A stretch of DNA of 64,000 nucleotides, taken from contig OX387182.1 in NCBI GenBank assembly GCA_947561395.2, positions 44,385,949-44,449,948 on the forward strand, given 5' to 3'. Below the pieces are notes generated by a model. It was not told the DNA's origin. It worked only from the letters and a program-made list of their open reading frames with translations, and searched no databases. A program made the position numbers and the translations under genes. This document shows positions 1 to 64,000 of this stretch, one piece after another. Within the stretch, counting starts at the first letter, position 1. Each line of letters begins with the position of its first letter. Source of the DNA: Buxus sempervirens (lineage: Eukaryota; Streptophyta; Magnoliopsida; Buxales; Buxaceae).

Positions 1-348
1 GCTCATATCTCCTCCATCCGGACTCCGATTTGGGCAAACTCAATTGCGTTAGGATCATATCGGAGTCCTCTATCTAATGACATAGGGCTAAACACCTGGC
101 CCAGGGTTTGGCAAAAAGTCAACTTTCGGCTCACCCTCAAGTTTGACCGGCCTACAGAACCTTCATCCGGACTCCGATTCCAGCAAACTCAGTTGCGTTG
201 GACTCGTGTCGGGATTCTCTATCCATTGAGATAAAGTAAGGTGGCCAATTATCACTTGATCAAAAGGTCAAATTTCGACCCCTCAGGGTTTGACTTTTTA
301 GCCGGGTTTTGCATTTTCAGCACTCCCAGGGGTGCAAAAATAAGTTGC
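1..348. other. Non-coding left edge, unassigned repeat DNA
   Basis: No coding frame is supported here. The motif CATCCGGACTCCGATT occurs twice (15-30 and 164-179), each time followed closely by a similar GCAAACTCA(A/G)TTGCGTT segment, so the stretch holds a diverged internal duplication. Reverse transcriptase homology from the right stops at about 349. This is therefore either a different repeat joined by deletion or an insertion into E1. Confidence 0.4.
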
Positions 349-1481
349 TTACACCTTCCTCAGAAGTTTGAAAATTGGTTCACAAATAGCCGTGAGTTGT
401 TCTATGAACCGGCTTATGTACTGAATTCTTCCAAGAAAGCCCCTGACCTCCTTCTCTGTTCTGGGTGATGGCATTTCAATTATGGCCTTGGCTTTAGCCG
501 GGTCAATTTCAATTCCTCTTCTGCTCACTATAAATCCCAACAACTTTCCTGATGTAGCCCCAAAGACGCATTTAGCCGTAGACTGTACTTTCTGAGTCGA
601 TCAAACACTTTCTTTAGATTGATCAAGTGGTCCTCCTCTTTGCACGATTTGGCAATCATATCGTCCACGTAGACCTCCATCTCCTTATGGATCATGTCAT
701 GGAATAGTGCGGTCATGGCCCGCTGGTATATTGCCCCAGCGTTCTTAAGTCCAAACGGCATGACTGTATTGTGGAAGGTACCCCAAGGCGTGATAAATGC
801 TGTTTTCTCTTGGTCTTCCTTAGCCATTTTGATATGATTGTATCCTGAGAAACCATCCATGAACGAGAATAAGCTATGTACCATAGTATTGTCCACCAAG
901 ATGTCTATGTGTGGAAGCGGAAAATCATCCTTTGGGCTTGCCTTGTTCAGATCTCTGTAGTCCATGCACATTCTGACTTTCCCGTCCTTCTTTGGTACTG
1001 GTACTATGTTTGCGAGCCATTCGGGGTATGTGGATACTGCCAAAAATCCGGCTTGAAATTGCTTGACCACTTCGTCCTTGACCTTCAAGGTCCATTCATG
1101 TTTCAATCTTCTCAGCTTCTGCTTGATTGGCTTAACCCCTGGCAAAATTGGCAATTTGTGCACCACCATGTCAGTGTCCAACCCCAGCATGTCCTGATAT
1201 GACCAAGCAAACACATCCTTGTAATCTGCCAGAAATTGTGTCATTTCATTTTGCTGCACATCAGACAAGCATGCCCTGATTTTCACTATTTTTTGGTCCT
1301 CTTCGGTCCCAAGATTTATGGATATGGTCTCCTCAATATTAGGTTGGACCCCCTTTCCATGAAGTTCCAATTGGTATTCAATTTCTTTTGGAACGTCTTC
1401 TTCTTCAACCTCGGTCTCTTCTTCAATCCCCATGAGGTCAAAGTCGAGCTCAAGGTCGAAGTCATATTCAACCTGGTCCAA
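349..1481 (-). pseudogene. Reverse transcriptase domain of E1, frameshifted
   Basis: The minus-strand reading from 1481 gives an acidic spacer and then a Ty3/gypsy reverse transcriptase. Recognisable blocks are the DYRDLNKASPKDDFPLP region, the FMDGFSGYNHIKM block, the MPFGLKNAGAIYQR block and the catalytic YVDDM box. The first frame ends at 528. The next block (GFLGRIQYISRFI, RT thumb) continues in another frame from 543 to 349, so a small indel lies near 545-560. Homology stops after EPIFKLL at about 350; RNase H and integrase do not follow. In an active element this enzyme copies the RNA genome inside cytoplasmic virus-like particles. This copy is dead. Confidence 0.85.
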
Positions 1482-1868
1482 TTCGGTTTAATTATATGGT
1501 TCATAAGTGGTTGGGACCTTTTTGAAAAATTTAAATCTTCTAGAAAAAATAGAAAAATCTTTTTGGGTTTTTTGTGAGCCTTCTAAATATAATTCCCCTG
1601 AAGACGAAGGCTCATTAGGACCTTCAGGGAAATGGCATTCCACTATTGGAGTTTTTTTTTGAAAGCCGCATCAGTTTGCCACACAGACGCTGCTTCAAAG
1701 GTAAGGGGAGTTTCCTCCCAATTGTTCAATATAAAATTTTGGGGAGCAGAGGAAATGGGGAAAGCCTGCTCCTCAAGCCCAGCATCCGATGCCATCCGGG
1801 TGAGTACTGCCCTTTTCTGCTACGGGGCCCAATCCAGAAATGTCCTCCTTCGGAATCTTTACTGCAGC

Positions 1869-2438
1869 CTAGTCAATGAATGGTAGCTCGTTGTCACCAC
1901 CAGTTTTTTCGCCTTCAGTCATGGCGAAGAAAGCCCCAACATCCTCAGAGTAGTCCACCTGCTGCTCGGGCTGTGGCCCAGGCCCGTCCAAATTTCCAAG
2001 CATAGGAGATGGGTTATACGGTTGCAAGGTTAGAACAGAAGTCCTTTGATAAGGATTGATTTTGCGGTATGGGGGCTTGGATTGGTCCATGGGAGAAGAC
2101 AGTTGGATTATACATAAGGGTCTTGGAAAACTTTCCCTTAAGTGAGGGAATTTTCCTTTGCTTCTTTTCTCTCCTTCTTCATGCTTCATCCTCCTCCAAC
2201 CTCGGGGTTTAAATCCCAATCCTGCTGTAGGGATCAATTTCTTGGCCGTGATTGGCTCCACCATTCCCTGAAAATTGATTCCCAGGCCTTTCCCTGGGTG
2301 AAAGTGGTATTTCTCCATCATTTTCTTTATCATTTTCTCTGCAGTTGTTCCTTTTCTTTTTTCTTTTTTCTTTCTCACACCCCCCAGGTATGTCATTGAC
2401 CGTTTCGAATTAAAACGAGTGAAACGCAATATTGTCAA
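1869..2438 (-). pseudogene. G-patch-like segment of the E1 polyprotein
   Basis: A 189-residue open frame lies between protease and RT. Residues about 25-80 are basic and contain FHPGKGLGINFQGM and, later, TAGLGFKPRGWRR, the glycine-spaced pattern of G-patch motifs found between PR and RT in some plant Tat/Ogre elements. The tail ends in an acidic DNELPFID segment. About 390 bases with stops in all relevant frames separate it from the RT frame. In Ogre-type elements an intron is known near here, so the gap may be intron-derived or simply decayed; I cannot tell which. Confidence 0.6.
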
Positions 2439-2594
2439 CAGTCAGGTCTACATTTATCAAGGGTACATCAGGTGACACAATAGGAGGCACCAAATTCTCA
2501 GCTAGGACCGTTATTACCCTTTGCCTTCTAATGTATTTCACCCTTTGGTGGAGCGTGGATGGTATTGCCCTAGCCAAGTGTATCCACGGCCTCC

Positions 2595-2948
2595 CTAGGA
2601 GCAGATTGAGGCTACGGGTATATCCATCACCTCAAATGTGATGTTGAAGATATTCGGTCTGATTGTGACCGGCAGTTCAATCTCCCCTAGGGAGTGTGTT
2701 TTGGAGCTATCAAAAGCCCGCACTATCCTCCCATTCTGCTTGATCTTTGACTGATCCAGACCAAACTTGGTAAAAGTGATTAACGGGCAAATGTTTAACA
2801 CCGACCCGTTGTCAATTAAAACCCGTGCGATCATACTGCCCTTACAAAGCACTGTGATGTGGAAAGGGTCAACATGATAACACCCACCTGGGCTTATCTC
2901 TCCTTTAGATAAACTTATCACATTAGGTGACAAGATTTGACCAACCAT
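2595..2948 (-). pseudogene. Retropepsin-like protease domain of E1
   Basis: The 117-residue frame contains VLIDNGSVLNICP, the retrotransposon aspartic protease active-site block. D-N-G-S replaces the commoner D-T/S-G-S, a variant also seen in relatives. Downstream it has IRAFD-like and LPVTI blocks of the same fold. In active elements it would cut Gag-Pol into mature proteins. It sits between gag (higher coordinates) and the G-patch segment, as expected, but in a frame closed on both sides. Confidence 0.7.
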
Positions 2949-3444
2949 TTTGCCAAGTTGGTCCGGATCAATGGTCTAGGATAGGTGTACACTCTGTAGC
3001 ACCCTTAACAATGCGTCCCTATGCTTTTCCGAATTCAGCAAAAGGCCCAGTATTGAAATCTGGGCCGGGACCTTGTTCAGTTGATCCACAAGATTGAATT
3101 CACTTTTTGTTATAATTTTTATGAGGTCTGATGCCTCGTTTTCTGCACCCTGGGGGTGTCTTCTCCTACTTTTGTTTTTCCTTTTTGTTTTCTTTTTTCT
3201 TCAGTTTCTTTTTTCTCTTTCTCCGCCTCTGTCTCCTTTTATTTCTCTTCACCCCTGCACATCTCCCCAACCTCGTCATGAAGTTCACCTCCTCCTAGTT
3301 CTGGTTTTTAACCACTGGAACCGTAGCCCTAATTCCCTCGCTGTAATTCCATGGTACAGCGGCCTCAGAATAGGCTAGTTTAGGGACATTAACCACCAAT
3401 GGCTGGAGTTTGGACTGGGATGTATGGGCCGGTTTAGGGATATT

Positions 3445-5378
3445 TCAGGATGGCTGAACATTCATAACCAAGGGCTGGAGTTTGGATTTTGTGGGGACAG
3501 AAGAGGTGATGGAAGCAGTGGTGGGGTCAAGGTTGATGACCAGTGGAGCCTTTGATGGCTTGGATGGTGAACAAGTGGGTAGACTGCAATTAAAGACCAA
3601 TGGAGGTCTTGCAGTGTTTATTTGAGCCATGAGGGAGGAGACCCGGTTCAAAGAGGAGCTAATGTCCTCAGCAGCATGGTTGTTTTTCTGGGAGACCATA
3701 TTGATCTCCTCTTCTTCTTTTTCTTGAAAAAAATGGACCTTGACCATGGTCCCTACGGGAGCTATGAGCTGAGATGGGTCAAAGGTCCTCCTCGTGGTGG
3801 ATATGGCAGTGATAGAGTTGGATGGGCCTGCCCCATTGTGGTATGGCAGAGGGTTCTGCCCAATATCATTTCCCAACGTGGCAGGTGCGGCAGTATTGAA
3901 AACCAGGGCCTTCTGGTCCAACAGGTCTTGGACCGCATGCTTCAACATCCAAAAAGTGTCAGTAGAGTGCCCCGGTGCACCCATGTGATAGTCGCAAGTG
4001 ATTGCTGGATCAAAATTCCTCCCCTTCGGGGCATTTGGGTTAGGCTCCTTCAGGGTCACATACTCCCCTTTCAGCAGTGTAGGTAATAGTTGGGAAACAG
4101 ACACCAGAAGGGGAGTAAAGACTCTGTTCCTCCTTGCTGCCATCCAAGCCTCCCGCTCCTCCTTAGTTGCTGCCATCCAGGCCTCCCGCTCCTCCTTAGT
4201 AAAGGCCCTCCTCTAGTTTGCAGGCACGGAAGGGGAGAAATTGACATTGTGCGGGGTCTGATAAGAATGCTAGGCTTGTTGGGCCTGCTGGGGTGCAGAG
4301 ATGTTTACATGGAGCGGTTTCTTAGCCGGAAGAGCCTGGACCAGGTTTACCTCTCCTTCTTTTCTGGCTCCGTTCTTTTTGAACCCAGTTCCCTTCTTCT
4401 GTGCCAGGGAAGCAGCGGAATCAGACTGCTCGGTCAATGTAGAATAGTCAATAAGCCTCCCTGACTTGACCCCCTCCTCGATCCGGTTTGCCACCTGGAC
4501 TAGGGCTGCAAAATTGGTGGTGATCTGCCCCACCAAATGGTTGTAGAAGGGCTGCCCCAGTGTGCCCATAAATGTAGAGATCATTTCAGGCTCCAGCATA
4601 AGCGGCCTAACCTAGGAAGTGGCCTCTCTCCACCTCTTGGCATACTGCCGTACAGACTCCTCCTTTCCCTTGCTCATTCTCATCATGTCGTACCGGTCTG
4701 GCACGATCTCAGAGTTGAATTTATATTGATCTAAGAAGGTGTCGGCCAAGTCCTTCCACCTCCTGATCCTTCCATGGTCCACTGTGGCGAACCACCTAAG
4801 AGCTGACCTGGTCAAACTCCTCTGGAAAAGTTGGATCAGTATGCCATCCTCCGGGCCAAATTAGCATAGGGCCCCGCAGTATAGTTTTAAATGGCTCATA
4901 GGGCAGCCTGTGCCGTCAAATTTATCGAAGTCCGGGCACTTGAACTTGGCTGGCAGACATACATCAGGGTACATGCACAGGTCGTCGAAGGTGGTACCTC
5001 CATAGCTGTTTCCCCCCTTCACCTCCTTCAGTTCTTCCTGGATCCTCTCTATCTTGTGCAGGAGTTTCATTTCCATCTCCTCCTGGCTTTTTCCTTCTCC
5101 ATTTCTTTTTCAGATTCTCTAGTGTTTTCCCTGATCAGGATAGGCTCAGGGACTGGTTCAGAAATGGGCTCAAGCATGGATTGAACAGGAGGCGGAATGT
5201 AGGCCTGAGGTGGTGGTGCCTGATGAGAAGTCGATGCTTGATTTTGGGCCTGGGCTTGTTGGGCCTGAGCCGCCAGTAAGTCCCCCAGCATTTTGGCCAG
5301 ACTGGCCACTTGCTCTTGCAGCTGAGCAAAGTCTTGAGCAGGTACAGTGGCCTGAGCTTGGTTCTCTTCAGTATTCAT
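3445..5378 (-). pseudogene. gag region of E1, broken into several frames
   Basis: The natural start is probably the ATG at 5378, which opens a Q/A-rich N-terminus (QAQATVPAQDFAQLQEQ). The gag core follows in pieces: PDFDKFDGTGCPMSHLK (about 4950), ALRWFATVDHG...WKDLADTFLDQY (4815-4612), then a frame to 4270 and another at 4176-3445. Near 4010 the zinc-knuckle-like block CDYHMGAPGHSTDTFW keeps C, H and GH, but the last expected cysteine is F. A 33-bp tandem duplication (4134-4166, 4167-4199) repeats 11 codons. Gag normally builds the particle and binds RNA; this copy is interrupted by at least three frame changes. Confidence 0.8.
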
Positions 5379-5578
5379 GGCTCAGGCTTTGGATCTGGTC
5401 ACGAGAGCAATGATGGCAAATATGTGTACCTGAAGAAGGAAAAAGCAAAGAAGCATGTTAGCCTCCATTTAACTCGACTCACACCCCTATAAATGTAGAC
5501 AAGTAGGCTAGGTGAACACAAGTCTGTTTTTTTTTTTTCATTTTTCGTGTTTGTTTTTTTTTTTTTTTTATTTTGATT

Positions 5579-6655
5579 GGTTCTCGTGACCAAACAAAGG
5601 TTTTTTGGAATATTCTGAGGCTTCCAAATGTCCTAAAAAAATTTTTGTTCTGAATGGTTCTCGTGACCAAACAAAGGTTTTTGGAATATTCTGAGGCTTC
5701 CAAATGTCCTAAAAAAATTTTGATTTTGAATGGTTCTCATGACCAAACAAAGGTTTTTGGAATATTCTGAGGCTTCCAAATGTCCTGAAAATTTTTGATT
5801 TTGAATGGTTCTCGTGACCAAACAAAGGTTTTTGGAATATTCTGAGGCTTCCAAATGTCCTGAAAATTTTTGACTTTGAATGGTTCTCGTGACCAAACAA
5901 AGGTTTTTGGAATATTCTGAGGCTTCCAAATGTCCTGAAAATTTTTGACTTTGAGTGGTTCTCGTGACCAAACAAAGGTTTTTGGAATATTCTAAGGCTT
6001 CCAAATGTCCTGAAAATTTTTGACTTATAGTGGTTCTCGTGACCAAACAAAGGTTTTTGGAATATTTTGAGGCTTCCAAATGTCCTGAAAATTTTTGACT
6101 TTGAGTGGTTCTCGTGACAAAAAAAGGTTTTTGGAATATTCTGAGGCTTCCAAATGTCCTAAAAATTTTTGACTTTGAGTGGTTCTCGTGACCAAACAAA
6201 GGTTTTTGGAATATTCTGAGGCTTCCAAATGTCCTGAAAATTTTTGACTTTGAGTGGTTCTCGTGACCAAACAAAGGTTTTTGGAATATTCTAAGGCTTC
6301 CAAATGTCCTGAAAATTTTTGACTTATAGTGGTTCTCGTGACCAAACAAAGGTTTTTGGAATATTTTGAGGCTTCCAAATGTCCTGAAAATTTTTGACTT
6401 TGAGTGGTTCTCGTGACCAAAAAAGGTTTTTGGAATATTCTGAGGCTTCCAAATGTCCTAAAAATTTTTGACTTTGAGTGGTTCTCGTGACCAAACAAAG
6501 GTTTTTGGAATATTCTGAGGCTTCCAAATGTCCTAAAAATTTTTTTGATTTGATTGGAAAAAATAACCAACCAAAGGTTTCTTGGAATATTCTAGGGCTT
6601 CCAAATGTCCCACAAATGTTTTGATTTGATTGGAAAAAATATCCAACCAAAGGTT
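5579..6655. repeat. 75-bp tandem repeat with higher-order structure in the E1 leader
   Basis: About 13 regular copies of a unit starting GGTTCTCGTGACCAAAC (ttc at 5581, 5658, 5734, 5809, 5884, 5959, 6034, 6109, 6183, 6258, 6333, 6408, 6482) are spaced 74-77 bp apart, with two diverged copies to about 6655. Private variants recur every fourth copy (5959/6258, 6034/6333, 6109/6408), giving a higher-order period of about 299 bp. It lies directly upstream of gag. Because 75 is divisible by three, it yields long but spurious repetitive open frames. Confidence 0.95.
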
Positions 6656-6943
6656 TTTTCTTTTCTGTATTTTCTCAGTTTTCAAAAGCTTGATTTAAAC
6701 ATGTTTGAATTGAATTGGTATCAAAAATATGACACCTTGGTTCTCTCTTTGAGTTTCAAAATTAGGTTAAATCTTGAAAGAATATTTTATATTATTCTTT
6801 TTTTTATTTTTTTTGTTTTTTATTTTGTATTTTTGGAACATTTTTATGTTCTTTTTTTTTGGGTGCCTAAGGATTATCCACAGTGTTTTAGGCATTTTAT
6901 TCTGAAAATTTGGGCTGAAAAACCAATTTGTGCATTTTTTGAA

Positions 6944-7087
6944 TGTATCCGGCATAATATACCGGATAAGGCTATGGCTTACTGTGTCCGACATAATTAG
7001 CCGGATACACGCATAGGTCTTTGTAACCGATATTATATGCCGGATATGAATAAACTTCTTCTTAACCGACCTGAGTTGCCGGTTAAT
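6944..7087. repeat. Four 27-bp palindromes at 39-bp period (E1 leader)
   Basis: Imperfect palindromes start at 6944, 6983, 7022 and 7061, exactly 39 bp apart, each about 27 bp with 12-bp spacers. The outer half-sites resemble TGTATCCGAC and GTCGGATACA; the third and fourth copies drift to TGTAACCGAT and TTAACCGAC but stay self-complementary. The spacing is the same as in the LTR arrays, which shows a shared origin or constraint. Confidence 0.85.
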
Positions 7088-8063
7088 GCCGAAATGGCCC
7101 TTTTTGACTCATTTTTTCACCAGATTGTATTATTTTCATTCCCACTTGATGTTCACCTTGACTTTGGCCTTTAAAAACTGCCCCAAATTAGGCTTTGACA
7201 TCATTCTTGCTAGAATTCCCAAATTTATGAGAATGAGGGTACTTGTACCCTCCAGAGTTATACACCAACTCCTGGATCTTGTACACTTGGTCGCCTCTTG
7301 CTTGGACTTTGGGTAGGATGACCATTAAATTGAGTTGGAAACTCATCCTATGGGTTACACCAATCTTAGGTTATAAACATTTTTGGGAAAAATTTCATCC
7401 CAAGCATATGGACACCATGGCTTTTAATTCATATGAAGATGATAAAAATGAATACATGGCTTTACCTTGCCACCTTGTGTTACCTTCAATATGGTATTAT
7501 ACCTTGGCTTGTGAAACATGCAAATGGCCTTCCCACATTTACACCCAATTCCCCAAACGCAATTGTGTACTTTTTGCTGAAAACGTGTTTCTCCACCTTC
7601 AAGCGTATAGTTTTTGGGTTTTGGCTTAATTGGCAACTTAGAACTCAAGCCTAGTGGTGCCCGGAATCGAATCACAGATCCCATTGTCATCATATCATTG
7701 ACTCAAATTCTAAGGTGAATGTTTTCACTTTCGCTTTCCGAAGTATCGACCTCGGTGCGCCAAGCTACCCACATTCATGGTTCAACTTCCTATAGGTAAT
7801 GGGTAGGTTGTGCAAATAGTTTAAAGTGCTCAAGTGCATTTAAAATTGAGGTACATTCACAACGTCTCAGCCCCTTTGCCACTCTTTTTCGTAGCCATGC
7901 ATACAATTTCAAGCCAAGGCATATATGACATTATATTGAAAGTGAAAACACAAGCAAGCAAGGTAGTACAAGTCACTCAATATGCACACAATTATCACAC
8001 ACCCAAAAAGTAGCATATAAGCATGTTAGCATTTTGTGCCAACAACAAATAAACCATGCTAAA

Positions 8064-8650
8064 CATGCTTGAAACCCAAAAGCATTTCCTAAATCTCAGA
8101 TTTCATGCTCTTTTTCATGCTCAAAGGTGCATTATTTTTTACCCCAAATTGAAGCCTAAAAATTCAGCAACTATATGAATTGTGCAAGAGGTGTTTTTGT
8201 CCAAGAAAGCATGCTTGAAAACCCCCAAAATGGCTACTGAATTCCCAGATTTTTTTATTATTGCTTTCATGCTCAAAGTGTATTACTCATACCCCAAATT
8301 GATGCCTAAAAATTCAGCAACTACTTGACATGGTATAAGAAGGGTTTTGTTGGTGAAAACATGCTTGAAAACCCAAAATTAACAATAAATTTCCAGATTT
8401 CATTGCTCATTGTTTCCATGCTCAAATCATGTCACCCTATACCCCCAAATCAAAAGCATGGCATAAAACAAACATTAAGCACAAAAAAGCATTATTCATG
8501 GGAAACATGCTTGAATGCCCACAATTAACACTAAATTTCCAGATATCAAGTTTTTTAAATTTTTTCATGTTCACCTCATGGTATTGAAACCCAAAAGAAC
8601 ACATGCTCTCACAAAACATAGCAAAGTCCTATTACAACATGGGGTTTTCC
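8064..8650. repeat. Four degenerate ~147-bp tandem units
   Basis: Units begin with CATGCTTGAAA at 8064, 8210, 8360 and 8506 (spacings 146, 150, 146). Shared blocks are a TTCCAGAT segment, a CATGCTCAAA segment and CCCCAAAT. The first two units also share CCTAAAAATTCAGCAACTA. They lie just inside the 5' LTR in the untranslated leader. Confidence 0.8.
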
Positions 8651-8828
8651 TTAAACACATTCATAGACACAATCAAGCAACATACCCATGCTTTTATCCA
8701 TGTGAATTTTTCTAATCATGCAAATCAGATTTGAGATTCAATATGCCCAAGTAAAATAAGAAAAATAGCAAGCACTCAAAAGTAAGAAAAAGCATGAACA
8801 AATACACAAAACGGCTTAAATCCACAAG

Positions 8829-8848
8829 TCCCCAGCAGAGTCGCCAGT
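8829..8848 (-). promoter_or_regulatory. tRNA primer-binding site of E1
   Basis: Directly after the LTR end (...CTCACA) the minus strand reads ACTGGCGACTCTGCTGGGGA. TGGCGACTCTGCTGGGGA would pair with a tRNA 3' end, including the terminal CCA. I do not assign the tRNA species. The position fits minus-strand DNA priming in LTR elements. Confidence 0.8.
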
Positions 8849-10262
8849 TGTGAGACATGGGAAAAATCACCGGGATGATTCTCCCTCCGTCAGCACATGG
8901 GCTCAACGTAAAAATGGGAGAGTCGCCACCATTCAGATTTTTAGGGTGTGAATGGACACCAAAAGATTAAAGATAAGCAAAAATGGCTAAAAGGCAAATT
9001 CTAGAGTAAAAATAACTCTACTTGAAAATCAAATCCAGAGATGGGTAAGGGGAGTAGATTATGAACGGGGGAAGGTGTTAGGTACCCCCCATTCATCCAC
9101 ACAAGGTGGTTGCCAAGTGTTTGTTCATGCAAAAAATAAGAAAGCTTGCTAAAATCATTGAAAACATTGAAAAAGGACAAGTGTATGATATCTTCACATG
9201 AAGATCCAAATGGATTCCAGATCCTCTCTTATGTCAATATCATTTCTGGAATATCATCTAAAGATGGAAATCCAAAGCAAAAGTTGCACAAAACCAAGTT
9301 GAGTTAAATCCGGAAAATTCGGTAAAAGCAAGAACCATTTGTCATGAAATCATTCAAATCCAATTTTAAATTAAATCAAACCAAATTTATTTGAAAGATT
9401 ATGGTAAATAATAGACTCATGCAAAATTTCAAGTAGATCCGGTTGAAAACCTAGGAGTTATACTCCTTCAAAATCTGATGCCGAAGATAATTAAAAGTGA
9501 TAAGTGGGCAACTTTGGAAAATTATCTAGAAAAATCTACTCCATATAAATCCATGAAATTTGGTGTGAGTGACGTCTGTATGGCCATATTTTAGATGAAA
9601 CTAGTCTCATACAAAAATTCATTCGGATGTGCCCTGGGTGGTCTCCCGAACAGGCCCCGAAGATCATAGATTTACCCAGAAAAGTGTTGTTGAACAGCTC
9701 TGAGTAAATCTATTGCTCACGACACAAATGGAGTCAAAAAATTATGAAACCAACTGGATTTGAAACTATACTTCCATAGGAAAATGTAGAAACAAGAATC
9801 ACTCGAATCGGACTTAAAACGAACACATGGTGCTCAGTCGAAGTGACAATTTCTGTATTCAGATCAGAACTGACCTATCAACTTCGACAGAGAGGTGTCA
9901 AAAATCCGCTTGATAGAAATTAATGAAATTTGGTAGACATAAACTAGATAGCCTCACCTTTCCTATGGTTCTAGAATCACTACAAAATTCATCCGGATGA
10001 TGAAGTTATGAGTGTCCGAAGTAGGGGTACAGTTGCTGTCAAGTTAGGCCTTCTTTGGAGAAAAACAATTCAAAACTGTGACAAAGTGTGTGCAATTCGT
10101 GCAAGATGAATACAAATCCTTTAAAAATCATTAAAAGACATTCCAGACTTGATTGGGGCTATTTATTTCAGATTTATCACAATAAATGCAATAAACCCGA
10201 AATGTGAGCCCATCCCGCCAAAACATGTGCTATGCATGTGTAAGTGTAGAAACCATTCCAAA

Positions 10263-10720
10263 ACATAGCATGCATTCATATTCATCAAAATAAGGTTCTA
10301 AAACAACCTAGGGTTCCGTTCCATTATCATTTCCCTTAGTTCTCTCTCCCCGTTAAACACGGTTCTTCAAGATAATCTTGGGGTACGTTGAATATGAAAG
10401 GGTTTTCATAGAATCACAAGGCTTATAGCATGCATTTAGATTAATAAAAAAAGGTTCTAGAACAACCTAGGGTTCCGTTCCATTATCGTTTCCCTTAGTT
10501 CTCTCTCCCCGTTAAACACGGTTCTTCAAGATAATCTTGGGGTACTTTGAATATGGAACGGTTTACATAAATTCAAAAGGCTTATTCAAGAAGGGTTCTA
10601 GCACTAGGATCAATCCCCAGTCTCGTTTCTCCTAGATCCCGCCTTCACGTTTTACGGCTAGGGGGAGTCTTGAGATACTTTGAGCCGGGGAAGGGTTTTC
10701 ATACAAACATCAAGGCCTTA
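10263..10720 (-). repeat. Tandem ~165-bp LTR module, two close and one diverged copy
   Basis: Segments from about 10263 and 10432 share long identical blocks (CCTAGGGTTCCGTTCCATTA, AACACGGTTCTTCAAGATAA, CTTGGGGTAC). A third diverged copy follows at about 10580-10720 with TTTTACGGCTAG and AGTCTTGAGATACTTTGAG. Equivalent modules occur twice in the 47293 LTR and twice in the solo LTR. They lie downstream of the TATA box, where R and the polyadenylation region are expected. Confidence 0.75.
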
Positions 10721-10918
10721 TTCTACAGAAAGGTAGAAGAAGAGATCTAGATCTAGAAATGTAAAAACAAGAATTGAAAAGAGGTTTTAGGCTTACCTGG
10801 GTTCTGGAAGCACTTCCGCAGCGGTTTCCCTCTTCACTCGGAGCTCTTCTTGGCAAAAGTTCTTGGCAAGAATTGTTGGCAAAAGAGTTAATGGCCATTT
10901 GCTTAAGGAGGAGCCTCC

Positions 10919-10926
10919 TATTTATA
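10919..10926 (-). promoter_or_regulatory. TATA box of the E1 LTR
   Basis: The minus strand reads TATAAATA within GCCTATAAATAGGAGG, at the U3 to R transition of the LTR. The same sequence is at the matching place in the 47293-49775 LTR (49356-49363), and a similar box is in the solo LTR (44234-44241). Conservation across three LTRs supports a core promoter. Confidence 0.75.
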
Positions 10927-11092
10927 GGCAAAGGCTAGGGTTAGGGTTGGTGAGAATGGTAGACACAACATAATGTCTATAGCGCACCAACCTTAACCCT
11001 AAGGCTATTTCCGAGATTTCCCTTCATTTAATGAAGGACATGATGGTAAAAGATGAAATCTCTCGAAAAACCCTAATTTTGAGCAAAACTTA

Positions 11093-11236
11093 TGTATCCG
11101 ACATATCAGGCCAGATACACGAGTGTCTTAATGTATCCGGCCTATGATGTCGGATACACTGAGGTCTGCTTGTATCCGGCATGTTCCATCGGATACAAAG
11201 AAGGACACTTGTATCCGACCTGAGTTTCCAGATACA
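11093..11236. repeat. Four 27-bp palindromes at 39-bp period (E1 LTR, U3)
   Basis: Copies start at 11093, 11132, 11171 and 11210. Each begins TGTATCCG(A/G)C and ends with a (C)GGATACA or CAGATACA half-site, with 12-bp spacers. The array lies in U3 about 170 bp upstream of the TATA box (minus-strand sense), an enhancer-like position. Confidence 0.95.
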
Positions 11237-11327
11237 AGGAAAAAACTCATTTTCTCAAATTCTGTGGTGGCCTTCAAGGAGATAATGATTATTGATCATT
11301 TTAACAGTGCAATTTGGGGTGTCTACA

Positions 11328-13423
11328 ATATCGGGAGAAAAAAAAACCAACATGGGTGGATGCCTCCTATTTTTACAGGTATGTTCGTCCCTGATTTGTT
11401 TTTGGTTGTTTGGTTGTATTGGTTCAATGCGACAAGTATATGCTGAAAACACCATGATGTCCCATATTTTCTTAATGTTTCAGCTTTTCTACTATGAAGT
11501 TGTACGGCTTGGTGATATTGAATCAAGTCGTCCAACTCCACGTCTGAGGTGGTGAGACGATGATCGTGTGAAGTCACGGGAGAAGGCGGGCGGCTATGGC
11601 AATGGAGAGGTAAAACATCATTTTCTATGCCCCTTCATATTCTACACGGTCTATTGTGGATGGGCTATTAATATAGTGTAGTCGATGCAGGTGGTGGCAC
11701 TCACGGTGCGTGCTGAGGAAGGAGTTAGAGATGTTGATGAAGGACCTATTCCAGGGATTGATCCGGTAAGACTTGTCACCCCCTACGTGGGTCGTCGGTG
11801 TTGTTGACATGTTTTACAATGTTCTAAATTATGAATACTTTGTTGTTAGGCATCCCAACAAGCGTTGGATCGCATGCGTGCATCGTTGCGCATGATGTAG
11901 GACGAGTATGAGATGGCTATCGCTTATGTATCCCAAATGGGTGGGCAAGATGGTATGTTCCACACTAGACCTGGTTCTGAGAACCAAGTCTTGTAGAAAC
12001 AAGATTGTAGTAGAATTGTATAAATACTTAACATGTGCTTACTGTTCTTGTCATTCAAAATTGGTTTTGTTTCGTCTTTGTTCTTTATAGTTACTTAAGT
12101 CAATGTTTGTGTCTATGAATGTAGGTCCAGCTGCAAAATGAGGAAGAACACTGGCTTTGTGAAATCTCCATCAAGATATCATTTGGGAGTAAAGGCTGCA
12201 AATCTCCATGAATTGTTCCCTTCATATATAACAGAGCATGGCAGCCATGCAGGTAGCATGGTACTCCCAAGTGAATGTTTCGTATACTATTCTATTTTTG
12301 TTTTTTTCCCCCTTTCCTACATCATCATACCAATGAGCAACTTTTGTTAACCTGGGAACAAGTTAAAACTTGCTGTGATTTTGTACTGATTTTCTCTTCC
12401 TCTTCTTGTACTTAAAGCCAATGTGCTTTTCTATTAACATCTACAAAAATATAATCATGTGTTAGTGAATGTAATTCATAGTAACTAATAACTGTTGTAT
12501 TCAATTAATTTATTATTTATGTACATTTGAGATTACTGAGGTTTAAACCCTTATTGATATCCCCTCTAAAGTTAGGCGTATGCCATCCAAATAACATTCC
12601 TACGCGTGCAAGTGGCTGCTTAGGTGACCATCTAAAAACTTAGGTGAGTTAAATATATAATGGATGAAGAGAGTTAGAAAGGAATTAGATATCCATAATC
12701 TTAACTAAAAATTGGTGGCTGGTGGAGTATAGTGTTCAGACTTGTTAAATAATTTGTGAATATGTGTCTTGTTCATTTATAACTTCATTGAAGTTCATAC
12801 TTTTTCTGTTCAAGAAATTCCTCAGGTGGACTCTTGGATTAGGCCTTTGAAATTGGTAGTTATATTCTCAGTATATCACTTGTAGTGGAACTGTTCTTTT
12901 AACTAAAGAAATTTCTCTGTTGGGTGGTTTTAGACTCATGCTTGAGTGTGGTATAGATATCTCAAGTATTATTTAGTCATGATGGGCTTTTCACCTTGTT
13001 AATTGAACTGCAGTTGTGCCCTACAGGAACATGTAAAGAATTCTGCAATTAGTGTTTTCACAGTTTTTTTGAGTCTTACCTCCATAATCTTGAACCAAAG
13101 GATTAGCATTTGCTTCATTTCCGAAGGGCATATACAGTCGTCCATGTCTTTGAACCTTAAAGTGATCTTTTAGAATATAAATTGTTGAGACTTGTCTCTC
13201 ATTTTTGTAGGCAATCCTAGATGACAATTGTTTATGCTACTAGGAATTTGATTAGGTTGACTGGAGTTCCAAAACAGTGCGTAGGGCTGCCCATTGATTA
13301 TGGCTCTAAGAATTCAATCTAGTAGTCAGGACTATAGGTAGTTCACGATGGACAATTAATGTTAGAGATTAAATTTTAGTATGTTGAACCTTTTTCCTTT
13401 TTCTGTTTGAATATTTTATTTTT
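11328..13423. other. Unassigned region with possible decayed plus-strand exons
   Basis: No protein family is recognised. Several short plus-strand blocks have splice-like borders: one ends before GTAAAA at about 11611, one runs from about 11691 (after a CAG) to about 11765 (before GTAAGA), and one from about 11852 (after TAG) to about 11953 (before GTATGT). The last has an in-frame TAG. They may be exons of a dead gene or chance matches. The rest is AT-rich and featureless to me. Confidence 0.25.
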
Positions 13424-13780
13424 TTGTATTTGTTATCTGGAAAAAGAAAAAGGGAAAATGTCATCACTAATTTCTGTGTTGTAATATACAAGATTTTGAA
13501 TGTTCAAATTGGGGAGAGATCAAGGTTGGCTTGGCTAGGAGTAGATGTAGATCCACTGGTTCAGTCTGATAACCTGCTGAAAGCTTACAACAGGTCATCA
13601 GATTCTACTGCTGGGTCTTCTTCAAACTGGTTTATCTCAAAGAATGCAGTTGTCTCTAGCCTTGGTCTTCTTGGAATCAAGCAAGGCAATGGTGATGCCA
13701 CCACTGAAGGCAAAACTGTGCCTTCCAAAGTGAGGAGGAAAAGGGTAATCAGGAAAAAAGTCACTGCAAATTCAGAATAG
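13424..13780 (+). CDS. Possible 3'-terminal exon of an unknown gene
   Basis: An open frame ends at a TAG at 13778-13780. The plausible exon part starts near 13490 and encodes about 95 residues: a WLGVDVDPLVQSDNLLKAY segment, a serine-rich linker, a VVSSLGLLGIKQ segment and a basic tail (KVRRKRVIRKKV). I do not recognise the family. The basic tail and a following 3'-UTR-like, T-rich region are consistent with a host gene end, but no upstream exon is firmly identified. It could be a fragment. Confidence 0.25.
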   Translation: MYLLSGKRKRENVITNFCVVIYKILNVQIGERSRLAWLGVDVDPLVQSDNLLKAYNRSSDSTAGSSSNWFISKNAVVSSLGLLGIKQGNGDATTEGKTVPSKVRRKRVIRKKVTANSE

Positions 13781-14514
13781 ATACAATTTTGTACCCAGTG
13801 AAGATACAAAAAACAGGAACGGCTGTAAAATCTTCTGAGATAGAGAGCAGTTGAGGCTGGGTGGTGTTGCACAATAATTACTTGCCTCCTATGAACAATG
13901 GTGACTGAAAAGTGTGCTCATGAGACCTGGAAGGAGATGCTGATGGAGAAGTATTTCTTGAATTGTTTTGTTTTTTTTCCTTTTGTTCCTATTGTATCTT
14001 TTTTATCTGAAAAAAGGTATTTAGAATTGGAAATTTCAAAATTTTATGGCAGTTAAGAACATTATGCTAACCGATTTTGAGTGAAGAATCACTCAATATA
14101 AGTGAGGGAAGCGGTTGTTTCTTTTATCAACAGCTAGATACAGGCACCTCATAATTTCAACAAGTATAAGATTTATCACCAGCTCTACGCATTAATTACA
14201 GTTAACCAATGAAGAGTGATTAAGGCCTCCATTTTCACTTTTTCCTTTATTCCTATTTTTTGGGCACTATATGATGTAAGTTATTTTTCATAAGACCTTT
14301 AGTGAATGTGAACATTGTATCAAATATAATGTTCTTTTTCATGAAAATGGAAATAAAACTACTTTTAGGTTCTCATACATGGTCTTTAGTTACATATTAC
14401 ATAATATTTACTAGGAAATTGTCTGACCAAATAAAACTACATTTAGTAGCAATTTTTAATCAAAACTCAACAATAACCACACCAAACATGCATCTTAATC
14501 ACTGGTAAACCAAC
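13781..14514. other. Intergenic, no feature seen
   Basis: AT-rich sequence between the possible exon on the plus strand and the end of the GRF gene on the minus strand. It would hold the 3' ends of both genes, which converge here. No repeat or ORF of note. Confidence 0.4.
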
Positions 14515-15186
14515 TCATTCGTCCAGTTTAACTTTGTCAATGTCGTGAATCAACTCACAGTATATGTCGGACATCCTTCTCGCATGGTCACGCTCCTCTT
14601 GCAATAGCCGTCGTTCTAGTTCCCATGCCCTTGGTTGTCTTTGTTCAGTGTTTTCTGCATCACATGAATTCGACGATTCACCCTTTTCTACCCCAACTTC
14701 GTTCAACCAGGAGAAGAAATGGCAGCTTTGTTCCCCCTGGAAATACAATGACATGAAGCTCAATTAGGAAGTCCCTATTTTGCAAAATATCTCATGTGGG
14801 AGGAACGTATTCGAGTGCTATACAACTCCACACATACTTCAAAAGGACATCGGTAAAATCTTCTCCCTTTGTTCATTGGAGTTTTTGCGGTTAACACACG
14901 GCATGGTCCCCTCCCACATTCACACAGAAATAACTCATCGCACCAAACAAAATACCCACATCCATTCCCACCATTACCCTGTAAGAAATAATGCACTTAA
15001 TTTAGACAATCTTATAATAGTTGAATGGCCAGATTCGTAAAAGTGCATACTTACAGACGATGGACAAGTGAAAAAATAGCGCCCTGGATTACGTGAGGTG
15101 TGGGAGAGTTTTCTTTTAAGCATCCCTTTCCCGCATGGACATGGGACTCGAGCGTGGGGATCGGTAGCCTTTGGCGAAACTTCCAT
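14515..15186 (-). CDS. Small protein with two tandem GRF-type zinc fingers
   Basis: Three exons are visible: 15055-15186, 14838-14978 and 14515-14736. Borders are GT-AG (GTAAGT and GTATGT donors, TTACAG and TTCCAG acceptors) and every intron is phase 0, giving about 164 residues. Exon 1 opens finger 1 (CPCG...NPGRYFFTCPSS). Exon 2 completes it (CGYFVWCDE) and opens finger 2 (CECG...NKGRRFYRCPFE). Exon 3 completes that (CHFFSWLNE) and adds a charged, probably helical tail (LERRLLQEERDHARR). Each intron cuts a finger at the same place, just after the CP pair. GRF fingers in other proteins bind single-stranded nucleic acid; the role here is unknown. Such genes are often carried by plant transposons, and no transposon ends were identified around this one. 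The frame is undamaged. Confidence 0.75.
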
Positions 15187-15327
15187 TCTTCATTCGCAAA
15201 AAGTGTAGCGCATAATTGACTCGCTTGAAACACTTGTATTTATAAACAATTCGGAAGGCAGGCCCACGTGAAACACGTTGGTTGTATTAGGAGATGCGAG
15301 CGCCAAAAATATGAGGGGACTTGACCT

Positions 15328-16470
15328 ATTTACTAAGGACTCGACCGTACATGACGTACGACTCAAGCACACCAACATAGGACTTTTAGTAGTATTTTAC
15401 GTGGGACTCGAAGTAACGATAAGCGGGACTCGAGTTATTTTATGCGAGATCGAGCTAAGGATATGTTGGACTCGAGCTATCTTACATGGCACTCAAGCTA
15501 AGGATACGTGGGACTCGAGCTAAGGATACGCGGGACTTGAGCTATTTTACACAGGACTCAAGCTAAGTATACGTGGGACTCAAGCAATTTTACATGGGAC
15601 TCGAGCTAAGGATACGCGGGATTCAAGCAATTTTACACGGGACTCAAGCTATTTTACATAGGACTCGAGCTAAGTATACGCGGGACTCGAACATAGGACT
15701 CGAGCTAAGTATACACGGGACTCGAGCTATTTTACACGGGACTCGAGCTAAGTATACGTGGGACTCGAGCAATTTTACATGGGACTCGAGCTAAGGATAC
15801 GCGGGACTCGAGCAATTTTGCACGGGACTGGAGCTATTTTACATGGGACTCGAGCTAAGTATACATGGGACTCGAACATGGGACTCGAGCTAAGTATACG
15901 TGGCACTCGAGCTATTTTACACGGGACTCGAGCTATTTTACATGGAACTCGAGCTAAGTATACGCAGGACTCAAGCTATTTTCTACCGGACTCGAGCTAT
16001 TTTACATGGAACTCGAGCTAAGTATACGCGGGACTTAAGCTATTTTACAAGGGACTCAAGCTAAGTATATGCGGAACTCGAGCTATTTTACACGGGACTC
16101 GAGCTAAGTATATGTGGGACTCGAGCAATTTTACATGGGACTCGAGCTAAGGATACGCGGGGGACTCGAGCTATTTTACACGGGACTCGAGCTATTTTAC
16201 ATGGGACTCGAGCTACGTATACGCAGGACTTGAGTTATTTTACATGGGACTCGAGCAATTTTACATGGGACTCGAGCTAAGGATAGGCGGGACCATGGAA
16301 CTCGAGCTATTTTACATGGGACTCGAGCAATTTTACACGGGACTCGAGCTATTTTACATGGGACTCGAGCTAAGTATACGTGGGAGTCGAGCTATTTTAC
16401 ATGGGACTAAGGAGACATGGAACTCGAGCTAAGGATACGTGGGACTCGAGCTAAGGATCTGTTGGACACG
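15328..16470. repeat. CTCGAG-rich minisatellite, 21-22 bp units
   Basis: Alternating units of about 21-22 bp of the forms GGGACTCGAGCTATTTTACAC and GGGACTCGAGCTAAGTATACG are repeated over about 1.1 kb. I count over thirty exact CTCGAG palindromes, each with a CpG. Edges decay gradually on both sides. It lies just upstream of the GRF gene start (15186, minus strand), so it may include or replace that gene's promoter. Frames reading through it are repeat artefacts. Confidence 0.95.
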
Positions 16471-17499
16471 AGCTAGTTTTGAGATCATTGCTGACTTTGG
16501 ATAAACATGTAATCGCAAACTGCTGACTCAAGATAAACACTAATAAAATTTCATTCAATATCATAAAAATTTAAAAGCAACCGAGGCCAATGGATTGCGT
16601 TTTGCCCTTGGAACTAATCGTAATCAAAGACAAAATTTAGTTTTGACTTTAACCAAAAAGGCTTGGCTTTGGTGGGGGGACCTTTATCTATAATCCTAAA
16701 CCATCCAATCCCCGCTTTTAGCTTCGTCAAACAACATTCAAACCCACCATTAATCAATTGCTGTTTTCTTAATCAAGGAAAAGACAGGCTTGCTGAGATT
16801 CCACTTTGATTAGAAGTTATTGGCTTCGGCTAGCCTTCCTAGGACAACCAATACCAACCCCAGTCTGTTTTCCACTCATTTTGGCATATTATATTGTTCT
16901 TTATACAATGATTTGGTTTCTTAGAGGGTGTTTTTTTTTATATTTGATTGATCTTCAACAGTCTAAGCCAACACTGCTTAGATAATCATATTAATTAATG
17001 TTCATTCTTCCACAGATTCAGGGATATGGATCCCTACTAATACAATACCCTCTCTTGATACCAATATATTATATACAAAGATAATAATAAAATATCAACA
17101 ATTATAAAGATCTGATAATCATTATCACATGGTTTTGATCAGTAGACAACCTTAAAGTTATTCCAATCGGACTTTACATCCATCCCTTATTCTCCCCCAT
17201 TTCTTTAATCCCCGTCCTTTTCTTAGTCCTATTCACGATAAGGAAAAGATTACGCATCCACATTCTCAAGAAGGTTTAAGCATCTCAATTACTCGTACTG
17301 GATAGATCCACGCTTGCTTGCACACACAGAAAAATGTTGTAAGCAAACAAATAGACATCATCAAGGACACGTAAAAGAAGGTCGAAGCTAGCATCAGGAT
17401 CATTGGTGTTAAGACAAATGACTTAAAGAGAAAATAGACTTACAATAGGGATTTTTCCTTATATTGATGTGGTAAACAAGTTAAATAAACTATGCATAC
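16471..17499. other. Unassigned AT-rich region
   Basis: No gene is supported. A block of about 50 bp at about 17248-17300 (ACGCATCCACATTCTC...GGTTTAAGCATCTCAATTA) recurs at about 17882-17935, as a direct repeat bracketing the two sugar-transporter exons. Confidence 0.4.
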
Positions 17500-17704
17500 C
17501 TCAGACATTATAATCCACGGAATGGGTCCCATTCCCAACGAGAATGCTATTACAAAAGCCTGAAAGATAAAAGTTATGTAAAAATAATGTCAAAAATCAT
17601 TAACAGAAAAACACTAACAAGGAAGACTTTAGAAAATTTCACATAAATAGACATACCACGAGTCCAACTAGGGACATAAAGTGAGAATCTTCTTATACAA
17701 CACC
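17500..17704 (-). pseudogene. Two exons of an ERD6-like sugar transporter, fragment
   Basis: Exon 17657-17704 (16 codons) ends in SHFMSLVGLV. Exon 17500-17559 (20 codons) encodes AFVIAFSLGMGPIPWIIMSE, the highly conserved transmembrane segment of plant ERD6-like monosaccharide transporters. Both have AG/GT splice borders and join in phase 0, so the original gene structure is kept. The first exon has an in-frame TAA four codons in. No other transporter exons are recognised nearby, and a 50-bp direct repeat flanks the pair, which suggests a captured or transduplicated gene fragment. Confidence 0.7.
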
Positions 17705-18013
17705 CTGACAGCAACAGGAACATCAGAAAAGGCATTTCAAATAGAAGAATAGAAATCCCTTCTACTTAATTCCTGGATTTTTGATAATCTAATACAAAAG
17801 TAAACAAAAATTAGAAGAAGGTCGCAGAATTAAAAACCTTTAGAAAGAATGCAACTCAAGAAGGTCGAAATTGGTCGAAATTGGTACGCATCCACATTCT
17901 CAGAAAGGTTTAAGCATCTCAATTAGTACGGGTACTTTATTCCCTTTGCAGGGTGGAGCATTAGGTATGCTAACAATTCCTTCCGAAAGTGTCCAATATT
18001 TTCCTATTACAAT

Positions 18014-19699
18014 TTAAATGAAACACTTGCTATAAAAAATTGTGTAAGTCTTAACCACATCAAGTTGCATAGGAAAATATATACTTGCCTGCCCAAACCT
18101 AGTCGACAATTGATGCCCATCCCAATATTCCATGTACTTCATTACAAATACACCACAATCGTCACTACACAACAAATGGAAGAGATCAAGGGAAGGTAGA
18201 CATGGCAAATAACTGGAAAATATGAGTGTTATTGGGGGTCAATGGAAATAACCAAATAAGCAACCTAAGGGCATTATCTAATATCATATCTATGCTCATG
18301 TCACTTATGGTAACATATGAGTGATAAAATTGGGAACTTACGAACTACTTTGACAGGGCACGGACAAAGGCACAAGTGGCCACTCCTTCACTCTCTTGTC
18401 ACAGCCAGGTTTAAGCTCCTAAAAGACTTTTGCAAAAAACGTTGTCTGCAATGAAAATTGAACCATTCAATATCAAATTATATAATACATTGAAACTATA
18501 TAGTTCTTTACATACCAATTTCGTTGATACAGCACGATAATCAGTAGGCAGATTCTTCGGTACCGAATCTAGCACTTCGACCCGCTGCTCCTTGATGTTC
18601 AAAACAACCAGGAACCAATGGCTCCTCCTCAAGATCGGTAGGAAAACCTATCAAATGACAATACAAGGTGTACTAGGCGTTAATAATTATGTAAGAGAGA
18701 GTAATAAAATATTCAGAGTTTATCATACCATATGACATCGAAGCAAACTACATCCTAGAACATCTCGTGAAAATTGACTTTGTACAGCATCTTCTACAGT
18801 CAATGTTCCATTTAGGATTGCACCCTGTAAATCACAAGTATAATATATTAGTCCGCTGTAGTACTCCATATGCATTGATAATTATTTATTATAAGCGTCT
18901 AACATACAATCCTGTATACGTACAGATGTGTAGGGTGTAATATAATGAAGACGGATAGTTGATGCATGTTCCTGTGTAGATTTGACACGGGCAATCACAT
19001 ACATGTGCATAACCTATTCCACAGTCACCTTAGTGAGAAAACTAATCCAAGTACCATTATAACCTAAAACAAATGATACACTTTTCAATACAAAAAACTA
19101 ACCAGGTCGCTAACCCTTCGTCGTGGAAAAAGACCAAGTAGCTCGAATCGAGTCGCAAAGCAAACACCGAAATCAACAAGTTTTCCCTACATGCGTCAAT
19201 TCCACTTATAAGGCCAAAAAAAAAAAACAACAACCAACTATGAACACAATATTGAATGGTGTAAATCTCTTAATTACTGTCAATCACAGAAGATATATAC
19301 TTACATCGGCGACCCCCCTGTCATGGCATACATCCACGCTTTTGTCTCTCGTTCAGGTAATGGGAGGAATCTATGCGTCTCGACAAAGGGTGACCTCAAT
19401 TTCTGTGCAATGTGCTTTACTCGCTTCCCTCTACCTTTGGGACAAGACTGCATAGTACTTGGACCCTCAGATGTAGTCACAGGTTCATCGTGTGGTACAC
19501 TTCCAGCAAAAGGAGGCGATGGAAAATCTGGGTGTGCATAAAAAGTGCCATCGCCATCTGGAGGTGGTGGAGGAGGCACATCATCAGCAGAAGGCCAGTC
19601 GGGCTCGGCATCTGGAGGTGGTGGATGTGGCTGGGATTGGCTTAAAGAGGCAGCAAAGTCGGTACAATGCTGTGTGAAGTCACGGGCAAAGCCGATCAT
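18014..19699 (-). CDS. Ulp1-like (C48) cysteine peptidase gene or remnant
   Basis: Minus-strand pieces in order: a proline-rich N-terminal part (19699-19301, HPPPPDAEPDWP... then basic KGRGKRVKH), an exon at about 18728-18825 (GAILNGTLTVEDAVQS...), the histidine block RRSHWFLVVLNIKEQ with the partner aspartate in VLDS (18632-18500), and the nucleophile block SDDCGVFVMKYMEYW (about 18180-18130). H, D and C of the catalytic triad are all present. Splice-like borders separate the pieces. I could not fix every exon, and a TAG at 18419-18421 may be in frame. Family members remove SUMO-like modifiers. Copies like this are commonly carried by Mutator-like and CACTA elements. Whether it is functional is uncertain. 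Confidence 0.6.
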
Positions 19700-20374
19700 A
19701 CGAACAATATGACCTCGTAATACCTATGACAATGAAAACATATTGATGAAAGGAGATGTATAGAAGAATGTGTAAAATAAAAGAACTAATGCAATGGCTT
19801 GCCTTACCGGATCTATATCTGTCGGCACGTGAGTCACATCATCTACCCGCTCCTGATCCCGTGCAAAATCCATGCCTAAGGCACATAATATTCACACACA
19901 AAAATATGATTTTAAACTTTAATAAAAGATGCCACCTTGCCTCATTCCTGTTTAAAGTCAAAAGAACATATCTCCGTCTATAAAATAGGCTAGCTTCAAG
20001 AAAGCAGGAAAAAAAATGTTAAATAAAACTAAGTGAACATTTGCATTTATTGGTGTTTATGTGGAATTGGTGTACTTCGTGACCTTGTATGTTTAAATAA
20101 AACTAAGTGAACATTTGCATTTTATGGCCAGTACTTAAAAAACTTAGTTACCATCAAACGTGCACTAATCCAACATGGGCTGAGAATTTCTATCTATGTC
20201 TACATTGTGAAATTTACTTTGAAAATTAAGATATGAAATTTATTCTTGATCTCAACTCCATGGCAATTTTTAGTTGACTGAACCATTGGCCACTTAAACT
20301 GAAAAACAATTTTTTTTTACAAGATAGCTATTATGTTTACTATGATATATGGATTAGAATAGAGGGCATTATAT

Positions 20375-20720
20375 GGTGAATTTTGCTAAAATGAGGACAA
20401 TGAGATCAATGTGTAAGAAGACTAGATGAGCATTTAAGAGTGTATAGGTATTGTCCAATCAGGAGATCAAACAAAGGAAAATAGATTAAGATGATTTGGA
20501 AGTGTAAAGTGAAGAATTAGAAGATAAATTTGAGCATATGTGAAATTATATTGAAGGATATAAGTGGTTGAGATAAAGACAAATAAACCTAGATAGAGTG
20601 AATCTGAAAGAATTTGAATGTTTATAAGTTGACTAAAGGTATGATTTTTGACAAACTGAGATGGAGGAATAGGACTTATATTTGCTAGCCTAACTAGTTG
20701 GGATAAGGCATTTCTTACTA
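20375..20720 (+). mobile_element. Decayed 3' end of an L1-type LINE ORF2
   Basis: The nucleotide pattern AGATTAAGATGATTTGGAAG, then GATGGAGGAATAGGACTTAT and CTAACTAGTTGGGATAAGGC, matches the well-conserved last part of plant L1 reverse transcriptase genes as I remember it. All frames are broken. It is a short relic without a visible tail or target duplication. Confidence 0.45.
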
Positions 20721-21354
20721 TTATCATGGTTGTTTTTTATATTAAAATGCCAAATTGCTACATATTTAGCTCCTTATTCAAGCCTACTAAAAGTTGCTTT
20801 TCCAATGCATGCAAACTTGAAGGCAGATTTAATGGTTGACAAGAGGGCCATTGAAGATGAAGTTTAGTACCTTCTTTTTGGTTCATATTTGATGGAATGC
20901 TGTTATTTAATTATGACGAGGAAGGGGTGTTTGTTGTCATGTTCCTTAACTTGGGGTAATGAATGACACTTATGTAAATAAATGAAAGAGGTTAGGTATT
21001 TTTGGTGGTGCTCCTCTCCTTTATAACGAGGGGTTATAATGTAACAAGTTTTACAATTTATTTTATGGTAATAGAAAATTGAGGGTTGTATGCTGTGTTG
21101 TGTAATAAATTGCTTCTCTAGTTCTCATCTTCATCTTGTTGGAGCTCATGAGGAAATGTATAATCTCCTTCATAGTGATGAGGTGGTTTAAATACCTGAC
21201 CTGTCCACTATAAAACTCCTATTAATTGTTGAAATCTATTATTCCTACATCATAATATTATCTGATTCTTAGGATAGTTAATAGGCTTGCTATGATGTGC
21301 AGATCAAAATATTTGACAACAAAGAATAAACATATGCATATTATGGGTGCGAAC

Positions 21355-21480
21355 GAAACAAGGATATTGAGTTGAATGCGTGGGAATACTAGAAAAAGTA
21401 AGGCAAGGAATGAACATATCCGAGAGTATTTAGGGTTTGCTTAACTAGGAGATATGATATATGAATGTCAATTAAAGAGA
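21355..21480 (+). mobile_element. Second short L1 ORF2 relic
   Basis: The stretch GAATGCGTGGGAATACTAG followed by AGGCAAGGAATGAACATATC resembles another part of plant L1 ORF2 (the AATGAACATAT block upstream of the terminal domain). Frames are broken. It could belong to the same ancient insertion as 20375-20720 after rearrangement. Confidence 0.35.
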
Positions 21481-22340
21481 ACTGAAAGCGTCCTCAAAAA
21501 ATATTTAGGAAGACTTGGAGATAGCCCCTTTTTCCAAACTGAAAGCTTTCTCCACTCCATAATGGGGCCCCAAATCATGTGGTCTAAAATCTTACATATT
21601 CATTAGGCGAATTCCTAGTGTGAACTAGAAGTTGAACTGCAATTCGTATCATAAAGAACCAACCCTCAAGTTGTAGTTTCAGTAATAGAATAAATTGAGT
21701 AATAACGCAAAAAGCATCATAAACTAACTGGAAACTTGTAGATTTCTAAATAATTTCTCATTAGAGAGACCAGTTTCCTGTCTAAATCGAAACCACTTTC
21801 TGTTAAGAATCATGCAAGTCTTATAGAAAACAAGGAGAAAAAAATAAAAACAGTTGAGGCACACATGGTGCAAGACAACTAACATAATCAAGATCTAATA
21901 ACACTGCAGTAGCATGTGTCACAAAAGACAACCTGCTAACATGTTGAAGTAAATTCTCTTTATTAAGAAAGTTAGTTTCCTCATAATGCCTGCATGAGGA
22001 AATTATCCTAAAATAACTGTGCAGATCCTAACATTAGTTTGGAGCCGAAACATGCCACTGTCAAATGCACTGTCGAGCCGGGGGGGCAGGCCATCATCAA
22101 TTGGATTTAGTCAAATTGTGGAGGAGAAAGCGTCATTCCAACTCTAACAAAACTAGTATTCTTAGATCCCATTTATTGCATTTGGAACATGTTCAGGTTC
22201 AATCCTACCAGAGAAGTATTTCTATTCATCATACTAAAAACAAAAGTTCATTCATAATTTTCTCTAATCAATCTAGAGTCGTCCTTCAACACAAAACTGA
22301 TCTAACCATGTAAAAGTTGCAACTCATGTACACCGATTTC

Positions 22341-23032
22341 AATAATGCCATTAACAACTTATTTGTGTGCCAAGGAAGAAAAGGAACAATACCTCTAAAT
22401 GATACTGCAAGGTGGACGATGGCGGCAACCTAGGGGATGGCTGCGAGCTAGGGCACGGCGGGTCGGTGTTTTTGGAGAAGAAGAGGTCAATGGGGAAGGA
22501 GAGTGGGGGAAAGTTGGTCGGCGTTCGTCGGCCCTGAAGAAGATGAAAATGTGAGTGGGGAAACCACCTGCATTCGCCGGCGAAGAGAGGAATGGCGAAA
22601 GGAGAGGATTTCATTTAAATAGCAAGGGTTTTTTGGAGAAGAAGATGTCAATGGGGAAGGAGATTGGGGTCGGGGTCCGTGGGGGTTCGTCGGCCTTGGA
22701 GACGAAGCAACTGTTACTCGAGAAACAAGCGTCGTTCACCGGCGAAGAAAGGAGGAAACAGGGTTCGTCGGCGTTTGTTCGTTGAGCCTGGGATTTTCGC
22801 ACAGTAGAGGAAAGGAGAGAACGAGGATGAGAGGGAAACACACACGTGTTTCCCTCTCTTTCCCCCCTTATATTCAGGGGTAATTTGGGCATTGCAAATA
22901 GGGCAAATGTGCAATGACCCCTTTCAGTAATTAAATCTCAAAAGTGGCATGTTTATGAAATTACGCATCTTTATGGCATGTTTTTCGAATATTGGCCGTA
23001 AAGTGGCACTTTTCTGAAATTTTCCCAAAATA
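22341..23032. other. GC- and CpG-rich segment with a degenerate duplication
   Basis: Segments at about 22470-22590 and 22630-22755 share GGAGAAGAAGA(G/T)GTCAATG, GGGGAAGGAGA and TTCGTCGGCC, a degenerate tandem duplication of about 160 bp. A perfect 13-bp stem (22829-22841 with 22846-22858) lies next to it. The composition resembles a gene leader or transposon promoter, but no coding exon is recognised. The tail (about 22915-23032) has the GTGGCA(T/C)GTTT wording common at Mutator-like element ends; no partner end was found. Confidence 0.4.
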
Positions 23033-23585
23033 AAAATCTCTTGAGCGAAGACATCCTCTTATAGCAAATTACTTTCAAATATTGTTTTGGACAGGTCAGC
23101 GTCAACCTATTTATTCTAATTGGATGGGGTTCGAATTGACCTGACTTAAGAAAATTAGGTTTAAACCCAACAAGACATGCTGAAACATTGGGTGGGTTGA
23201 TGGGTTAGGTTATGGTTTACTCTTTCCATGTTGTATTGCTAAAAATCATTAAAAATACATATTTTATGAATTAGTATATTATTAATTTATGCATTCTATT
23301 TAAAAAATACATATTATTAATTTATGAATGGGTTGGTAATGGGGCGAGTCAGGTTTGTCATGATTGTGGTATAAAATACCCAAAAAATGATTTTTTAAAT
23401 AGAATGCATAAATTAATAATATACTTATTCATAAAATACGTATATGTAAGATAAATTAAAACACATATTTAAATGATTTAAGGTCGTTGGTTCATCTAAA
23501 TTCTCACCCAGTTTATCCCTTACCAAAACCTAACCATTACGAGTTCGAGTTGGGCCAAACCTAGTGAGCTTCACTTGGAATCGGG

Positions 23586-23994
23586 GAAAATTATGAAAAA
23601 GGGTCACTTTTTAAAATTATTTATAAAAACAGTCCACTAAGATGTCAAATTGTAGAAAAGGACCACTTTTAAAACATAATTGGCCTGAAGAGTCATTTCT
23701 TAATGCTTGTGTTCACATATGATGCACTCTTATCTCACGTAGAATGTTTTTGTGTCCATGTAAGATGCGTTCGTATCCTATGTAAGAAACTTGCATCCCA
23801 TGTAAAATGAGTTTGTATCCCAAGTAAGGTGATCCTCAAATTTAATTATTTTTGAAAAGACATCTTATAATTTAATTTCGATGGACTTTTTTTATAATTA
23901 TGGACAAAAAGTGACCTTTTTCTGTAATTTAACATCTTAGTAGACTGTTTTTATAAATATGTTAAAAAGTGACCCTTTTTCATAATTTTTCCTA
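23586..23994. mobile_element. Nested ~400-bp MITE with ~90-bp inverted repeats
   Basis: The left end reads GGGAAAATTATGAAAAAGGG and the reverse complement of the right end reads AGGAAAAATTATGAAAAAGG. Both continue with TCACTTTTTAA...TTTATAAAAACAGTC...ACTAAGATGT. It has no coding capacity. The centre holds repeated (A/T)TGTATCC(C)A(T/A)GTAA words. It sits inside the larger inverted-repeat element, so it inserted later or is part of the same foldback. Confidence 0.7.
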
Positions 23995-24477
23995 TAGAAT
24001 TTCTCCCTCTACCGGCCCTTCTTTAATCTATTGTTTTAGGATCTTCTTTAATCCTGTGGAATAATTGAGACCTTTTAAGGAAAAATGGAAAAGATGATTT
24101 TTTCCATTTTTCTTGTCGAATAAAAAATAAAAATAAAAAATGGAAAAAAGAGAGGTGAAGAATTAAGAAGAAGAAAAACTTGATGTCCACTTGGTCTATT
24201 TGATCTCTCATTGTCACATCAGTGATCAACATACTCTTAAGTTCCTTAAGTATATGTATTAACATATTTTCTTTAATGATACTTACTTTAATAATTTTTA
24301 GCAATACAACATGGAAAGAGTAAACTATAATCCAACCCATCAACCCACCCAATGCTTCAGCATGTCTTGTTGTTGGGGGGTTTAAACCGAATTTTCTTGA
24401 GTCGGGTCAATCCGAACCCCATCCAATTAGAATAAATGGGTTGTCGCTCACCTGTCCAAAATACTATTTGAAAATGA

Positions 24478-24670
24478 TTTGAACTGTCTAATACATTATT
24501 TGAAAATGATTAAATACTATTTGAAAATGATTTGAACTGTCTAATACATTATTTGAAAATGATTAAATACTATTTGAAAATGATTTGAACTGTCTAATAC
24601 ATTATTTGAAAATGATTAAATACTATTTGACAATGATTTGAACTGTCTAATACATTATTTGAAAATGATT
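24478..24670. repeat. Four 53-bp tandem copies in the right arm
   Basis: GAACTGTCTAATACATTATT recurs at 24481, 24534, 24587 and 24640, an exact 53-bp period. Copies are almost identical (one G to C change), so the expansion is recent compared with the divergence between the two arms of the host element. Confidence 0.95.
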
Positions 24671-24709
24671 TGTTGTGAGGGATATCTTCTTTCAAGAGAG
24701 TTTTATTTA

Positions 24710-25312
24710 ACGTGCGGGATGGAGCGTTCCGTTTTTTACGTCGCCGATACACGCGTCAAAGACCGCTTCACGCTGTAAGGTATGGTGTGAAGGTTAATGC
24801 TGTAGATGATGCGGATCGAGCTTTGAGAGATCGAAATCTCAGTAGTCAGACCGACAAGAAGGTTCAGTGCTGGGACAAGACCCACACGAAAGTCTCGAGC
24901 CGCACACTCACTTGCTCTCTCTTGTCAAGTCTCTCTCACAGGTGTACCGTATCGCATTTATGGCCGTCACAGGTCGCTGTACCGTATCGCATCTATGTAC
25001 CGTATCGCATTTATTGTGGTCACAGGTCTTTGTAATGCGTCGTCACATGTCTCTGTACCGTATCGCATTTATTGTCGATACAGGTCTTTGTAATGCGTCG
25101 TCACATGTCTCTGTACCGTATCGTATTTATTGCCGTACCATGATGGATATATCTTCCACGCGCTTCACATTTGACTTTTTCTTTTGTCCCAACTCTTTTA
25201 TGCGAGGCGGGCCACCAACGACATCATCAAGTTTTAATTCATTAATCAAGTCTTAATTGTTACCAAAAAAAAAAAAAAAAAGAAAGAAAAAAAATTTATC
25301 AAGTTTTAATTA
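24710..25312. repeat. Partial unit U0 start with GTACCGTATCGCATTTAT repeats
   Basis: The word (TGT)ACCGTATCGCATTTAT recurs several times between about 24947 and 25140, separated by CACAGGTC and TAATGCGTCGTCACATGTCT segments. The same word is at 27812-27850 and 33830-33865, at the corresponding place of the two later duplication units. A poly(A) tract (about 25265-25295) follows. No coding sequence is supported. Confidence 0.6.
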
Positions 25313-25790
25313 GAGCTGGCAACCGGTCGAGTCGGATTAAGGTCGGGTCGTAGTCGGGTCAATGTTAAACGGATCGAGTTCGGGTTGACCCGATTACTGG
25401 CGGGTTGGGAAAACCCCAAACCGAACCCAACCCGCCATTAAACGGGTTCAACCCGCCAACCCGATTATATTTTTTAATTATTTTTATTTTTTCAAAAATA
25501 TTATTAAAATTGGATTATGGGGTAATCGGGTTATAATCGGGTCGGGTTCGGATCATAATTGGGTTGGCGGGTCATAATCGGGTTGATTCATGTAATTTTT
25601 TACACTTTTTTTTTTAATCGGGTCATAATTGGGTTAGCGGGTCATAATCGGGTTTGACCCGATTACAGGCGGGTTGGGAAAACCCCCAACCCGCACCCGA
25701 CCCAATTAATAAACGGGTCAACCCAACCCGTTTATAATCGGGTTAGTCTGGTTGACCCGTCGGGTCGGTTCAATTTTTGCCGTGACTGAC
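25313..25790. repeat. GGGTCGGGTT-rich repeat, probable hAT-type MITE
   Basis: It starts TAGAGCTGGCAACCGG, similar to the start of the clear MITE at 27928 (TAGGGTTGGCAATGGG), and is filled with alternating CGGGTTGACCCGATTA and GGCGGGTTGGGAAAACCCC words in both orientations. The right end (GGTCGGTTCAATTTTTGCC) is only partly complementary, so the boundaries and the class are tentative. Confidence 0.45.
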
Positions 25791-25802
25791 TGCAGAGGGC
25801 TG

Positions 25803-25970
25803 AAATCGTCTACCGCATATTCATGCGGCGGACGATACCGCCCCCTCACAAAAAAATTTTGAAATGAGAGCTGTTTTTTCACAAAAAAAATTGTGAAAAA
25901 TGTGAACCGTGAGATAGGAGCATCTCACGGTTCACATTTGGGCGGTATCGTCTGCTAGACGATTCCATCC
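25803..25970. mobile_element. Short MITE with a perfect internal 15-bp hairpin
   Basis: The ends carry AAATCGTCTA and TAGACGATT. Next inside are GGACGATACCGCC and the reverse match GGCGGTATCGTC. In the centre TGTGAACCGTGAGAT (25901-25915) and ATCTCACGGTTCACA (25922-25936) form a perfect 15-bp stem with a 6-nt loop. There is no coding capacity. Confidence 0.65.
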
Positions 25971-26265
25971 CGACTACAGATGCCACTTTATTGACTCAAT
26001 TCGCGAAACGAGATTTCTTTTGAACACATAAGATTCCATCTGCCCATGCTCAAAACGTGGGCTTCTCTTCCTGATTAAATATGGCCCTCGTTGGCCGTCC
26101 TCGATCGTGCATGGGTGTGTGCCGATATATAGACACAAACCGCTGTGGTGTTTTTTCCAATTAATTTAGGCAATTACTTCCGTTGTATGTCGTCAAAGAT
26201 GAAGTCCATTACAAATGCTGATGGTGTTAAGTAAATACACAAGTCCTTATTTAGGTTCAATCCAT
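25971..26265. repeat. Partial unit U0, DUF247-flanking duplicate
   Basis: The sequence from GATGCCACT(T/C)TATTGACTC through CCATCTGCCCATGCTCAAAA and ATGTCGTCAAAGAT to GTAAATACACAAGTCC is a diverged copy of 28722-29565 (minus the L1 insert) and 37830-38070. This unit stops before any DUF247 sequence, so it is a truncated third copy. Confidence 0.75.
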
Positions 26266-27379
26266 GCTTGGCTAATGCTGATGAGATTATGGTCGAAAAA
26301 GCATTTGACTTTTTCAACGAAAATGAAAAATTAACAAGTTCATTTCTTGCAAAAGGGGAAAATGGTCTAAAAGATGGTTGATAAAGTTTCAAAATGAGAT
26401 TCATCAGAATTAAGCTAGTGCTAGTTTAGATTAGGTTTTGGTTGACTATAATTTGAATATGTGTCAGTCATGGATTTTAGAGATTTCATGCTTTTATATG
26501 CTTTGAGAATTATTTCTTTTGTTTCGAATGGTTGATTCTTATATTTTTTTTTTAACATTCTTATACAGGTGTGATACACATAATATTTTGTTAGTCACTA
26601 TGCTATTAGGTGTTCTTTGTCCAATGAATGATATAGATTGTTTGCAGTTTATTAGTGTTTACTTCGATAAAGACTATCTCTTTTGTTGAGAAGAATCCAC
26701 ATGTAATTAGTTGGCAATTTCTTTTATTTGTATTGGTTCACTGTGAAGGTTCTTATGCTACCATCACCTTTTAACAAGATAACAATAGTATGCGGTTCGA
26801 GTATGCCATCCATCTTATGTATCGTGGATGATAAAACCATTATCCATCGCATATCCAACTTTGCTTGAGCTAGATAAGAGTTGTTTTTATAAGAGGGTAG
26901 AAACTCTATGGAAGTAAAGGATTTAAAATTTGTATGAAAAGTAAGTGCTTCAGCCACTTCAGTTCCTAGGGGAGGTATTTTTAGTTGCATTTGTATAAGA
27001 AAAGAAAAAAGAATAAAATTATAAAACATTTTCTATGTTACATCCAAACACTTAGAAATTTTCTTCCGGAAAATATTTTTCGGTGAAAATTTTTTCCCAT
27101 GAAACAAACAGAGCCTTAATGTAAAAGAATTCTATAATTTGTATTTGGTGCACTGCCGTAAATGGATGGTGCAAATTCCTCAAAGGGTTTCATAAACACA
27201 CAAAATGCTAAAACAAAGACCAAAACATCAACAGCAATATTTACGTGAAGGCAATATCATCACCTTCTTCATAACAACTTATATCATGAAGAAATTTTAT
27301 TTTGTAACCAATCTAAGATTCATGTTTAACTAGTTATGATAAACTACAACTTCAAGAACATCAGGACCCTCAGCAATGT
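26266..27379. other. Unassigned, with a MITE copy at 26955-27117
   Basis: No gene is supported. The part at about 26955-27117 is an inverted homologue of 42652-42810: both contain GGCTCTGTTTGTTT, AAGTGTTTGGATGTAACAT and TTTTATTCTTTTT(T)CTTTTC when read in one sense. That is a MITE family present twice in the window in opposite orientation. Confidence 0.5.
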
Positions 27380-27927
27380 AATATTCCAACAAGTCACTGA
27401 AACTACCTAAACTTTTAGGAGGTCAAGCACTTGTCGGTCCTGTTTTCAACATAAAGTTATTGACAAGTTAGTGTTAGCAAAATTAAGTGTTAATCATGTG
27501 AAAAAATGTGGGTTATGTTCCCTATGCCATGTAAACATGCCTACCATACCTCATAATAGGAGATGGACTAGGGTCCAGATCATTTATTAGATTCAACCAC
27601 TACTCCAAAGGAATTTACAATGTTTGCAATACTGCATGTATCACAACTTAAATTATCAAAAGTAAATGGTTTATGAGACTTTTTTTTGATAGAAAAATCG
27701 TTTGTGAGACTGAATTTCTGCGTACTTGTCTTTCTTATTAACTCTTGCCAATTCTCTCTCTCTTTTTTTTTTTTAATGGATATTGCCAAGTCTATCTCAC
27801 GTTAGTCTTGAACCGTATCACATTTATTCTGAACCGTATCCATTTATTCTGAACCACTGTATGGGTTTCCGTACCATGACGGCGGAACAAAGCAAGGAAG
27901 ATGAGAAGCGTTAGGAGGAGGAGGAGA

Positions 27928-28459
27928 TAGGGTTGGCAATGGGTCGGATATATATCCGAATCCGATCCTAAAATCCCGAATCCGATCCGAAAATATAGAT
28001 CCGTGGTTCGAATACGGATATCGGATTTCAGATCCGACCGAATTCGGATCCGAATCCGAATCTGTCCATATCCGATCCGAAAAATATCCGAACCGAAATC
28101 AACATATACTTTTCATTACATCATTAGTAAACTTTGTATAAACCATGGTTGAACTATCCTTATTCATATCTTGCTTTAATATTTATATGGCTCATTAGTT
28201 TTGATAATTAAAATTTGCTTTAATAGTTAAACTTGACTTTTGAATTTTAAGTTCAAATCGGATCTAATTCGGATCGAATTCGGATTTCGATTATTTATTC
28301 GGTCGAATTTCGAATTCGGATCTAATTCGGTTTCGAATTCGGATTCACATATAAAAGATCCGTCGGATTTCGGATCGAATTCGGATATCGGATTTTTATT
28401 TTCGGTTCAGATTCGGATCATGACAGATCCGTACCGTATTCGACCCGTTGCCACCCCTA
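27928..28459. mobile_element. hAT-type MITE, 532 bp, private to U1
   Basis: It starts TAGGGTTGGCAATGGGTCGG, and its reverse-complemented end is TAGGGGTGGCAACGGGTCG, a clear inverted terminal pair. The flanks GGAGGAGA (27920-27927) and AGAGGAGA (28460-28467) match at 7 of 8 bases, the size expected for hAT elements. The interior is made of TCGGAT, CCGAAT and ATCCGA words. U2 has the empty site at about 34030 (GCGTTAGCTGGAGATCG), confirming insertion after the duplication, or loss from U2. Confidence 0.85.
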
Positions 28460-28796
28460 AGAGGAGATCGAGAAGGAGAGATACGATATCACCATTAGTC
28501 ACACCGGGTTCAGACGAACGACGGGGAGTAATGGGAAACGCCTCCAGTCTTTACGTCGAGCCACTCAACGCCTCCATGCCCATCTTAGACATCCCATCAA
28601 ATTTTAACAGGGCCTTGTTGTCGTTAGCTGGCCTCATTGATTCTGCTTGTCATGCGGGCCCATGGAAGTAGATAGTCATGTGTATGAAATGTGATTGTCA
28701 GAAGTAACAGAGGGTGACTAAATAAAGATGCCACTCTATTGACTCAATTGGCGAGACGAGATTTCTTTTGAATTACATAGGATTCCATCTGCCCAT

Positions 28797-29314
28797 TTTT
28801 TTTTCTTTTTTGGGAATGCGGAGATTACATACATTTAATAAACAAAAACCACATTACAGAAAATACCAGAACCACCATAGTGTCCACCACATCGCCTATG
28901 TCTCGGAAACAAAATATCAGATTAGCAGTAGGAGCCACGGTAACCAGCTGGAAATCAACGGTTAATTCTGACAAAGGGTCCGCATATGAGTGGATTAAAC
29001 TGAAATCTCCCAACGGAGGGGAGGAAACCGTCGCCAATGGCAAGGTAAGGAGAAGTGGACGAGAAACCGGCAAGCCGGTTCTCCGCCACGTAAGGAGACA
29101 TAGGTTAGCAGGATTAACCATGGCAATCTCATTCCAAGAGACAACAAAAACAACTAGATAAAAATCCCGACCAACACAACCATAAGCAACAACAAAAAAA
29201 CCCCACCATATCACTGGCACCGGCAGGACCAAACACTGTAAACATATAAATACACATATAAACCCTAGCCACGAGGGATAAACTATACCAAAAAAGGGTA
29301 TATGCAAGACCATT
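28797..29314 (-). mobile_element. 5'-truncated L1-like retroposon with 17-bp target duplication
   Basis: A 518-bp insert is bounded by GGATTCCATCTGCCCAT at 28780-28796 and 29315-29331. U2 has that sequence only once (about 37886), so the empty site is visible. The left edge begins with a T-rich run (poly(A) tail on the minus strand) preceded in sense by TTTATTAAATGTATGTAATC, an L1 3'-end style. It encodes no complete protein. Confidence 0.8.
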
Positions 29315-29910
29315 GGATTCCATCTGCCCATGCTCAAAACGTGGGTTTTTCTTCCTAATTAAATATGGCCCTCGTTCGCCGTCCTCGTGCACCATGAGGT
29401 GTGCCGATCCATATACTTTTTTTTTTGGGTAACAGTGCCGATCTATAGACACGAACCGCTGTGGTGTTTTTTGCAATTAATCTAGGCAATTCCTTCCCTT
29501 GGATGTCGTCAAAGATTAAGTCCATTACAAACGCTAATGGTGTTAAGTAAATACACAAGTCCTTACTTACACAAGAACGGCAGATTTGATTTATAAACCT
29601 TTCCAATTGTTTTTTTTTATTAGATTTATTATACATAGAAACAAAATGATAATTAATTAGACTTTTCTATTCAACAAATAACTCAAAATTAGATAATCAA
29701 TACTTTTTTTTCTTCTGATATTGATGAGAGATTGTAATCTCTTTAATTAACCAAAATAATCAAAATTTCATTTAAATGTACACGTTTCTAATAGGGCTAC
29801 AACTGTTTGGACCGGGTTGACTTCAATCCGAGACTAAGCTGAATTTGTGAGATTCAGCTCAAACTGAATCGAACCCGATCTTCTCAAACCGTAAACGGAA
29901 CCAAACAAAA

Positions 29911-30236
29911 ATGTTAAAACCTAAAACCAAACCATACACCCAACCCAAGTTGCACATCAAATTTGGCTCAGTTCGGACCAGGCCAATTTCACAAGCTACT
30001 TTCAATGAATAAACAAAATTTCCGCAATAGGAAAGTTATGTTTACAAAATACAAAAACCAAAAAAGAAAGAAAATGTTAAAACCTAAAACCAAACCATAC
30101 ACCCACCCAAGTTGCACATCAAATTTGGCTCAGTTCGGACCAGGCCAATTTCACAAGCTACTTTCAATGAATAAACAAAATTTCCGCAATAGGAAAGTTA
30201 TGTTTACAAAATACAAAAACCAAAAAAGAAAGAAAA
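29911..30236. repeat. 163-bp near-perfect tandem duplication in U1
   Basis: 29911-30073 and 30074-30236 are identical except for one missing base (CACCCAACCC versus CACCCACCC). U2 has a single copy (about 38419-38580). The duplication therefore happened in U1 alone and recently. It lies downstream of the DUF247 stop codon. Confidence 0.95.
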
Positions 30237-30339
30237 TATGCTTATAGAGAACCGTCCATATTTCTTCTCTCATATCTTCTCCCTCTTCCAGGTGGTCATT
30301 ACATTACCATGATCACTGGAAGCCTTCCTGAAATTTTAT

Positions 30340-31788
30340 TCACCTTCGGGGGAATACAGTAAAGTAAGTTTGTGTAAGACTTGTACCAAGAAAAATAACT
30401 GCAACAATTAAAGCAATAAGAGTCCAGGGGCTACGGAAGTAGTTATGCCACATTTCAGCTAACCACAAACTACTCTTGCTCTTGTATCGCCTTTCAATGT
30501 CTCGTTTTACCATGCAGTATGCAGTATAGGAGGGAATCAGGTTCTTACTAATGTGATTGAAGAGATCAGCCACTTGGTCATCGCTGCCTAGAGAATGATT
30601 TAAAACCCCACTTTTTCTGAGTATTTTGACATCGTCATGATGATCAATGAGCGAATCCATGAAGCAGATGAAGTCGGTAAACCTGTTGTCCTCTGGATCA
30701 TCCTCCTTGGACATCTCATAGGCCAGCGTATTCAGAAAAATGGCCTTGGTTGAGGTGTCAATGGTGATCTCAGGGAGTGTTAGATATGCGGAGATTAGGT
30801 TAGAGCTGAAACGGATGTCAGCTGGATAAGCAAAAGATTTTACCTTGAACCTGACCCCAACTGACTGGAGCTCTTTCGCTGAACGAAATGATGTCTCTTC
30901 CAACCAATCTTCCAACCAATCATACTCATCAGACTTACCAGGACGTAGTTTTGCACCTTTCTTGGGGCCTAGATACATCTTCCGAAATATGTCGAGGAGA
31001 TGAAGGTGATCTTCCGTTTCTTCTGGATCTATGGAAATCGAAGGAATAAAATCTACTTGATTTTCATACATTTTGCGAATGAATTTGTAGTAGAAAACAT
31101 GTGAAGATGGTAGGTTACCAGGTACAAAAACTAGTAAGGCATTGATTACAACTGAAGGAAGCTGGTTCTCCACCATGAGCAAGTCTCGAGCTATAAGAGT
31201 TATAGAATGAGAGCTCATCATATGTAACTTTTTAATTTGATCAGATTTATATCTAAAGGAGCGCATGAACTCGAGAAGGAAGCAACCATCCAAAAACATA
31301 ATCCTTGCCAATTGTTTGTTGTCATTGAACGCAGCCTTATCAGGGCAATTAACATAGTAATTCCTTGCTTCTTCGGAGACCTCTCGTACTTTGTTGAAGA
31401 TTTCATCGACGCTCTTTCCAGATATTTTGATAAAATCATTAGCCAGCACAATCTTGAGGTACTCTCCTTCCTCGAGACCAGCCTTTCCATGGTGATATAG
31501 ACCAATGGAAACAACCTGAGGATCATAACATGTTTTGTCAGACTCCACCTCCCGCAACACAGGTAGAACTTTTGGTATTTTAGCCCTTTGAGGAAGACGG
31601 GTACTGGGATCCCACTTAACAATGGACTTTAACCGCTCTGGGATAATAGTTTGGCTGGGATCCCACTGAGCGATGGACTCTAACAACTGTTGCACCTCGA
31701 TATTTTGCTCTGTGGCTTCACTTGTATGTACTTCACCGGCATTCGCCATCGATGCATGAACCCTATTTGGACAATTTTTGTTTGACAT
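30340..31788 (-). CDS. DUF247 (UPF0481) membrane-anchored protein
   Basis: A single uninterrupted frame of 482 residues, usual for this plant family. Recognisable blocks: KIPKVLPVLREV near residue 70, YDPQVVSIGLYHHGK near 92, RIMFLDGCFLLEFMRSF near 163, a LLMVENQLPSVVINALL segment near 205, a GVLNHSLGSDDQVADLF segment near 395 and a C-terminal hydrophobic helix (about residues 455-475, WTLIALIVAVIFLGTSL) that would anchor it to a membrane. The family's biochemical role is unknown; in grasses two DUF247 genes are the pollen-side self-incompatibility factors, which says nothing certain about this one. The ATG at 31788 is kept in the U2 copy. A 5'-UTR intron is likely upstream. It is the only DUF247 copy here without damage. 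Confidence 0.92.
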   Translation of the reverse strand: MSNKNCPNRVHASMANAGEVHTSEATEQNIEVQQLLESIAQWDPSQTIIPERLKSIVKWDPSTRLPQRAKIPKVLPVLREVESDKTCYDPQVVSIGLYHHGKAGLEEGEYLKIVLANDFIKISGKSVDEIFNKVREVSEEARNYYVNCPDKAAFNDNKQLARIMFLDGCFLLEFMRSFRYKSDQIKKLHMMSSHSITLIARDLLMVENQLPSVVINALLVFVPGNLPSSHVFYYKFIRKMYENQVDFIPSISIDPEETEDHLHLLDIFRKMYLGPKKGAKLRPGKSDEYDWLEDWLEETSFRSAKELQSVGVRFKVKSFAYPADIRFSSNLISAYLTLPEITIDTSTKAIFLNTLAYEMSKEDDPEDNRFTDFICFMDSLIDHHDDVKILRKSGVLNHSLGSDDQVADLFNHISKNLIPSYTAYCMVKRDIERRYKSKSSLWLAEMWHNYFRSPWTLIALIVAVIFLGTSLTQTYFTVFPRR

Positions 31789-33369
31789 TTATACACATTA
31801 GGTGTTTGAACTTTAAAATTAAATAATAAAAAAAAAAAAAAGGAAAAGAAGAATCTAAATTAAGACTTCTAAAATTTTAAATGTGCATGATTGATTACTT
31901 TCAACGACAGCAATAACAGTCTCGCCCTTTGTACATAATATAATACTGAGTATTAATTGACTCAAAAAAGACTGATAAGAGATCTGGGCTTTCTGAACTC
32001 ATGAAGTTAATTTGAGAAAGCTAGCTAATAATAGAGTTGCAGTAGTGTTAAAGTCGATCAAAACAATAAACTCATGTAGAGCTAACGTAAGGAAATGAGG
32101 ATGGAAAGAAGCTTAATTACCTTAGAAATCCGGCCAAAAGCGCTGCTGATTAATCGTTCAAGTGATCAACCAATTAAACTCTATATTAAGCATTGCAAGA
32201 TTCAAGCAAACTTGTGTTCTCTTCCTTTGTTCGTCAACAAGATGGTGCGGTGGTATTCCTGACGTTTCGTCTACAGTCCTTCTGGAAGGAAGTAGGAACC
32301 ATAAGCCAGTAATACGTCTCCGGCATCAATCCTGATGCCTAACGTTAAAAAAGGGAGGACCCATTTAAGTCATGCTGAGCCTTCCTTTTCTTCTTCTATC
32401 CATTGCTAAAGGGTCTAAAGGCTAATCCTCATGCTTTTTTATGGATTTTTTAATTGGTGGGTCCTACATGCATTGTGCATAATAGTTTCCTTGAATTGAC
32501 TATACTAAAAATCTGAGTCTAGATATTAATCTTTCACGTACCAGCGTGCACGCCCATATTTGAATCTTATTTAAGGAGAAATCCTCAAATATAATAGTGT
32601 CCTTGACATCAGTAGGATAATTGCTTAACCCATGCACGCCCAACTCTATTTCAAAATGTAACATGATCATTGATCACCTGCTATATATGCCACACCACCA
32701 AACCTAATAATTACAATTAATTAATCAGATTTAAAATGATTACTTAAATAACCTTGCCTTTATAAAATAAAATCTAGCCGTTGTATCTTCATCCAAAGCT
32801 CTGGATTAACTCTCCTCATTAATTCCTATATATTAAGCACCTTATATCATCAATAATTCTCCTAAACTCTCTACACTAAATTAAATTAATATGAATTCAA
32901 AAATTTAAGGCATTACTCCTGCTTTTTTTTCTGCTACCAGAAAGTAGCGCTAGAAAGCAGTAGATGAACCTGTGTTTCAAACAGCCAACAAAACGCTGTC
33001 TTGGGTCACAAGTTACGATGCTTACGCTTTTGAGGAATAAATAATGTAAAAGGAAAAGATATGAAGGGCATCGAAGTAAAAATATAACAAGAGTGAATTA
33101 CAAAAAACAGAGGGGCAATCTGGTCCGTAGGAAGAGTGGGACGAAAATAGTGGAACTGCGCCTTTTAAGTACAGATTTGTAGATGTTCTTGGCAGTGAGA
33201 GGTGATTTTATTCAGAGAAAACCTACCCTTTAATGCTTGAATCTCTGTAAACTTCTCTTCTCATAAAATATTATTTGAGTGATACTCAAATATGGGGTGA
33301 GCATTAAATAATTTGAAAAAAGATCACCTAAAAAAAGAGAAAGGAAATAGAAAGTTTGGTTTAATGACA
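31789..33369. other. DUF247 upstream region and U1/U2 junction
   Basis: Besides the putative leader intron there is no gene here. A TTAATATAGAG word (minus strand, about 32185) may serve as a TATA box. The end of unit U1 is near 33295, and the short stretch 33296-33369 is unique between the units. Confidence 0.4.
31811..32120 (-). other. Probable 5'-UTR intron of the DUF247 gene
   Basis: On the minus strand the sequence ATTTCTAAG/GTAATT at 32121/32120 is a good donor, and TTAATTTTAAAG/TTC at 31811/31810 is a good T-rich acceptor, 22 bases before the ATG. Both sites are preserved in the U2 duplicate (about 40148 and 40452). A 5'-UTR intron is common in DUF247 genes. Confidence 0.5.
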
Positions 33370-34357
33370 TCTGGAAATTATCGAAACTACCCTAAACTTT
33401 TAGGAGGTCAAGCACTTTTGTTCCGCAAAAGATCAGCATCCTTGTTATTTTGTACTTTGAAATCCCAAAAGAACTACGTAACCATCAAGTCACTGAAACT
33501 ACCCTAAACTTTTAGGAGGTCAAGCACTTGTTGGTCTTGTTTTCAACATAAAGTTATTGACATGTTCCTGTTAGCAAAATTAAGTGTTAATCATGTGAAA
33601 AAATGCCATGTAAATATGCCTAACATGACCTCATAATAGGAGATGTACTAGGGTCCCAGATCATTCATTAGAGTCAATCACTGCTCCAAAGGAATTTACA
33701 AGGTTTGCGATACTGCATGTATCACAGTTTAATTTATCAGAAGTAAATGGTTTATGAGACTGCATTACAGCATACTTGTCTTTCTTATTAACTCTTGCCA
33801 AGTCTCTCTCACACTAGTCTTTGTACCGTATCGCATTTATTCTGAACCGTATCGCACTTATTCTAGACCATTATGAACCGATCACTGTGAAAGAAGCCTA
33901 ACTTAATGAACCGATCACTGTGAAACAGTAATGCAGTCTAGAGATTGCGATAGATCTCATAAAAAAAAAAAAGTCTAGAGATTGCGATAGATGATAATGG
34001 CGGAACAAGCAAAGGAGGTGAGAAGCGTTAGCTGGAGATCGAGAGGGATAGAAACGATATCACCATCAGTCACACCGGGGTTCAGACAAAACGACGGGGA
34101 GTAATGCGAAACGCCTCCACTCCTTACGTCGAGCCACTCAACGCCTCCGTACCCATCTTAGACATCTCATCAAATTTTAATAGGACCTTGTTGTCGTTAG
34201 CTGGCCTCATTGATTCTCCTTGTCATGCGGGCCCACGGAAGTAGGTAGGTGTGTGTATGAAGCTATGCATGCTATCATTATGTTGTTCAGGTGATGCACT
34301 GGCAAGGTAGGATCCACGTATTTTCACGAGGATCATGTGTATTAATTGATGCTGCTA

Positions 34358-37300
34358 TAGGGATGAGCGGCGCTGCGGCAGGCCGGCCCGGCACGCTTGA
34401 GGCATGCTCATTTTGCAATACCCTGGCCTGGCCCGGCCCGGCACGGCATGCCCCAGCAGGCGTGCCGTGTCGGGCCGAGCATGCCGGGCTGGCGGCGGGC
34501 CTAGTGGGCCAAACCCCTTTAAATTTAAAAAAAAATTTAAAAAATGCCAAAAAAATCCCAAAAAATTTCTGAAAAATACTTTTATTATTCACAAAATTGT
34601 CTTACATATATTGGGATAGATTTTGCGCAAAAAAATATAAATTCATTAATTATCACAAGTACAATTACAACTTTGTAAAAATTACATAATTACTTGAACA
34701 AATAATATGCACCACTATAGTATAAGCACATCCCAACTAGGTTGGTACCCACTCATCTATCTATCATTTGCAGTTTAAAAGAAAAAAAGAAAAAGAAAAT
34801 ACAATTCTTATATTTTGATTACAAAAATTATAACAAAACTTAGACTACTCTGGTTGACTAAAATCAATATTCAAATCATCAAAGTCTCCAGCAAGTTGAT
34901 CATATTCATATTCTTGATCTCTCAGTTCCACCCTTAATCAATCTATAAGACTGACACATGCTTGCACTATCTCCGGATTTAATCTGCTCCTGTAGTCGTC
35001 CACGGTTCGTCTACCTGTGCTAAAAGCTGATTCCGATGCAACTGTGGACACCAAAACCGTTAGAAGATCACGTGCCATGGCGGAAAGCACAGGATAATTA
35101 ACTTGATTTTGCTTCCACCATGTCAAAATGTTAAAAGCATTATGCTCTTCTATAGTATTGAAACTCATTGGGGGCTTTCTAAATAAATCATTAATTCAGA
35201 TGATCCCCCACTACTAGATGCTGGGTTTTCCCTTTCTTCTCCCACTTAAAAAATTCCAAGGGCAATTATCTAGTAGTGTTTGTTGGGTTCGCATATGACC
35301 TTGTATGCTACTACTAATATCGTATTCACAAAAAAGTTTTTCTAATAGGGTTCTTATTTTACGTATATCTATTTGAAAAGTAGAATTCATATTCTCATTT
35401 ATTCTATCTATTAAGTCTTCAACTCCTAATTTAATCCTAGGGTCTATTGTAGTAGCTAAACAATATAAATTAAGCATCTCTTGCCAATATTTTAAAATTT
35501 TAGCTTCCATTGCAGGGATAATGTCCTTAGCAATGGGTACATTTTTATATTGTTTAAAACAAATACTTATTTGATATAAACAAGCTACAATACTTGGGGA
35601 TGTTGGGTAATAAACTGTTGATAAATATCTTGTTGCATCATGAAAACTTTTTAAAAAATCTCTTAAAATTTCAGCTATTTGCCAATCAAGATCCTCTAAT
35701 TTACTTTCAGGCATTTTAGTTTTATAAAATATTGCAACTTCTTGTTTTAATCCTAGTGCAGCTTCTAGCATTAAATATGTTGAATTCCACCTATGTTCAA
35801 CATCTAGGGTAATTTTTTTTATATTGCTTTCCTAAAGTTTCACAATAATATTTAAATTCTCTAGTGGTTGTGCTAGATTATTTTATATATCTTACTGCAT
35901 CTCTAATATTTATTAAATGATGTTGAACAATTTTTAATCCATCTTGCACAACTAAATTAAGGATATGACAAAAACACTTAACATAAAATAAACTTCCATC
36001 TATATTTAAGTTTAATTGTTGTCTTAATATTCCTACTGCAACATTATTAGCACTTGCATTATCAAGTGCTAGAGCCATTATTTTATTGTGTATTTTATAA
36101 TTTCTTAGATTTATACTTATAGCATTTGATATATTTAGTCCAGTATGGCTAGAATCTAGTGGTTCAAAAGTTATTATTCTTTTTTTCATATTCCAAGTTT
36201 CATCAATATAATGTGCAGTTATAGCTAAATAACTTATTTGTTGTCTACTTGTCCAAATATCTGAGATTAAAGCTATCTTAAAAGTATTGTTTGAAAAAGT
36301 TTCTATTAATGCAGTTTTCATTTTTACATATAATTTTATAGCATCCTTTCTTAAAATGTGGCGTGAAAAAGGTTTAAATTATGGTGTTAAATATTTAATT
36401 ATTAAACGGTTAAATCTTTTAGAATCTATTAATCTAAAGGGTAATTCTTCTTGAATTACCCACTTTACTATTTCAAGCCTAATTTCTTCTTGATTAAAAA
36501 CAAAATTACTCATAGTAACACTACTAGTAGAAATTTGGGTTTTCTAGGGTCAATTTGGCCATGTTTTGGAAGGCATTTTTGCAAATGCGGGTTCAAGTGG
36601 CCTATACCACATTTTCCTTTACAACTAAAATGTTTTTTTGCAATGGTTACACACTGCCTTCTCTTCACTCCCTATATTTTCAATTGTAAAATTGAGCTAA
36701 ACACCGAAGGTTCTACTCCTCTTGGTGCTTCTAGGTGGTAGGGAAGACGATCCCATATCTTGCGAAGACAATTCAGTTTCAAGATCTTGGATGGGAGGGT
36801 CATTATATTGGGATTAGGTTATATCATTAGAAAATGTTGGGTCAAAAAGGGGTTTAAGATATTCCCTTTCTTCAGTGTCAAAAAACATAGGATACCTAGG
36901 GTCCATTATCAAATTTTTGGAAAAAAAAATTCTTAATAAATAATATTATAATAAATATTTGGTGATACTAATTTATAAGAAAGGTAGAAGGAGAGACTTA
37001 CTTATAATAATAATATTTATACTAATTTTAAAATTGGAAAATTAAATAGAAGAATACCTCTTTAGAATGAATCTTGAACTTTGCAATTGAAGCTTTCAAC
37101 CTCCAGAGTCCAATTTCCCACTTCTGATGCTTAAACAATTAGAAGAGATCGAGTATCACCAATTTCCAATTACAACAAGAGGTGTGGTTTGGAGTGGGAA
37201 AGGGAGTGACTATTTATAGAAAATTAAAAGTGGTTTTTTACCACCTCTACCCTTCAATATGACTGTTATTTTGCAGTTGGAAGGGTAGAAAAGGTTTTTT

Positions 37301-37604
37301 AATCGTCAATTACAACTATAACCCCCCAATATAGTTGTTATATGGCTGTTGGGGGGGTAAAATGGGCATAAAAGTGGTTAAAAACCACTTTTATGGGGGG
37401 AAAAATGGGGGGAAAAGAGAGCTAGCCAACGACTAGCTCTCTGGCGGGCCGGCCCACGTGCCCAACGAGCCGGCGCGCGGGCTAGCCCGCCTGGGCACAC
37501 GCTCGCGACGCGCGCTGGCCCGCGTGCCCTGGCGGACCGTGCGGGGCTGCTGGCGTGCTGGGCTGTGCTATACTCGGGCCGGCACGGCCCAGTACTCATC
37601 CCTA
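34358..37604 (-). mobile_element. hAT transposon, 3.25 kb, with perfect 8-bp target duplication
   Basis: The ends are TAGGGATGAG and CTCATCCCTA, flanked on both sides by TGCTGCTA (34350-34357 and 37605-37612). Subterminal DNA is strongly GC-rich with repeated GGCCCGGCACG-type words (34375-34505 and about 37440-37590), in contrast with the AT-rich centre; such motif clusters are the usual hAT transposase-binding regions. The internal gene is a decayed hAT transposase on the minus strand. The exact target duplication implies little change at the flanks since insertion. Confidence 0.93.
34938..36700 (-). pseudogene. hAT transposase, decayed
   Basis: Minus-strand blocks in order: a BED zinc-finger remnant at about 36540-36660 (CNHC...GHLNPHLQKC, split across frames), a frame 36321-35878 with DIWTSRQQISYLAITAHYID and the LDNASANN and CHILNLVVQDG blocks typical of the catalytic core, a frame 35771-35214 with the YLSTVYYPTSPSIVACLYQI segment, and the C-terminal dimerisation domain 35168-34938 (LTVLVSTVASESAFSTGRR). 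Frames change at least three times and a stop separates the last two, so no full transposase is made. The element would need a helper copy to move. Confidence 0.85.
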
Positions 37605-38707
37605 TGCTGCTATATGTATTATTATATCTAGAAGGTAGAGAGGACAACTCAATTGAATAGATTAATTAGATGCACCGCGTTAGATGGATCGCGCCAGAGA
37701 AATTTATATCAAAATTTTTTTTGGTAGTACATTTCTAGCATTCTTCATCAGTTACTTTATCAATCATAATAAATGAATGACCAGACGTAGAAATGGGATT
37801 GTCAAAAGTAACAGAGGGTGACTGACTAAAGATGCCACTCTATTGGCGCAATTGGCGAAACGAGATTTCTTTTGAATTACATGGGATTCCATCTGCCCAT
37901 GCTCAAAACGTGGGCTTTTCTTCCTGATTAAATGTGGCGTGTGCCCATCTATAGACACGAACCGCTGTGGTGTTTTTTGCAATTAATCTAGGCAATTCAT
38001 TCCGTTGGATGTCGTCAAAGATTAAGTCCATTACAAATGCTAATGGTGTTAAGTAAATACACAAGTCCTTTACTTACAAAAGAATGGCAGATTTGATTTA
38101 TAAACCTTTCCAATTACTTTTTTTTATTAGATTTATTATGGATAGAAACAAAATGATAATTAATTAGACTTTTCTATTCAACAAATAACTCAAAATTAGA
38201 TAATCCGTACTTTTTTTTCTTCTAATATTGATAAAAGATTGTAATCTCTTTAATTAACCAAAATAATCAAAATTTCATTTAAATGTACACGTTTCTAATA
38301 GGGCTACAACTGTTTGGACCGGGTTGACTTCAATCAAAGACCAAGCTGAATTTGTGAGATTCAGCTCAAACTGAATCGAACCCGATCTTCTCAAACCGTA
38401 AACCTAACCCAACAAAAATGTTAAAACCTAAAACCAAACCATGCACCCAACCCAAATTGTACATCAAATTTGGTTCAGTTCGGACTGGGCCAATTTCACA
38501 AGCTACTTTCAATGAACAAACAAAATTTCCACAATAGAAAAGTTATGTTTACAAAATACAAAAACTAAAAAAGAAAGAAAATATGCTTATAGAGAACCCT
38601 CCATATTTCTTCTTCTCCATTACCATGATCACTAACATTATTAATTAAGGTTTTCATGTACAAAGATAAATCTTCCATATTCGCTCGAAGCCTTCCTGAA
38701 ATTTTAT

Positions 38708-40125
38708 TCACCTTCGGGGGAATACAGTAAAGTAGGTTTGTGTAAGACTTGCACCAAGATAAATAACTGCAACAATTAAAGCAATAAGAGTCCAGGGGAT
38801 ACGGAAGTAGCTATGCCACAATTCAGCTAACCACAAACTACTCTTGCTCTTGTATCGTTTTTCAATGCCTTGTTTTACCGTCGAGTATGCATCATTTGAG
38901 GGAATCAAGTTCTTACCAATGTGATCGAAGAGCTCAGCCACTTGTTCATCGCTACCTAGAGAATGATTTAAAACCCCACTTTTTCTAAGTATTTTGACAT
39001 CCTCAGCATGATCAATGAGCGAATCCATGAAACAGACGAAGTCGGTAAACCTCTTGTCCCCAGGATGTTTCTTCTTGGACATCTCATAGGCTAGCATATT
39101 CAGAAAAATGGCCTTGGTTGAGGTGTCAATGGTGATCTTAGGGAGTGTTAGATATGCAGAGATTAGGTAAGAGCTGAAATTGATGTCAACTGGAGAAGCA
39201 GAAGATTTTTACCTTGAACCTGACCCCAACTGACTGAAGCTCTTTCGCTGAACTATATGATCTCGCTGAACCATATGATCTCGCTTTTGACAGACCACGC
39301 GCTTGAAATAACTCAAAGAGAAATAGAGCTATATGTTTCTTGGGGTCCCCTAGATACGTCTTCCGGAATATGCTGAGGAGATGATCTTCCCCTTTCAACT
39401 GTATCTGTATCTATGCGAGTGCAACGAAATATATCCACTTGATTTCCGTACATTTTCCAAATGAATTTGCCGAGAACACGTGAAAATGGTTCGCTATTAT
39501 CAGGTACAAAATCTCGTAAGGCATTGATTACAATTAAAGGAAGCTGGTTCTCCACCTTGAGCAAGTCTTGGGCTACAAGAGTTTTAGAATGAGAGCTCAT
39601 CACATGTGACCTTTTAATTTGATGAGATTTATAGATAAAGCTAAAGGAGTACATGAACTCGAGAAGGAAGCAACCATCCAAAAACATAATCCTCGCGAAT
39701 TTGATGTCATTGAACGCAACCTTATCAGGGCAATTAACATAATATTTCCTTGCTTCTTCGGAGAACTCTTGTACTTTATTGAAGATTATATCACCACTCT
39801 TTCCAGATTTTTTGATAAAATCACTAGCCACCTCAGTCTTGAGGTACTCTACTTCCTTGAGACCGGCCTTTCCATGGTGATATGGACCAATGGAAACCAA
39901 CTGAGGATCATAACATGTTTTGTCAGACTCCACCTCCCGCAACACAGGTGGAACTTTTGGTATTCTAGCCCTTTGAGGATGACGGCCGGTACTGGGATCC
40001 CACTGAGTGATGGACTCTAACCACTTGTGATGTTCGATATTTTGCTCTGTGGCTCCACTTGTCTGTCCTTCACCGGCATTCGCCATCGATGCAAGAACCC
40101 TATTTGAACAATTTTTGTTTGACAT
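38708..40125 (-). pseudogene. DUF247 copy in U2, frameshifted
   Basis: The same start (MSNKNCSNRV) and the same C-terminal anchor and FTVFPRR end as the intact copy. The frame breaks twice: near 39380-39398, where the reading passes from the 40125 frame to the 39398 frame (blocks HLLSIFRKTYLG), and near 39190-39215, after SVGVRFKVK. The last 129 residues (39097-38708) are open. The stretch near 39240-39300 also differs in length, with a repeated ARSYGSARSYSSAKE segment. Loss is recent, since most of the protein is still alignable by eye. The intact copy in U1 may have relaxed selection on this one. Confidence 0.9.
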
Positions 40126-41815
40126 TTATACACATTAGGTGTTTGAACTTTAAAATTAAATAAAATAAAATAAAAGGAAAAGAAGAATCTAAATTAAGGC
40201 TTTTAAAATTTTAAATGTGCATGATTGATTACTTTTAACTACAGAAATAACAGTCTCGCCCTTTGTACATAATATAATACTGAGTATTAATTGATTCAAA
40301 AAAGACTGATAAGAGATATGGGCCTTCTGAACTCATGCAGTTAATTTGAGAAAGCTAGCTAATAGAGTTGCAGTAGTGTTAAAGTCGATCAAAACCCTAA
40401 ACTCATGTAGAGCTAATGTAAGGAAATGTGGATGGAAAGAAGCTTAATTACCTTAGAAATCCGGCCAAAAGCGCTGCTGATTGATCTTTTTAATAAGTGA
40501 GCAACCAAACTATATATTAAGCATTGCAAGAATATTAAAGCAAACTTGTGGTCTCTTCCTTTGTTCGTCAACAAGAATAAAGAAAAGAATCACTTTTACT
40601 CTTTCTTAAAAAGATGGTGCCGTGGGATTCCTGACGTTTCGTCTACGGTCCTTCTGGAAGGAACCTTAAGCCAATAATACGTCTCCGGCAACCATCCTGA
40701 TCCCTAACGTTAAACCTAAACATGTGGCTTTAACCCAAAAAAGCCAAAAAAGGGAGGAGCCATGTGAGTCATTCTCACCCTTCCTTTTCTTCTTCTATCT
40801 ATTGCTAAAGGGCTAAAGGCTAATCCTCATGCTTCTTTGCCTGTTACCTTTCAGGCTGTACCATCTAGAGCAAATTTCCTACACCCTACACTTAAGCGAG
40901 ACACAATGCATGTGGGTCTCGCAAACCATCTATTTTTTTATGGATTTTTTAATTGGTGAGTCCTACATGCATTGTGTATTGCTTGAGGGTGGGGTGTAGA
41001 AAATTTGTTGTAGATGATACAGTCCGATTACCTATACTAAACCAGTATTGGTTGACTATACTAAAAATCTGAGTCTAGATAATCTTTCACGTACTAGCGT
41101 GCAGGCCCATATTTGAATCTTTTCCAAGGAGAAATCCTCAAATATAATAGTTTCCAGACATGAGTAGGATAATTTCCTAACCCATGTAACGTGATCAGCT
41201 ACTATATATGCCACACCACCAAACCTAATAATTACAATTAATTAATTAGATTTAAAATGATTACTTAAATAACCTTGCCTTTATAAAATAAAATCTAGTC
41301 GTTGTATCTTCATCCAAAGCTCTGGATTAACTCTTCTCATTAATTCCTATATATTAAGCACCTTATATCATCAATAATTCTCCTAAACTCTCTAGACTAA
41401 ATTAAAGTAATATGAATTCAAAAATTTAAGGCATTACTCCTGCTTTTTTTTCTGCTACCAGAAAGTACCGCTAGAAAAAGCAGTAGATGAATGTACACCT
41501 GTGTTTCACAGCCAACAAAAGGCCGTCTTGGGTCACAAGTTACGATGCTTAAGCTTGAGGAATAAGTAATGTAAAAAGAGAAGATATGAAGGGCATTGAA
41601 GAAAGAATATAACAAGAGTCAATTACAGAAAAGAGAGGGGCAATCTGATCCGTAGGAAGAATGGGACGAAAATAGTGGAACTGTGCCTTTTAAGTACAGA
41701 TTTGTAGATGTTCTTGGTCGTGAGAGGTGATTTTAATCAGAGAAAAACTACCCTCTAAAGCTTGAATCTCCGTCTTCTTCTCTTCTCATAAAATCTTATT
41801 TAAGTGATACTCAAA

Positions 41816-43331
41816 ATGGTTCGTCTTTTCATAGTATTATTTGTCCAAACTACTGAGAAGGGTTCAACCATTGAATATTGTATACCTAATGCCAATGGCC
41901 CTATGCACTGAGGGGATCGTCCAAAAGAGAGTTTAAAGGTTTTAAGTACATAGACTATAAATCTCGCCTCGGTCACGATAAGTCTATTTGATTTCATCTT
42001 TTTTAAGGTTTTGATTCTATTTGTTTCGAGTTTTGCACCTCTTCTTTTATTCACCAAATCCATTTGTTCAGTTTTGCATCTCTTGTCTTATTGACCAAAT
42101 CCATTTGTTCAGTTTTGCATCTCTTGTTTTATTCACTGAATCATTTTGTTCACTAGCCTCTGATTTTTCATTTTGCAACCAATATACCCAACACTAACTT
42201 ACCTTCCTCAAAATTAGAATTATTTCATAAATGGGTGATTAAATCACAATGTGGTTCTTGCAAGCAAGATTTAGCTTGTAATTTATTTCTTTGGCAACAA
42301 GATAATGCCTTTGTTTGGCCATGAAAACCAGGCATATGCTACGGCAAGAGAAAGAAACAGATTAAGAGTTGCAAAGATGGAAGAGCCAGGTGTGCTTGTT
42401 CAGTTATTCAGTTCATGTTTTTTTTTTTGGAAAAGGTAAGATGTATATTAAAAAAAAAGGAAAAGAATAATTCCAATGGCTTGTCATGATTAAATCAATA
42501 TTTGATGCTGACCCGTGTATATCCAATCTAATCTATGGGTTTACCGTTGTCACTTATCTGAGTCCAAATTTCGAAACCATACTATAAACAACATTTTTGG
42601 GTGTTTGATGTGTCTGAATTCAGCTCTATATTCTTCTTTTCTTTAATTTTCTTAGGCTCTGTTTGTTTTATCGGAAAATATTTTCTGACAAAAAAATTTC
42701 CGAGAAAAATTTTTCCTTTTTTTGTTTTTTCCAAGTGTTTGGATGTAACATGAAAAATGTTTTAGAATTTTATTCTTTTTCTTTTCTTATACAAATCAAC
42801 TAAAAACACCCATGCACAATTTCTAGCCAGATGGGGAAGTCAGTGCAATCAAATGGAAAAGGTTCTAGGTTGGAATTTTGCAGTTCCTATGGAAGAGCCT
42901 CCAATGCTTCTTGGTGTAAAAGAAAGCAACCAACCAACCAACAAAATCTCAGCCTCCAGACATGAGCATTAATATGGTTGAGTTGAATCAATGATACAAA
43001 ATACAGACTAATTCATTTTGAGCAATGCTAACAGAATTGTGAAAAGAATCTATAGCTGGTACATATTGAATGGGTAATTATGATACAAAGAGAAAGAAGG
43101 AGAGATATATTCCTAGTGTGGAGGTCTAAATATATCAGCCTTCTGAAATAAAATCATAGACATCACAACCTACTTAATCTAGATTTAACTCAACTAACAG
43201 TAAATAAAATACAGTGACCAAAGGAGAGATAGGGAGAGAGTTGCTGCAAGCTGTGACTGAGTTACGTAAAAGGGGACAAAAAGGGAGTTGAGGATTTAGA
43301 ACTCAATTGGTTTAGTGAACTAAGTAGCTGG
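41816..43331. other. Intergenic with a 41-bp triple repeat and a MITE
   Basis: No gene is supported. 42031-42155 holds three copies (42031, 42072, 42113) of a 41-bp unit TTTTGCA(C/T)CTCTT... CCAAATCCATTTGTTCAG. 42652-42810 is a MITE copy related in inverted orientation to 26955-27117. The remainder is AT-rich with no pattern I can name. Confidence 0.5.
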
Positions 43332-45617
43332 TGCAGACACCCCAAAATTGCATATTTTTGATAAATCTTGAAAGAGAGAAATATTTTATTGGAATTTTCA
43401 ATTCTTAGCATTGGGTTTGTGATGCTTAACCCATTTGAATCCAAAACCGCAAAGGAAAAGGCCCGAATTCAATCTTTTGTGCAAAGCCAAACTTTTTCCG
43501 GTTGAATTTTGTTGACTTTTGACCCCAGAAAGTGAAATATTTTTTAAAGCAAGATTTCAAGATAATTTTTCCCGGTAATCAGGTTTTTAGCAATGTTATT
43601 GCATAAATGAATTTTTTGATATTTTAAATCTTGACGAATACCTTGGTATTAACATGTTGAATTTTTTTACTGGACCTGAAAAACTAGAATTTAGCTTGGA
43701 ACTGGAAAGTTGACTTTTTATTCACTTGGAATTTGGGTCTGGAACTAGTTTTAATGGATTCAAATAGGGGGGTGTTTGCTTATTTACATGTAATATCTTA
43801 AGTAAATGGAGATTAAAAAATACGAGGACATTTACTTAAATGATATTACATGTAAATAAGTATTGCCTATGCAGAAAAGGCCAAAAAACTGTTAAAAACT
43901 GGTCAAATCTGCAATGACGGCATTTGATTTACGGACTGGTACTCATGCCCGCAATTGATATACGGTCATACCGTGCCTGTATTAACAATATGGGCAAGGT
44001 ACGACCGTATTATATATACGGGTACGGAATTTTTGTGCGAATTCGTCATTTCTTGATTTCTAAGCCTTATCTGCACTCAAATAGCTCTCTGGGAAATTCG
44101 AATCCTTTTGTTTATCCATTCGAATTCTCTTGTTTATCCTCTGTGGTTTAATGGATTTACTTTAAATCCTTTTTTAATTAAATTGGAAGATTTTGGCATA
44201 TCCCTTGGGACCAACCATGCCCCTGGGTTTGCCTATAAATAGAGGGCCTCTCCTTAAGCAAATGACTGATAATCTGAAGCTTGAAGATCCCCAAGTGAAG
44301 AAGGGAACCCCTGCTCCTCTACTTCCTTAATCCAGTTTTCCCTTTAATTTTTGTTTTTAATTCTAGAAATAGTTTAATTTTCTCCATTTCTGTAGAATAA
44401 GGCCTTTTATATTTGTATCCCCAAACTTGCCTCGAAGTACCTCAAGACTCCTCTCTAGCCGTAAAACGTAAAGAGAGAGCTAGGGGAAAGGGGAACAGGT
44501 GGATCCTTAGAATAGAACCCTATAGTCTGTTCTTTTCTCTTTTTTGTAGAATAAGGCCTCTTGTTTGTGTTTGTATCCCCAAACCTGCCTCCAAGTACCT
44601 CAAGACTCCTCTCTAACCGTAAAACATGAAGAGAGAGCTAGGGGAAAAGAGAACAGGTGGATCCGTAGAATAGGCCCCTGTGTGCTATAATCTGATATCT
44701 ATGGTTGCTTTTACCATTCTGTTTATGTTTTAATTGTTTTATTTTGAATCTGGAGGAATCCTATGGATCCATGCTATTTATAGCATGAAATCCTCTTTTC
44801 CTCCTACAATTGGGATTTTTCACCATTTTTGCACCCACATCACTGTTTTTCTTGATTTTGTTGATATTAGGCTAAGATCGTGGATTTATCATGATCTATA
44901 TGATTGATCTAAAATCAGCAGCCTTAAAGTAGTCTCTGGGGTTCCATGAGATGATTTTTGAAATTGTTTTAATTTCGGAGAGAGGATCCTATGGTCTGAA
45001 CTCCCCCTTTTGATGCTTTTTCATTAATACGGGTTGATTGGATTTCTTTCTCTCAATTAATGGGAGATCTAGATCATATCTGTACCCTAGAGAACTTTAC
45101 TTTTTAAGGTTTTCATCAAGAGATTTCAATCTGGTTTTTCAACCTTTTAACAGTTTAGCCTAAAGCTAGTTTTTCAGATTATACTTTGGATTGGTTTTTC
45201 TTGATTTTATTTTAATTTTATCATGGAACCCCTAGAATGATATGATCATAATGATGGTTCTGAATTAATCGGGCTATTCATATGAAAAAGCCATACATGT
45301 TTTTATCACTTTTTCTTTACTTTTGATTTGATTTTTATTAGCAAGCCTTCTTATTTTTAACATGAGCAATACCTGGCAACCACCTTATGTGAATGAATAA
45401 GGGTGCCTAACACCTTCCCCAGTTCATAACCTAATCCCCTTACCCATCTCTGGTTTGTTTTTATTTTAGACTTATTTTTACTCTAGTTTTGTCTTTTTTA
45501 TTTAATTTGATATTTTCGGTGTCCATTCACACCTAAAAAGAATGGTGGCGACTCCTTGTACCAATGAATCCCGTGTGATGATTAGGAAGTCATTGAATTG
45601 ATTTTCCATGTCTCACA
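43332..45617 (+). mobile_element. Solo LTR of the same retrotransposon superfamily
   Basis: It starts TGCAGACACCCCAAAATTGC and ends CCATGTCTCACA, 2286 bp, with a perfect 5-bp target duplication GCTGG at 43327-43331 and 45618-45622. No PBS follows its end, so it is a true solo LTR, the usual product of recombination between two LTRs of one element. A TATA box (44234-44241) and two tandem module copies (about 44404-44530 and 44540-44670) are present. At the U3 place where the other LTRs carry GTATCCG palindromes it has differently worded self-complementary DNA (about 43928-44030, for example TACCGTGCC...GGGCAAGGTA). Confidence 0.92.
44234..44241 (+). promoter_or_regulatory. TATA box of the solo LTR
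   Basis: TATAAATA in GCCTATAAATAGAGGGCC, about 900 bp into the LTR, matching the boxes at 10919-10926 and 49356-49363 on the other strand. A promoter here would fire to the right. Confidence 0.65.
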
Positions 45618-45929
45618 GCTGGCATTCAGAATAAGAAAAATGAGAACACGTGATCGGGGAAGGACTCTCAATTTTTAGTGCCAATAACCGTTGGCAATTT
45701 AAATCTTGCAGTAAGAGCGACCATCCAGGGGTTCTAGTGCATCCTATCAATCGGAAATAGATACAAACATGGCAAGATAAATTGATAAGCTCTAGGCACC
45801 AATCCACCTTAACCAAATTCAATATTGGAATGGTATCAAAGACCGCGGATTCATCATCCCAATCAATTATCAAACATTTCAATTACCAAACACCCAGAAG
45901 AAGCAATGATCTTCTAATCATGGCAGCAA
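45618..45929. other. Spacer between solo LTR and LTR B
   Basis: About 310 bases with no gene or repeat that I recognise. It begins with the second GCTGG target-site copy. It contains no primer-binding site, so neither neighbouring LTR is a 5' LTR whose element lies here. Confidence 0.4.
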
Positions 45930-47292
45930 TGCGAGACATGGAAAATCAATTTAATGATTTCCTAATCATCACATGGGATTCATTAAAACAAGGAGTCGCC
46001 ACCATTCTGTTTAGGTGTGAATGGACACCGAAAATATCAAATCAAATAAAAAGACAGAAATTAGAGTAAAAATAACTCTATTTTAAAATACAAAACAAAA
46101 AAACAACTAGAGATGGGTAAAGGGATTAGGTTATGAACAAGGGAAGGTGTTAGGCACCCTTATTCATCCACATAAGGTGGTTATTAGGTATTGTTCATGT
46201 TAAAAATAAAGAAAGCTTGCTTAATAAAGAAAAAAATCATAAAAGTGACAAAAGTGTATGGTTTTTCATATGAATTGCCCGATTAATTCAGAACCTTCAA
46301 TATGATCATACCATTCTAAGGGTTTCATGATTGAAATTGAAATAAAATCAAGAAAAACCAATCTAAGGTATAACCTGAAAAACTAGCTTTAGGCTAAACC
46401 GTTAAAAGGTCAAAAAACCAGATTGAAATCTCTTGATGAAAACCTCGAAAAGCAAAGCTCTCTAGGGTATAGATCTGATCCAGATCTCCAATTAATTGAG
46501 AGACAGAAATCCAATCAACCCGTATTAATGAAAAAGCATCAAAGGGGGAGTTCAGACCATAGGATCCTTCCCCAAAATTGAAAATAAACCAGAAATCACT
46601 TTGGGAAGTAAAAGAATAAATCCAAATCATCTAGGGTACAGTTCTTGGTCCAAGTTTCTCATTAATTAAGAGATCTAAGCCAGATTCACCCATATTGATC
46701 AAAAAAATCAAAATGGGAGAGTTTAGACCGTAAGATCCTCTCTCCAAGATTAAAACAATTTCAAAAATCATCTCAAGAAACCCCAGAGACTACTTTAAGG
46801 CTGCTGATTTCAGATCAATCATATAAATCATGATAGATCCAGGATCTTAGCCTAATATTCTCAAAATCAAGAAAACAATGCTGTAGGTGCAAAAATGGTG
46901 AAAAATCCCAACTGTAGGAGGAAAAGAGGATTTCATTCTATAAACAGCATGGATCCATAGGATTCCTCTAGATTCAAAATAAAACAATTAAAACATGAAC
47001 AGAATAGTTAAAGAAACCACATATCACAGATTACAGCACATAGGGGTTTATCCTACAGATCCATCTGTTCTCTTTTCCCCTAGCTCACCCTTCACGTTTT
47101 ACGGCTAGAGAAGAGTCTTGAGGTACTTTGAGATAGGTTTGGGGATACAAACACAATTAATGGCCTTATTCTACAAAAAGAAGGAAAAGAACAGACTATA
47201 AGGTTCTATTTTAAGGATCCACTTGTTCCTTTTTCCCCTAGCTTTCTCTTCACATTTTACGGCTAGAGAGGAGTCTTGAGGTACTTGGAGGC
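45930..47292 (-). mobile_element. LTR B, interrupted by element C
   Basis: The minus-strand 3' end reads CCATGTCTCGCA (CA at 45930). The internal wording (GGTGGCGACTCC, TACGGCTAGAG, AGTCTTGAGGTACTT) matches the solo LTR in opposite orientation. It stops at 47292 inside the repeated module, where the 3' end of another LTR begins abruptly. The rest of LTR B should lie beyond element C, outside this window. Confidence 0.8.
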
Positions 47293-49355
47293 TGTGAGAC
47301 ATGGAGGAAAAATCAATCCAGTGACTTTACGGTCATCATATGGGATTCTAAAAAATGGGAGAGTTGCCACCATTCTTTTTAGGTGTGAATGGACACCAAA
47401 ATCATCAAATAAGCACAAAGGCAAATTAGAGTAAAAATAACTCTACTTGAAAATAAAATCTAGAGATGGTAAGGGGATTAGATCATGAATGGGGGAAGGT
47501 GTTAAGCACCCCCATTCACCCACACAAGGTGGTTGCCAAGTGTTGTTCATGCTCAAAATAACGAACGCTTGCTAAAATAATCAAAAAGTCTTGAAAAAGT
47601 TTAAACACATGTATGATCCCTCCACATGAGAAGTCCAATGAATCTTACACTTTTTTTTATGGAAGTATCACTTCTAGGACATCACTATTAATTGGAAATC
47701 AAAGCAAAACTTGAATACAAACAAGTTAAGACAAATCCGGAATATTCGATAAAAGATGGAGCCATTTGACCATAAATTATTCAAATCAAATTTAAATTGA
47801 ATCAAACCAAATCCATTTGAAAGATTAAAATAGAAGACTCACAACAATTTTCAGTTAAATCTGGTTAAAATCTTAAGAGTTATGCTCATCTGAAATCTGT
47901 TGTTGGAAATCGACAAAAGTGACAAGCAGTCACCTTTGGAAATTCATTTGGAAAAATTGGCTCCATATAAATCCGTGAAAATTTGCATGAGTGAAGTATG
48001 TAGTGCCATATTTCAAATGAAATAGGCCTCACACCAAACTCTATTCGAATGTGACTTGTGTGACTTCACGAACATGCCTAGGGGATCACAGATCAGCACA
48101 TAATTGTGCAATAGGGCAGTTGTGAGTAAATCAGTCACATAGGACACAAATGAAATCAAAAACTTATGAAACCAATTGGATTTGAAAATAGACTCATAAG
48201 GGAAAGCACCAAAATCAAAATCACTCAAATCAGACTTAAAATTAACAGATGGTGCTCATTCACAGTGATAGGTTCAGCAATCTGGCTTGAACTGACCTAT
48301 CAACTTTGATTGAATGGTATCAAAAATCCGCTCAATAAAAATTGATGAAATTTTACAGACAAGAACTAGACAGCCTCATCTTCCACATGTCTTTGGAATC
48401 ACTCCAAAATTCATCCGGACGATGAAGTTATGAGTGTCCGAAGTTAGGGTACAGATGCTGTCCAGTTTTGCCTTTTTTAAATAAAATCAACCCAAAACAG
48501 TGATCAAGTGTGTGTAATCCGTGCAATCCAAATCAAAATCATTTCAAAAGATATTGAGAAACCTCCAAGAGGAAATAGGGCACGAAATTGACTCACCATT
48601 CTCTTCGATTAGAGAGAATATACCAAAAACCCTAAAATGGTGCAAAAATGCCCAAAACCGAGAGGTTAGACCATGAGGTCTTCAATACTCAAAGATAACT
48701 TGTTTGAAATCATTTTGAAAATTATTGAGATATCCCAGAACTGCTTAGGGCCATTTATTTCAGATCTATCACAGTGAATACGATAGATCCGAAATACAAG
48801 TCGATTCCAACGAAACGAGTGCTATGTGTGCAAGTGTAAAAATTGCCTCAATACATCATCACATATAGCATTCAAAGAATATCAATAAAATGGAGGTTCT
48901 CTAACTAGGGTTCCATTCCCATTCTCATTTCCCTTAGTTCTTTCTTCCCGTTTTTATGGTTTCGAGATAGTCTTGAGGTACTTTGAGCAGGGAATGGGTT
49001 TTCACACAACAAAAGGCCATTCAAGAGGGTTCTATGACTAAGGATCAATTCTCAGTCTCATTTCCCCTAGATCCCTCTCCATGTTTTACGGCTAGAGGGA
49101 GTCTCGAGGTACTTTGAGTAGGGAAAGGGGTTGCATACACAAAGAGTAAGCCATTATTCTACAGAAAGTTAGAAGAAGAGAACTAACCCTAGAAATTAAA
49201 GATAGAAAATTAAAAGAAGGTTAAGGCTTACCTAGGTTCTGGAAGCAATGAGGCAGAGGTTTCCCTTCTTCACTCGGATCTCTTCAATCTCCAGCTTCTA
49301 GCTCTCAAAAACTCTTCTAAAAAATTCTTGGCCATTTGCTTGAGGAGGAGCCTCC

Positions 49356-49363
49356 TATTTATA
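49356..49363 (-). promoter_or_regulatory. TATA box of the element C LTR
   Basis: The minus strand reads TATAAATA in the same GCCTATAAATAGGAGG context as the E1 LTR. In a 3' LTR it could drive read-out transcription leftward into LTR B. Confidence 0.7.
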
Positions 49364-49519
49364 GGCAAAGGCTAGGGAGGGGGAACCCTAATGGTAGACC
49401 AAGGAATTGTCTAAAATCCCCCACTTAACCCTAAGGTTAGAGATTTCCACTCCTTAAACAAAGGATATGATGGTAAAAAGTGAAAACTTTCGGAAAACCC
49501 TAATTTTGAGCAAAAACCT

Positions 49520-49663
49520 TGTATCCGACAACTCAGGTCGGATACAAGTGAATATTTTTGTATCCGACATATGTCGTCGGATACAATAATACTTGCTTGT
49601 ATCCGACGACTTCTGTCAGATATAAAAACTCCCTTTTGTATCTGATCACTTGTGTCCGATACA
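49520..49663. repeat. Four 27-bp palindromes at 39-bp period (element C LTR)
   Basis: Copies start at 49520, 49559, 49598 and 49637, exactly 39 bp apart, each 27 bp. The first, TGTATCCGAC...GTCGGATACA, has two perfect 10-bp arms. The number, spacing and position in U3 equal those in the E1 LTR, although the palindrome centres and the 12-bp spacers differ. Confidence 0.95.
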
Positions 49664-49775
49664 AGGGAAAATGTTCCAATTCGAAATTTTGCATTGGCTA
49701 CAAGAAAACAAACTATTTTTTAATGTTTTGGCCAATTATTCATTATTTTCTCAGCACAATTTTGGGGTGTCTACA

Positions 49776-49790
49776 ACTGTCCCTCTTTGC
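49776..49790 (-). promoter_or_regulatory. Polypurine tract of element C
   Basis: The minus strand reads GCAAAGAGGGACAGT immediately before the LTR start TGTAGACA. A purine-rich run in this position primes plus-strand DNA synthesis in LTR elements. It fixes the LTR as 3' and the element as minus-strand oriented. Confidence 0.75.
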
Positions 49791-50341
49791 GGGAATCGCA
49801 AAGCAATGATCTGCAAAGATTAGACAAGCCCAAATTGCGCATCCTTGGCCATGATTTGCTTGGTTCAATTTAATTTTGCAAAATAATTTTGGGTAAAGAT
49901 TTGCCAAAAAGCCCTAACTTTAAGGGGGCATTTCTCCAAGCTGTCTTAAATTCCACTGAGCTCTTGTGGCTATGAAGTGGATTTTAAGCCCAAAATAAGT
50001 TTTTTTGAAAAATTGATTTTTCATCAAATCATGTTTAAAATTGAATGAATATTTTCCTTTTGATCAACACATTTCTCCAAGTTGTCTTAAATTCCACTGA
50101 GCTCTCGTGGCCATGAAGTGGATTTTAAGCCCAAAATAGGTTTTTTTGAAAATAGCAGATTTTGTCGCAAAAGTTTGACTAAATATTTACTTTTTGACCA
50201 ACACACATTTTTCCTCCTTTTTTTTTTCTTTTTCCTTTTCTTTTTCCTTTTTTTTTCTCTTTTCCTTTTCTTTTTTCCTTTTTTCCTCTTTTTTCTTTTC
50301 TTTTTCTCTCTTTTCTTTTCTCTTTTTTTCTGTTTTTCTTT

Positions 50342-50407
50342 TGTATCCGATGTATTTGGTCGGATAAGAGAAGCTTCATTTGTATCCGACGTAAATTGTC
50401 GGATACA
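50342..50407. repeat. Two 27-bp palindromes at 39-bp spacing, left of the CACTA
   Basis: Starts at 50342 and 50381. The second is TGTATCCGAC...GTCGGATACA, with near-perfect arms. They follow a CT-rich tract. Together with the pair at 63924 they bracket the antisense gene of element C (CACTA excluded). Confidence 0.9.
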
Positions 50408-50459
50408 TTAAGTTATATGAACCGCGCACGACCGCGACCTTTCCCACACTACAAAAAAG

Positions 50460-50935
50460 GCGACTTTTACCGGCGGTAGCATCCCGCCGGTAAAAGTGAA
50501 ATTACCGCCGTTAAAGCTTTCACGGCGGTAAACCCTACCGCCGCTTAATATCGAGCCGCTAAACGAATCAGCGACGCCTACAACGGCGGTAGCAAAATTA
50601 CCGCCGCTATTTCGGAGAAATAGCCGGCGGGAATTTAACGGCAGTAATTACCGCCGTTAAATTACCTTTTTACCGGCGGGTATTACCGCCGCTTAATAAG
50701 AAATTTTTAACGGCGGTAACATTTACCGCCGCGAATACCTTCCATTAGCGGCGGTAGTTACCGCCGTTAAACTCCTCACATGCTTCTATATGCCTTTAGC
50801 GGCGGTAAGTACCGCCGCTAATAATTTGTATTAGTAAATGCGACTCAGGTTTTAAGCGGCGGTAATTACCGCCACTTTAAACTTTTGACTTTTAGCGGCG
50901 GTAATTACCGCCGCTAAAAGCCATTACCTGCATAT
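50460..50935. repeat. Left subterminal GCGGTAA array of the CACTA
   Basis: Inverted GGCGGTAA and TTACCGCC words form short palindromes such as GCGGCGGTAATTACCGCC with spacings of roughly 40-60 bp. In En/Spm-like elements subterminal repeats are the binding sites of the small element-encoded protein; that role is inferred here. Confidence 0.85.
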
Positions 50936-51319
50936 ACAAAAACCATAATTAGGTGGACCGAAAATCCTGTAAAATACCTGTAAAATATCTCATTTCGTAG
51001 CAAATTTTATAACAAATAGAGCAAAACAATTTCAAAGAAGAAAGTGAATTAAAAGAGATTCTAATAAAATTAAAATACTCTAAACATTCATGTCATATAA
51101 ATTAAACTAAAGAACAGTAAATTAATGGTTTCCATTAACAAGTGAAATTGCAACTGGTATCAATTTAATAGCCCTGCATGAAAATAACAATGAATCATGC
51201 GTCAGTAAAATTATAAGTAGACAAATCAATTTAGCCAAAAAAAATTAATATATATATATATATATAGAACCGAAGCTATCTTGTGTTACTCACCTCAAAT
51301 AATAAGAATGCATGTCTGT

Positions 51320-53158
51320 CTAGCTAAAATCCCGAGGAGGACTATCATTTGCAGAAGTTTCGCCAGGAGACTATAAATTGTAAGAAAGATCATTAAGTGT
51401 GGTATTTAAATATAAAGATGATATGAATTTGTGCTATATGTATTTTTGTAAGGCATTTATATAATACCTGTGTTTGACGGTTACTCATCATGAAGTTTCT
51501 AAATTCTTCAAATTCTCTGGTATGCTGTGCAACAGTTGCTTCAATTGTTTGTCGTTGTCGCATCTCTTCTTCTAGCCGCTCCTCTGTACGTTGCAATTGT
51601 TCTCGCATCCTATTAAATTCATCCATATCGACATACCGAGATGACGTACTCGAGGATGCACTACCACCCCACAGCCTAGTGGGCGTGTGGCCTAACCCAC
51701 AACACCGTACCCTGCCATGTGTGTCATGCCCCATGACTTGAGTATATACATCATCTCGGGCTGTCGAATCTGGCGTGCCTTGTTCCATGATAGTTCGCAT
51801 TTGATCCTGAAAAAAATATTTATGCAATCATTGAGTTATCAAAATAGATGCTAATAAAGTTATTCGTATGCTATAAGTATATCTACAATAAGAGGAAATA
51901 ACTTACTATCTTGTCAGCTGCTTCATCATTGATTGGCGTGCCATCTTTTCGAGTATGCGTTTTTATAAAAGTCTCAGCATGGCCCACCAATCCCTAATGA
52001 AAAAATATGGTGTTAATTCATCATAAATCATTTAAACATCCACAAGCAGAAATTAATACAATTGACCCGATTAAAAAGATGAAGAAATATAAAAACAAAG
52101 AACACATGTAGAGATAAATAAAGAAAAAATAATAAAAATTTCGACGGCATCTCCCCTAAAAATAGAGGGTTGTCCAGACCAAATTGGTCTAAAATAAAGC
52201 CATTCAACCTGAAAAACAAAAAAGAATGCAAAACGTAGCATTCATATACAATCCCCATTCACATAAATATCCCATCTTATCATACAAGAAAATAGAAAAG
52301 CTACTATACAACTTAGAAGAGATAAGAAAGCAATAAAATAAGATTGTACACTATGAAAACCGATCATCAAGTTGATGAGGTGACTAGATTTATAATAGTA
52401 TATCAAGACATTCATAAGTGGCCATTTGTTATACCTGTTCGTTTCTGACCCTGGCAAAGCTCTTTGTCCCAGCTGTATGATTAAGGGTCTGGTTGGCACG
52501 ATTAGTTTTATTCCTTGCTGACAAGTTCTGCAACATATAATCATACAAAGTTAATAAACAAGGATGCAGTAGCTTTAGAAGACATATTAACTAATTAACA
52601 AATTACCTGGGCATTTTGTGAGTTCCAGTACTCTACTATAATTGCCCATTGCTCCTCTACCACATCTGGTGGACGATGATTTATACGTTCAGCATTTGTT
52701 TCGTATGGATCGTAATGGTTCTGCTTCAAATCGGACTTATAGTCCTTCCATTTTTTATTTATTGATTGCAGGATAACATCACGCAACCTCTCTTTAACCT
52801 CAAACTTTTCCTACGGTGCATAACAAATTGAAATTTAAAAGTTAATACCAATTAGCTAAATATGTGGACATTTTGAGCAATGAACTACATTAAAATTTAG
52901 ATTATTTACCTTTACAAGTGACCACGCTCGGTCCTTCTCCCTATCTGTGACTTCTCGCCAGCCAAAGCGATTCAAGGGTATAACACGTCCATCGCGTGCC
53001 AGTGTCCCACAAAAACTAGCCAATTTGGAGGCATTTGGTCCAATTGGCTGCCCCAATTCATTTATATCGATGTTGAACTTTTCTCCAGGTCGAAGTTTTA
53101 GTATATCAAGGCATCTAGTAGGACCTCTACCCCTCCTAGCTGGCCCACCCTCTGCCAT
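51320..53158 (-). CDS. CACTA second gene, Transposase_24 (Ptta/En/Spm) type protein
   Basis: Six exons with GT-AG borders, all phase 0: 52910-53158, 52607-52810, 52435-52527, 51907-51993, 51468-51806 and 51320-51370, totalling 1023 bp and 340 residues with no stop. The N-terminus is basic (ARRGRGPTR) followed by a block with RPGEKFNIDINELGQPIG and the FGWREVTDREKDRAW segment. The middle carries the family's HTAGTKSFARVRNE motif and a KDGTPINDEAADKI segment. The long fifth exon is a heptad-rich, charged coiled coil (REQLQRTEERLEEEMRQRQ), likely for dimerisation. By family analogy it binds the subterminal repeats and assists transposition in the nucleus. It lies about 170 bp downstream of the transposase gene and may share its promoter. 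Confidence 0.85.
52138..52265. repeat. Module repeated within the CACTA (copy 1)
   Basis: The block CATCTCCCCTAAAAATAGAG plus GGTTGTCCAGACCAAATTGG and a following CATTCATATACAATCC segment recurs at about 57764-57893. Copy 1 is in an intron of the Transposase_24-type gene and copy 2 lies upstream of the transposase gene. A weaker third trace (TTTTGGCAGCATCTC) is near 57260. Confidence 0.8.
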
Positions 53159-53326
53159 CTAATAAAATACACCATATGCTGGAGAAAATAAAATCATACA
53201 AGTCAATAACAATCTGATTCATCATAAACGGCTATTGTTTGTTAGTTAGTTTAATAGAAGAAAATAGTGTGTCGTATTCAAGAAAAAAAATGAGAATGAA
53301 CATGATCACTACAATTCAAATACAAT

Positions 53327-56300
53327 TCATTCATGGTCATCATCAGAATCCGATCCCTGTTCGTCATGAACAGGATCACTAGAAGATGCGAGCTGTTCTC
53401 TACTCGTATGAGAATGAGCATCAACTGTTGTGCCAGGTACGTCTTCCCTTGCCCAACTCAACCCATCAACCTCTTCTTCATTATTTGTTACAAGTTGGGT
53501 AGCATATGGCTCGCAATCAATGGGTTGATCATCATTCGTGATCAATTCAAACAAGTCCCTTGGCTTAGTCTTCACAACAACATTCCACTCTTCATCGATT
53601 GGATCCACCACAAAGAAAACTTGTTCAGCTTGAGATGCGAACACAAACGGATCATCCATGACATGTTGACCAGTATATAATAACCGTTTGAAGTTCACAA
53701 GTGTAAATCCTAACTCATCTGTCTTAATGCCTCTTCCTTGTGTCATGATATCAACCCAATCACACTTAAACAGTACATGTCTAAGCTGCTCTGAATATGC
53801 CAACTCGACCACATCAGTCAGACGCCCGTAAAAAGACATATAACTTGTTATTGGATTTTTATCTTTCGTACTAGCGTAGCTAGTAGTGCTTGCTTTTACC
53901 ACAACACCGCTATTCTGAATTTTTGAGGATTTCTCTTTCTCCATCGTGCAAAAACGATATCCATTACTTATGTATCCCTTGAATTTTTTTGCCATTGATT
54001 GTGGCCCCTGTGACAACAACATAATGTCCTCAGAGACGGCACTATTTGATGCTTTTAGTGTCTCGGCCTATAAATAAGGGGCCAAGTAGGTTAAGAAATG
54101 CAATATTAAACAACACGTGGAGCTAAAACTCTATAAATGAAACAAGGTGTCTTACATGTTCTTTAAACCACTGCATGAATTCATTATTATGTTTCTTTTG
54201 TATGTCATGTTCCCTTGCCCTTGGAGTTAACATCTTAAGAAGGCTTAGATGACGCCTGTAATGCAAAATACAATGATTAATTCAAAGAATATGAAAATAT
54301 TGTAATACAGAAACAAATGGATGAGGTAAGCAAGTAACTTCTTACATTCAAAAACTTGCAACCCTATCGTCATTGAAAAGCACATAACGATGCGCTTGTG
54401 CCCACTCAATATTGGATAATTTATATGGTTGGGCACTTCCAATTGCAGTTTCATCATAGTTTCTTTGTGGCCGATTAGTTTTTGATTCTACGTTAGGTAA
54501 GTATCGGGAACAGAATATCATACATTCTTCCGCAATATACCCTTCTGCAATTGACCCCTCCGGTTGTGCTCGATTGCCCACATATGACTTTAGGGTGTAC
54601 AAGTACCTATTATGAAAAACAAAAAATCTTGATAATCAAGATGATTCGACGGCGAAATACAAGGAAACACATTTAATAAGACTATTGTAATACGTACCTT
54701 TCAATTGGATACATCCAACGATATTGGACAGGCCCCCCTTCCATAGCTTCATTTGCTAAGTGAATTGGCTAATGCACCATAATATCAAAGAACGATGGGG
54801 GGAAAATCCTCTCCATCTGGCATAATACTTGTGCAATACTATCTTGAAGGCACTTCAAGTCATCAACTTCACAAACTTTGGAGCACAATTGATGAAAAAA
54901 GTTGCTCAACTCTATCAATACGGATGCTACATTCTTCGGCAATACTTTCCGAATAGCAAGAGGCAATAGTTGATACAGCAACACATGGAAATCATGACTT
55001 TTAAGACCAAATGTCTTCCGTTCTTTACTACTCACCCGTTTAGCAATGTTGGACGAATAACCATCTGGAACCTTTATACTTTTCAGCACTTTGCAAAATA
55101 TATCTTGTTCCCGTTTGTCTAGTGAGAAGCATGCAGCCGGAAAACATGATTTCTTTCTATCTGGTAACATCTGTGGATGAAGTGCGTGTCTAATACCCAT
55201 GTCAACCAAATCCAAGCGCGCCTTAAAGTTGTCCTTCGTTTTTCCATCAATATTTAACAATGTACCAAGTATACTATCACAAACATTCTTCTCAATATGC
55301 ATCACGTCAAAATTATGTTTCAACATAATATCCCTCCAATATGGCAATTCAAAAAATATGCTCTTTTTCTTCCAATTAAAGGGCATCACTCCTTTACCAG
55401 CATTTTTAGAGTACTTCTTACTGGTATGCTTCCCGAATACATGTGAACTATCCCTTAAGTGATCAACAATATCCCACCGGATTAATCCTATTGGAGCTTC
55501 CCTTGTCTCTGTGGTACCATCGAAGGACTGTTTCTGCTTTCGAAACTTATGATCAAGAGGTAGGAATCGACGATGACCCATATAACAGTGCTTCCGGCTA
55601 TGACGCAAATACTTAGAACACGTGTCTTTATGACAAGAAGGGCATGCAAGCTTCCCTTTAGTGCTCCAACCCGAAAGCATAGCATACCCAGGTAAATCAC
55701 TAATCGTCCAAATTAACCCTGCACGCAAAGTGAAGACCTCCTTTCTTGACGCATCATATGTCTCAACCCCAGAACCCCATAGGTCTTTTAACTCTTCTAT
55801 AAGAGGGCGCAAGTACACATCAATATCATTTCCCGGCCCCTTCGGCCCTGGTATGAGTAAAGAAAGGATCATGTTTGGTTGTTTCATTCACAACCATGGT
55901 GGCAAGTTATATGGAATCAAAATGACTGGCCACGTGCTGTGGGTGATACTCATTGATCTAAATGGATTGAAGCTGTCAGATGCTAAACCCAGTCTAACAT
56001 TACGAGGATCAAAAGTGAACTCGCTATTCATAACATCAAAATATTTCCATGTCATAGAATCCGCAGGATGCCTTAACTTATCATCATCAGTACGACCATC
56101 CACATGCCATCTCATATCATCGGCAATCTTGGAAGACATACAATCTTTGAAGACGCGGCTTCAAAGGAAAGTGCCTTAATATCTTTGCTGCCTTTTTCTT
56201 TCCCTTTTTATTGGAATGACTGTCTTCGGATTTCCATCTAGAAGTACCGCAAATATCACATTTTTGTTTTTCACTAGTTTCATTCCAATATAGCATACAG

Positions 56301-57065
56301 TCATTTGGGCACGCATCTATTTTGTTATAATTAAGACCCAGGTCCGATATCATCGTCTTGACTTGTGAACTTGTTTCTGGCAATTTTGACACAAACGGAA
56401 ATGTCTCTCTCAACAACTCAAGCGTCAAAGTCAATGACTTATTGCTCCATCCACTTAGGCACTTTATATGAAATAGTTTAACAATGAACGACAATTTCGT
56501 GTGGCTTTTACACCCCGGGTATAACTCTTCTCCAGCATCATGGAACAGTTTCTCAAACTGTGGATTATTACAAGTTGGGGTATCATCTGATGGCCTATGT
56601 GAAGAACTCGCAGATACGTCCATTTCATCTTTCACCCCATAAGCTTCTTTAACCATAAGCCTAACTTCATCACCCACAAATTGTGCATCATCTACAATGG
56701 GATTAACACGGGGGGGGGGGGGGGGGGTTGTGAATCGAGAATATCCTCCCCATGATAGTACCATTTTGTGTAGTTTTGATCAAATCCATTGCAAATCATG
56801 TGTTCGTATGCGACTTCTTGACTTTGATACAACACATTATTACATTTCGGACAAGGACACTTCAACAACCCATTAATAGTTGCCCCGCGAGAACATGCGA
56901 ATTTGATGAAACCCAAGACTCCATCTTGATAATCTTGACTAGCCCTATTCCATCCATAGTAAACGTAACCTATTTAGTTAATAAATATAGATACACACCC
57001 TTCATCAAAACATTAAGACATTAACATAATAAATACCTAGATCTTTTCATCCACCTTCGATCCAT
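53327..57065 (-). pseudogene. TNP2-type CACTA transposase, with at least four lesions
   Basis: A short first exon (57037-57065, MDRRWMKRS) precedes a domain with GVLGFIKFACSRG and CPCPKC (transposase-associated). Then come the ELYPGC...SFIVKLFHIKCL part, the ACPNDCMLYWNE and CDICGTSRWK zinc-like block, the TNP2 core with NLPPWL, IPGPKGPGNDIDVYL and GYAMLSGWSTKGKLACPSCH (about 55900-55600), a DUF4218-like part (to about 54769) and a DUF4216-like C-terminus (53327-54022, GRLTDVVELAY...LFKCDWVDI). Lesions: an 18-G run (56710-56727) with a frame change, a frame change near 56130, TGA at 55888-55890 and TAG at 54769-54771. Such enzymes cut and rejoin CACTA ends; this one cannot be full length. Confidence 0.9.
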
Positions 57066-59398
57066 CTATTAGTATGTTGTGAAAGAATTTACCCGTCGCT
57101 TTTGAATAAGATTACTTTCTGCAAAACATACTCTATAAATGAATCTAGATAATAGCAAATGGTACTTATGTTAGTTTTAAAATTTATGCTTGGTTTTACC
57201 CATTTAGGAATACCAAATACATTACTTGTTTGTCATAAGATTCATATATTTCTCCACGAATTTTGGCAGCATCTCTGCGCAGTTCTTCAAATACATAAAG
57301 TTTTCTGACGTAGAGTCAATAAAACTACGTATTTGAAGAACAAAGAGATAACCAAAATTATAAGTAGAGATATATATAAATCACATGTCAACAAGTAACA
57401 TACTTGATATCCCCAAACTGTCAATATGACAATCCAAGATGTTACATGTGCAAATCTATGCCTTCATATTTAAATACTAAGAATTATTGCAAACTTACTG
57501 CGAAGATGCAATATCTTCAAAGTACACAAAACATGATGGGCATAGTTACACATGTAACCTCTTAGACGGGTATTTGAATTGTTCCCACTTTTTTTTATGA
57601 GATAAATAAATATAAAAACAATAACCAGGTTAACCAAAAAATAGAATAAAGAACTGCTAATCATAATATCAATGCTATTGAACAGCATTAGAACAGCATT
57701 AGAACAGAAATATCACAACAAGGAACTTAAAGAGATAAATAATGGTTTAACCATTATTTATCTCCCCTAAAAATTTCGGCAGCATCTCCCCTAAAAATAG
57801 AGGGTTGTCCAGACCAAATTGGTCTAAAATAATAATGGTTTAACCTGTAAAGAAAAGATTCGTTGAAATATTGCATTCATATACAATCCAAAAAGAGCAT
57901 CCACATCCATATCCACCACGATATTTATCATAAGAAAATAATCAAATAAGTGGCTTAGATACTTCATTGCCAACATTTGGAACAGAGATGGCATTAGGTT
58001 GGTTATTATTTACATTGTCTCTAGTTGGTCCCTGGTGGTTTATCCCAAGCTGATGATTCTTTGTCATATAATTCCATAAAATTTTCTCAGGCCTTGGAGT
58101 TCCTTGCAAAATCACATCTTCCAAAAATGGGGTGGGAACTTTTATCATTTCAAAGCTTTCTTTATTCCAAGGTGGGAGGGTGAACCATGAATGAAATTGA
58201 ATCATGAATCCATCCATTCATGATCCCTAGATTGGATTATGATGTTTAATTTTGAAGTTATCCATCTTCTGTAGATTTTAAAGGGTCTGGACTGTTTTTA
58301 AAAGTAACACTTTACTGAACAGGCCATGTTGCGCAATGTAGCATTTAATGTACTTCAATTCGTATTTCGAAAGCAAAAAATTATCCTATCTATATCTATA
58401 TCTATATTATATATAAAACGAACAATCCCTTTAGGAAGGGCACCAAACAAAAAAAATGTAAAATTGTATGTACTTCAATTTAAAGCAAAAAATTATAATA
58501 TCTATATTATATATAAAACGAACAACCCTTTGGGAAGCGTGCCAAACTTGTATTTTTTTTTCTGAAAATAATCTTATAATGTCATTTTAGATGGGTAACT
58601 TTGTCATTTTATTTTCACTTTCCGATGTATGCATAGCATGCATGTCACTGAAAGAACAATTTGTCAGAACAAATCAGCATGTCTGTGACTTATAAAAAGA
58701 GAGCAGTAACTCAAGATTCAGAAGATATTCCCCTTCCACCTTGTTATAACATATCCAATTAATGAAAATAAAATTTCAGAGTTCAGTTCATGCATGAATC
58801 CAATAGAACATGAAATGACTTAACTCAGTCTTGTACATATGATCTTTGGATGTAATTTATTGACACAATCAAAAGAACATTAAATCCCTAATAAGTTTTT
58901 CAAAAGGCCATCAGCTTATGTAGTGCAGGAGTTTCCAGTACCATATAAAGAGATAGCACAAAATACAAAAGGTGATTTACCATTCCAATTTTTAGACCAG
59001 ATTTGCAACTTAAAAAAGGATATTCAGGCATGGTGTCTACTTAACAAACTGAAAGCATGAATTTGCGGAAAAAAAGACAATCCTTTTGATTGAGATTGGA
59101 AGCATGATTACTGACCCCACTAACATCCTTTTGATTGAGTTTTATGGCTGTTCCTTTGAGAAGCCTAACGTTAACGGCGAGAACATACCTGCAACTGGCG
59201 ATAGCAGCTTCGCGACGGAGAACGGCGCCGGCGGCTCGGCAACGGAGAACAGAGACGGTAGTTGGTGACGACGACGAACGAACGGCGGTGAGCTAACGGC
59301 GGTGACCGAACACGGAGGCGACTGAACAAAACCCCGGCAAGAACAGGAAGAAGAAACCCCAATTCGCGCGATTTGGGGATTTATAGCCTTTTAGCTGC
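57066..59398. other. CACTA region upstream of the transposase
   Basis: No gene is firmly supported. It holds the second copy of the 52138 module (57764-57893), a minus-strand frame of 91 codons (57942-58217, WFTLPPWNKESFEMIKVPTP) that I do not recognise, and a duplicated TATCTATATTATATATAAAA...GAACAA segment (58395-58430 and 58500-58530). A GC-rich stretch at about 59160-59340 precedes the subterminal array. The transposase promoter should be here. Confidence 0.4.
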
Positions 59399-59978
59399 GG
59401 TAATTAGTTACCGCCGCTAAAAGTCCATTTCGCGCAAGCGGATATGGGCTTTTAGCGGCGGTAACTAATTACCGCCGCTAACAACCCATTCCGTGCGAGG
59501 GCATATGGCCTTTCCGCGGCGGTAATTAGTTACCGCCACTAAAAGCCCATTTCGCGTGAGCGGATATAGCCTTTTAGCGGCGGTAACTAGTTACCGCCGC
59601 TAAAAGCCCATTTTGCGCAAGGGCATATGGCCTTTCCGCGGCGGTAATTAGTTACCGCCGCTAAAAGCCCATTTCGGGCAAGCGCATATAGCCTTTTAGC
59701 GGCGGTAACTCATTACCGCCGCTAAAAACCCAATCTGCGATCGAGGGCATTATTACCGGCGGTACTACCGCCGGTAAAAACACGCGCCAAACCTTCGCGC
59801 GAAAACTGAGTTGGCGCCATTCTTTTTTAGCGGCGGTATGAATTTACCACCGCTAAACACTTGTTTCAACGGCAATACACATGTCTTCCGCCGCTTAAAT
59901 GAAATTATGGGCTTTTAGCGGCGGTAATGGCCTACCGCCGCAAAAACCCCGCCGCTAAAGCTCCGCTTTTTTGTAGTG
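59385..59978. repeat. Right subterminal array of 61-bp palindromic units
   Basis: GGTAA(C/T)TAGTTACC-type palindromes inside GCGGCGGTAA...TTACCGCCGC recur at about 59399, 59460, 59521, 59582, 59642 and 59703, a period of about 61 bp, separated by CATTTCGCG(C/T)AAGCG(G/C)ATAT spacers. A less regular group continues to the terminus. The left end is built from the same words, but less regularly. Confidence 0.9.
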
Positions 59979-61019
59979 CCATTTCTCTTCTTCTCTGATT
60001 GATAAGAGCGGACACAAACTCTTCTTCCCCGATGAGAGCTCGATCTCTCCTTCTTCTCAGGCGACTTCCGGCGACTTCTCTAAGCTCCGGCGACTCTTTG
60101 CGAACTCCGGCGATCATCCAGCTGCTGCTAAGTCCAAGCCCTAGTTTGACGCTTTGGGTTTTCGTTTAAACCCTTGCCTCCAAGCGATTTGCTTGCTGCC
60201 TGTTGCCGTCGCCCAAGCTTTGGTGACTTCTTCCAATTTTCGACAGCCTAGGCAGCTCTTGCTACACCTTGCTGATCCCATTTCACTGTTGCAATCCATT
60301 GTTCTTGCTGCTCAATAATATTGGTAGGCCAATCCAACAGAACATTTTTTTTCCCTTTTTTCTTTTTTTTTTGTTGAATCCCCATGGTTTGACTGATTGC
60401 CTACTGTAGAAATTGTTGATTGTAGCTTTGATAATCTTGCGAACTCATGTTCTCAAATTGATAGTATCGAAAGCATCGGGTTGCCTGCCGGTGATGATTT
60501 CCAACTTAAATTGCTGATTGCCTACTTTTTAGTTTGTATGCTTCTAATATAGCTCATATTGAATTGCCATGGTGAAGGAAAACTTCCACTGATCACTTCC
60601 CATTACCGTGTTGTCTGTTGTTCACTAGTGATATCTCTTGCCTGCAAGCATTTGATTTGATTGAATTTTAATGACTCCATTGCATTGCATTTGCTGTTTT
60701 GTATTGCTATTTTGTGCATTTTGGCCATCTTGGTAATTTTTTTTTTTGATTCCTAAATCCAGCTATGCCTTTTAACATCAACCGTGCTTTGACTTGAATC
60801 CTTCACTTGCCAAAGAACTTTGAATTGAAACAGAGAACAAAAGTAAGATAAAATTGATAGACCCTCAAGACACAATTCATGATAGCTTTGAAAAAACAAA
60901 AAAACCATGTAAGATTCCTGATGAATTTGAACTGAAAACCTAGACTACAAGCAAGGTGAGATTTCTAATGAATTTGAACTGAAACCTAGACCGAAAGCAA
61001 GGTAAGATTCCTGATAAAC
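59979..61019 (+). other. Element C interior upstream of the antisense gene
   Basis: Begins with the CACTA target copy CCA, then CT-rich DNA and CTCCGGCGA words (60060-60115) resembling a 5' leader. At 60909-61010 two units of about 50 bp (GAATTTGAACTGAAA(A)CCTAGAC...AGCAAGGT) are repeated in tandem. It probably contains the promoter and first exon(s) of the plus-strand gene, but I cannot place a start codon. Confidence 0.35.
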
Positions 61020-63710
61020 CTAGACCTAATCAGCCTCCTTCTTCTCGAGCCAGGATTGAGTCCGATCAGAGTGCTACCCTGTCTGATCCACTGGATGATT
61101 CCAGAGAGAGCTTGAGAGAGGGCTCTGCTGAGGTAGGCCTCCCAATTTTCCTTTCTCTTCCTCTTTTTTCTCTTTAAACAAACTGTTACAATATCTCTTT
61201 TGAATTTTAGCCCGTTGTTGCTCCTGTTCGAGGTCGGGGTAGAGGCCGAGAGAGAGGTGGAGGTAGAGTTGGAGAGAGGGGCCGAGGCCGAGCTAGAGAG
61301 AGGGGCCGAGGCCGGGCCGGAGCTTCAGGTCAGGAGGATATTGCTTCAGCTTTCTGTCTAGGGATCTCAAAGGGGTTGAAAGCGTCCGTTCATGATACGG
61401 AGCTCCGTAGTGGCTTGGATCGCCACCCCTCTATGTGCATCCATGCTGATGTTCCACTCCTGTATCCTCCTTCCCATCTACAAGGCAGTTGGGGGAAGTT
61501 CAGTGAGTTGGTTCAGATGCTTTCTCTGGCACACAGGCTCAAGTTCAATAGGTGCCCGCCTTGATTATTTTCTCCATATCCCTTCATTCCGAGCTGACCG
61601 TCCCCTTATCTTTGCTATGATGGAGCGATACTTCTCAGAGACGCAGTCCTTTCATCTGCCGGACATTGAGCTTGGGATCCGTCCTTCTGATTTTGTCATG
61701 ACCACCGACATTCCTCTGGTGGGGCGAACTATAGAGTTGGATCGTCCTTCAGCTGTGGACATCGGCCTTCTCTTGGGATATGAGGACTTGCCTGACAACG
61801 CTTGGGATGGGAGGAGCGGTTGTATCTCTATCAGCTAGCTGCGGCAGAGCCTTACTCGGCACTTCGATGGGAGACATGAGACCATTGCTGAGGAGGATGC
61901 GGCTTTTGCTCCTATCTTCTGGCATGTGTTCTTGTTGATGCTCAGGAGCTGTTTTTTCCAGGAGGACACGACCAGTGTTAGTCCTCTCTTTTTGGATGCT
62001 CTGAGAGATCTTCGCTAGAACAGGCAGTTAGCATGGGGTCGGCTTATATATGGGACCATCCTGGCCGGATTATGCTTAGTGGTTCGAGGTTTGGCCGCTC
62101 CGAGGGGTGATGGAGTTAGCTGCCGGTTCTTCTGGCAGATCCTGCAGGTACTATATACATCTGCTTTGTCTTATCCACCGAAACTTTATCTTCTTTATTC
62201 TTGACCACTTTCTCTTTTGCCAAGTATTTATGTATACATATATGACTTACTTCCGCCCATCCCCCGTGCTTGGTGATGCGAAGTTCCCCGTTGCCATATG
62301 GTGGTCTGCCTTGGTCAGAGATGCAGACAGGAGTCAGCCTCGTACTGCTCAGGTTCACTTGGATCATGCTCGTTGACATGATATAAAATTCTTCATTTGT
62401 CTCTTTTTTCTGTACCTTGTTTGTATCTGACATCATTCTTCTTCTTTGCAGCTCTTGTTGGCACACTTTGACGATGTGGATATCGGGGCTGGTCGTGAGA
62501 TGATAGTACAGGACGCTTTTGACCGAGACCTCCGACGCCAGCCCTACCAGTGCTTCCTTGGGAGGCTTGGTAGGGTGATGTATCTAGGAGAGTGCCAGTA
62601 CTATCAGCACATAGGTGTACCTTGCATTCCAGTTCCTTCTCCTCCTGTGAGTCCCGACACCCTCCTCCCCGGGTTTGATATTGACCAGTTTGATCAGTAT
62701 CAGGATGCGGAGGGGCTTACAGTAGCTGGGGACTATGACGAGTGGATCAGGAGGGTATCCATTGGGTGCCTAATGGATCGACTCACTCGCGCTGGAGTGA
62801 CAGAGATCGGTGGGATCTACATCCGAGTTCACGACGATACTGTAAGTCACCTTCTTTTATCTTATCTCCTTTACTTCAACATTTATGATTTTAATCCCGT
62901 TCTTATTGGCAGGTAGATGAGCTGAATGCCTTGCGGGATCAGTTCCAGAGTCAGCGGGCCGCAGTCGATGGTATGATTGCCAAGCATGATGCAACTATGG
63001 CCCAGGAAGATGCCCGGATCAAAGAGCTAGAGGCTTTGGTTGCTGAGCTTAGGGCTAGATAGGTATTTAGTTCTTCACAACTCCATTCCTTTCACTTCTA
63101 TGTTTCCCAACCGTTTTGATATGAACCGTTTGTCTTTTGCAGGATCCGGTCCCGATCATGATGCCACAGTTGAGTCAAACCCTCCTGTTTCTAGTCCATC
63201 TCCTGTCCAGACAGCTGATCCCGAGGATGCCCCGATCACTGTTCCTGACCCAATTGCATCTCCTGTTCCTGACCCGGTCGCTATTGTTACTCCTGCAGAT
63301 CCTGCCAGCATCTCATCTCCTATGGTGGCTCCTGCTCCTGCTCTTGACATCCCTGGTAAGTTTTCTTCAGTTTCACCTCTTTGGTTCATTTTGGTACTTC
63401 AATTTCTGACTGCATTTCCATTAATCCAGTTATTTCTGCTCTTGATCCTCCTTCCGCTGCTGCCGAGACTTCTGGAGCTGCGAGAGTCGAGACCGTTGTG
63501 GCCGAGGACCCAATTGAGCCTGAGGCAGCTGTCCTTCCCGCCAAGCCTGCTCCTACCGAGCCAGAGGTTTCTTCTTCTGATTCTGTTCCTACAGGCCCAC
63601 CTCCTGACAATTCGGGCTACTGCTTTGAGTATCAGGTTCAATCCTATCTGGGCCGGCGACCACGCTACCTTGCCGAGCGTATCATCTCCCATGTCTTTAC
63701 GCGGGGATGA
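61020..63710 (+). pseudogene. Plant mobile domain gene, antisense in element C, decayed
   Basis: Exon-like blocks: about 61020-61132; 61211-62147; a piece near 62230-62380; 62452-62841 (130 open codons); 62913-63062; then a proline/alanine-rich tail from about 63140 to a stop at 63708-63710. The second block encodes an arginine-glycine-rich stretch (RGRGRGRERGGGR) and then the plant mobile domain, with RADRPLIFAMMERYFSETQS, FHLPDIELGIRPSDF and LLLGYEDLPDN. 62913-63062 is a coiled coil ending in a stop. Damage: a frame change at about 61545-61562 and TAG at 61836-61838 and 62016-62018. Tat-lineage elements are known to carry antisense extra ORFs between integrase and the 3' LTR, some with this domain; position and strand fit. 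Its function is unknown. Confidence 0.7.
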
Positions 63711-64000
63711 TCCTGCACAGGAGCAGTAGATTAGGACTTTTGGATGTTTACATTCCCTTTGTACAAAAGAGACTTGTGTATATATGAAAAAAATTTTTAT
63801 TCATTCTCTATTGTTCTGCTCTCTTTTTTTTCTCATTTTTATGCAATTGAAACTTGTATACAAGTAAAATAGGTAAAAATTTTGGATTTTTCTTCCTTTT
63901 CTCTTTTTTTTGCTCTTTTCCTTTGTATCCGATATATCAGATTGGATACATTAACATGTTTTTATATCCGATGAGAAATGTCGGATACAAACAAGTTATT
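63711..64000. other. 3' flank of the antisense gene
   Basis: T-rich sequence with AAAAAAATTTTTATTC and CT-rich runs, plausible for a 3' UTR and polyadenylation region, followed by the palindrome pair. No coding sequence. Confidence 0.45.
63924..63989. repeat. Two 27-bp palindromes at 39-bp spacing, right of the antisense gene
   Basis: Starts at 63924 and 63963, 39 bp apart, ending GGATACA in both. They follow a CT-rich tract, as the pair at 50342 does. The array may go on past the window edge. Confidence 0.9.

What the first reader, a model, noticed from the sequence alone, without database searches (positions are those of the whole stretch)
11093..11236. Palindrome array with an exact 39-bp period, shared by five places of one retrotransposon lineage
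Seen directly: 27-bp imperfect palindromes (TGTATCCGAC / GTCGGATACA arms) with 12-bp spacers start at 11093, 11132, 11171, 11210; at 49520, 49559, 49598, 49637; at 6944, 6983, 7022, 7061; at 50342, 50381; and at 63924, 63963. Every step is exactly 39 bp although centres and spacers have diverged, so length and symmetry are conserved more than sequence. Inference: an array of dimer-binding sites (host factor or element-encoded protein) or RNA/DNA hairpins acting as enhancer, insulator or anti-silencing element. I know of no described element of this form.
Basis: partly seen in the sequence, partly recalled or inferred. Interest (0 to 1): 0.82.

Follow-up and report, generated by a model that had tools for sequence, protein, structure and literature searches.

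The report
Promoter operator arrays in plant retrotransposons
A family of large plant jumping genes carries rigidly spaced sets of mirror-image DNA sites next to its promoters, which looks like a built-in control circuit that one paired protein could use to switch the element on or off.

Summary
In detail: all 16 palindromes lie where stated, in exact 39-bp steps. The window's own plant genome was searchable. There the 7-bp centre is exact in 3954 of 4030 sites and the 12-bp spacer in 1971 of 2006, although centres and spacers are the fastest-changing letters. The arrays belong to Ogre/Tat-like Ty3 LTR retrotransposons and stand at fixed places: in LTR U3, 164-166 bp before TATA (19 of 21 copies); 11 bp before the TATA box of an antisense plant-mobile-domain (PMD) gene (7 of 7); before a second antisense PMD gene (TATA-like box at 6-8 bp in 7 of 15); and between PBS and gag, without TATA. 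Genome-wide, 3676 of 4457 half-sites followed within 30 bp by TATAAA have it at 10-11 bp. Half-site variants agree between arrays of one element (r=0.93, 16 elements). Best reading: dimer-binding operators coupling sense and antisense promoters to one regulator, possibly the element's own PMD protein. Binding is inferred, not shown. RNA hairpins are disfavoured. I found no description in my paper searches.

The parts
11093..11236 (.). U3 array of LTR1: four 27-bp palindromes at 39-bp pitch
8849..11327 (-). LTR1 of element 1 (TGTAGACACC...TCTCACA), read on the minus strand
   Evidence: ends read by eye; homology to LTR2
10919..10926 (-). TATA box of LTR1, 166 bp from the array edge
8827..8846 (-). 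putative primer binding site TGGCGACTCTGCTGGGGACT, two bases after LTR1
   Evidence: Ogre-type identity is recalled, tRNA match not tested
6944..7087 (.). internal 5' array (4 units) between PBS and gag of element 1; no TATA seen
   Evidence: 1912 candidate places genome-wide, 40 scored; no TATA
528..1487 (-). reverse transcriptase of element 1 (PF00078)
1869..2441 (-). G-patch segment of element 1 polyprotein region
47293..49775 (-). LTR2 (3' LTR of element 2; PPT-like sequence adjoins at 49776, by eye)
49520..49663 (.). U3 array of LTR2 (4 units); TATA 156 bp away (about 49358-49363)
50342..50407 (.). gene A promoter array (2 units), 567-632 bp upstream of the 3' LTR
   Evidence: equivalent arrays
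50414..50419 (+). TATA-like box (TATATG) of antisense gene A, 6 bp after the last palindrome
59979..63780 (+). remains of antisense gene A (plant mobile domain gene, with introns and an apparent frameshift), cut off from its promoter by a CACTA insertion; limits by eye
   Evidence: relatives with the domain above cut-off
61380..61838 (+). open segment of gene A with weak PMD match (E 0.0014, below Pfam cut-off)
63924..63989 (.). array downstream of gene A, by position and homology the promoter array of antisense gene B (gene B lies beyond the window); 2 units seen
   Evidence: (L027)

Best explanation
The arrays are promoter operators of an Ogre/Tat-like LTR retrotransposon. Each 27-bp palindrome is a site for a symmetric protein dimer (half-site about TGTATCCGRY). 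Two to five sites stand at a rigid 39-bp pitch so that neighbouring dimers can touch. The same module stands upstream of the sense LTR promoter and directly upstream of the promoters of two antisense genes, and a further copy stands ahead of gag. One trans-acting factor would thus set the transcription units of the element together. Shown: anatomy, rigid lengths, TATA distances (strong for gene B, U3 and the genome-wide count; partial for gene A), coding selection on both antisense genes. Inferred: that a protein binds, that neighbours cooperate, and whether it activates or represses. Inferred more weakly (about 0.35): that the factor is an element-encoded PMD protein (A or B), giving autoregulation.
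For: Rigid lengths: spacer 12 in 1971 of 2006, centre 7 in 3954 of 4030, reversed-pattern controls 0; in 81 sequences 338 of 342 centres and 238 of 245 spacers. Mean pairwise difference is 0.234 in centres and 0.268 in spacers against 0.116 and 0.091 in arms. Promoter position: half-site to TATAAA 10-11 bp in 3676 of 4457 places with 0-30 allowed, reversed-pattern controls 9 and 329; gene B type TATA at 11 bp in 7 of 7; other lineages 10-11 bp in 6 of 7; U3 TATA at 164-166 bp in 19 of 21. Arm variants agree between U3 and other arrays of one element, r=0.93 and 0.83, n=16. Half-site dialects are kept on both arms: T/T 3954, G/G 703, mixed 88 at position 5. The antisense genes are PMD and DUF7745/PMD, dN/dS 0.07-0.16 for A (14 of 15 pairs) and 0.05-0.18 for B (10 of 10). 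In print, PMD proteins are needed for genes sharing a promoter motif (PMC7156037 passages).
Against: No binding, expression or methylation data. No DNA-binding domain was recognised in the PMD proteins. The gene A array has a TATA match at 6-8 bp in only 7 of 15 copies (an earlier 4 of 5 was a partial sample). The PBS-gag array has no TATA box in the 6 copies read. U3 flanks (0.144, 0.106) are about as conserved as the arms. Indel depletion in the array is modest (6 indels to 143 minor alleles against 24 to 211 in flanks, p=0.03). Concordance of variants within elements is confounded by descent and possible conversion between arrays. Some elements carry a TGTAGCC array 1.1-1.7 kb from a TGTATCC array, which a single factor does not explain; these pairs were not. 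The published Arabidopsis PMD-linked motif (CATGCAGTTT, PMC9899485 figure legend) is different. Genome counts are copies of repeats, not independent events.
Confidence: 0.64

Rival explanations
1. Host transcription-factor sites: the element uses binding sites of an ordinary plant dimeric factor, which drives or restricts its promoters; no element-encoded reader. (A narrower form of the best explanation, so the odds overlap.)
For: Same anatomy and TATA distances. The TGTAGCC variant contains GCCGAC, like the recalled DRE/CRT core.
Against: Half-site dialects and within-element concordance suggest a reader that changes with the element. The main form TCCGAC and the GGC/GGT forms do not match the recalled RCCGAC core.
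Confidence: 0.3
2. Anti-silencing or chromatin-opening arrays: an element-encoded protein binds the dispersed arrays and removes silencing marks across the element, as VANC does for VANDAL. (Can overlap with the best explanation.)
For: Arrays are spread over non-coding parts of the element; VANC targets are tandem motifs in non-coding DNA (PMC5735166 passages). A review proposes TE-encoded PMD proteins as counter-silencers (PMC8616336 passage).
Against: VANC motifs are arrayed in one orientation and their repeats are gained and lost rapidly; these are palindromic, of exact length, and many are locked to TATA boxes.
Confidence: 0.2
3. RNA or DNA hairpins: the palindromes act as folded structures in transcripts or during reverse transcription.
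For: Arms change together at positions 2, 3, 5, 9, 10 and in dialects; terminal units of some arrays keep pairing with new sequence.
Against: No clear excess of G.T over A.C mismatches (58 to 74 in sense-oriented units; 148 to 125 in all units). A hairpin needs neither a 12-bp spacer nor a fixed distance to a downstream TATA box. Two inverted centres (L063, L138) suggest that template switching can make matched arms without selection.
Confidence: 0.08
4. Neutral tandem duplication with little time to diverge.
For: Tandem 39-bp units; apparent recent unit duplication in L030 and L140.
Against: Unit positions are recognisable across diverged copies, and centres and spacers are the most diverged letters yet keep exact length.
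Confidence: 0.03

Closest known systems
VANDAL/VANC anti-silencing system of Arabidopsis (PMC5735166, passages seen)
   Same: Element-encoded protein reads short repeated motifs spread over non-coding parts of its own element.
   Different: VANC21 motif is 9 bp, arrayed in one orientation, repeats vary rapidly; here 27-bp palindromes at exact pitch, many locked to TATA boxes; the element is an LTR retrotransposon; reader not known.
Foamy virus Tas/Bel-1 (LTR plus internal promoter) and HTLV Tax-responsive repeats (recalled, no call)
   Same: One element-encoded regulator acts on the LTR and on a second promoter, or through repeated sites in U3.
   Different: Plant Ty3 element; candidate regulators would be antisense genes; sites are rigid palindrome arrays; no binding shown.
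Antisense ORFs and tandem repeats of Retand/Ogre elements (PMC11963269 and PMC6317226, passages seen)
   Same: Same superclade, antisense extra genes, PMD in 57% of Ogre (PMC6317226), repeats near the 3' LTR; a regulatory role is suggested there for antisense TRP28 proteins.
   Different: [quoted passage not shown] the word palindrome occurs there only in the reference list.
Arabidopsis MAIN/MAIL1 PMD proteins and the DOWN motif (PMC7156037, PMC9899485, passages seen)
   Same: PMD proteins linked to a promoter motif.
   Different: DOWN (CATGCAGTTT) differs and is not palindromic; direct binding was untested there as well.
Tnt1/Tto1-type U3 tandem enhancer boxes (recalled, no call)
   Same: Repeated activator sites in plant LTR U3.
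   Different: As recalled, only in the LTR, with host factors, no antisense promoters, no rigid palindromic pitch.

Membership tests
Ogre/Tat Ty3 LTR retrotransposon | Ty3-type reverse transcriptase | tested here: inconclusive
   RVT_1 (PF00078) E 1.9e-26 and a G-patch segment; placement in Ty3/Tat by a tree was not done
Ogre/Tat Ty3 LTR retrotransposon | long LTRs with TG...CA ends and tRNA-Arg-type PBS | tested here: inconclusive
   LTR1 of 2479 bp, ends and PBS-like sequence seen; match to a tRNA-Arg not tested; tRNA-Arg PBS of Ogre in PMC9289625 passage
Ogre/Tat Ty3 LTR retrotransposon | extra ORF with plant mobile domain (57% of Ogre in PMC6317226) | tested here: met
   PF10536 E 1.2e-12 (gene A) and 8.4e-13 (gene B) in L116; the window's own copy is below cut-off
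Ogre/Tat Ty3 LTR retrotransposon | second RNase H between RH and INT | not tested
   not searched
VANDAL/VANC-type anti-silencing target | motif arrays in non-coding regions across the element | tested here: met
VANDAL/VANC-type anti-silencing target | motifs arrayed in one orientation | tested here: not met
   palindromes; unit number does vary (2-5)
VANDAL/VANC-type anti-silencing target | element-encoded protein binds the motif and lowers methylation | not testable with these tools
   no binding or methylation data
promoter-proximal operator or upstream activating site | fixed short distance to a core promoter | tested here: met
   gene B type 7 of 7, other lineages 6 of 7, genome 3676 of 4457, U3 19 of 21 at a longer distance; gene A only 7 of 15; PBS-gag array none of 6
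promoter-proximal operator or upstream activating site | sequence-specific protein binding changes transcription | not testable with these tools
   experiment needed
structured RNA hairpin | wobble pairs tolerated on the transcribed strand | tested here: not met
   G.T 58 against A.C 74 in sense-oriented U3 units
structured RNA hairpin | compensatory arm changes | tested here: met
   positions 2, 3, 5, 9, 10; also expected of homodimer half-sites or template switching

The most novel reading that the evidence does not exclude
The plant mobile domain is a sequence-specific, dimeric DNA-reading domain. Ogre-type retrotransposons encode two such proteins from antisense genes and use them, through rigid palindrome arrays, as a self-contained regulatory circuit over the LTR and both antisense promoters. 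The two half-site dialects (TGTATCC, TGTAGCC) would be the specificities of different PMD proteins.
Probability: 0.33. Interest if true: 0.92.

Novelty: new variant of a known kind. Interest (0 to 1): 0.78.

Why it matters
The function of the plant mobile domain is called unknown in the papers seen (PMC9289625, PMC8616336 passages), although domesticated PMD proteins are needed for plant development and transposon silencing. A cis-element that is repeated thousands of times, often sits at fixed distances from TATA boxes and co-varies within elements gives a concrete target to test whether PMD proteins read DNA. It would also show that a plant LTR retrotransposon can couple its sense LTR promoter to its own antisense genes, as complex retroviruses couple their promoters by other means, and it gives a ready probe for finding and classifying such elements.

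Tried and rejected
RNA hairpin reading: tested by mismatch asymmetry and covariation, disfavoured but not excluded. Covariation was first judged to be limited to position 9; the wider set and genome counts corrected this. Gene A TATA linkage was first put at 4 of 5; a recount over all 15 gene A arrays at hand gave 7 of 15, the others having TTTTATTAAG (5), or other letters (3). L005, first taken as a gene A array, has the gene B type leader. A first dN/dS (A 0.04-0.24, B 0.08-0.19) included out-of-frame letters in L107 and L112 and codons before the presumed start of gene B; one search repeats it on clean parts. Link to the Arabidopsis DOWN motif: rejected, the letters differ. Presence elsewhere: exact palindrome 0 in viral contigs, 1 in prokaryote contigs, a lone site in a Nitrospirae bin, which by my own estimate is within chance. 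Solved structures for the gene B segment: 0 matches. The ten-letter arms occur in 120 papers; the 15 listed are on unrelated subjects by title (listing only).

Limits: unit scans ask for arm similarity, so strongly decayed units are missed. In one search, 3 of 44 rows (L071, L072, L021) were left out of distances and minor-allele counts but kept for indel events; five ragged end insertions were left out of the flank indel count. In one search, 21 U3 arrays in the longer loci were measured, not all at hand. In one search the 16 elements were picked by hand from those with two or more arrays; L129 and the type C elements with a TGTAGCC array were not included, and a stricter score dropped a weak extra unit in two elements. 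Shuffles do not allow for relatedness. The whole-genome tool lists only the first places; counts are its totals.

Full report
WHAT WAS CLAIMED AND WHETHER IT IS THERE. All 16 palindromes stand at the stated starts, each with 10-bp arms and a 7-bp centre, and each step within an array is 39 bp. Three other, isolated weak 27-mers in the 64-kb window reach the same arm score. The arm with up to one mismatch occurs 22 times against 1.98 expected, 0 of 100 shuffles reaching that.

WHAT THE SURROUNDINGS ARE. Reverse transcriptase (PF00078, 1.9e-26) and a G-patch segment lie on the minus strand at 528-2441. LTR1 spans 8849-11327 and LTR2 47293-49775, both read on the minus strand, 71-75% alike in matched pieces. 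A PBS-like sequence follows LTR1. Element 1 therefore carries the U3 array (11093) and an array between PBS and gag (6944). Element 2 carries the U3 array (49520), an array about 600 bp upstream of its 3' LTR (50342) and one at the window edge (63924). Between the last two lie a CACTA transposon (50447-59978; tnp2 PF02992 9.6e-59) and the remains of an antisense gene whose open segment weakly matches the plant mobile domain (0.0014, below the cut-off). So the five places are four kinds of position in two Ogre/Tat-like elements. Filing under Ogre rests on the PMD gene and on recalled LTR and PBS features; no tree was made.

THE WHOLE GENOME SHOWS RIGID LENGTHS. Exact arms facing each other with 2-30 bases between occur at 2006 places; 1971 have exactly 12. 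Exact arms with a centre of 0-30 occur at 4030 places; 3954 have exactly 7. Reversed-pattern controls are 0. These are copies of repeats, not independent events. In 81 sequences read in full, 338 of 342 centres are 7 (others 2 and 6) and 238 of 245 spacers are 12 (others 10, 11, 13, and two gaps of 37 where a unit is damaged). In the aligned U3 region of 41 of 44 copies the mean pairwise difference is 0.116 and 0.091 in arms, 0.234 in centres, 0.268 in spacers, 0.144 and 0.106 in the flanks. Length is thus kept where sequence changes fastest. Against this, the flanks are about as conserved as the arms, and the excess of indels in flanks over the array is moderate (24 to 211 minor alleles against 6 to 143, Fisher p=0.03).

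THE ARRAYS ARE TIED TO PROMOTERS. Loci L115, L116 and L117 show the order, in antisense direction from the 3' LTR: U3 array, 2-unit array, antisense gene A, 4-unit array, antisense gene B. In L116, gene A has PMD (1.2e-12) and gene B DUF7745 (3.1e-21) plus PMD (8.4e-13), all above Pfam cut-offs. Of 35 stretches taken just upstream of LTRs, 10 end in the PPT-like sequence of a 3' LTR, and 8 of these 10 carry the 2-unit array at about -500 to -660 (misses L086, L101). The last palindrome of the gene B type array stands 11 bp before TATAAA in 7 of 7 copies (L113-L117, L027, L005), with the presumed start codon at 128-129 bp in the 4 measured. The gene A array stands 6-8 bp before a TATA match in 7 of 15 copies; five others have TTTTATTAAG there and three have other letters. 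Arrays of other lineages (type C, flanks not matching those of the window arrays) have TATAAA at 10-11 bp in 6 of 7. Genome-wide, CGGATACA followed by TATAAA within 0-30 bases occurs at 4457 places; 3676 have 10 or 11 bases between, with varied intervening letters in the listed places. The reversed-pattern controls are 329 and 9. In U3, the array stands 164-166 bp before TATAAA in 19 of 21 copies; LTR2 has 156 and L022 has none. The PBS-gag array, with 1912 candidate places of which 40 were scored, has no TATA box in the six copies read, the window's included.

SYMMETRY AND SPECIFICITY. Among 302 distinct units from 137 sequences, deviations at arm positions 2, 3, 5, 9 and 10 are matched on both arms more often than shuffles give; positions 1, 4, 6, 7 and 8 show no such excess. 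At position 5, palindromes with otherwise exact arms number 3954 T/T, 703 G/G and, by subtraction from 4745, 88 mixed; independence would give about 1260 mixed (my arithmetic). Variants at positions 9 and 10 agree between the U3 array and the other arrays of the same element (r=0.93 and 0.83, 16 elements; 0 and 1 of 20000 permutations reach this). Outer units of U3 arrays often carry an inward CTG extension (unit 4 left arm in 24 of 27 distinct forms, unit 1 right arm in 13 of 21), which suggests a partial dyad of the whole array, though L115, L117 and the PBS-gag array depart from it. G.T and A.C mismatches number 58 and 74 in sense-oriented U3 units, 148 and 125 in all units as read, which gives no sign of selection for an RNA hairpin. 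Two inverted centres (L063, L138) suggest that template switching occurs in these palindromes and may itself create matched arms; covariation alone is therefore not proof of function.

THE ANTISENSE GENES ARE SELECTED. On clean stretches of 150 codons, pairwise dN/dS is 0.07-0.16 for gene A (14 of 15 pairs, one not computable, the four others with L114 having dS above 1) and 0.05-0.18 for gene B (10 of 10 pairs). A search with the window segment finds 3530 candidate places, of which 150 were scored; about 126 of these list no stop inside the match (counted by eye).

BEST EXPLANATION. The arrays are operators for a symmetric DNA-binding dimer. Several dimers stand side by side at a fixed pitch, next to promoters of the antisense genes and at a fixed distance from the LTR TATA box. 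One factor would thus set the sense and antisense units together. I put this at 0.64. That the factor is PMD A or B is a further inference at about 0.35. It rests on agreement of sites within elements, on selection for both genes, and on the published dependence of motif-bearing promoters on PMD proteins (PMC7156037 passages). Direct binding by PMD was untested in those papers (PMC9899485 passages). Activator or repressor cannot be told apart from sequence; sites just upstream of TATA fit an activator slightly better.

WHAT IS NOT EXPLAINED. Some elements carry an array with TGTAGCC arms 1.1-1.7 kb from an array with TGTATCC arms. Terminal units of some internal arrays have changed up to three arm positions on both sides. 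Type C arrays are in two parts with a 104-bp step between them in 6 of 7 copies (103 in L036) and 2-5 plus 2-3 units. LTR3 of the window has no array.

NOVELTY. I searched for Ogre with palindromes (13 of 13 listed), PMD with retrotransposons (12 of 23), PMD with motifs (10 of 12), the arm letters (15 of 120), U3 palindromic repeats (12 of 40) and antisense ORFs with promoters (4 of 4). Listings and the passages seen gave no description of such arrays. Only open-licence papers are held, and no paper was read whole. Neumann 2019 (PMC6317226, passages) gives PMD in 57% of Ogre elements; the Retand paper of 2025 (PMC11963269, passages) notes antisense TRP28 genes and variable tandem repeats of unknown function.

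Noticed in passing
window 50447-59978: CACTA transposon (CACTACAAAAAA...TTTTTTGTAGTG) with a 3-bp duplication CCA (by eye), inserted between the promoter array and the body of antisense gene A; tnp2, DUF4216 and a below-cut-off Transposase_24 segment inside.
   Followed up: partly
window 43332-47293: Two further LTR copies in opposite orientation (about 87% alike), partly deleted; LTR3 has no array although relatives (e.g. L016) keep one after a 540-bp extra segment.
   Followed up: partly
L142 (C1:8926000-8931500): An array with TATA stands about 2 kb upstream of an S-locus receptor-kinase-like gene segment; the same promoter letters recur at 8865087, 8926114 and 8987141, each 61,027 bp apart, suggesting a tandem 61-kb duplication.
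   Followed up: no
L115 and L117: Gene A exons differ strongly (dS 0.43) while gene B exons are nearly the same (dS 0.05), suggesting exchange of modules between elements.
   Followed up: no
window 5564-6633: 75-bp tandem repeats (about 14 copies) between the internal array and gag of element 1.
   Followed up: no
window 59382-59739: 61-bp tandem repeats with inverted GCGGCGGTAA-type motifs inside the CACTA element.
   Followed up: no
window 29435-33295 and 37941-41819: Duplicated gene region; open frames on the minus strand (482 and 270 aa) look like a DUF247-type plant gene by eye, not tested.
   Followed up: no
L084 4768-4794: One exact copy of the palindrome, alone, in a Nitrospirae bin; probably chance.
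   Followed up: yes
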